Positions 1 through 32,728 of a stretch of DNA of 32,728 nucleotides are shown piece by piece. This DNA is from a virus: positions 1 to 32,728 of IMG/VR virus record IMGVR_UViG_3300009515_000016. The stretch is one strand, 5' to 3'. The notes beneath the pieces are model-generated. The model did no database searches. It was not told where the DNA came from and worked only from the letters and a program-made list of their open reading frames with translations. Each line of letters starts with the position of its first letter. Positions within the stretch are counted from its first letter, which is position 1. A program made the translations under genes and the position numbers.

Positions 1-5
1 ATGTG

Positions 6-15
6 CCCTCCTTTT
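6..15 (-). promoter_or_regulatory. Strong ribosome binding site for a gene starting at the left edge
   Basis: On the minus strand the bases AAAAGGAGGG are followed by GCAC and then AT at the very edge (positions 2-1). This is a near-perfect Shine-Dalgarno with correct spacing for an ATG whose G would lie just outside the window. The early operon therefore continues to the left. If the window ends join as a circle, position 32728 supplies the missing G. Confidence 0.6.
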
Positions 16-27
16 CGTTGAGTTGAA

Positions 28-243
28 TTACCAATCCGTCGTCGTTGACTTGTCTTCGAGCTGAGCCGCGAGCTTCTCGAGCCTCACGCGCCGCTCGCCC
101 TTGATCCCTGCCAAGGCCCCCTCAAGCCAGGCCTCATGCATGGGCTTGGCGAGCGTTTCCGCCATGTCCTGGATTTCCTGGCAGTACCTCATGTGGGCCG
201 TCTCGCAGATCTCTTTGACCATGGCCAATTCTTCAGGCTTCAT
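28..243 (-). CDS. Small helical protein of unknown function (71 aa)
   Basis: Not recognised. The product is a short, charged, mostly helical protein (MKPEELAMVKEICETAH at the start) with no transmembrane segment or clear motif. The start was chosen at 243 because its ATG overlaps the TGA of the upstream XF1762-like gene as ATGA. A longer version opening at 345 would run deep into that gene. It is the last complete gene of the leftward early operon inside the window and is followed after about 15 bases by a strong ribosome binding site for another gene beyond the edge. The coupled position suggests an accessory early phage gene. Function is unknown. Confidence 0.65.
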   Translation of the reverse strand: MKPEELAMVKEICETAHMRYCQEIQDMAETLAKPMHEAWLEGALAGIKGERRVRLEKLAAQLEDKSTTTDW

Positions 244-731
244 GGCGACTCCCAGAGTAGCTTTTGCTCGGGGCGCTGAGCGGCCTGACGCAACCTGCCT
301 GGCCGCGTCCACTCGCCGCCCCCCGTGCGCCCAAGTAGCCTCCACCCGGCTCCGCGCAGGCTCTGCCCGCCCTCCTCGGGCAGCGTATAGGTAACGACGC
401 GCGTAAAGCCCATGGCCCTCGCAGCACGTCTAGCGGCGCCGTAGAGCATTGAGCACGCGTTCGCCGCGCCGTCGGTGCAGCAACGCGTGACCTCCGCGGT
501 GTATCCGTCGTCGAGCATCCGGGCGCTCGGGCGGCCGACGATCGCCACGCCCCGCACCCGCTCGTCAGAGTCGGCCACGCTTAGGACAAACTTGCACCCG
601 CGAGCCGGTTTCAGGTGTCGGTGCCGTTCGCTCACGAACGCGTTGGCGTCGCGCAGCGCAATCGGCTTCAGGTGGAGGTCCAGAGCGTTCTCATGGCCCT
701 CGTGCTTCTTCACCCTTTCAGCTGGCGTCAT
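240..731 (-). CDS. XF1762 family phage protein (GNAT acetyltransferase-like)
   Basis: 163 aa. The arrangement LxLKPIALRDANAFVSERHRHLKP near the N-terminus, then VGVAIVGRPSAR-like, EVTRCCTDGAANACSMLYGAARRAARAMGF, a YTLPEEGG segment and the final GAGWRLLG...GGEWTRPGR is the signature of the XF1762 family, known from phages and prophages and structurally like N-acetyltransferases. The substrate is unknown; DNA-base or protein modification is only a guess. It is coupled at both ends (ATGA with the upstream 81-aa gene and the downstream 71-aa gene). The family call rests on remembered sequence pattern and is fairly firm; biochemical activity is not established by the sequence. Confidence 0.8.
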   Translation of the reverse strand: MTPAERVKKHEGHENALDLHLKPIALRDANAFVSERHRHLKPARGCKFVLSVADSDERVRGVAIVGRPSARMLDDGYTAEVTRCCTDGAANACSMLYGAARRAARAMGFTRVVTYTLPEEGGQSLRGAGWRLLGRTGGGEWTRPGRLRQAAQRPEQKLLWESP

Positions 732-973
732 GGCTCCACCTTTCGTGAGTAGGGCGTGGGCTCCCAGTCAAAGCCAACCCGCCAAACACCATGCCCCTGG
801 ACTTCCACGTCAACGCCGGCCCCAAAGTCAGGATCGCCACTCAGCAAGTCAGCAGCGTAGGCCTCTGCGGCGTCTTGAGGGGTGGAAATGTCGATCACGT
901 CCACCCCTTCCCAGTCCGGCATGAACCTCTCCGGCACGTCGGGGCAGTGCTCCCGGCATTGGTACGTCTTCAT
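728..973 (-). CDS. Small phage protein of unknown function (81 aa)
   Basis: Not recognised with certainty. The product begins MKTYQCREHCPDVPERF and contains an acidic helix (TPQDAAEAYAADLL), then a beta-like segment (VDVEVQGHGVWRVGFDWEP), a layout common in small phage accessory proteins. The ATG at 973 overlaps the TGA of the RuvC-like gene (ATGA), so a longer reading from 1078 is rejected. Its own TGA overlaps the ATG of the XF1762-like gene. Two Cys and one His lie close together at the N-terminus (CREHC), but this is too little to call a metal site. Confidence 0.65.
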   Translation of the reverse strand: MKTYQCREHCPDVPERFMPDWEGVDVIDISTPQDAAEAYAADLLSGDPDFGAGVDVEVQGHGVWRVGFDWEPTPYSRKVEP

Positions 974-1461
974 TCCGATTCCTCCTCGTGGCATGCTGTG
1001 ATCCCGAGCTCGTCCAGGGCGTAGGCCAGCAAGCACAAAGCGTCGCCCTCGTTGTCGTCTGCTGGCTCGACGCCCCACCGATCCCTGGCGGCCTGGACCA
1101 TGGCGCCCTTCCCGGCGTTGCCCTTGCCCGTCGCGTGCTTTTTCAGCGCGCTCGGGTGGACCCTGGTGTAGATCGCCGTCTCAGGCAGTGCCGTCAGCAG
1201 CACGCCCTCAAAGTTGCAGCCCAGCCCGAAGCCGCTCTTGTTCCGCTGGTGCTGAATCGGTTCCTCGTAGTAGACGATCAGCGGCTGGTCAGGGCGCAGC
1301 GTTCCCAGCAGCCGCTCAACGAGCGCCTTCAGGCGGAGCAGCCGCATTTGTGGGTGCTCATTGCGTCGGCGACTAAGATCCTCCACGCCCGAGCTCAGCA
1401 CCCCGTCGCGCCACAAGGCCCAGCCAGTCTTGGTGGCCATGTCCAGAGCGAGAACGTTCAC
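970..1461 (-). CDS. RuvC-like Holliday junction resolvase / RNase H-fold nuclease
   Basis: 163 aa, typical length for a phage RuvC-like nuclease. The first acidic residue sits at D7 in LALDMATKTGWA, the second in the strand IVYYEEP (E66/E67), and the last acidic cluster is DDNEGDAL (E138, D140). A basic KKHATGKGNAGK segment near residues 107-119 matches the DNA-binding loop seen in these proteins. It probably cleaves branched DNA during replication or recombination, or clears junctions before packaging. The start codon is GTG at 1461, overlapping the upstream TGA as GTGA; its TGA overlaps the next ATG. Nearby is a RecA-fold ATPase, so the two probably belong to one DNA-processing module. Confidence 0.85.
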   Translation of the reverse strand: MNVLALDMATKTGWALWRDGVLSSGVEDLSRRRNEHPQMRLLRLKALVERLLGTLRPDQPLIVYYEEPIQHQRNKSGFGLGCNFEGVLLTALPETAIYTRVHPSALKKHATGKGNAGKGAMVQAARDRWGVEPADDNEGDALCLLAYALDELGITACHEEESE

Positions 1462-1712
1462 GCTCCCCCCCTCGCTACCGGCGCCAGGCCAGGAATTGCC
1501 GAGTCAATAACTCGGGCGAATTGTGGATTCCCCCGATATCGCTCAACCCGCAGCCACAGGTCGTCGCGTAACGCCCAGTGCTCTTCGCCGCTGGGCTCCA
1601 CGACGTGCCGCCAGGCGAACCCCTGCGACATGAGCACGGCCTGAAGCATGGTCCACTGCAACTCCTGTGCAGGGACATAACCGCGCTGTTTAAGCTGTTC
1701 TGCCGTGAGCAT
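1458..1712 (-). CDS. Hypothetical protein (84 aa)
   Basis: Not recognised. It starts MLTAEQLKQRGYVPAQELQW and has a compact mixed alpha/beta look with several Trp residues (HWALRDDLWLRVERYRGN). A GGAG about 9 bases before the ATG serves as ribosome binding site. It lies 85 bases downstream of the ATPase gene, separated by a strong hairpin, and its TGA overlaps the GTG of the RuvC-like gene. Its place suggests a role with the nuclease, but nothing in the sequence proves it. Confidence 0.6.
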   Translation of the reverse strand: MLTAEQLKQRGYVPAQELQWTMLQAVLMSQGFAWRHVVEPSGEEHWALRDDLWLRVERYRGNPQFARVIDSAIPGLAPVARGGA

Positions 1713-1733
1713 GTGTACGCACTCCGGGTAGGT

Positions 1734-1767
1734 GGGGCGACGGCGCCGAACGTGCCGCCGCCGCCCC
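1734..1767 (-). other. Intercistronic GC-rich hairpin
   Basis: Arms 1734-1745 and 1756-1767 form a 12-bp stem around a 10-base loop. In RNA from the minus strand the only imperfect pair is a G-U wobble, whereas plus-strand RNA would have an A-C mismatch, so the structure suits the transcript that is actually made. No U-tract follows, so it is not a classical intrinsic terminator. It could slow decay, trap a ribosome or attenuate transcription between the ATPase gene and the nuclease cluster. Confidence 0.6.
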
Positions 1768-1797
1768 TGGTCGGGAAAAGACTGTTTCGTTGTTTTC

Positions 1798-2817
1798 TTA
1801 GCCCAGCTCCTTGAGCTCCTCTTCGCTTAGCTCTGGGACTGTCGCGGGCTCACCCTGCTCAGGGGCTGGTGCAGGACCCTGAGCTGCGCGCAGCTCCGCC
1901 TGGAATGTCTCAAAGCGCCTGGCGATCTTCGGAATAGCCTGGCGCAAGAACTCCACGTTGCCAGTATTGGCCTCTATCCAGGCGTACAGCTCGGATTGCT
2001 GGGTCGTAGGGAACTGGGCAATGACGGGCCTCGCCTCTGCCATGAGACGATCCCACTCTGTGGACTTAATGCTTCTCTTGGGTAATCGCGTGGGCTTGCC
2101 GTACCCACCAGGAGCCGCCCAGTCCTCGAGTATCTTCGCCAGCTTCGCCCCTGGCTGATTCCCGGTGTAGCTGACCAGCTCAGGGCAGCGAGTCTTATCC
2201 ACCACGCACGCTCCACCGTCCTGCATTCTGAAGACGCAATCAAACTCGTAATCCAAGTCTTTCTGAGCGTCAGCCTGCAAGCCAATCTTCTGAGGGCGCT
2301 TCTTGCCTCGGTCCTCCGTGATCTCCCATTGTGTCTTCGCGCGAACGGTGCAAATCACGTGACCCGGATAGTCCAGCAGGCACTGAATCAGGCGCTTTTG
2401 AATCGGCTTGGTCTCAGACCACGCCGACCACGTGTTACCGCGGTACTTCGCCTGGGCGATCTTGTCGTTTCGACTTACGAGCTCCTCCCAGCCGTGAGTG
2501 AGGGAGTCCACGACACAGACCCCATACCCAGCATTCCCCGCCTCTTGGAGTTTGTGCATGTAAGTCTCGTAGCGAAAGTCACCAAGGTTGCAGCTATCGA
2601 ACTCCAGCTTGATACCTCCGCCACCGTCGCAACGAAGCTCCTCGCCCGCGTATTTAGCCGCCGAACCCCGCTCAGAATCAATGACAGCAATCTTCTGTCC
2701 CTTTGCCAGGAAGGTAGCCAGGGCCAGGGCCGTGTACGTCTTCCCTGATCCACTTGGCCCAATCAATGCAACCCGCAGGTACTTCTGCTGGGCAATTGCC
2801 GGTGTGAAGCTAGTCAT
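1798..2817 (-). CDS. RecA-fold AAA ATPase, phage AAA_24 / Sak4-like recombination protein
   Basis: 339 aa. Walker A is GPSGSGKT at residues 20-27; a likely Walker B is VCVVDS at about 100-105 followed by THGWEEL. The region AVIDSERGSAAKYAG after the first helix and the KTRCPELV strand later fit the phage nucleotide-binding AAA_24 group, some of which act as single-strand annealing/recombination (Sak4-type) ATPases. The N-terminal 230 residues hold the ATPase; the C-terminal 110 are helical with a Pro/Glu-rich end. Its ATG overlaps the TGA of the upstream small zinc-ribbon gene. No SSB or helicase gene is seen nearby, so it and the RuvC-like nuclease are the only visible DNA-processing enzymes here. 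Confidence 0.8.
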   Translation of the reverse strand: MTSFTPAIAQQKYLRVALIGPSGSGKTYTALALATFLAKGQKIAVIDSERGSAAKYAGEELRCDGGGGIKLEFDSCNLGDFRYETYMHKLQEAGNAGYGVCVVDSLTHGWEELVSRNDKIAQAKYRGNTWSAWSETKPIQKRLIQCLLDYPGHVICTVRAKTQWEITEDRGKKRPQKIGLQADAQKDLDYEFDCVFRMQDGGACVVDKTRCPELVSYTGNQPGAKLAKILEDWAAPGGYGKPTRLPKRSIKSTEWDRLMAEARPVIAQFPTTQQSELYAWIEANTGNVEFLRQAIPKIARRFETFQAELRAAQGPAPAPEQGEPATVPELSEEELKELG

Positions 2818-3047
2818 TTCCTACCCCCATGCGAAATCTCAAAATGCGCATGCGTCCTACCCTCAGCGTCGATCGGCACACGCTTTCCATTCTCATAGCG
2901 CCACAGAACTCTGACCTTGAAGCCTGCATGGGCGCACTCATGGCAAGGCCTTGCGTCTTTGGCGAATCTCGTCAACAGCGACTCTTTCCTCTGGAGCGCG
3001 CGAAGGCGCTCCAACTCCGACAGGGCAACGAAGGGATAACCGCTCAT
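2814..3047 (-). CDS. Small Cys/His protein, possible zinc ribbon (77 aa)
   Basis: Not recognised as a named family. It starts MSGYPFVALSELERLR at 3047, where the ATG overlaps the upstream TGA (ATGA); a longer frame from 3125 would run inside the neighbour. A CHEC pair (C35, C38) is followed by a strand with WRYENGKRVPID and then His residues at about 66, 68 and 73, a layout seen in small phage zinc-ribbon-like proteins. Metal binding is an inference. It precedes and is coupled to the ATPase gene. Confidence 0.6.
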   Translation of the reverse strand: MSGYPFVALSELERLRALQRKESLLTRFAKDARPCHECAHAGFKVRVLWRYENGKRVPIDAEGRTHAHFEISHGGRK

Positions 3048-3256
3048 AGCCCCGACCCCTTCTGGTGCCTGGTGCAGTGCGTCTGGCTCACCTCGAGGTC
3101 CCAGTTGTTCAGCACCTGGTTGCACTCCTTGCAGTGCAGCGTTTCGCGCACCACTGAGCCGTGGTCACAGTGTTTGCACGGGACCAAGCCCACCCCAGCC
3201 CAGTCCTTGAGCACCGCGTTCCCGCCGCAGATTGAGCACTTGCCTACAGCGACCAT
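3044..3256 (-). CDS. Small zinc-ribbon protein with three CxxC knuckles (70 aa)
   Basis: The product has CxxC pairs at residues 7/10, 27/30 and 42/45 plus a later HC...H (60-64), so it very probably binds one or two zinc ions. The ATG at 3256 was chosen because GAGGTG lies 6 bases upstream; the in-frame GTG at 3265 would sit inside that site. It overlaps the end of the upstream 87-aa gene by 13 bases and is ATGA-coupled to the next gene. The knuckle CKHCDHGSV resembles DnaJ-type or generic phage zinc-ribbon sequences. It may be a nucleic-acid or protein adaptor; no function is claimed. Confidence 0.65.
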   Translation of the reverse strand: MVAVGKCSICGGNAVLKDWAGVGLVPCKHCDHGSVVRETLHCKECNQVLNNWDLEVSQTHCTRHQKGSGL

Positions 3257-3507
3257 TCGACGCACCTCTTTTCGATCGCGTGCCCGATCGCCTTAAGCCT
3301 GGGCAGGTCGTGCTCGTCTACGATTGACAATAGATCGTCGGCCAGGGATTTCAGGGCGATTCCGTGCGCCTCGTCGCGGCCATTGCGGAGCAACTCAAGG
3401 CAGCGATTCCCGACCCGAGCCGCAACGTCCAGCTCGTCTATGAGCTCAGCCACGGCGAGCATGTGTGCCGTTCGGTCAAGGCGCCTTGGCCTTGTGTAGC
3501 GGCTCAT
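3244..3507 (-). CDS. Hypothetical helical protein (87 aa)
   Basis: Not recognised. It has a basic N-terminus (MSRYTRPRRLDRTAH) followed by amphipathic helices rich in Leu, Asp and Arg. No membrane segment, Cys pairs or known motif. Its ATG overlaps the TGA of the BRO-N gene as ATGA, and its end overlaps the start of the zinc-ribbon gene. It is probably a small regulatory or accessory early protein. Confidence 0.55.
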   Translation of the reverse strand: MSRYTRPRRLDRTAHMLAVAELIDELDVAARVGNRCLELLRNGRDEAHGIALKSLADDLLSIVDEHDLPRLKAIGHAIEKRCVEWSL

Positions 3508-4118
3508 GCTTCACCGCCTTCACACAACCGCCCGGCTGTCGCCGCCGCCTTGCCCTGGTCTTCAAGGTTTCCACTGCTGCCGTGCATGAACTCGAGGTGA
3601 GTCTGCCGAGGGTCCTCCTCCGGAGGACCGTAGTGCCTCACCATGGCTAGACCGTAGCCAAATGTGCTCTTGAGCTTGTCGTAGGCGAGGTTGTACCCAA
3701 TCAGCGCTTCCTGCTGGGCGCGTATCGTTCTCTGATCCCACTCATACGACTCACGCGAAATCAAAACCTTTTCGCCGCGCCGAATTTCTCTAAGCGTTCT
3801 GACAATCCACTTCCGAAACTTCTTGCCAGCTGCCGTCCTGGAAACAATGGCGATCTCCATGACCCCGTCTTCGTGAATAACCGTGAAATTCTGGGCTCCA
3901 GAGGGTGTCTTCAGTTTGACGACCCCCTTGTATTCGTCGATATCTAGGTCATTTCGGCTGATTAGCTGGTGCACCTCTTTCTTGTGCTTGTAGCCAAGGG
4001 CCTTGGTGATTTGAGCGAGAGTCATGTAGAAATCGCCGTTGTCGTCGAAGATCTCGAATGGCTCGCCGTTGAATTCCCGAGTGAGTCTTCTCAGGTTGTT
4101 CTGTTCGTTGTTCTTCAC
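3504..4118 (-). CDS. BRO-N domain protein, antirepressor-like
   Basis: 204 aa. Residues about 12-118 carry a BRO N-terminal DNA-binding domain: REFNGEPFEIFDDNGDFYMTL, then ITKALGYKHKKEVHQLI, a KTPSGAQNFTVIHEDGV strand, and SRTAAGKKFRKWIVRTLREIRRG, the family's closing helix. The C-terminal 85 residues match no domain I know. Such proteins commonly act as phage antirepressors or early regulators. The start is GTG at 4118, overlapping the TGA of the 100-aa gene (GTGA). No CI-like repressor partner is recognisable in the window, so what it would antagonise is open. Confidence 0.85.
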   Translation of the reverse strand: MKNNEQNNLRRLTREFNGEPFEIFDDNGDFYMTLAQITKALGYKHKKEVHQLISRNDLDIDEYKGVVKLKTPSGAQNFTVIHEDGVMEIAIVSRTAAGKKFRKWIVRTLREIRRGEKVLISRESYEWDQRTIRAQQEALIGYNLAYDKLKSTFGYGLAMVRHYGPPEEDPRQTHLEFMHGSSGNLEDQGKAAATAGRLCEGGEA

Positions 4119-4417
4119 TTAGCCGCCTCCAAGTCCTGGAGATAGCGGTAAATGACCCCCATTCCCAGCACGAGACGCTGCTGAGGCAGGACTATGTCTA
4201 TGCGCCCCGGTATCTCCCAGTAGCCGCTCAAGAACCTGCGATACGCCCAGTGATAACTGCGCCTATTTATGACGCCGAGCTCTTTTATTGTGAGCTTGCT
4301 GTAAGGGTCTATCCCGAACGGGTGATCGTCTGCGGACCAGCCTTGCCTTTTGCATAGGTCAGCCCAGAACCCCTGTAGGGTTTGCCCTTCTCGGGCAGCC
4401 GGAATCGTACTTGGCAT
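4115..4417 (-). CDS. Hypothetical first gene of the early operon (100 aa)
   Basis: Not recognised. The start ATG at 4417 has AGGAG four bases upstream; the longer option from 4441 ignores that site. The sequence has a Trp-rich N-terminal half (FWADLCKRQGWSADDHPFG) and a basic middle (INRRSYHWAYRRFLSGYWEIPGR), and ends in a helix. It could be a small DNA-binding regulator, being first after the control region and coupled (GTGA) to the BRO-N gene, but no helix-turn-helix is convincing. Confidence 0.65.
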   Translation of the reverse strand: MPSTIPAAREGQTLQGFWADLCKRQGWSADDHPFGIDPYSKLTIKELGVINRRSYHWAYRRFLSGYWEIPGRIDIVLPQQRLVLGMGVIYRYLQDLEAAK

Positions 4418-4713
4418 TGTGCTCCTGCCATGTACGCCCACTTGCCAGCGTCCCGCAGTGCGGTTACAAGCAAGCTAGCGCATTTGCGTTAGGGACTAGC
4501 ACTCGCATCCGGGTTTCAAGCGTGACGACGGGTGCTAGTCCTGCCTTAAAGTTGCGCCCAGGTTACCGGATCCCCCCGATACGCAGGCAGCAAAAAAACT
4601 CCAAAAATTATCAATAACTGTAACTTTTTTAGACTCAGTTACCTGCGATCAATGGCTCATTAGCCCTCAAAATGGCGAAGTTTGACAAATTTGGTAATTT
4701 TTTGCACTCAGCT
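4418..4713. promoter_or_regulatory. Probable control region for the leftward early operon
   Basis: About 296 bases without a convincing gene, clearly AT-richer than its surroundings in the part near 4590-4700. It contains a 10-bp dyad (4493-4502 and 4532-4541), a smaller GTAAC/GTTAC inverted pair near 4620-4642, and a minus-strand GATAAT that could be a -10 box near 4610 but lacks a good -35. Being directly upstream of the first early gene, it most likely carries the promoter and operators. Exact boxes cannot be set by eye. Confidence 0.45.
4493..4541. repeat. 10-bp inverted repeat, candidate operator
   Basis: The arms GGACTAGCAC and GTGCTAGTCC are exact reverse complements separated by 29 bases. 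They lie about 75-125 bases upstream of the first early gene. The wide spacing fits two half-sites or two dimers bound on the same DNA face rather than an RNA hairpin. Confidence 0.55.
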
Positions 4714-5097
4714 TCAGGGTGCAGCTTGAAGCCGATACTCAGACTGCAACCACTCGTCGATTTGTGGCCAGTCTTCACCAGCGAACTCTATGAGCCTCCC
4801 CAGGCTGCCTCCACCGGACGTGTCGTAAATTCGGTTGCTGCGACGAAACAGCTCTCGCTTTAGGTCGGTGACGCTGCATAGAAGGGGGCTATCGTCAGAG
4901 GCCAGGCCCAGCACAGTCGCAGTGAAATCCTCGAGGCTAGATATCCACGAAGGCCTGACGCCATGGGAGGACGTGCAGACCAGCTGCCCGACCTGAAATG
5001 AGTGCCGTGCAATCTGAATCATTAGGCGCTTTCGGGCGCCGTCAGGCGCGCTCGAGGCGTTGATTGCCGCGGCTATATAGGACTCGAACCCGACCAC
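4714..5097 (-). CDS. Hypothetical protein beside attP (127 aa)
   Basis: Not recognised. The start is GTG at 5097 with an excellent GGGAGGT site a few bases upstream, which makes this a real gene despite its isolation. The product begins MVGFESYIAAAINASSAPDG, is mixed helical, and ends DWPQIDEWLQSEYRLQAAP. No membrane segment, no metal site and no helix-turn-helix I would defend. It stands alone between the attP region and the early control region, a place where phages often keep excision factors, superinfection-exclusion or lysogeny genes; that is context only. Confidence 0.6.
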   Translation of the reverse strand: MVGFESYIAAAINASSAPDGARKRLMIQIARHSFQVGQLVCTSSHGVRPSWISSLEDFTATVLGLASDDSPLLCSVTDLKRELFRRSNRIYDTSGGGSLGRLIEFAGEDWPQIDEWLQSEYRLQAAP

Positions 5098-5327
5098 TGC
5101 TTACCTCCCGACCAAAGGAACTCAATTAGAAATGACTTCAAGGGCGACTGTCTATAATCAATAGGCCCTAAAAACCGAGAACTTTGTTCACGAAATGACC
5201 CTCTGTTAATTAGATCCACCAGGGTTTTGTTAGGGTCTCGTGGCTGAATGGTGACAAATCGCCGAAAGTGGCGCCCAAGAACTGCCTTGGATAGGGCCTG
5301 AGAATCCCGACTGGGCAGCCAAATCTA

Positions 5328-5352
5328 TGACTGCCCAATTGACTGCCCAAGC
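5328..5352. repeat. Left paired arm-type repeat (candidate integrase arm site)
   Basis: Two tandem 12-mers, GACTGCCCAATT and GACTGCCCAAGC. The same pair recurs at 5568-5592 with only two base differences over 25 positions, exactly 240 bases away and in the same orientation. An inverted CTGGGCAG at 5311-5318 may be a further half-site. Short direct repeats on both sides of a core are typical binding sites of the integrase N-terminal domain. Confidence 0.6.
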
Positions 5353-5411
5353 CAGTGCAAGAAATGCCATAAAACCAGCAGTTTCAGCAAACAGGATTGT
5401 CGTCCAGGAGG

Positions 5412-5445
5412 GGCCTTGCGCCGGGGCGACCGGGACCGCAAGGCC
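5412..5445. repeat. GC-rich inverted repeat inside attP
   Basis: Arms GGCCTTGCG (5412-5420) and CGCAAGGCC (5437-5445) pair perfectly; an inner CCGG/CCGG adds four more pairs. No T-run follows on either strand, so a simple terminator is unlikely. It lies between the left arm repeats and the core and may bind an accessory bending or excision protein. Confidence 0.5.
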
Positions 5446-5469
5446 ATACAGCGCAGGCACTTGAGCATA

Positions 5470-5511
5470 TAACCCCGACTGGATTCGAACCAGCGACCTA
5501 CGGTTTAGGAA
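5470..5511 (-). other. attP: attP core: 3' half of a tRNA-Arg(CCU) gene
   Basis: Read on the minus strand this segment follows tRNA rules from the anticodon loop to the discriminator base. The loop is TTCCTAA with anticodon CCU (5507-5509), then the anticodon-stem strand ACCGT, variable loop AGGTC, T-arm GCTGG-TTCGAAT-CCAGT, acceptor strand CGGGGTT and A. The bases 5' of the loop do not complete the anticodon stem or a D-arm, so it is only the 3' half, as in an attP matching a tRNA attachment site. No CCA follows. Confidence 0.8.
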
Positions 5512-5567
5512 ACTGGCGCCAATATCACAAACCGCTACAGAGGAGGCATTTACATGGCTGTGTTTTT

Positions 5568-5592
5568 TGACTGCCCAATTTACTGCCCAGGC
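5568..5592. repeat. Right paired arm-type repeat (candidate integrase arm site)
   Basis: Tandem GACTGCCCAATT and TACTGCCCAGGC, matching the left pair at 5328-5352. It overlaps the last codons and the stop of the integrase gene. Together the two pairs bracket the tRNA-like core. Confidence 0.6.
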
Positions 5593-6743
5593 TTCTGAAT
5601 TGCCGCGTCTATTCCCTTTCGGTAATCCCCGTCGACCAGGTGCGCGTATCGCTGCTTGAGGAGCTCTGGGGTTGAGTGCCGCATGAGGTCGGTGGCAACA
5701 GCCAGCGAGACCCCCTGCTGGAGAAGCCAGGTCGCGAAGCTGTGCCTGAGGCTGTGAAAGTCGATCCATGAACCAGGGTCCTGGTGGCGCAGCTCGCAGC
5801 TGCAGCCTGTCGTGACCCTGCACAATCCAAGCGTCCGCTCCAGGTCTCGGTAATAGGTCGGCATTGAAGGCATTGCGACAAGCAGACGGAACCCGCGGGG
5901 ACCAACGCGCTTGTTTCCTGCTCGGACGATAGATTCTGGTCTCACAGTGCCGAGGTATCGACGCAAAACGTCCGAGGTCCAGCCCGAGAGGGGAATACGG
6001 TGCTCGCGCTTGTTCTTTGCGCTCTTGGAGCGAATCCGGATCGTGCCCGCCTCGAGATTGACGTCTCGCTCCGGAATGCTCCTCAACTCGCTGCGACGGA
6101 GCCCGGTGGTGCTGGCCATCAGGTAGGTCACGCCTCGATACAAAGGCACTCCCTCGACCAGAGTCTCGACCTCTTCGATAGTCAGGGCCTCTCGGTGCCT
6201 GTACTCCCACTGTGGCTCGTGGGGGCGAGGCACCAAAGGGATAACGTTGGCGCCTAGAACCCTTGTTTGGACCAAGTATTTCGCAAATCCGTTCAGCGCG
6301 CGGAGATAGAAGAGTTGAGTGCGTGTTGTGAGCTTTCCTCCGCTCTTCCCTGGAATCTCCGAGGCTATCTGGTCGAACACAACCCTGTGTATCAGGTCGA
6401 TATCCTCCAGGTCTTTGAGCCACTGAATGCGTTTTACGATCTCGCCAAGGCGGTGCCTTACGTCCCCGACGTGCTGAGCCCCCCTCTTTTGGCGCTCTAG
6501 GTGGGCAATGTACTTGTCCACAAGCCCCCATAGCTGTGGCTCGGCTCTGTAAACGTGCTTGCTCTCTCGGCCAGCCTCCCAGTCGCGCAGGATCTCCCCT
6601 AGACGAATCTGGGCGGCTGCCTTCTTGGTGCGCTTTAAGCAAACACGCCGACGCTTTCCTGTGATTGACTCCCCGGCCGGTATGTCCGCGTACCAGTAAC
6701 GAGAGGGCTTCCCATGGATACAGAGCTTGATTACCTTGGCCAT
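5580..6743 (-). CDS. int: Tyrosine recombinase (phage integrase)
   Basis: 387 aa, normal for a phage integrase. A basic N-terminal arm-binding part (residues 1-65) is followed by a core-binding domain (about 70-165) and a catalytic domain (about 185-380). Catalytic residues visible are R216 in TGLRRSEL, a lysine in the SKSAKNK hairpin (about 240-245), HSLR with H330 and R333, MRHS with H356, and the nucleophile Y366 in KQRYAHL. It should integrate the phage at a tRNA-Arg(CCU) gene through the adjacent attP core. The ATG at 6743 is kept; a 507-aa frame overlapping it in another phase is a shadow. The gene end carries one pair of putative arm sites. No excisionase is recognised. Confidence 0.95.
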   Translation of the reverse strand: MAKVIKLCIHGKPSRYWYADIPAGESITGKRRRVCLKRTKKAAAQIRLGEILRDWEAGRESKHVYRAEPQLWGLVDKYIAHLERQKRGAQHVGDVRHRLGEIVKRIQWLKDLEDIDLIHRVVFDQIASEIPGKSGGKLTTRTQLFYLRALNGFAKYLVQTRVLGANVIPLVPRPHEPQWEYRHREALTIEEVETLVEGVPLYRGVTYLMASTTGLRRSELRSIPERDVNLEAGTIRIRSKSAKNKREHRIPLSGWTSDVLRRYLGTVRPESIVRAGNKRVGPRGFRLLVAMPSMPTYYRDLERTLGLCRVTTGCSCELRHQDPGSWIDFHSLRHSFATWLLQQGVSLAVATDLMRHSTPELLKQRYAHLVDGDYRKGIDAAIQKPGQ

Positions 6744-7029
6744 GATTCCCCATTCGTCGACCCCCGTCGAATGAGGCTTGCCAAAGATTGAATACTTTGG
6801 TCTATTGCTCGCTCGACTTGATTTCCAAAAGCAGTCGCGACTCCCGGCTAGGAAAGACGCGGCTGTTTTTGTGTACTAGCTTCGGCGCGCACCTTATCAC
6901 GCACCCACAGGGCTCTCAAGACTCGCGCCTTGAAACTCCATGCCCCAAACAGCTAGTCTAGAAGCACGCCCAGCCGAGGTTGCAGCCCCGACTGAGCGCT
7001 AACCACAACACGCTTTCACGGAGCGCAGC
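6744..7029. promoter_or_regulatory. Divergent region between integrase and the lone plus-strand gene
   Basis: 286 bases without a convincing gene. It should hold the promoters of the integrase (leftward) and of the gene at 7030 (rightward). A 6-bp perfect dyad, CCAAAG and CTTTGG, at 6781-6800 lies just upstream of the integrase start and could be an operator. For the rightward gene TTGAAA at 6930-6935 and TAGTCT at 6954-6959 are a weak sigma70-like pair with 18 bases between. These promoter calls are tentative. Confidence 0.35.
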
Positions 7030-7281
7030 ATGGCTACCACTCAGCTTACTTCCCAGCATGTCGTTGTCTACGTCGTCTCGGTTACAAACTCACTTGGCGA
7101 GCAGTGCTTCTACAGCACCATGAGGACGTCCTTCGAGGACTCAATGCTTGACGTCGCCAAGGCCTTGATTGACCTGCCAAAGGGCACGAGCATTCTCAGA
7201 ATGGGTCCGACGTGCTGGACAACAAGCGATCCCGATTGGCAGAAGGTAAAAATCCTAATCAAGCGAGCTTCGGTTTCTTAA
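7030..7281 (+). CDS. Hypothetical protein, only rightward gene in this half (83 aa)
   Basis: Not recognised. GGAG lies about seven bases before the ATG. The product is MATTQLTSQHVVVYVVSVTN..., soluble, with beta-like N-terminal strands and DWQKVKILIKRASVS at the end. It runs opposite to the integrase and to the late operon; its TAA and the TAA of the facing gene share the four bases TTAA at 7278-7281. Being transcribed separately, it could be expressed in the lysogen, for example as an immunity or host-modifying factor, but that is only inferred from position. Confidence 0.55.
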   Translation: MATTQLTSQHVVVYVVSVTNSLGEQCFYSTMRTSFEDSMLDVAKALIDLPKGTSILRMGPTCWTTSDPDWQKVKILIKRASVS

Positions 7282-7631
7282 CGCCCCTCGAGGCGCTTAA
7301 CCCGCTCCTCAATCGCCTTCATGGTGACCAGGGCGGCGTCATGGGCTGGGAGCTGTTCATGCTCCCGAAGGCGCTTCTCCACCTCGGACAGGCGCCGAGT
7401 ATGGTCGTCCAGCTTACTTTCTATCGTGCGGAGTCCGCCCATGATTTCGGCACGTACCTCGCGCAGGGTAGACGACGTGGCGCTACCCTGGAGCACCGTA
7501 CCCGTCCCCCCGCCAACAGCCAATCCACTGGCCACCAACAGCGCGTACACCACTGCGTTGCCCGTGAGCTTGAAACCGCCTGCGTCTCTCTGGTCGGTCA
7601 CGTTACTCATATTGGCAGCTTCCTCTGTCAT
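7278..7631 (-). CDS. Membrane-anchored coiled-coil protein (117 aa), spanin- or holin-like candidate
   Basis: The start ATG at 7631 overlaps the TAA of the 1341-aa gene (TAATG); a longer frame from 7652 is less likely. After a polar N-terminus there is one transmembrane segment (about residues 21-44, NAVVYALLVASGLAVGGGTG) and then a long charged helix with heptad character (SSTLREVRAEIMGG...EVEKRLREHEQ...VKRLEGR). This topology would fit an inner-membrane spanin or a phage membrane accessory protein, and it is the last gene of the late operon where lysis genes can sit. No partner lipoprotein or endolysin is visible, so the lysis role is uncertain. Confidence 0.6.
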   Translation of the reverse strand: MTEEAANMSNVTDQRDAGGFKLTGNAVVYALLVASGLAVGGGTGTVLQGSATSSTLREVRAEIMGGLRTIESKLDDHTRRLSEVEKRLREHEQLPAHDAALVTMKAIEERVKRLEGR

Positions 7632-10600
7632 TACAGCAACTTGATCGCCCAAACCCCGTAGGCAGTTGGGTTCATAATGTCCATTGCTGTCCCGGATCCG
7701 GCGGAATTCGTGGTTATTCCGGTTGTCGCGCTCGCAGCCGTTACGCCCGTCGTCGCACTCTGATTCGTGACGCCAGTCGTTGCGCTCTGGTTCGTGATAC
7801 CAGTCGTCGCGCTTGTCGTCGACGAGCTCGCCGTGCTGCCGGTTCTCACGTCACCGAGGCCAGCGGCTGTGTTCGCGTTGGCCCCACCCCCAAGTGTGTT
7901 CTGGCTGTGGGTATGCCCCGTGTCGTTGACCGTGTGCGTATGCCCTGTGTCGTTCACGGTGTGAGTGTGGCCGCTGTCATTGATCGTATGGGTGTGGCCG
8001 CTGTCGTTGATCCCGTGATTGTGAGAGGGCATTTCGCCTTCAGCAATCGTATGGTCCTCCGCGCCCACCATGTCACCCACGCTACGAGCAGTTAGGCCTG
8101 GGCCTGTTCCGCTACCACCCAGGGTGTGCCCGCGTGACTCAGGCAGGTTGAACGTCGTTGACCCGTCGCCCACTCCCCAGTCTGTTCCCAGCTTGGAGAA
8201 GGCCTCGGCATACGTCGTTCTGCTGACGGCGCTCGCGTCCATTTGCGCCCAGCCACTTGGAAGAGCGGCGGAGTGCGGGAACCAGCTGGTCATGCCGATC
8301 TCGAAGCCGTCCCCCGAGGAGTCGACACGGATTGGTGTATCTGAATCTTGCTGCTGGTAATACAGCCCCTTTTCGACCAACCCGTCAGCGTCATTCCCGT
8401 CAGATACGAAAAGTCGATTCCGGCTGCTTTTGGGCTTAACGCTGGGCTCAAAATCAACTGTGCTGCATGTAGCAACAGCCTGAGCCTCTAGGCAGCTGTT
8501 TTTGTCCACGAAGAACTTACGGTCTACCTCTGCAATGAGGTCACCGCGATTACCAGGCCCAGTTGTCTTGGTTCCGCGATCATTCTCCAGCAGCAACAAA
8601 GGGCGATCGTCAATGACGTTGCCGTCACCTCTGTGCTCTCGCGTAATCTGCGCCACCCCTCCAATCTGCGCGTGAACACTGGATCCCCCTTCAGCCTCCA
8701 GAATGGAATGCAGTGTTAGGGAAGTTCCTTGTCGGCGTCCATACTGGAGCTCCTGGCCCTCCCTTGATACGTGGTGCGTTCCAAGGTGGTGACCAGAGGC
8801 AGGGCCGGCCCTGTTTCTGTTGACTGCCGTGATAGACGCCTCAAGGTGGCCCCCCCCGCCGGCCAATGCGTTGAATGACTTTTGCAGGCAGCCGAATTGA
8901 ATCTGAGTAAACCTCAGAGAGGCCTCAGCTGTAGCAGGGCCGTGGCGATCGCCGGCTATAGGAGCCGGAAGGTTAGCCATGTTGTATTCGCCAACGCCGT
9001 ATGACGTCGGCTCGTTGCTGGCTCCGGGGATCCTGTAAGACTCCCCGGAATTCATAAAGATCTGCCAGTTTCCGTCCGCGTCTCTCCTTACGGCCGGGTG
9101 GCCAAATATCTTGTCGTCGTTTGTCTGAAGGTACGGCGGAACAGAAACACCACCAGCTCCGGATCCGACTCCAGACGGAGAAAGCCCGCCAGGAACCTTG
9201 CTGTTGAACCCAGTGTCTTTGGTGCTGAAGTCTCCTCCAGCTATGTTCCCCGTCGCCGAACATGGAACGGCCGCAGCTATTCCCGTGTCCCCGTCTTGAC
9301 TGCTGGGATTCTCGGCTCCACCGGCAGGGTCTCCCCTGTCACCGCCCTCTGGTGTCCTCCCGTGAGACTGCTCGCTTACGCCCCCTCCCCCTCCGGTCCT
9401 TTGGCCGCTGGAATACCCTGCAGCTGGAGCCGCAGCCCCGGCAAATTGCTGGACGAACGAGGGGCGAAACATTCCAGCCGGCTCCGAGGGAGCAAACGGC
9501 TCAGGGAGAACGCTGGCGACAATTGGCTGCCCATTGCTTTGAATGAAGTCAATGACCTCGTTGATCGGGGTTTTTGTGCGAGGCTTCCTGAACGGTGGCT
9601 CCTCTGGGTCTGGGTGCGGGTCCGGTATATCCTCCAGCTCCGGGTCTGGATCCGGGCCAGGGCCTGAAGCAACAACAGCAGCTCGCCTCGCGTCTGCAGG
9701 ACCGCTCTCGACCTGCTCCTCTGGGGGCCTGTCCCTAAATGGCAAGGCGAAGTCAACCCTGATAACGGGAACCCATTGCGCCGTCTCCTCGCCAAGGTTG
9801 TCCCCCAGGTTGGCGATTGACGAGTCTGGCCACATTTCGCCCTTGAACAATCCGCCAATGAGAACGTCGCTATACGGGTCTAGCTCCTGCTTTTTCCAGG
9901 GGATCATTTTGGCGTCTGTATTGACGAATCGGATTCTCCCTACCCATTGTGCGCCTTGAGTTGGATCCACCGGCCCCATGGCCCATTGGGCGTCAGTCCT
10001 GCCCACGAGAGGGCCTTCCCAAGTACCCTCTGAGCCCTGCCGGTAACGAGCCCTTGCCGCCTCTGGCATAAAGAACGTCGACAATGGCGCATGGCGGGCT
10101 GGTCCACGCTCTTTAGGTGCGCGAGTCTGAGTAGGCCCGAGTCTCCCAAGGGGATTGTCAGGGGTGAGCGTCTTGATAACCCTCTCTCGGGTTTGCGCGC
10201 TCGACCTTTGCTCTTTTAGGGAGTCCTTGAATGACTGATCTTTGGGTATCCCTCCGCTGTACACAAATCCAAGCGGCTCGGACGTGGCCAGTGGGCCAGT
10301 GTATTTCGCGCTCGGTCCCTCGGGAGGGAAAAGGGTGTCAATGTCTTTGTCCGTCAAGGACTGAGCGTCACTTATCGGCTGCGTAGGTCCAGAGCGATCA
10401 CCCTTCAGCTCAACTACTGACTGCCCACCGACGACAATGATCTTCTTGACCTGGCTCGGATCAATGCTGGGATCTAGGGCAGATTGACCAACGCCAGTTG
10501 TGTAACCTTTCTGAATGCCGAACCCGGTAAAACCTCCAGGCAGCCCAAAGCCAAGCCCGAACCCAGTAGAGGCGAACAGCCTGTTTTGATTTCTGGCTAT

Positions 10601-11656
10601 TGTCGCTGGGTCCTGGTCTCCAAAGGTAGCGCTCTCAAATTGAAACCTCCCAGTATTCTTGCCCAAGCCAAAGATCGAAGCTCCACCGTTCCCAAGCCCG
10701 TCGTTTCCAACCTTGTCTATACCCCTAATTGGTGGCGCTTCGAAGCTGCTGAACTTAGACCCGAATACAGGAATCGTCCTGCCCTTCCGGTCTTTTACAA
10801 ACTGCTGCAGAAACTGCCCGGTTTGGTCCAGGGGAGTCTCTCGCAGGCGATTGATTCGCCCCTGGTCCTTGGTGATCTTGCTCTGTATCTGCTCGATCTT
10901 TTTCTTGGCCCCAGCTACACGCCTCTCTTTGTCAAACTTGGCTTTAGACTCAACGTCACGCAGTTTTTCTTCGGCCTTTTCCAGCTCCCTCTGATTCCGC
11001 TCAATCCTATTCTGGAGCCTGGCCTGCGCCTCAGCCCCCAACTGAACTGCTTGAGGCGCGGATATGTTGCTCGCCACTTGGGCGCCAGCGTCACTAACCT
11101 CCTGCGTTCCTGTGCTGTTGACCTTCGAAGCTACTTGCCGCGATCTTTCAGTCGTGCCACGAACTGGACCCTGCTCGGCAATAATGCTGCGAGAGTAACC
11201 AAGCTCCTGACTCTGCATGTTCAGGGCAACCATGTGCCTGTTGTCAGCGGAGTCAGTCACCCGCATTAAGGAACTCGGTACAGCAGTCCTTCCGGCAGCG
11301 TCAACCCAACGCGTCGAGGGATTCCCAGGACTGAATGCAGAATCTTGCCCAAACGGAGCCGGTCGCCGGCTATCCTTATCTCCAGCTGGATCACAAATGA
11401 CTTGGAAATTCCAACGCCTGTCGGCGATCCCGTCACCACGAGGCACGCCCAAGTTATCAAAGCGCAGGGCAAGAGGTTGGAACGGACCCGATAAGACAGG
11501 GCTTGCAGAGGGGACGCCAGTATCCTTGTCCGAGCGAGCCATTCCAGTGACAAATGACGAAGTCTTGCCCTCAACCGTGTACGGATTCAACCTGAAATCG
11601 GCTACGGGGATACGGTCGACATTTCCAGTCTCAGCGGATTTCTGCCTATCCGTCAT
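7631..11656 (-). CDS. Large tail tip/fibre protein with collar domain and HxH repeats
   Basis: 1341 aa. Layout: an N-terminal part of unknown fold (1-205), a strong coiled coil (about 208-274), Gly-rich segments (315-390), a Pro/Asp hinge (about 665-690), a Gly/Ser-rich linker (about 740-830), and near the C-terminus a phage tail-collar domain (about 1121-1185, including LPSGWAQMDAS, DGSTTFNLPESRGHTLGG). Then follow SHNHG, four 9-residue repeats with HTH at 1216-1251 and four ATTG(V/I)T-type 9-mers at 1283-1318, ending YGVWAIKLL. Collar plus HxH repeats is the build of receptor-binding fibre ends; in T4 gp37 such HxH motifs bind iron. It is coupled to the hub-like gene (ATGA), so it is probably the distal adhesin of the tail. 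Confidence 0.8.
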   Translation of the reverse strand: MTDRQKSAETGNVDRIPVADFRLNPYTVEGKTSSFVTGMARSDKDTGVPSASPVLSGPFQPLALRFDNLGVPRGDGIADRRWNFQVICDPAGDKDSRRPAPFGQDSAFSPGNPSTRWVDAAGRTAVPSSLMRVTDSADNRHMVALNMQSQELGYSRSIIAEQGPVRGTTERSRQVASKVNSTGTQEVSDAGAQVASNISAPQAVQLGAEAQARLQNRIERNQRELEKAEEKLRDVESKAKFDKERRVAGAKKKIEQIQSKITKDQGRINRLRETPLDQTGQFLQQFVKDRKGRTIPVFGSKFSSFEAPPIRGIDKVGNDGLGNGGASIFGLGKNTGRFQFESATFGDQDPATIARNQNRLFASTGFGLGFGLPGGFTGFGIQKGYTTGVGQSALDPSIDPSQVKKIIVVGGQSVVELKGDRSGPTQPISDAQSLTDKDIDTLFPPEGPSAKYTGPLATSEPLGFVYSGGIPKDQSFKDSLKEQRSSAQTRERVIKTLTPDNPLGRLGPTQTRAPKERGPARHAPLSTFFMPEAARARYRQGSEGTWEGPLVGRTDAQWAMGPVDPTQGAQWVGRIRFVNTDAKMIPWKKQELDPYSDVLIGGLFKGEMWPDSSIANLGDNLGEETAQWVPVIRVDFALPFRDRPPEEQVESGPADARRAAVVASGPGPDPDPELEDIPDPHPDPEEPPFRKPRTKTPINEVIDFIQSNGQPIVASVLPEPFAPSEPAGMFRPSFVQQFAGAAAPAAGYSSGQRTGGGGGVSEQSHGRTPEGGDRGDPAGGAENPSSQDGDTGIAAAVPCSATGNIAGGDFSTKDTGFNSKVPGGLSPSGVGSGAGGVSVPPYLQTNDDKIFGHPAVRRDADGNWQIFMNSGESYRIPGASNEPTSYGVGEYNMANLPAPIAGDRHGPATAEASLRFTQIQFGCLQKSFNALAGGGGHLEASITAVNRNRAGPASGHHLGTHHVSREGQELQYGRRQGTSLTLHSILEAEGGSSVHAQIGGVAQITREHRGDGNVIDDRPLLLLENDRGTKTTGPGNRGDLIAEVDRKFFVDKNSCLEAQAVATCSTVDFEPSVKPKSSRNRLFVSDGNDADGLVEKGLYYQQQDSDTPIRVDSSGDGFEIGMTSWFPHSAALPSGWAQMDASAVSRTTYAEAFSKLGTDWGVGDGSTTFNLPESRGHTLGGSGTGPGLTARSVGDMVGAEDHTIAEGEMPSHNHGINDSGHTHTINDSGHTHTVNDTGHTHTVNDTGHTHSQNTLGGGANANTAAGLGDVRTGSTASSSTTSATTGITNQSATTGVTNQSATTGVTAASATTGITTNSAGSGTAMDIMNPTAYGVWAIKLL
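7703..7810 (-). repeat. Four 27-bp tandem repeats in the tail tip gene
   Basis: Four copies of a 27-base unit encode ATTG(I/V)T followed by three variable residues (NQS, NQS, AAS, TNS). They are at residues 1283-1318, just before the C-terminal peptide. Codon-level similarity is high, so copy number could change by slippage or recombination. Confidence 0.75.
7904..8011 (-). repeat. Four 27-bp tandem repeats encoding HTH metal-binding motifs
   Basis: The unit reads (I/V)ND(S/T)GHTH(T/S); His pairs fall at 1221/1223, 1230/1232, 1239/1241 and 1248/1250, with an extra HNH at 1212-1214 in front. In trimeric fibre tips such HxH triples coordinate a metal ion along the axis (known for T4 gp37). Confidence 0.8.
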
Positions 11657-14490
11657 TCTTGACTATCTCTCTGCGCCTCAGTTCGGCCGCGCTCGCGCGT
11701 GCGGCGCTCGTCAATGCTCTGAGTTTCGCCAAACGGGTTGGCTGGGTCGCCTGTCACAACAATCGTCTGCAATCCCTTAAGGCCCTGGTTCTCGCGAATC
11801 TCAACCCCAGCCACCACGCCGTCAGTGTTTACGCGCCATGGACGAGCAAGAATAAACTGCCGCCTTTCGGTGAGGCGAGTCTCATTCATTTGCTTCAAGG
11901 CACGCGCCTTCGCGTCTTCGCGCAGCTCCTCAATGTTTGAAGATCCGTCCAGCTCAATAAGCTCCTGGAGCTCTGGCGCATGCAGCGGAGAGGCTTCGGT
12001 AGGATCAACCGTGCTCAGGTCTTTGACCTCGGCAATGGAAGAGCTCCCGCCCTTCTCCTGGCGCTCAAAGACAAAGTGCGTATACCCCAAATCCTCCCTT
12101 TTTCCGTCCCTGACCTTCCTCGCTTGCTCGGGGATAATGTCTTCCGGCTGGTCTAGTGGGCACCACGAGGCCCTTTCGGGTGATCCAGTTACAACTCTCC
12201 CGTCTGATACGGTCTCCCTCTTTGGCCTGGCCTGAACGCCGAACGTTACGCGCACTGCCCGAGGAACGAGCTGCAAACCACTTGCCCCGTCCGCCATTAT
12301 GCGAGGCGGAGTTTCTGCTCCCGAGAATCCAATTGGTGCCACATGGCCGACCGGGCTCTGCGTTCTCACCAAGCCAACCTTGGCGTCCTCAATCCTGGCG
12401 CCAGGGTCAACGGACCTTGGTAGGTTCACCGCTGCCCTGGCAACCGCGAAAGTCTGTCCCTTTCTTCCACGCTCCTGAGTGCCTCCGGCCGTGGCAGTTG
12501 CTCCCCTCTTTGCCCTTTCCCTGGAAATGATCTGCGACAACAGGGAAATTGGCTCTTGGGCGCTCAGCGTGAAGATCAAATCCTGGTTCTGTTTGTATTT
12601 GGCGCCCACCTTTTGAACAGCTTCCAGAAATTCAACCTTTAGCCTCGACGTATCGTTGGGGTCGACAGCCTCCAGGGCAGAGAAATAACGATCTCTAATG
12701 GAAGAGTACTGGGCTGCCAAGTTTTGAGCTGTTTGCTGATTGCCTTGGCGTAGGTTGCGTGCAATGAGCTCGTTTCGTTTCCAGGCGATCGCTTGCGAAA
12801 ATACGTCCCTGGCCACCATGAGAGCCGAAATGCCCAGAGCTTCTTGCGCTGCGTTGTCTAAGTCTTTTCTGTCTCTGATCCGCCTACTTAGCACCTCAAG
12901 CCCAGCTCCGCCCTCCTTTTGGAACGCGTCAGCCTGAGCCTTGCCAGAGTTGATTTCGGCGATATTGAATCCTTCGAAATCAGGGTCACCACCGAATGCC
13001 GCAACGATCTCACCGAAGATAGTGACCTCGGTATCAAAGACGGATCCCGCCAATGCAGCATTCGCACTCGCAGAGTCGATCACGTACTCGATCGTTGTTG
13101 TTGACTCGTTGAATAGGTGCTCGAGCTCTCTGACGTTGCGAATGTTGTCCGGGACCACTGATCCGTTGAGAGTAATCACACCAACCCGTGGAGCCGCCAG
13201 CTTGTTCTCAAGCGTCTTGTGCCGGTAAGTCTCAACGGCAACAGGGAGCCTTTGCCCCGAGGACGGGTCGACCTCAGCCCTGGAAAGCATAGGGAGAAGG
13301 TGAGCGTTGACAGTTCCTGAGTTGGGCAGGCGCCAAAGCCGATAAGCGTCGCGCCTAAGGATTTCCGCCTCCCTGTCTCCAAGCTCCTGGTGATCTGACA
13401 GCATTTCTGGGCGCAAAACAGCTCTTTGCAGCCATGCTAGGCGCCTTTCTATCGACTGCGGCGTTGTGGTAGGAACCGGGTCGCCGACCTCGAGGGCGTC
13501 TGCCCTGGCTCTCCCTTGGGCCTGCTCAAACAACAGTTGCAGCCCTTCCCTGAGCGGAACTATCTGCTTGTTGATTCTTAGAACCGGCTCCCAGCAGTCA
13601 ATTGCAACACTCGCTATTCGTGGCTTGCCAGACACAACGATAACGTCCGGGACATAGACTTGCTCGCGCCCAGCAATGTGGCCGGTGGCATTTGAGTAAA
13701 GGGGCGGCAGGTCGACTAGCCTTGAGTTGATCTCCTTGGCACTGTCCTGCTGAGACGGGGTAAATGCCACCCTTTCCTGCCCAGGTGCATTTGTTTCCCC
13801 GTGATCCCAAATAGCGATTGATCCGTCCAGGTTGAGGCAAACCCTGCAGCCAAACTCCCTTTGAATTCTTTCCAGAGCAGCGCGGGCAAGGGTGTACTTC
13901 TTGAACTTGATCTCTGGCTCAATTGTCTTCCAGTCTTCTGGAGACCTAACGAGCTCTGGAGAGCCAGGAAGCCTGGACACAATGTGCTTAGCTATTTCCT
14001 CAAGAGAACCACTGAGCGTTCCGTCTTGCCCATTGAAGGCCCAATGTTCATTGAGGTAGCCCCTGTCGGCCCACAGGATACGAATGTCATGCAGGGAGAC
14101 AATGACCTGCCCACTCGGTTCCCCGGCGTCTAGCTTCGAAATGCTAGAGACAAACAACTGTGGAATGACAAGCTCTGACCCGTCTTCCGGCCATTGCTGG
14201 TCGTCCACAACCTCCTGCAGAATGAGCGGCTCTGCCCAGTCCATGCTAGGTGAGAACTGGATATCCCGAGGCTTTCTGTTGGACAGTGCGGCTTGTTGAG
14301 GACCAGAGTCAGCCTGGCCCTCAGTCAACAGTTGCTTGGGTGGTGGTCGCCTCAGCTGAAAGTTATCGAAATTGTCGACGAATATCGTCACCGTAGTGAC
14401 GTCGGGCGTCGTCCCAGCGGTACGCTTGAACCTAACGGTGTGACAAACGTGGTCACCTAGCTGGATCTTGACCCCGCCAGCGCACTCCAT
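11653..14490 (-). CDS. Baseplate/tail hub-like protein (945 aa)
   Basis: No firm family by eye, but the N-terminal third resembles tail hub proteins of the gpD/gp27-like kind: a beta domain, then LEEIAKHIVSRLPGSPELV, then YTLARAALERIQREFGCRVCLNLDGSIAIWD (about residues 198-230), the usual helix followed by a DG hairpin of hub domains. The middle (about 340-640) is helical and charged; the C-terminal part has a beta segment and ends in an Arg/Glu-rich tail (DERRTRERGRTEAQRDSQE). It stands between the short tape-measure candidate and the tip protein, exactly where hubs sit in siphophage gene order. TAATG with the upstream gene and ATGA with the downstream one. Confidence 0.6.
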   Translation of the reverse strand: MECAGGVKIQLGDHVCHTVRFKRTAGTTPDVTTVTIFVDNFDNFQLRRPPPKQLLTEGQADSGPQQAALSNRKPRDIQFSPSMDWAEPLILQEVVDDQQWPEDGSELVIPQLFVSSISKLDAGEPSGQVIVSLHDIRILWADRGYLNEHWAFNGQDGTLSGSLEEIAKHIVSRLPGSPELVRSPEDWKTIEPEIKFKKYTLARAALERIQREFGCRVCLNLDGSIAIWDHGETNAPGQERVAFTPSQQDSAKEINSRLVDLPPLYSNATGHIAGREQVYVPDVIVVSGKPRIASVAIDCWEPVLRINKQIVPLREGLQLLFEQAQGRARADALEVGDPVPTTTPQSIERRLAWLQRAVLRPEMLSDHQELGDREAEILRRDAYRLWRLPNSGTVNAHLLPMLSRAEVDPSSGQRLPVAVETYRHKTLENKLAAPRVGVITLNGSVVPDNIRNVRELEHLFNESTTTIEYVIDSASANAALAGSVFDTEVTIFGEIVAAFGGDPDFEGFNIAEINSGKAQADAFQKEGGAGLEVLSRRIRDRKDLDNAAQEALGISALMVARDVFSQAIAWKRNELIARNLRQGNQQTAQNLAAQYSSIRDRYFSALEAVDPNDTSRLKVEFLEAVQKVGAKYKQNQDLIFTLSAQEPISLLSQIISRERAKRGATATAGGTQERGRKGQTFAVARAAVNLPRSVDPGARIEDAKVGLVRTQSPVGHVAPIGFSGAETPPRIMADGASGLQLVPRAVRVTFGVQARPKRETVSDGRVVTGSPERASWCPLDQPEDIIPEQARKVRDGKREDLGYTHFVFERQEKGGSSSIAEVKDLSTVDPTEASPLHAPELQELIELDGSSNIEELREDAKARALKQMNETRLTERRQFILARPWRVNTDGVVAGVEIRENQGLKGLQTIVVTGDPANPFGETQSIDERRTRERGRTEAQRDSQE

Positions 14491-15104
14491 TATCTACTCG
14501 CGGCTTTCGCTGCGTCCCTGCGCAGCAACTCCTCAAGCAGTTTAACAAACTGCTTATTCAGCGTCTCTTGCAAGACAGGATCCGCTGCAAGCCTGTCCGC
14601 CACGCCCAAATCCTCGAACCGACGATTGATTTGCTCTTCCAGAACAGAAAAGGCCCTTTCGTTTCCGACGGTAATAATGCGACTTACGCTGTTCACAATC
14701 TGCGGAATGAACGAGCGCATTCTCTCCTCGAGAATGAGCTGGCCAGACTTGCCCTTCATAACGTCGACGACTGTCGTCGCAATCTCCCCCAGGGTGAATA
14801 CCGTAAAGAATGCGCCCGCCACAGCTCCAAGGTTTCCCTGGAGCAGACCACTCGCCCCGCGAACAGCTCCCGCGCGGCCAACGAAATCGTCTCGCCCAAG
14901 CACTGACCTAAACGACGTACCGATACCGCCGCCGAGCTTCCCGAGGCCTCCCCTGACTGTGTTAAGGCCGCTGGTTACGTTCCCAAGTCTTTGCCGAGCT
15001 CGCTCTCTGTTTTGGGCGGCTGTTACCCTTCCGACCGTTTGCCTGAGCTGCTGGACAGTTCTGTTAAGGGCGTTGCTGGCAATCCTGACTACACTATCAG
15101 CCAT
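14490..15104 (-). CDS. Candidate miniature tape measure protein (204 aa)
   Basis: The N-terminal 85 residues are helical and basic with Gly-rich turns (TSGLNTVRGGLGKLGGGIG); residues about 88-115 are hydrophobic (GNLGAVAGAFFTVFTLGEIATTVVDV); the rest is long amphipathic helix. Helices with a central hydrophobic stretch, Ala/Gly richness and a position directly before the hub gene are the features of tail tape measure proteins. At 204 aa it is far shorter than usual (about 600 to over 1000), so either the tail is very short or this is another tail-interior or membrane-active protein. It is coupled to neighbours on both sides. Confidence 0.45.
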   Translation of the reverse strand: MADSVVRIASNALNRTVQQLRQTVGRVTAAQNRERARQRLGNVTSGLNTVRGGLGKLGGGIGTSFRSVLGRDDFVGRAGAVRGASGLLQGNLGAVAGAFFTVFTLGEIATTVVDVMKGKSGQLILEERMRSFIPQIVNSVSRIITVGNERAFSVLEEQINRRFEDLGVADRLAADPVLQETLNKQFVKLLEELLRRDAAKAASR

Positions 15105-15246
15105 TTCTCTGCCTGTTTGTTATGCGGAGCCGAACCCGAAGGCGCCTCGCCTCCCTCTCGGCCGCCCTTTGCTCCTTTGCCAGCTTACGCAGAGAGCGCA
15201 ATGCCTTTGCGATTCCCTTTACCGTGAATCTGTTGACCACGCTCAT
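15097..15246 (-). CDS. Small very basic protein (49 aa), tail assembly candidate
   Basis: This small frame fills an otherwise empty 138-base gap. Its ATG (15246-15244) overlaps the TGA of the 461-aa gene as ATGA and its own TGA (15099-15097) lies just inside the start of the next gene, so it fits the coupling rule of the operon perfectly. The product starts MSVVNRFTVKGIAKALRSL and is highly basic (about 16 Arg/Lys of 49), one amphipathic helix. It could be a tail assembly factor or a nucleic-acid-binding peptide. Function unknown. Confidence 0.6.
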   Translation of the reverse strand: MSVVNRFTVKGIAKALRSLRKLAKEQRAAEREARRLRVRLRITNRQRNG

Positions 15247-16628
15247 AGCTTGTAGCTCTCCAGTGAAGCACTAGGGCTAGTCAAGGGCGACAAGCTGCTA
15301 GACGACGGAACCCTGTCAGCTATGTATACGATCTCTGCCAATCGCTCCCAAACGGAGGCCCCAGGGTCTTGATTCAACTCCTTCAGTTTTGGTGCAGGGT
15401 CTTCTCGGCTTTCGTTGTCCACGAATACCCATGGGCTTGTGAGCTTTGCGGGAAAGCGAATATCTGCATTTGTCGGCCTGTCTCCAATGGCCTCTGCCCT
15501 AACGCTCACCTCGAGCCTGGCTGGCTGGAATGGACCAACGACCTTGATAGGCGCAAACCCGCCAGAGGTCGGCAAGAAGGCTACGTCTCTTCCCCCTCCG
15601 CGGAGGACCATGGACACCTCAAGGCGAGTCTGTAACCCCTCCGAAGACTCTTCACCAGTGCCAGCCACTGTAGAGACCTTTGTCCACTCGCAGCGAGCTT
15701 CACGCTTCATTTTCTCGTGGAATTCGACTGTTCTAGCGATAGCCCCAGCCGGCTTCTTGGTCTTGCACCAAGCTAATGCCCCAGGGCCAATAGCAGAGGC
15801 CCTGGTGATCTCAGTCTGCGTTCTGCCCTCTGAAGTGCATTCAACAGACCACTCAGCGTCACCAACAGTCGCCCCAGCGGTAGTGCCGCCTAGCGTTGCG
15901 CCGTGCTGCTGAATTGAGCTGGTGCAGCGAATCCGCCTAGCTGTCCTGCCGCCAGGCACGTCTGCGTCTAAGAGCTCGTAGTCAAACCCTTCGTCTGAAT
16001 TGGTCGCATAAGTATAAGTTGTGCCAAAGGTTGACGCGTCAATCTTTGCGTACGACCTAGCCACGGTCAGCGCCGAATCAACGCCGTCCTCGGCAACGCT
16101 CAGGAAGGTTTCGTACGTGATTCTCTGTAGCCCGGTTGCGTCCGCCTCGTAGCGAATCGTCTGCTGCCAGTCAATGATCCCGTTGTCGTCAGGGAACACC
16201 TTTACCGCTGAGAATCTGACGTTAACGGGAAGCGTTGCGCGCCACTCTGCACCAGGAGCTACGTCGTCCCTAGCAGTCTCGAATTCCTCTACCGTGAATT
16301 CTTGGAATCCCGTTGAGCCCAGAACCCTTTCCACGACTGCCGAATTGTCGGGGTCACGAATGAGGCGAACATGAGTAATCGGATTTGAGTCTCGATCGTC
16401 AAGCAAGCCCCTAAAAGAGTTGTAGTGGTCAAACAGCTGCTCTTGCGTGGGGGCAAGTATCCTGGCCCCTGTAATCTCCCACGTCTCAGTGAGCCTAATG
16501 AGCTCAGGCGGGTCCGCCGCCTCCTTAAACTCACGAAGGGGTGTTAATGCGCGGAACTCCCCGTCAACATGAAATGACCACGTGGTGCCATTTTCCGTCC
16601 TGAGCTCAATCCTAAGATCTCTTGGCAC
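15243..16628 (-). CDS. Structural (tail) protein of unknown fold (461 aa)
   Basis: Not recognised. The start is GTG at 16628 after a GGGGG stretch. The protein is beta-rich (IELRTENGTTWSFHVDGEFRALTP), has a helical stretch with TQEQLFDHYNSFRGLLDDRD around residues 60-80, long strands in the middle and a Ser-rich end (SSSSLSPLTSPSASLE). Its place between the 517-aa protein and the tape-measure candidate suggests a tail tube-, distal tail- or baseplate-type virion protein. The N-terminal 180 residues, with a segment reading ARILAPTQEQLF and a paired strand, are reminiscent of distal-tail proteins, but I would not insist. Confidence 0.5.
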   Translation of the reverse strand: MPRDLRIELRTENGTTWSFHVDGEFRALTPLREFKEAADPPELIRLTETWEITGARILAPTQEQLFDHYNSFRGLLDDRDSNPITHVRLIRDPDNSAVVERVLGSTGFQEFTVEEFETARDDVAPGAEWRATLPVNVRFSAVKVFPDDNGIIDWQQTIRYEADATGLQRITYETFLSVAEDGVDSALTVARSYAKIDASTFGTTYTYATNSDEGFDYELLDADVPGGRTARRIRCTSSIQQHGATLGGTTAGATVGDAEWSVECTSEGRTQTEITRASAIGPGALAWCKTKKPAGAIARTVEFHEKMKREARCEWTKVSTVAGTGEESSEGLQTRLEVSMVLRGGGRDVAFLPTSGGFAPIKVVGPFQPARLEVSVRAEAIGDRPTNADIRFPAKLTSPWVFVDNESREDPAPKLKELNQDPGASVWERLAEIVYIADRVPSSSSLSPLTSPSASLESYKL

Positions 16629-16638
16629 TGCGCCCCCA

Positions 16639-16836
16639 CTAAGCGGCTGCTACCTCTGGTGTCTCTTCGCTAGTCTCCTGAGTAACCTCACGGATCCTTT
16701 CAACATGGCCCCTGAGGGCGTCTCGCAACTCAGAGACGACGTCGATAGCCTGGCCCTGAACCTGAATGCTTTCGGTCATGGCCCATGCCATGAGCAACGC
16801 GTCCTGAGACAGGCTTACTCGGTACTTTTTCTGCAT
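16639..16836 (-). CDS. Small helical protein (65 aa)
   Basis: Not recognised. It starts MQKKYRVSLSQDALLMAWAM, continues as one or two amphipathic helices and ends in an acidic/Ala tail (TSEETPEVAAA). The ATG overlaps the TAA of the 517-aa gene (TAATG). Small proteins in this place can be tail assembly chaperones, but no frameshift site with a longer partner was found. Confidence 0.6.
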   Translation of the reverse strand: MQKKYRVSLSQDALLMAWAMTESIQVQGQAIDVVSELRDALRGHVERIREVTQETSEETPEVAAA

Positions 16837-18389
16837 TACACGTCCTCAACTAAGTACGGAACAAATGTATTTACGGCACCCAAGGCGTCGTCGTCTAGCT
16901 GCTCAGACCCAGAGGTTGCGCCATTGAGCTCAGCCCTCAGGGCAAGGGCAAGAATACGAGACATTTTCCCTGAGCTGGTTAGTGTGGTTTCGAACTCAAA
17001 CCTATCGGGGACTTGGGGCGTTCCGGTGCCAATGCTGAAGAAGTTGAGGTCAATGCTGAATGTCGACGTATCGACGGGAGCCGAGCCCACGTCAAAGGTG
17101 ACCTGAAGCCCGCTCCCTCGCTGGGACGAGGCAATCTGATTGGTGGCAGCCGTGACAACATTTGTCGCCTTGGCTACAAGGTCGGTGCGCCCAGAATTGG
17201 AGTAGAAACTGATATCCCAATTTGAGCCGTTGGCCTCAACCTCCCCGTACAACACGCCACCGTCTGTGTTTGTTTCGTTCTCTCCGGTCTCGCTAAAGGT
17301 AGAGGCCGCGCCAACGTTGAGGTTAGACGCGTCGCCAGACTTTGTGCGCGTTCGGTCCAGGGTGATCGATCCACCCCCACTCGGGAGCTCATAGCTCTGC
17401 TTAACCCTGAGCCCAGTCATGCCGATAGTGCGATTGTCTTCCGTGCTGACGAATGTCCCGGAAAACTCCTCGCTCCCCCCGCCGTCATTCCCAAGGCCCG
17501 TAGTGCAGTCGAATTTCCACTTACCAATGGGCGAGTTTTGGCCAGGAGTAAAGCTAGAAACTGTCCCCTGCCCGTCATTGTTAGCGTCAAAGGTAATGGT
17601 GGAAACCGTTGCTGGCTCGCGCTTGATAATCGTCTGCGTGCTGCCAGTCGTTTCGTCCTCCATGCCCTGGTCTAGCTCAACGAGGAAGCCAGATACAGGC
17701 CTGGAGACGTTACCGCTTGCGTCAACGTCCCTGCCTTCAGAGAAGAGGGTAGTGAGTTGGCGCCCAACAAAGTCATTGCCTTGGGCGATCTCGTTGTTTG
17801 GGCCACGCGACGTAGCCCATTGACGCCACCCGTCAATCACTGCACTTTGAGCACTGAGAATCGCCGCGGCTGCTGCAGCTTGGGTTTGATCTGCAATCGA
17901 TCGTCCGAGGGCGTCCTTTGCGTCTCCGTCACTCGGCCACAGCTTCAATTGCTCCAGCTTCTTGTCAACGAAGACACGCCAGACGTTCGCGTCACTCGTG
18001 TCGACAGTGACACTGGCAGCCAGAACAGCAGTTCCTGTCATGCCAGAGCTGTTTTGCTCCGTGAGCACGACAGTGCTGCTAGCTGTGCCAGTTCCCTGAG
18101 CAACTAAGCCACTTGCTCCCGTAGCCGTGTAGAGCGAAACCGTATAAGTTGGGCCACCCGTCACGCGCACAAACAACTCACCCGCCTCATTGGTGTTTGT
18201 TCCATAGTGAACACCAGACAGGGTGCCCCCGGTGAAGTTGGCGTTGACGTCTCCCTCGTTGCGAATCTGAACGCGTTCGAGCGTGAGCCTTCGGTACACG
18301 TCCTCGAGCTCACGCCAGAGACGAGCGAAGAAACTCTGCTTCCTCATAAAGGTCAGCCACTCAGCATTGGTCTTGCCTAAGTCACTCAT
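16836..18389 (-). CDS. Virion protein with two repeated beta domains (517 aa)
   Basis: Not recognised. N-terminal helix (WLTFMRKQSFFARLWRELEDVYRRL) followed by a beta domain at about 55-140 (SGVHYGTNTNEAGELFVRV...YTVSLYTATGASGLVAQG). A helical Ala-rich part follows (165-200). A second, similar beta domain lies at about 378-452 (GGVLYGEVEANGSNWDISFYSNSGRTDLVAKA...). The two copies share the order V-Y-G, a polar strand, (S/F)xYxxxG, then DLVA/GLVA. Such paired beta sandwiches suggest an exposed virion part, for example a tail-tube decoration, collar or fibre attachment. ATGA-coupled to the gene before it. Confidence 0.5.
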   Translation of the reverse strand: MSDLGKTNAEWLTFMRKQSFFARLWRELEDVYRRLTLERVQIRNEGDVNANFTGGTLSGVHYGTNTNEAGELFVRVTGGPTYTVSLYTATGASGLVAQGTGTASSTVVLTEQNSSGMTGTAVLAASVTVDTSDANVWRVFVDKKLEQLKLWPSDGDAKDALGRSIADQTQAAAAAAILSAQSAVIDGWRQWATSRGPNNEIAQGNDFVGRQLTTLFSEGRDVDASGNVSRPVSGFLVELDQGMEDETTGSTQTIIKREPATVSTITFDANNDGQGTVSSFTPGQNSPIGKWKFDCTTGLGNDGGGSEEFSGTFVSTEDNRTIGMTGLRVKQSYELPSGGGSITLDRTRTKSGDASNLNVGAASTFSETGENETNTDGGVLYGEVEANGSNWDISFYSNSGRTDLVAKATNVVTAATNQIASSQRGSGLQVTFDVGSAPVDTSTFSIDLNFFSIGTGTPQVPDRFEFETTLTSSGKMSRILALALRAELNGATSGSEQLDDDALGAVNTFVPYLVEDV

Positions 18390-18658
18390 TGCTGTTCCAC
18401 CTTCTTGCAGCGCCTGACTGCGGCCTTAAGCATTCCGTACTCGCCTGGATCCGTTTCCGACATTGCCTCTAACTCGTCTGGCTTCATTGCCTGGGCAGAC
18501 TTGGCACGGAGGAGAATTGCCAAAGCCTTTTTCCGGCTTGCGACTCCACGAATCTCATACAGAGCAACGTAATCACCCTTGATAGGCTCACCAACTTGCT
18601 GGACCGTGTAGCCCTCTTTGCCTCGATCGCAAAGCCAGATAATCTTTTTTTCGCTCAT
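18386..18658 (-). CDS. Hypothetical protein (90 aa)
   Basis: Not recognised. It starts MSEKKIIWLCDRGKEGYTV and has a small beta part with KGDYVALYEIRGVASRKKAL, then a helical half. The peptide KGDYVALY also occurs in the 833-aa fibre, where it is part of a common fibre strand; whether this is more than chance is unclear. It lies one base after the coiled-coil gene's stop (TGACATG) and is ATGA-coupled to the 517-aa gene. Confidence 0.55.
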   Translation of the reverse strand: MSEKKIIWLCDRGKEGYTVQQVGEPIKGDYVALYEIRGVASRKKALAILLRAKSAQAMKPDELEAMSETDPGEYGMLKAAVRRCKKVEQQ

Positions 18659-18659
18659 G

Positions 18660-18962
18660 TCACTGCCTCAGGGCCGGCCCCAATGGTGTCCTCGGCGTAA
18701 GGCGTGCCTTGCGCGCTTCGCCGTTAAGCAATAATCCATGGATCTCACCAGCGTCGTGCATGCAAATCAGCATGTCGATCTGCTCAGGCAGCTCGCGCTC
18801 AGGAAGGCACAGGCGCAGCATTAGATCGCGTTTCGTTTTGAGAACGGCCGCCTTCTCGGCATGAGCCGCTACGAGTTTCTCGTGCTGATCCATTTGAATG
18901 TTCAGCGCGTTCACCTGGTCAATCAGCAGCTTTTCGTTCTCTTTCAGGTTGTCAATCCGCAT
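18660..18962 (-). CDS. Coiled-coil protein (100 aa)
   Basis: The N-terminal 50 residues form a coiled coil (MRIDNLKENEKLLIDQVNAL, then hydrophobic residues at heptad spacing), followed by a Cys-containing helix and a basic Pro-rich end. No known family. It overlaps the preceding 114-aa gene as TAATG. It could be a chaperone or trimerisation partner for the fibre encoded just upstream, which is inference from position. Confidence 0.55.
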   Translation of the reverse strand: MRIDNLKENEKLLIDQVNALNIQMDQHEKLVAAHAEKAAVLKTKRDLMLRLCLPERELPEQIDMLICMHDAGEIHGLLLNGEARKARLTPRTPLGPALRQ

Positions 18963-19306
18963 TACTTCCTCGAAATCGCCACGTATCTTGATCTCAGGAC
19001 AGAAAGAGCCTCAGCGTTCTGCGGCTCAAACTGCAGGGTTACCAAGGCGTCTGACACGTTTTTCGGATCGGCTGTGTCCGCCGGTATCGCCAACACAGCA
19101 GTCGCAATAGCATTGGCCTGGTCTCTCTCCGTCTTGCTGGCCCCAGCCGACAGATTCACGACGTACCTGGTGCCATTCCAACGCACGCCCTCCACAGGAA
19201 GCCCAGCTGCCTTGCACTGATCGTGGACGTCTGCCGGCTTGCCGCCAGGACCCATGAGGAACATTGCCAAGAAAGCACTCGCGAAACCCAATGCAAAGCG
19301 TCTCAT
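18962..19306 (-). CDS. Exported small protein after the fibre gene (114 aa)
   Basis: The ATG at 19306 overlaps the TGA of the 833-aa fibre gene; the GTG at 19312 is less likely. Residues 1-25 look like a Sec signal peptide (MRRFALGFASAFLAMFLMG). The mature part has VRWNGTRYVVNLSAGASKTERDQANAIATAVLA, a pattern like small fibre-associated phage proteins, and ends in a helix/strand region. A signal peptide on such a protein is odd; the preceding fibre has one too. There is no lipobox Cys. It may be an exported partner of the fibre or an N-anchored membrane protein. Confidence 0.6.
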   Translation of the reverse strand: MRRFALGFASAFLAMFLMGPGGKPADVHDQCKAAGLPVEGVRWNGTRYVVNLSAGASKTERDQANAIATAVLAIPADTADPKNVSDALVTLQFEPQNAEALSVLRSRYVAISRK

Positions 19307-21804
19307 TTCCACCCCTGCACTCTCATTCCTGCCAGGATCGCAGTTCCGCCCGCGTCACCGTAGGCTGTCTCTGTAGCCGCCGTGCTGGTCGTCTCCAAAA
19401 GCCTCAGCGTCCGGAATCCAAGGCCAGGCGTTCCCGCGTACTGAGCCGAAATTGTGATCGGGCTAGACGTGTCACCGTGGAAGGCTATGGACGAATCAGC
19501 CGAAACCGTTGTCGTGGAGTCAACCGCGAAGGCGAACGCGTAATTCCCGTCCACCTCTATCGTTGCCAAGGCGCTTACGGGCTGCTCAACAACCCCTGTG
19601 ACAATGCCGTAGACCCAGGCGTTGTCTCCTCCGTTGGTAGCCGAATACGTCAGATTGCCAGCGTCGGTCCAAGAGTCGGTGTCGTCCGGGCGGAAATCGC
19701 TGTAGGGGAGCCTGTTGTAGTAGTTCCAGGTAAAGCGCTCAGCAGGCTCTGCGGCTCCCGTGTCTGCAAACCCGCCACTTGCTGTTGTCCTAACCGTTCC
19801 CACGTAGCGCTTTGTCGCGTCTCCAGTCAGCACATACACGCCGTCTTGGGTGGTCAGGGCCGTGGCCCTGGCCGTGTCTGTGCTCCACGCTGTTGCCGTT
19901 AGCCCACTCGTGCTGTCTAGGAACACGTCGTAGTTCGTGTCCACAGAGAGCCCAGAATTGCTCAAGACGTAACCGGCGCCAATGTCGAAAAGCTCCCAGC
20001 GAGTTCCTGAGTAAAGGGCAACATAGTCGCCCTTGTAGGGCAAAAGGTAGACAACTGTCCCAGTGTTATCGCCTGTTGGCGCAGGGTCAGAGCTGCTCAA
20101 CGACAACCGAGCCTGAAACGTGCTCGGGTCCTGGGAGACGAAGAGCTGCGAGTCAATGCCGGCTATGTGGGCCGTTAGGTCGTCAACGTCAGCCGCCTCT
20201 GAGGGGCTAGAGTCAGGAACGTAGTTGCTGGGAGTCCAGTCTACGTCAAGGTGATCTCCGTCCAGCGTGGTGACGTCTACGCCAACCCCATTTGCAGCCA
20301 CTGTCACTGGTGCCGTATCGCCACCAGTCGTAACGTCTGGGGTGACTGTAAGCGTCGAACCCCCGCCGCCACCGATTCCGTTTCCTTGAGCAGCCAGGCG
20401 TAAATTCGCCGGGCTCCCACCGTCAGACTCCAGGCCAGTCCCGGCGAAGTCTGCGACAGCTATATCTAGGGTAATGTCCCCCGTGTTCCCGTCGTCAGTT
20501 AGGCCGTCTCCACCAATGACGTCTGTGACGTCACCGCCCGCTGCTGCACCCAGCGCCGTATCAATTCCGTTTAGGTGCGCCTGGAGCGTGGCAGCCGCAG
20601 CCGTGTAGTTGGTCGTCGAGTCTACAACCGGAAGATCCTCACCACTGAATCCGAGCTTAGGCAGGGCAATAGAGTTGTCCTTTATCTCGGCCTGCCCAAC
20701 TGAATTGTCTGCAATCTGAGTTTCCCCAACAGCGTCTGCTCCAATGTCGTCAACGGTGATTGTTCCGTCAGCAATCTTTGCTGACGTAACCGCGTCAGTC
20801 GCGATCTCTGCAACGCCCACTGCTCCCGAGGCTATCTCGTCACTGTCAACGGAATCTGTCGCCAGCTCAGCAGCCGTAATCCCGCTAATCGTAAGGTTCA
20901 CGGCCCCAGACGTGGCACCACCAGCCAAGGGCGCAGTTGTGTTTACTTCTGTTATGTCACCACCGGAGGATACAGCCGCCAAAGCTGAGTTGATCCCATT
21001 CAGGTGCGCGCTCAGGTGATTTTCAGAGTCCACGTCAGCAATGCCGGTGTTCGGCGTGTACTGAGTTGGCTCGTAGTCAATGACCACCTTGTCGCCGTCG
21101 AGGTCTTCAACGTCCACGCCGACACCAGAAGACGAGACGGTTACCTCGGCGATCGTTCCCCCCGTAAGCGTGTCAGCTTTGACAGAGAGAGCAGAACCGC
21201 TCCCACCCTGTAGCCCGTTGCCTGCTGCTGTGCTGGCGATCCGTATGTTCTTGGGTGAGCTCGAGTCAGCCTCAAGGCCTGCGCCAACTATCTCTGTGAC
21301 GTCGACGTCAATCTCGACTGCACCCGTGATCCCACCGCCACTCAATCCGTCGTCTGCGGTGACCGACGTTATGTCACCGTCTAGGCTGACGTCCATTTGG
21401 GCGAAATTGTGGCGCCAGGCCGCCCACCAGTGCCTAGAGCCCTGAGGTAGCTGCACCAGTCTGTTGTTGACGGTCGGCGTTTCCCAAGCTGCTGAGCCTG
21501 GAATGGGAGAGCCCCACTCACTACCGCTATTTCCGATTGTTTCGTCGTCAGTGACAACGCACGTAACACTATCCGTAATGCTGGAAATTCTCCAAAGTCC
21601 ACTTGTGCCTGCAGCTGTATTCGCGACCAGCAAGTCCGACACAACCATGCTCGTTGTCGACGTAACGGTCAGTGTATAGGTTGTTGGACTCCCGCCGTTG
21701 TTAACTACATTGGTGATCGTTGTCGTTGAGCTCGCTCCGGTGAGCACGAGCATTGCAAACAACCCAATGCACACAGCAATGGCCCACGAGAAAGTCTTTT
21801 TCAT
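19303..21804 (-). CDS. Fibre-like repeat protein with N-terminal signal peptide (833 aa)
   Basis: N-terminus MKKTFSWAIAVCIGLFAMLV followed by LTGASS is a typical Sec signal peptide or membrane anchor. The body is beta-rich with two copies of a module of about 130 residues (about 144-275 and 425-553). Each has (D/G)DGL...G, GAGLE or GTGLE, N(I/L)R(I/L)A, GVGVDV and ending in AH(L/I)xGI(N/D)S. Between them lie seven 10-residue repeats of the SVxSxEIA kind (315-384), common in trimeric phage fibres. The C-terminal part (560-833) contains KGDYVALYSGTRWELFDIG and a beta domain, and ends GTAILAGMRVQGWK. It is coupled by ATGA to the gene before it. A fibre in the late operon is expected; a signal peptide on it is not. 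Confidence 0.7.
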   Translation of the reverse strand: MKKTFSWAIAVCIGLFAMLVLTGASSTTTITNVVNNGGSPTTYTLTVTSTTSMVVSDLLVANTAAGTSGLWRISSITDSVTCVVTDDETIGNSGSEWGSPIPGSAAWETPTVNNRLVQLPQGSRHWWAAWRHNFAQMDVSLDGDITSVTADDGLSGGGITGAVEIDVDVTEIVGAGLEADSSSPKNIRIASTAAGNGLQGGSGSALSVKADTLTGGTIAEVTVSSSGVGVDVEDLDGDKVVIDYEPTQYTPNTGIADVDSENHLSAHLNGINSALAAVSSGGDITEVNTTAPLAGGATSGAVNLTISGITAAELATDSVDSDEIASGAVGVAEIATDAVTSAKIADGTITVDDIGADAVGETQIADNSVGQAEIKDNSIALPKLGFSGEDLPVVDSTTNYTAAAATLQAHLNGIDTALGAAAGGDVTDVIGGDGLTDDGNTGDITLDIAVADFAGTGLESDGGSPANLRLAAQGNGIGGGGGSTLTVTPDVTTGGDTAPVTVAANGVGVDVTTLDGDHLDVDWTPSNYVPDSSPSEAADVDDLTAHIAGIDSQLFVSQDPSTFQARLSLSSSDPAPTGDNTGTVVYLLPYKGDYVALYSGTRWELFDIGAGYVLSNSGLSVDTNYDVFLDSTSGLTATAWSTDTARATALTTQDGVYVLTGDATKRYVGTVRTTASGGFADTGAAEPAERFTWNYYNRLPYSDFRPDDTDSWTDAGNLTYSATNGGDNAWVYGIVTGVVEQPVSALATIEVDGNYAFAFAVDSTTTVSADSSIAFHGDTSSPITISAQYAGTPGLGFRTLRLLETTSTAATETAYGDAGGTAILAGMRVQGWK
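20653..20862 (-). repeat. Seven 30-bp repeats encoding fibre decapeptides
   Basis: Seven 10-residue units (for example ATDSVDSDEI, ASGAVGVAEI, ATDAVTSAKI) at residues 315-384 end in I or L at fixed spacing. Such units build slender triple-stranded fibre shafts. Confidence 0.75.
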
Positions 21805-22289
21805 GTTCCACCCCCAGGGCCTTCGCCGGCACCGAATCCGCCTATCCCGCCAGCTGCAACCGAGGCTGGGCTCTCAACCCCAATGAATTGAATCGTGACC
21901 GAGGCTGCAGCGTCTTCGCCTTCTCCGGGGTATTCGTCGAAAACCATATCTGTCACCTGGGCGACCATGAGCCCGTCAACGCCACTCGGAACATTGGACA
22001 GGTGAAAATAGTCACGCATTAGCTGAGCCCAACGCTGGGCAATTGACTTGGCGACGTCGCTGATAAGGAGAAATGTGTACGAGTAACCCAGCAGCGTATT
22101 GCCCTGAACCTCTTGCAGTATCTCCGGGGCGTCAGTGGTCTTTCGGACCCATATCTCAGAAGCGCCAATAGAAGGGCGCTTCCTGTCTGATACGTAGACC
22201 TCACCAGCAGCGTCCAGACCCTCTGGTGCCCCAGATAGGGCAGTGATAACAGAGGTTGGTATAAGTGCTTCCAGTTGAAGAATGTTCAC
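21801..22289 (-). CDS. Head-tail or tail completion protein (162 aa)
   Basis: Start GTG at 22289 overlapping the upstream TGA (GTGA). The product has MNILQLEALIPTSVITALSG, a strand pair with RPSIGASEIWVRKTTDAPEI, a helix IAQRWAQLMRDYFHL, then FDEYPGEGEDAAASVTIQFIGVE, ending in Gly-rich sequence. Length and position after the gpG/gpZ-type gene fit a tail terminator or minor tail protein (lambda U/V position), but the sequence itself is not diagnostic. Confidence 0.5.
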   Translation of the reverse strand: MNILQLEALIPTSVITALSGAPEGLDAAGEVYVSDRKRPSIGASEIWVRKTTDAPEILQEVQGNTLLGYSYTFLLISDVAKSIAQRWAQLMRDYFHLSNVPSGVDGLMVAQVTDMVFDEYPGEGEDAAASVTIQFIGVESPASVAAGGIGGFGAGEGPGGGT

Positions 22290-22651
22290 CGCAGACCCAA
22301 CTTCTTAGCCTGTCTCCCTAGCTCCCTGGCTACTTCTGCGGCATATTCACGGCTCTGCTTTGGGGTGAGCCCAATGATAGGCCTCGGCACCTGGCCTGGC
22401 GAAGATCCCTTATGGAATCCGTCGATCTCATTCGCTGTATGGACCTCTGTAAACCCGTCTCTCCTAACCAGGATTCTCCCTCTGAGAATCAGGATCCTGA
22501 GGTCATTGTTTTGGCCCACTCCGAGGGGCCTTCCGTCGGGCTTTTTTTTGGGGGCCAGCCTTCCATTGGTCCCCATGCCTTGGCGAAGACGCGCAGAAGC
22601 CTCGCGCTTAGATCTCTCCCCCAGTTTTTTGAAAAGGGCGCTGAACGACAC
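22286..22651 (-). CDS. Phage virion morphogenesis protein (Mu gpG-like / lambda Z position)
   Basis: 121 aa, GTG start directly after the TAG of the previous gene. The N-terminus is helical and basic (FKKLGERSKREASARLRQGM), the middle has LILRGRILVRRDGFTEVHTANEIDGFHKG, and VPRPIIGLTPKQSREYAAEVARELGRQ near the end is the mark of phage virion morphogenesis (gpG/gp10-like) proteins, in which P-R-(P)-(F/I)-(I/L)-G-L is conserved. It should act at the head-tail junction. It is coupled to the next gene by GTGA. Confidence 0.7.
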   Translation of the reverse strand: MSFSALFKKLGERSKREASARLRQGMGTNGRLAPKKKPDGRPLGVGQNNDLRILILRGRILVRRDGFTEVHTANEIDGFHKGSSPGQVPRPIIGLTPKQSREYAAEVARELGRQAKKLGLR

Positions 22652-22987
22652 CTAAGCACCTGACCTTACTCGCCTGCTACACCGAAACGCGTAGATTGCC
22701 GACTGGGCAATGTGATCCACTGTGTTCACGTCCCATTTCTTCAACCCTTGGATAACCACGGATTCGCCCATGGGCTCAACGCCAGCCATGTCAGCCACAG
22801 CAACCAGAAACGTTGTCGTCTCTTGGTCTAGCTCCCCTTGGAAGCCGTCTCTCTGCTGTGCCAACTGAACAGCCTCGGTGATTGTGGTAGTTGTGGCGCC
22901 TTGCACGTGGCTCAGCGCCACAACTCCATGTGTCAGCCGAAGCAACTCAATGCCCTGGGAGGCGAATATCTCGCTAAGCATGGACAC
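22652..22987 (-). CDS. Head-tail connector candidate (111 aa)
   Basis: Not recognised by motif. The GTG at 22987 was preferred because GGGGTG lies seven bases upstream; ATG at 22981 is the alternative. The product, MSMLSEIFASQGIELLRLTHG..., is beta-rich with TFLVAVADMAGVEPMGESVVIQGLKKWDVN, like small head-tail joining proteins (lambda FI/FII position). It follows the major capsid gene by 24 bases. Confidence 0.55.
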   Translation of the reverse strand: MSMLSEIFASQGIELLRLTHGVVALSHVQGATTTTITEAVQLAQQRDGFQGELDQETTTFLVAVADMAGVEPMGESVVIQGLKKWDVNTVDHIAQSAIYAFRCSRRVRSGA

Positions 22988-23011
22988 GAATCACCCCCCG
23001 AGGGCCAGAAG

Positions 23012-24259
23012 CTACTCGTCCTTCGGAGCCGTTGTGGCCGTCAGGCTCTGCACAACAAACGCGTGATCCACAGCGCCAACCTCGTAGTCCCAGCTCATAG
23101 AGGCCTGGAAAACTACGTCAGCCTGAAGAGCTGCCTCAGCTTGCTCGCCAAGAGCCATTTCCATAGCGCGACGGCGCCACTTGCCGACGAATTGACGGCG
23201 GAAATTGCCCATGTACCAAGCGCTTGTCGAAAGGTCGTCGAGCTTCGGCGTGCTGACAACGCCGGCCACCCGCAGCGCCCCGCGAGGCCCGAACGGATTG
23301 AGCTCGTTCTCGGTTCCGGGCGTTAGCTCAGAATCAAGCAGCTTGAGAGCCGTTGGCAGGACCGTGTCTGGAACAAACAGAATGCGAGGACCAATGTTCA
23401 TGCGTTTGCCACGGGTGTTGGTCATGGCATTCAGAACTGCCCGCGCGTTCTGCAAATCCGTGAGGTCAGCCAGGGCGTTGTTGTTGATCCTCGTTCCACT
23501 GGGCGCGCGTGAGTGAGCCGTGGTGCTCGTTGTGTAGAGAGCGGTGCCTGTTCCGTTCGGACGCAAGACGTGCTCACTACCAGCCGCAGCTGAACCGTCG
23601 TGGTCTGTCACCTTCTTCAAGGTGATCTCCTCGACCAACTCAGCCATAATTTCGCCCAGGGCGTTAATGCGCCCAACGATCCCAGCAACGTCGTTCTCCT
23701 CGACCATTTTGCGACGAATCTTGAGCATTCGGCCGTTTAGACGGCTTCGAATCTCAAACTTCTCTTCGCCTGCGCCAATCAAGGGCCAGTCACCGTCTGT
23801 GTCCGGATCGTGGCGCGTCGGGTCCGCCTTCTTGGCGTCGTGCGACACAATCAACGCGTGCTGCGAGACCTCCTTCATGTTGTCTTCTTCGCGGACGAGG
23901 AACTGGCGAACACTGCCTACAGCCTCGAAAGCGTCGTTGACGCCAGCAACAGCCAAGTTGCCAGCCAGGAGGGGAAACGCGGAAGCCGAGACGACCCCAC
24001 GCTCGCGATCAAGGCAATCAACCTTGACGCCCTTAAGCGCGTCGTAGAGGCGCTTAATGCTGGCGATATTCTGCATGCGCAGCTCACCAGAATCAGTCAA
24101 GTCGCGCACCTTGGCCGCGAAATGCTTGGGATTCTCCCTGGCTTGGCTTGCCAGGCTTTCAATGTCAACGGTATCGCTCAAAACGACGTTACCGCGCACG
24201 GGGCGTTGGTACTGCCGCTGTGAGGCCCTCACTCCCTGATCGGGTGTGTAGATCTTCAT
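23012..24259 (-). CDS. Major capsid protein (HK97 fold)
   Basis: 415 aa with a strong AGGAG seven bases before the ATG, as expected for the most abundant virion protein. The region AELVEEITLKKVTDHDGS (about 210-230), the later NNNALADLTDLQNARAVLNAMTNTRGKRMNIGPRILFVPDTVLPTA and the C-terminal FRRQFVGKWRRRAM...ADVVFQASMSWDYEVGAVDHAFVV read like a Mu gpT-type or related HK97-fold capsid protein rather than lambda gpE. Residues 1-105 may be a delta-like domain removed or reordered on maturation. Next to protease/scaffold and decoration genes, which supports the call. Confidence 0.85.
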   Translation of the reverse strand: MKIYTPDQGVRASQRQYQRPVRGNVVLSDTVDIESLASQARENPKHFAAKVRDLTDSGELRMQNIASIKRLYDALKGVKVDCLDRERGVVSASAFPLLAGNLAVAGVNDAFEAVGSVRQFLVREEDNMKEVSQHALIVSHDAKKADPTRHDPDTDGDWPLIGAGEEKFEIRSRLNGRMLKIRRKMVEENDVAGIVGRINALGEIMAELVEEITLKKVTDHDGSAAAGSEHVLRPNGTGTALYTTSTTAHSRAPSGTRINNNALADLTDLQNARAVLNAMTNTRGKRMNIGPRILFVPDTVLPTALKLLDSELTPGTENELNPFGPRGALRVAGVVSTPKLDDLSTSAWYMGNFRRQFVGKWRRRAMEMALGEQAEAALQADVVFQASMSWDYEVGAVDHAFVVQSLTATTAPKDE

Positions 24260-24282
24260 TCTAAAGCTCCTCTAGCTCCCGA

Positions 24283-24804
24283 TTAGGAAAGCAAGCTGAA
24301 GGTTGAGAGAAACGAATTCGCCCGAACGATCGTCATTTCGGCAACCGAAACGGTGCGGATCGTTGTTCCTGCGTCTCCGCCGCCATGCTCTGCAGGCAGC
24401 TGCTTGGGGTAATTGCTGACGCCAGCAATGTGCCCCAGAATGTTGGTTCCGGCTGTGACTGTGACAGCTTCAGAGGAGCTGAAATACAGAGCCGTGCCGA
24501 TCGCAGAGTTTCCGGCCGCAGCCAGGTCATACGAGAACACGTCGTCAGGCCGAGGCACAATGATCTCGTAGTACCCCGCGAGGTCACCGGCCTTGATCTC
24601 CTGATTGGCGATCGCAATGACACCTGCACTCATGTCGAAATCGCTGTCGAGGGGTACCCACGTACTCCCCGCACCAGTCAGCTCCAGGAGCTCACCGGCC
24701 TTGATTGCTTGGGTTGCGCCTGCCTGGAACAGCCCCAAGATTACAAGTGGTTCTTTCGCGCCGTTTAGGTTACGGACCCAGCGCGAGGGTTGGTTAGTTG
24801 CCAT
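24283..24804 (-). CDS. Head decoration (cement) protein candidate
   Basis: 173 aa, beta-rich, of the type IKAGELLEL...GVIAIANQEIKAGDLAGYYEIIVPRPDDVFSYDLAAAGN...GTALYFSSSEAVTVTAGTNILGHIAG, the layout of capsid cement proteins with a beta-tulip/barrel fold (lambda gpD position, DUF2190-like appearance). GGAG lies six bases before the ATG. It is placed between the protease/scaffold and the major capsid genes, as gpD is. No second decoration gene is visible. Confidence 0.7.
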   Translation of the reverse strand: MATNQPSRWVRNLNGAKEPLVILGLFQAGATQAIKAGELLELTGAGSTWVPLDSDFDMSAGVIAIANQEIKAGDLAGYYEIIVPRPDDVFSYDLAAAGNSAIGTALYFSSSEAVTVTAGTNILGHIAGVSNYPKQLPAEHGGGDAGTTIRTVSVAEMTIVRANSFLSTFSLLS

Positions 24805-24823
24805 GATCGTCTCCTATCTGGCG

Positions 24824-25813
24824 TTAACTGGTAAAAGCGTTGAGGAACTCACTACTGCTGAGCTCCCTCTTCTGAGTGACTGGCGTGTCCTTGACCGGAG
24901 TAGGCTCGGGAGTACCAACGGGCTGAGCCTGCTTGCTCCAGCTCTCCAGCACGGCGTTCCTGGCGTCCTCGAGCTCATTCCCTCGCTCAGCTCCAGCGAC
25001 TGCCTTGCGGGCGACGTCGTGCAGGTGCTCAGGAGTGAAGGCAAGAACCGCCTGCACGACACTGACGATACGCTGAGCCTCTGCTGCGGCTTCCTCCGCC
25101 TCGGCCTGTGCCGCCCGAGCCCTAATCTCCTGGGGTAGGTCAATGATTGTGGTCTCTTCGCCCTTTTCTCCCTCGACCTTTCCACCCTCTTCCGCGGGTA
25201 GACCTTGGTCTGGCATGGCTGTCGAGAACGAGAATGTAGGCCCACCCTCGGACCGTTGCATTTCTTTCATGGCTCTAATTCCTTTGATTGCTGACATGAA
25301 ATCCCGCATAAGCAGAGCGTGCTTGTCCGCGGGAACTGGCACCGTGGAGATTTCCAGGAGCTCTGATTGAGTGACTAGAACGGCTGGCCCCTCAACGGTT
25401 CCGCTGGCCAACTCAGCCCTTGCCCCCTCCTCGAGGAAGCGAACTTGCTGCACCATGAACCCGACGCTTACGGCACGCAGGAACCCACCCTTTACCAGGC
25501 TCCAGATTTCCCCAGCTCGCTCTGTCTCAGCGAACTGCACCTTGGCAATGAGGTTTCCGTCCTCTTTCTTGAGCTCTACGGCGCGACCAATGACGGACAG
25601 GGATTCGCGCCTGTCGTGGGCGTCCAGAATGATCGGGTTGCTTTCAAAGCGCGCCGTGTCCATTCCGTCTACGACTAGGATCTCAGGACCGTCGAACGTC
25701 TGAACCGGAGTTTCAGACGCGGCAACGAACTCGGCTGTGCGATCGTCTTCGTTGATAGCTCGCTGAGAAAAGCTCAGGGCTCGATACAGCGCTTGCGGCT
25801 GTTCCAGTTTCAT
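24824..25813 (-). CDS. Prohead protease fused to scaffold (U35/HK97 family)
   Basis: 329 aa. The protease occupies about residues 1-170: H66 in LDAHDRRESLSVIG, the active Ser S116 in FLRAVSVGFM, and the closing signature LLEISTVPVPADKHALLMR (153-170). The remaining 160 residues are helical and charged with Ala/Glu-rich coiled coil (RARAAQAEAEEAAAEAQR), which matches a scaffold domain fused to the protease, similar in idea to lambda C/Nu3. It cuts the capsid and scaffold proteins during head assembly. ATGA overlap with the portal gene. Confidence 0.85.
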   Translation of the reverse strand: MKLEQPQALYRALSFSQRAINEDDRTAEFVAASETPVQTFDGPEILVVDGMDTARFESNPIILDAHDRRESLSVIGRAVELKKEDGNLIAKVQFAETERAGEIWSLVKGGFLRAVSVGFMVQQVRFLEEGARAELASGTVEGPAVLVTQSELLEISTVPVPADKHALLMRDFMSAIKGIRAMKEMQRSEGGPTFSFSTAMPDQGLPAEEGGKVEGEKGEETTIIDLPQEIRARAAQAEAEEAAAEAQRIVSVVQAVLAFTPEHLHDVARKAVAGAERGNELEDARNAVLESWSKQAQPVGTPEPTPVKDTPVTQKRELSSSEFLNAFTS

Positions 25814-27420
25814 GCAGCCAACCTTTCTTCGTCTTCGTCTTCGTCTTCGTCCTCGCCGGCGTCCTCGCCGACCTCGAGCTCTGGCTTATCAGCCTTCTGC
25901 TTAGGGCCAAGGCCAAGCTCTTCGCGCATTTCCTTCTCGCGCTTCTCCTCGAGCAGCCTCTGCATGAGGAGCTCCTCCCAGTCCTCACCAAGGCACGCCG
26001 CCTCTCGCTGCAGAGTTGTGAGGCCCATTTCCAGCTTGAGCTGCGTTGCTGCAGCTTCCTTCTGTGGATCAATCCAAGGCTTGGCTGGAGTGATAGCCTG
26101 GACAGAGCGGATATCCTCGACAGATACACCGCGCGATCGAGAGTCGCCACGCAAGGCAGCGTCCAGGTGAACCTGTTCCCAAATCCACCTAAGGCAATCA
26201 ATCAGTTCGTTCTGCTCTATAGCCCAGACAAGGCGTTCTTCGAGTATTTGTGTTCTGGCCGAGCTATAGTTGCTTTGCGACCAGTCGTTGAGCACTGTTT
26301 GCCAGCTGAGCCCAAGAGCAGCACCGATCCTGCGCGCCAGCATGAAAACGAACGATTCCAAACCGGGTACCGGGAAGTTAGGAACCAGAGTTTCGATTTC
26401 TTCGCCTGGCTGCAATTTGAAAATCATGCCCGGCTCGATATCCGTATCGAGCTGATAGCCATACTTCTCGGCCGTCACGTCCAGCATTTGAGGCATAGAC
26501 GCAGGCGACTTTAGAAATACCGCAAGGCAAGCACTGATCTGCACGCGCTTAAGGGAGGCGAGCAACAGCAAATCCAAGTCGTGGATATCCTGCAGCACAG
26601 CGTGCATAACAGGCTCTCCGCGACTCTGCCCTGGGCGAGACTGGCGGCGTGAATGCCACACCATTTCAGCTGGGACACGGTCGAAGTCCTCCGACCCCAG
26701 CGGAATGGCAAATGGCTTGTTCCCGGTCGTGTTGTGGAGCGTGGTATCTCCAGGGTGATTCTTGGATACCCAGTAAGCTACGCGTATTCCGTTTCTATCC
26801 TTCTCGACACCAGCCCGGATTGAGCCCTGCGGATCTGCAGGTGAGGCGTCCAGGGGGGTGCGAACCCTGTCAGCCTCAACCAGCTCGAACCAGACAGGGT
26901 CCAGGGGCGAGGTCTTAACCATTTTGACGAAGATCTCTCCGTCTTCGAAACGCTTACCTGCGACGATCCTCTGGGCAGCGGCGAAAGGAAGCCCTTCGGC
27001 GCGAAACAACTCGTCTCGTCGCTCGCGCCAAAGGGAATCCATATTGCGTGATCGTAGGGGAACCTTGGTGCGCGCCTGCAGGGCTATGCCAGTCCCTGCT
27101 GTGTGCCGAATGTGTGCGCCGTGTAGGCCTGATCCAATCGGATCGTCCCTGCGCAGCAAGCGAGACCTATCACGCAAGGTGGATATGTCCCCGAGCAGCT
27201 CACCGTCCGCGGATAGCGCGGAAGAGAGCCATGGGGTCTGGCCAGGACCGGAGCGAGCTCCGCGGTAACCGCGCGCGCTCAACGCACCCAGCCAAGCGTC
27301 CCTGTAAGCCTCGTCTTCGTCTAGCTTGCGAACGTGCTCCCTGACCGCGCGCCGCTCAAGGCTTCTCTGTGGGCTGAATATGCCCAAGAACGCGTCAGCG
27401 AAGGTATCCCACCAGCCCAT
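25810..27420 (-). CDS. Portal protein, lambda family
   Basis: 536 aa, typical for lambda gpB-type portals. Seen: helical start MGWWDTFADAFLGIFSPQRSLERRA, then LRDRSRLLRRDDPIGSGLHGAHIRHTAGTGIALQAR, then the WFELVEADRVRTP...GSIRAGVEKDRNGIRVAYWVSKNHPGD strand region, MHAVLQDIHDLDLLLLASLKRVQISACLAVFLKSP, and GLSWQTVLNDWSQSNYSSARTQILEERL, all standard of the family. It forms the dodecameric DNA gate and binds the terminase. The C-terminus ends in a very acidic tail (EVGEDAGEDEDEDEDEERLAA) made by a short tandem repeat, unusual for portals. Coupled TAATG with the gene before and ATGA with the next. Confidence 0.92.
   Translation of the reverse strand: MGWWDTFADAFLGIFSPQRSLERRAVREHVRKLDEDEAYRDAWLGALSARGYRGARSGPGQTPWLSSALSADGELLGDISTLRDRSRLLRRDDPIGSGLHGAHIRHTAGTGIALQARTKVPLRSRNMDSLWRERRDELFRAEGLPFAAAQRIVAGKRFEDGEIFVKMVKTSPLDPVWFELVEADRVRTPLDASPADPQGSIRAGVEKDRNGIRVAYWVSKNHPGDTTLHNTTGNKPFAIPLGSEDFDRVPAEMVWHSRRQSRPGQSRGEPVMHAVLQDIHDLDLLLLASLKRVQISACLAVFLKSPASMPQMLDVTAEKYGYQLDTDIEPGMIFKLQPGEEIETLVPNFPVPGLESFVFMLARRIGAALGLSWQTVLNDWSQSNYSSARTQILEERLVWAIEQNELIDCLRWIWEQVHLDAALRGDSRSRGVSVEDIRSVQAITPAKPWIDPQKEAAATQLKLEMGLTTLQREAACLGEDWEELLMQRLLEEKREKEMREELGLGPKQKADKPELEVGEDAGEDEDEDEDEERLAA
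25827..25850 (-). repeat. Hexanucleotide repeat encoding the acidic portal tail
   Basis: Four tandem copies of CTTCGT (plus strand) encode alternating Asp-Glu at the portal C-terminus. Such a run can change in length by slippage without breaking the frame. Confidence 0.7.
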
Positions 27421-27689
27421 TAGCGCCTCCCGTGAGAGGTACGCGTTTTGGTGATTCGTCGCTGCACGTCTTGCCTGGTGGACTTCAACGCCTGAATAGT
27501 CCTGCCAAGCGCGTCAAGATTGCGAATCATGGTCACCGCGGCCGTGTCACCAGACATGGACGCAGGGAGGCCAACAGCTATAGCCTGAGCAACAGCATGC
27601 TGAGTCTCGGCCGTGACAAGGTCACCAGACGCAAGCGCGACGGCACATGCGTCTAGGGCCGTGTTGAAATCTGCATTGGTGATTGGCAC
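27420..27689 (-). CDS. gpW-position head-tail joining protein candidate (89 aa)
   Basis: GTG start (27689). Product MPITNADFNTALDACAVALASGDLVTAETQHAVAQAIAVG is helical with a basic end (RQDVQRRITKTRTSHGRR). It stands between the large terminase area and the portal gene, where lambda has gpW (68 aa). Family-level similarity is not evident, so the call rests on position, size and helical character. TAATG overlap with the portal gene. Confidence 0.5.
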   Translation of the reverse strand: MPITNADFNTALDACAVALASGDLVTAETQHAVAQAIAVGLPASMSGDTAAVTMIRNLDALGRTIQALKSTRQDVQRRITKTRTSHGRR

Positions 27690-27749
27690 CCGCCAATCAT
27701 GGACAAAGAACGGCTACATTCGTTCTATTCGCATACAAAACTGAATTAA
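27690..27749. other. Short spacer between zinc-ribbon gene and gpW-position gene
   Basis: Sixty bases, AT-rich on the zinc-ribbon side. It is one of the few breaks in the coupled late operon. I see no clear hairpin or promoter boxes. Confidence 0.4.
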
Positions 27750-28061
27750 CTAGCAGGTTTTGACTGGTAGCTTGAAGCTGTGGCCGCACTCTGGATTCCT
27801 GCAGCGAAAGTAGGCCAGCGTAGCGTGAGTGCTTCGGCAGTAAACAACCTGGCCAATGTCTGGCGTCCAGACCAGCAGGCACTTGGGGCAGGGCATTTGC
27901 CGCCGTATCCAGGCCTGTGGAGTAATGCCAACCCAGGAAACGACCCCCGTATCTTCGTCGTGAACAGCACCACCTCTGGACGCAGTTTGGCCGGGAGTTG
28001 TCACGGATTGCTCTTGGTATGTGATCTGTGGCACGTCTTCACGCTTCTTTCGTCTACGCAT
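27750..28061 (-). CDS. Ogr/Delta-like zinc-ribbon protein (103 aa)
   Basis: The C-terminal half has C58-x2-C61 (MPCPKCLLVW), then a strand with YCRSTHATLAYFRC and C87-x4-C92 (RCRNPECGHSF), the spacing and ending of the Ogr/Delta family of small late-gene activators (CPxC ... YxxCxNxxCGxxF). The N-terminal 50 residues are basic (MRRRKKRED) and otherwise not recognised. In P2-type phages such proteins switch on late promoters; here the gene sits inside the late operon, right after the large terminase (TAA followed directly by ATG), so a structural or packaging role is also possible. Confidence 0.6.
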   Translation of the reverse strand: MRRRKKREDVPQITYQEQSVTTPGQTASRGGAVHDEDTGVVSWVGITPQAWIRRQMPCPKCLLVWTPDIGQVVYCRSTHATLAYFRCRNPECGHSFKLPVKTC

Positions 28062-30029
28062 TTACCTTCCAATCCTCCAGCCCCTCTGTCTTCTCTCTCG
28101 ATACGAGCCGCCAACTTCAGGGTTAGGCTGTTCCTTCTCCAGGTACGGTCGCCGCACGCCAACGCCCTCGGTGATATCCCTTCGCGTTCGTTCGCCGTGC
28201 AATGGAGCCATGTTCAACGCCGCTGCATACGCGTATAGGCTTGAGTCCAGCCAGTGATTAGGCCCTTTGTTCTTCCAGACTCTCTTGCCACGATCCACGG
28301 TCATAAACTCAGAGCTAACCTGGCGAAGGAACTCCTCGGACACGTCAGCAGGCAGCGAAAGCCTGTAGATAGACTCAAGGTCACTGACTGGAAGGCGCTT
28401 TCTCACCATGCCCAGAAACGAGCTCTTGAGCCTGAACGTGTTCAGGATCCCCTGGCGGATCGTGTTATCTGAGAACTGCTGGCCGGCGTAGACGTACGAG
28501 ACCTTTCCACCCCAGCGAAACGGCGGCTGTGGGCTCCTGTCGTCGGAGGCGCCCCCCTTGATCGGCACAGCACGCAGCGGCTGCGAACGGCAGTAGTGAT
28601 AAACCCCCACCGGGCTCCAACCAGCGTCGTGGTAACACTGCTGCACCTGCAGGAAGCCCGACTCGTCGATATAGCCGAACTGCCGGTCATAAATCAGCTG
28701 GTCAAATGGCCTCAAATCAGCAGGGTCTAGCGTCTCCGAATAGTCTTTGTCCCGTACGCCAGATTCAATCATTGCCCCGCAAAGGTTTACGTGCCCAGAA
28801 ATGTCCCGCACCTGGCCCCAGCCCCAGATTGAGTAGTGGAGCTCACGCGCCCCAGAGTCTTGCCCAGCTGTGAGGAAACTTACCCAGCTGGGAACCTCTC
28901 CCGAGTAATAAACTCCCCCATGGGGTGCAGTTGACAGCCTGCGCCAATCCTCGAGCGTTGTCTCTGCGACTTTTGCCTGAAAGCAATCACCCATTCGCTT
29001 GTTGACGAACACTCGCATGGTTGCGTCGTCTTCGATTCCCTCGACGTACTTCTCAGCCAAGAATCGCAACGTCTTGTTCGGCATTAACAACTGGCTCATG
29101 TGCACACCGATCCAAGGCTTCTCTGCTGCCACCTCCGGGTCTAGCACTGACTTCTGCTCTGTCTCGCGGCACATGGTGAACCGCTGTGCGTCCGTGAGAA
29201 TGCAGCCACAGCAAGGCGTCACGTAACAATATCTGGCAGGGTTTCTACGAGCCGCCTCCAAGCTCTCACCCTCCTTCGAGTGCACCTTGACGTGGCCCCA
29301 CTGTGGCCAAAACTCGGTGCCACAGTGAAAGCACGGGGCGAAAGCCCGCCTCTGGTCTGACAGGTCGTAGTAGAGCTTCCCCGCGCCCCTCTCTTTGATC
29401 GAAGGGTGAGCGAAGGCAATCATTAGCGTGTTTCCAGGAAAGGCGTCCATTCTGACTTCAGCCAGCTTCAGGGGATCCCCCTGTCCCTGGATCTCGTCGA
29501 GCAGTGAATCAACCTCGTCGATAATCACGAACCGATAGGGAGTCGTCTGCAGATTGAGCACGCTCCGCCCGCCCTGGATCACCAACTTTCCGTCGGTGAA
29601 TCGCTTGATATGGACGAGCTCGCCCTTGGTCCTGCCCCGGATCGCCTTGCGCCTAATCGGGTCGCACGTGTCGATAATGTACGAGAACCTCTCTCGGCCA
29701 AACTCTCTGGCTAGCTCGTCTTTTGAAATCAGATACAGGCTGGGGCCAGGGTAATACGTCTGCAACCACGCCCAGGCGTTGATAATCGCCTCGGAACCGC
29801 CTCCCTGCCCGTTTTTCATAAGAACGACGCCGCGCTTTCCCTTACGCAGCGCCTCCTCGATAACGTCCATGATTGACGTCAGGTAAGGGAAGTACTTATT
29901 GCTCCAGCGCCCAGGACGGGCGGTAGTTCCCTCTCGGAGCATTCGGTAACGCTCTGCGAATTCCGAGACAGACATTCTGGGCATGGGCCGGATTGTCTCG
30001 AGGGCAACGCCAACCAAGTCTGAGGTCAC
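28062..30029 (-). CDS. Terminase large subunit, GpA family
   Basis: About 655 aa. ATPase motifs: a deviant P-loop KNGQGGGS at residues about 73-80 whose Lys comes first (as in lambda gpA, KSARVGYS) and Walker B FVIIDEVD at 168-175, then motif III-like LMIAFAHPSIKERGAGK. The C-terminal nuclease part begins near TAGQDSGARELHYSIWGWG with later DRQFGYIDESG. A zinc-ribbon-like stretch CFHCGTEFWPQWGH and YVTPCCGC occurs at about 240-280, common in this family. Start: GTG at 30029, whose GTGA overlaps the stop of the 48-aa gene; GTG at 30032 is the alternative. It cuts and packages DNA with the small subunit. Confidence 0.92.
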   Translation of the reverse strand: MTSDLVGVALETIRPMPRMSVSEFAERYRMLREGTTARPGRWSNKYFPYLTSIMDVIEEALRKGKRGVVLMKNGQGGGSEAIINAWAWLQTYYPGPSLYLISKDELAREFGRERFSYIIDTCDPIRRKAIRGRTKGELVHIKRFTDGKLVIQGGRSVLNLQTTPYRFVIIDEVDSLLDEIQGQGDPLKLAEVRMDAFPGNTLMIAFAHPSIKERGAGKLYYDLSDQRRAFAPCFHCGTEFWPQWGHVKVHSKEGESLEAARRNPARYCYVTPCCGCILTDAQRFTMCRETEQKSVLDPEVAAEKPWIGVHMSQLLMPNKTLRFLAEKYVEGIEDDATMRVFVNKRMGDCFQAKVAETTLEDWRRLSTAPHGGVYYSGEVPSWVSFLTAGQDSGARELHYSIWGWGQVRDISGHVNLCGAMIESGVRDKDYSETLDPADLRPFDQLIYDRQFGYIDESGFLQVQQCYHDAGWSPVGVYHYCRSQPLRAVPIKGGASDDRSPQPPFRWGGKVSYVYAGQQFSDNTIRQGILNTFRLKSSFLGMVRKRLPVSDLESIYRLSLPADVSEEFLRQVSSEFMTVDRGKRVWKNKGPNHWLDSSLYAYAAALNMAPLHGERTRRDITEGVGVRRPYLEKEQPNPEVGGSYRERRQRGWRIGR

Positions 30030-30172
30030 CACGAGCAGTCAATCCAGACACAAAGGAGCGTGGCCAATGCCACGACTGGAACCACCATTCCAACCGGGAC
30101 GAACTGCAGCGCGAGGAGCGCAACTACCCCAATTGCCAGGCAACGTAACCATTCAGCTCTCTTGCTCTTCAC
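30026..30172 (-). CDS. Tiny membrane protein with hydrophobic hairpin (48 aa)
   Basis: Found in the 120-base gap between the two terminase genes. GTG start (30172-30170) within the end of the small-terminase gene; its TGA (30028-30026) overlaps GTG of the large terminase as GTGA. The product begins MKSKRAEWLRCLAIG, then two hydrophobic stretches (about 12-25 and 29-44) split by a Pro-Val-Gly turn, ending WIDCSW: a basic N-terminus plus hairpin, like small holins or pinholins. The weak ribosome binding site is a drawback. A membrane effector between terminase genes is unusual, and its function is unknown. Confidence 0.55.
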   Translation of the reverse strand: MKSKRAEWLRCLAIGVVALLALQFVPVGMVVPVVALATLLCVWIDCSW

Positions 30173-30848
30173 GGATCATGTTCTCGAACTGCTCCGCCCC
30201 CAGCTCCCTCAGCGAATACACTTGAGAGTGCCACCAGGCCCTGACAGCACGCCCCCTGTTCTCTGTGGCCATTGACGTGAAATCCGGGTCGCTAATCCAA
30301 ACCTCAACCTGATTCGCCAGCACGCTTTCCGCGTTGGCCAACAGGCCGCAGCACATTGACGTGATTCTGCCAATCACGCCTTTGGCGACCTCCCTCTTAA
30401 TCAGCTCACCGCGCCTCTCCTGCATGGTGAGCATGCCCTCTTCCGTCCTACGGCATTCCTCAAGGGACTTCTTGAGCGCGTCAACGATCCTGTTATCCAG
30501 GTCTCCGTTGTTGACGGCTGTTGCCATTGCGGCCGACGTAACCCTGACTGCAGCCCTAGCTCTCTCCAGAGTCGAGGAGCCGTGCGAAGAGAGCACTTCG
30601 GCGTCAGAAGAAGCTGACTTTTTTCTCCCCTTGGAGATTGGGATTTTCTTGGGGCCAATCGTCTTAACGCCTGTTGGGCTGGGCTTCTTTCTGAATCGCG
30701 TGTTCTTTGAGATAGCTTCCCTGCACTCGTCGACGTCCCAGCCGTCCTTGTGCTTCTTTGGGAACCAAGGCTGCAGGGATAGCTGGGACAGGTAGCTTTG
30801 AGACCGCCCTAGCTCGTCTGCAAGTTTTCTCTTGGTCGGAACGCGCAA
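30153..30848 (-). CDS. Terminase small subunit, Nu1-like DNA-binding protein
   Basis: 231 aa. N-terminal winged helix-turn-helix (KRKLADELGRSQSYLSQLSLQPWFPKKHKDGWDVDECREAI, residues about 6-46) resembles lambda Nu1 and related small terminases. A basic linker (KKPSPTGVKTIGPKKIP) and a long helical part for oligomerisation and large-subunit contact follow. TTG at 30848 is the only sensible start; AGG lies seven bases upstream. It precedes the GpA gene in the same order as lambda Nu1-A, which makes the assignment safer than sequence alone. Larger than Nu1 (181 aa). It probably recognises a packaging site nearby, possibly the dyad upstream. Confidence 0.75.
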   Translation of the reverse strand: MRVPTKRKLADELGRSQSYLSQLSLQPWFPKKHKDGWDVDECREAISKNTRFRKKPSPTGVKTIGPKKIPISKGRKKSASSDAEVLSSHGSSTLERARAAVRVTSAAMATAVNNGDLDNRIVDALKKSLEECRRTEEGMLTMQERRGELIKREVAKGVIGRITSMCCGLLANAESVLANQVEVWISDPDFTSMATENRGRAVRAWWHSQVYSLRELGAEQFENMIREEQES

Positions 30849-30945
30849 TATGGACCTACAGCGAAATGCTAATCAACAACCCTGACACGAGCCTAATATG
30901 TCAGGGTCCTGGGCGACGATAGAACATGCCTCAGCGAGCTGAAAA
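30849..30945. promoter_or_regulatory. Divergent intergenic region between late operon and rightward trio
   Basis: 97 bases separate the TTG starts of the small terminase (leftward) and metallophosphoesterase (rightward). It contains the 9-bp dyad at 30879-30907; TAATAT at 30894-30899 could be a rightward -10 box but no good -35 is seen. An ATG at 30926 opens only seven codons and stops at TGA overlapping the TTG start, so it may be a tiny leader. This is the best place for the late promoter and possibly a packaging signal. Confidence 0.45.
30879..30907. repeat. 9-bp inverted repeat, operator or terminase-binding candidate
   Basis: ACCCTGACA (30879-30887) and TGTCAGGGT (30899-30907) are exact reverse complements separated by 11 bases. 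Centre-to-centre spacing of about two helical turns fits a protein dimer. Lying 30-60 bases upstream of both divergent starts, it could be an operator or a cos/pac-like site. Confidence 0.6.
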
Positions 30946-31707
30946 TTGAGTCGCTGGCACCGGGTGCTGGTCATTCCCGACGTCCACTTCCCGCGCCATG
31001 ATCGCGCAGCCGTGCGCGCCACCCTTGAATTCGCCCAGAAGATAAAGCCCAGGCGAATTGTGCTCCTGGGCGACGTAATTGAGGCAGCTGCATTCTCGAG
31101 CCACCCAAAGGGATCCCTACACGAGTCCCCTGGGGATATCTTCGAGGAAGAGTACGCCCCAGCTCGACTCTTCCTCGACGAGCTCGAATCCTGCTCGAAG
31201 CAGGTCGATTATGTCTCCGGGAACCATGAATACCGGGTAGAGCGGATCGCAGCGAGCTGTGGATTCGTTCGCTCGGTCTACAAGGCGATCTCCCCCAAGG
31301 CCGTTCTTTCCTCTGGAAGAAGCCGCAAAAGCTTCAAATGGCACGACTACAATCCCACCAAAAGGCTTTCAGGCTGCAGGATAGCCCACGATCTCTATGC
31401 GATTCACGGCTGGTCTCACGCGAAGCATGCCGCCCACGTCCATATCACGGCCGGGAAGGGCATTAGCCTTGTCTTCGGGCATGTGCACCGAAGGGTTGAG
31501 GCGATCTGGGTGCAGCCGTTCACCCGGAAGAGGATTGAAGCTTGGAGCCCTGGGTGCCTATCTCAACTGATTCCGACCTGGCAACACTCCCCCAATGACT
31601 GGACCCAAGGGCTATCCGTCATTGACGTGAGGAACGATCTCAAGGCCTGGAAGCGCTTTAGCGTCGTCATTGAGAACGGCGAACTGCATTGGCCAAGCAA
31701 CCCATGA
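30946..31707 (+). CDS. Calcineurin-like metallophosphoesterase
   Basis: 253 aa. All metal-site motifs are present: D12-x-H14 (IPDVHFP), G42-D43 (LLGDVIE), G92-N93-H94-E95 (SGNHEYR), H154 (AIHGWS) and G178-H179-V180-H181 (FGHVHRR). It should be a binuclear phosphoesterase acting on phosphomono- or diesters; the substrate cannot be told. The start is TTG at 30946, the only one in frame after a stop; AGCGAGC upstream is a weak ribosome binding site. Its TGA overlaps the ATG of the next gene (ATGA). Phage homologues (lambda NinI group) are protein phosphatases, but others act on nucleotides or DNA. Confidence 0.88.
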   Translation: MSRWHRVLVIPDVHFPRHDRAAVRATLEFAQKIKPRRIVLLGDVIEAAAFSSHPKGSLHESPGDIFEEEYAPARLFLDELESCSKQVDYVSGNHEYRVERIAASCGFVRSVYKAISPKAVLSSGRSRKSFKWHDYNPTKRLSGCRIAHDLYAIHGWSHAKHAAHVHITAGKGISLVFGHVHRRVEAIWVQPFTRKRIEAWSPGCLSQLIPTWQHSPNDWTQGLSVIDVRNDLKAWKRFSVVIENGELHWPSNP

Positions 31708-31991
31708 AGGCCGTCCTGGGGAAGCTCGTCTACAGAATCCTGCGGGAACCCCCAGAGAACAGCAGAACCGTGAAAAAGCGAGCTGGGGAAATGATCTGGG
31801 GCTCGTGCGACCCTCCGGGGACACGCGGTAAGGCGATACGGATTCACCCGCGCGCCAAAGGCCTACGAGAGCTTGACACGATTATCCACGAAGCCCTGCA
31901 CGCACTTGACTTTGACGAACCGGAGAGAGTTGTCGCTCGCAAGGCGTCAGATATAGCCAGATTGCTCTGGAATATGGGGTACCGAAAATGA
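31704..31991 (+). CDS. Small HExxH metallopeptidase-like protein (95 aa)
   Basis: The motif IIHEALHALDF has H62, E63 and H66 of a zinc-metallopeptidase HExxH helix, followed by DEPERVVARKASDIARLLWNMGY; a Glu or Asp in that following helix could be the third ligand. At 95 aa it is near the smallest size for this fold and resembles small phage metallopeptidase-like proteins (SprT/ImmA-like helix without the rest). ATG at 31704 overlaps the previous TGA as ATGA; the upstream in-frame TTG at 31689 would lie inside the phosphoesterase gene. Its stop overlaps the VWA gene's ATG. A protease acting on a host or phage protein is inferred. Confidence 0.75.
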   Translation: MKAVLGKLVYRILREPPENSRTVKKRAGEMIWGSCDPPGTRGKAIRIHPRAKGLRELDTIIHEALHALDFDEPERVVARKASDIARLLWNMGYRK

Positions 31992-32602
31992 AAGCTCTGA
32001 TTCTCCTGGCCGCCGCCCTGAACGTCGTAACGGTACAGGCACCCGCCAAGGGGGTGAGATTCAGCAAGAACGTCGTCGTTCTGTATGACGTGTCGGGGTC
32101 AATGAAGCCCGTTGCTGAGACTGCAGTCAAGGCCATGAGACAAGTTGCTGGGCAGCCGACCGACGACATGCGGCTCAAGGTAATCAGCTTCGGGTCGGCC
32201 GTGCACAGCTGGAAGAAGGACTGGACGCTACTACCCAGCCAGACGGCTCTCAAAGAGCTCGTGGCATGGATCGGGAGGAACCCAAACGCGCAATCCACCT
32301 ACGCCGTGCCTGCAATTCAGGCCGCACTGAAGATAGAGCCAGCTAAGCCGCTGACGGTGGTGCTGATTACAGACGGGCAGTTCTTTGACGCTGAGAAGGC
32401 CGTGCAGCTCGAGATAGCTCGCCTGCAAGCCAAACGGAAGGTAGCCGCGTCTATCTGCGTGATCGAGGTCAGGAGCTACGCCAAGTGGTCCTCTCCGAGG
32501 CTGGCGAGCCTGAGCGCGTATTGCACGGCCGGACACTACTACGTGGCGCACAGCCACTTTGCCTACCCGATCTTTGACGGGACCCAACTGCATGTGAAGT
32601 GA
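31988..32602 (+). CDS. Exported von Willebrand factor A (VWA) domain protein
   Basis: 204 aa. N-terminal signal peptide (MKALILLAAALNVVTVQAPA, residues 1-20) followed directly by a VWA domain: MIDAS DxSxS at D34, S36, S38 (LYDVSGSM), Thr at about 104 (NAQSTYAVPAI) and D129 (LITDGQ). The C-terminal part completes the alternating alpha/beta fold. VWA domains bind metal and partner proteins; this one should act outside the cytoplasm or be membrane-held. The ATG overlaps the stop of the metallopeptidase gene (ATGA). A secreted VWA protein in a phage is uncommon; it may be a lysogenic conversion or surface-exclusion factor. Confidence 0.85.
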   Translation: MKALILLAAALNVVTVQAPAKGVRFSKNVVVLYDVSGSMKPVAETAVKAMRQVAGQPTDDMRLKVISFGSAVHSWKKDWTLLPSQTALKELVAWIGRNPNAQSTYAVPAIQAALKIEPAKPLTVVLITDGQFFDAEKAVQLEIARLQAKRKVAASICVIEVRSYAKWSSPRLASLSAYCTAGHYYVAHSHFAYPIFDGTQLHVK

Positions 32603-32728
32603 GCCAGCGGTACGCAATCATGCCTACGCATGCCATTTCGAGATAACTCGCGTGCCAAACTCTAGCCTGGTCATAAGTCCTTTAAAATCGGTTGTTCGTT
32701 TCCCATTTTTTTCGGGCGGCCCCTAGGC
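32603..32728. other. Right-end non-coding stretch
   Basis: 126 bases after the VWA gene. A run of seven T occurs at 32706-32712, but no good GC stem stands before it, so an intrinsic terminator is not convincing. Read on the minus strand from the right end there are only two very short frames of 19 and 17 codons: the first needs the left edge to supply its ATG and opens PRGRPKK; the second is ATGA-coupled to it. If the window is circular this is where the leftward early operon meets the rightward trio. Confidence 0.4.

Follow-up and report, generated by a model that had tools for sequence, protein, structure and literature searches.

A predicted Sec signal peptide on a phage tail fibre, and its recurrence on unrelated fibres of tailed phages

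The window, which comprises the entire 32,728-nucleotide stretch analysed here (IMG/VR virus record IMGVR_UViG_3300009515_000016), incorporates on its minus strand a head-tail operon in which a real open reading frame encodes a fibre of 833 aa (Table 1). The gene order on this strand is small and large terminase subunits, portal, protease, decoration and capsid proteins, three small genes and the fibre, followed by four small to medium-sized genes, further tail genes and a 1341-aa tail-collar fibre. The 833-aa fibre is encoded between a gene recognised by eye as tail-terminator-like and the tail genes, and shares its strand and operon with the terminase, portal, capsid and tail-collar fibre genes. 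A first-pass annotation had described a late-operon position like that of a tail fibre. The placement within the head-tail operon stands, but the usual distal fibre slot is occupied by the tail-collar protein rather than by the 833-aa fibre. Comparison against family libraries yielded no match for the fibre or its immediate neighbour genes, and searches for relatives of the capsid protein and of a 517-aa tail gene of the window found none, so that no close phage relative was available for comparison. The 116-aa product of the next gene carries a hydrophobic N-terminus behind an RR pair (MEMRRFALGFASAFLAMFLMGPGG), which is signal-peptide- or anchor-like and fails the cleavage rule. Divergent from the late operon, and behind a metallophosphoesterase gene (30946-31707), a further gene (31988-32602, plus strand) encodes a protein in which a von Willebrand A domain (PF13768, E=1e-8) is accompanied by an N-terminus (MKALILLAAALNVVTVQA) resembling a signal peptide.

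Table 1. Features of the fibre gene and its surroundings in the window (residue numbers are those of the 833-aa fibre)
Feature	Position	Strand	Basis or remark
Tail-collar fibre, 1341 aa, without signal peptide	7631-11656	-	PF07484 E=2e-13; phrog_31611 E=4e-31
Next gene, 116 aa	18962-19312	-	Overlaps fibre gene
Fibre gene	19303-21804	-	ATG to stop codon, 833 aa
C-terminal knob module, residues 559-833	19306-20130	-	AlphaFold pLDDT 94.9; part with C1q/TNF-like fold
Duplicated module copy 2, residues 424-554	20143-20535	-	Alignment versus shuffles
Shaft, seven decapeptide repeats, residues 317-386	20647-20856	-	Common to many phage tail fibres
Duplicated module copy 1, residues 143-275	20980-21378	-	Alignment versus shuffles
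Orphan N-terminal domain, residues 25-142	21379-21732	-	Relatives searched, none found
Sec-type signal peptide, residues 1-24	21733-21804	-	n-h-c rule and shuffles
Upstream gene, 162 aa, tail-terminator-like	21801-22289	-	Position and by eye; no family match
Head/packaging block: major capsid, decoration, protease, portal, terminase large and small	23012-30848	-	Upstream of fibre, same strand

The predicted signal peptide of the fibre (MKKTFSWAIAVCIGLFAMLVLTGA) consists of a MKK n-region with two lysines, an h-region of 14 residues with a mean Kyte-Doolittle hydropathy of 2.93, and a putative cleavage site after TGA and before SS, with acceptable residues at positions -3 and -1. Scoring was performed with a simple home-made n-h-c rule, not SignalP, and gave a value of 5.7, which was matched by 0.16 % of shuffles of residues 2 to 45 and by 0/20,000 draws from the composition of the rest of the protein. 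Of all 19-residue stretches in the sequence, the most hydrophobic ones start within residues 1 to 12 (19-residue mean hydropathy of the N-terminus of 2.16). Among the long ORFs of the window, the fibre alone scores well at its own start. The protein thus displays the sequence characteristics of a Sec preprotein, including the positive n-region, the h-region, the -3/-1 residues and the placement of the start codon. Export via Tat was rejected as there is no twin arginine, and a lipobox of the Llp/Cor type is lacking, with no cysteine at the cleavage site and cysteines only at residues 12 and 82. The signal peptide claimed in the first-pass annotation is borne out by the score, the shuffles and its location at the first start of the frame and, as judged from these sequence properties, is not a product of chance.

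It is very improbable that the signal represents an artefact, with translation starting further downstream or an N-terminus that is hydrophobic by chance. This explanation draws on the weak Shine-Dalgarno of the fibre gene and on two relatives (L021 and L022) with an ATG just behind the signal, where an internal start could possibly yield a signal-free virion form. However, no start codon (ATG, GTG or TTG) precedes that of the window gene in its frame, this ATG overlaps the stop codon of the upstream 162-aa gene (ATGA), none occurs between residues 20 and 53, the score is seldom reached by shuffles, and signals are conserved in a family of phage fibres described below (family A5).

Behind the signal peptide, the fibre is composed of an orphan N-terminal domain, a duplicated module, which is present on either side of a shaft of seven decapeptide repeats, and a C1q/TNF-like C-terminal knob. 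Searches with residues 25 to 142 gave no relative, and a structure model of residues 25 to 304 was unusable (N-terminal pLDDT of 35). The two copies of the duplicated module align with a score of 312, against a shuffle maximum of 85, and the periodicity of the shaft was equalled by 0/2000 shuffles; the shaft repeats and the duplication noted previously can therefore be upheld, the beta nature ascribed to the modules being putative. The knob (C-terminal 275 residues) was folded with AlphaFold using 66 relatives, and the resulting model partly resembles the Pgp3, BclA and C1q trimers (Foldseek E about 1e-5 to 2e-3), with the match of the C1q-like part spanning about 145 columns. Two proteins of uncultured phages match the knob model over its full length (TM 0.92). 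The shaft repeats and C-terminal knob are shared with known tail fibres, in accordance with a phage tail fibre or receptor-binding protein. A trimeric autotransporter adhesin was considered and rejected, with no Pfam match to a YadA-type anchor and a C-terminus formed by the C1q-like knob. No cellular protein with the same N-terminal domain and architecture was found when searched for.

The knob module is shared with tail spike or tail proteins of the Pam5 and RR1-A phages, with 80 IMG/VR loci and with 13 loci in bacterial or archaeal genomes. Most of these 93 loci lack a hydrophobic N-terminus. Homologues of this kind had been put forward as a finding that would speak against the original proposal, and for the C-terminal module they do exist; export is not thereby refuted, because the pattern is one of modular gain. 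Textbook signal peptides are found in L078/L079 (MIRFFFIAACFILWANSANA, followed by GC), L080 (MSLKLKAILIALALSLSASSAYA, followed by EC) and L021 (MSPSLVRRRRVVTCLVVLALVLPAIAAA, followed by QG), one with a long n-region in L022, and further signal peptides in five Bradyrhizobium loci (L108, L117, L120, L121 and L122). In a tree built from 81 knob modules, seven changes are needed to explain the signal label of eight rows, and at least three of these changes are forced by well-supported branches. As background, one of 177 neighbouring non-fibre ORFs of at least 300 aa passes the n-h-c rule. Since most knob relatives are without a signal, it is best read as a modular element which has been gained repeatedly, and not as an ancestral anchor. 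In the virus of L078 (L095), the signal-bearing fibre is encoded between a head-tail adaptor and the head-closure gene Hc3 (phrog_637 and phrog_578). The signal-bearing viral contigs examined contain one knob copy each, and the idea of a pair of virion and secreted paralogues was rejected on these grounds. Small signal-bearing proteins are also encoded downstream of signal-free fibres (L041:6962-7597, and L003:6891-7358, the latter being Pam5 gp19), with that of L041 being cysteine-rich.

The same C1q-like knob is carried by a Staskawiczbacteria protein with a signal peptide (L099) and an Oligoflexia lipoprotein (L102), and exchange between phage fibres and cell-surface proteins is possible. 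These cellular-looking proteins could be taken to indicate that the gene is a secreted host adhesin captured by the phage. This origin is hardly credible, however, considering that most knob relatives are located in viral contigs, that matches of the shaft and knob are to the tail fibres and spikes of phages, and that the window gene is embedded in a head-tail operon.

A known virion-binding N-terminal domain is present in one of the signal-bearing relatives. Directly behind its signal, the L021 protein contains a domain homologous to the head-binding domain of the Pam1 tailspike (PDB 7eeq, E=3e-10), and in those annotated records of phage isolates with a Pam1-type domain that were checked, the protein starts at the domain or within about 15 residues of it; one further record had no annotated gene at the matching region. 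This arrangement bears on whether the hydrophobic N-terminus may be retained, either as an inner-membrane anchor or as a hydrophobic virion-attachment peptide. The h-region of the window fibre is long and very hydrophobic, and its cleavage site (TGA or GASS) is a less typical one than AxA, both of which are in keeping with an uncleaved N-terminus. Against this, AxA sites are found at the domain borders of other members, the signal of L021 precedes a separate head-binding domain, and homologues in the same slot do without a signal. Retention is accordingly deemed improbable, and the latter two observations render the virion-attachment peptide, one of two options in the first-pass annotation, unlikely. 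The other option, a fibre exported by design, gains from the recurrence of signals with cleavage sites at domain borders on unrelated phage fibres.

A second family of signal-bearing fibres (family A5; L150-L159, L117 and L120) was found via an N-terminal domain common to the Bradyrhizobium proteins L117 and L120, which led to ten viral contigs (L150-L159). The signal is kept in nine of the ten viral members and is of the type MKxLRR...PAFA with cleavage before Q, followed by a conserved domain of 125 aa, which occurs without a signal in L159. The N-terminal domain is strongly conserved and the C-terminal modules are swapped, with one of the swapped parts (G204) read as a beta-helix lyase type. 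In four members (L151, L152, L154 and L157), the stretch from the signal to codon 58 is devoid of start codons, and a signal-free product of internal initiation is therefore predicted to be unlikely in these. A CxC pair occurs in the N-terminal domain of the signal-bearing members of L150-L159, except L158, and is absent from L159 and from the Microcystis phage Mwe-JY08; this pattern is as would be expected for an oxidising compartment.

The gene order in three of the contigs (G204, G209 and G211) is T7-like, with portal or adaptor, capsid, tail tube A and B and internal proteins; the protein families of the T7-like contigs were tested mainly in G209. An internal virion protein of gp16 size (phrog_342 in G204 and G209) directly or closely precedes the signal-bearing fibre in G203, G204 and G209, which puts the fibre in a position corresponding to the T7 tail-fibre slot, and neither G204 nor G209 showed another large fibre. 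In G211 the signal-bearing fibre is located between the capsid and tail tube A genes. The isolate Mwe-JY08 encodes the family A5 domain (hhalign E=5e-18), without a signal, directly behind its phrog_342 protein. The likeness to T7 is restricted to genomic position, as identity of the A5 N-terminal domain with that of T7 gp17 was rejected (no Pfam match; hhalign probability 0.5 %). Further signal-bearing proteins are encoded in these regions. A second large, glycine-rich protein with a signal peptide (MKRIAIACAFLLASAWSIYA, followed by Q) is encoded right behind the signal-bearing fibre of L158, between the capsid and tail-tube genes (L158:8259-10565). In two T7-like podoviruses, small proteins with a Sec-type signal (L165:6732-7217; G209) and a Tat-type signal, MDRRGFLTG (L167:13286-13657; G212), are encoded directly upstream of the tail-tube-A gene.

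Export of the window fibre is considered quite likely on this sequence evidence, because signals recur, including before the head-binding domain of L021 and in the T7-like slot of family A5, and several of them have no start codon behind the signal. Where the exported fibre would act can be stated less firmly. It may act only on the host envelope, as an adhesin, receptor blocker or surface modifier, with another fibre serving the virion. This is rather unlikely overall, but several observations agree with it. The tail-collar protein provides the window phage with a further fibre, without a signal, and the knob also occurs on cellular-looking secreted proteins or lipoproteins (L099 and L102). 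In Bradyrhizobium, the gene after the signal-bearing fibre of L149 (L149:9528-10439) encodes another protein with a signal, which was interpreted as an SGNH/sialate-esterase type and matches the tail-fibre family phrog_4201. The elements L148 and L149 encode an integrase (L148) and primase/helicase-type genes (both), and 18 kb of sequence showed no capsid genes. The integrase/primase-type genes of the Bradyrhizobium elements around L120 and L122, combined with a lack of capsid genes over the 18 kb covered, suit a role without virions. There are also precedents in T5 Llp, which is encoded beside the receptor-binding protein and blocks FhuA from the periplasm (PMC9586334), and in the Tat-exported WceF of Pantoea, which has a tailspike fold (PMC7949094). 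By contrast, the T7-like contigs G204 and G209 offer no large candidate for the fibre slot other than the signal-bearing protein, the N-terminal domain of family A5 shows the strong conservation to be expected of a domain that attaches to virions, and with one knob copy per signal-bearing viral contig examined, no pair of virion and secreted forms was seen.

The reading tentatively preferred is that the processed fibres are exported and then joined to virions at lysis, perhaps also being active on envelope receptors. The host Sec machinery would export the fibre chain, signal peptidase would remove about 24 residues, and the mature trimer would fold outside the cytoplasm. Virions assembled in the cytoplasm would encounter the mature fibres once lysis has disrupted the membranes, and the fibres would bind them through their N-terminal domain, these two steps being less certain than the preceding ones. 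In the meantime, and with the same reserve, the exported pool may occupy or modify the receptors of the host itself, resulting in less superinfection and less progeny lost on debris. The signal would represent a module gained repeatedly by fibres. That the mature protein would still bind virions is suggested by the conservation of the N-terminal domain in family A5. A virion role is favoured by the fibre slot, this conserved domain, the L021 head-binding domain and the absence of further copies or fibres. Conversely, the tail-collar fibre of the window phage could serve the virion alone, and joining after export would be unusual for tailed phages. A role on the virion and one at the envelope are mutually compatible. 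Extended beyond the window, and put forward with somewhat greater reserve, virion fibres of several tailed-phage lineages may pass through Sec (or Tat), mature outside the cytoplasm and attach at lysis, with the exported pool doubling as an exclusion factor.

The fibres of tailed phages are taken to fold and attach in the cytoplasm. No description of signal peptides on their virion fibres was found in open-access papers, the coverage of which is incomplete. The parts observed here are of known kinds, and what appears to be undescribed is the repeated joining of a Sec signal to phage fibres. If the readings above are correct, recurrent signal-bearing fibres, including those in the T7-like slot, would point either to extracytoplasmic maturation and late attachment or to widespread exported exclusion factors. 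Either outcome would change the annotation and expression of the receptor-binding proteins of environmental phages, the latter because a heterologous construct which retains the signal would be exported. Export of the signal-bearing fibres is directly testable.

Among known systems, the closest counterparts of the knob are the tail spike or tail proteins of Pseudanabaena phage Pam5 (gp18) and Rhizobium phage RR1-A, which share the same C-terminal knob at 28 to 34 % identity, but are without a signal peptide and differ from the window fibre in their N-terminal parts. The head-binding domain of the cyanophage Pam1 tailspike has its homologue in L021, whereas the window fibre has a different, orphan N-terminal domain. 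T7 gp17 is not known to carry a signal peptide and has no detectable sequence match to the N-terminal domain of family A5, while the corresponding slot behind the gp16 homologue is held by signal-bearing relatives in G203, G204 and G209. The superinfection-exclusion lipoproteins T5 Llp and Cor are likewise phage-encoded and exported, and act on the receptor of the receptor-binding protein of their own phage (PMC9586334), but these are small lipoproteins, whereas the window protein is a large fibre without a lipobox. The WceF protein of Pantoea stewartii forms a trimer with a tailspike fold and is exported from the cytoplasm (PMC7949094); unlike the window fibre it is a bacterial enzyme encoded in an EPS cluster, with a Tat signal and a beta-helix fold. 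Similarly, Lom of phage lambda is a signal-peptide protein encoded among tail fibre genes (PMC12309495), but constitutes an outer-membrane beta-barrel and not a fibre.
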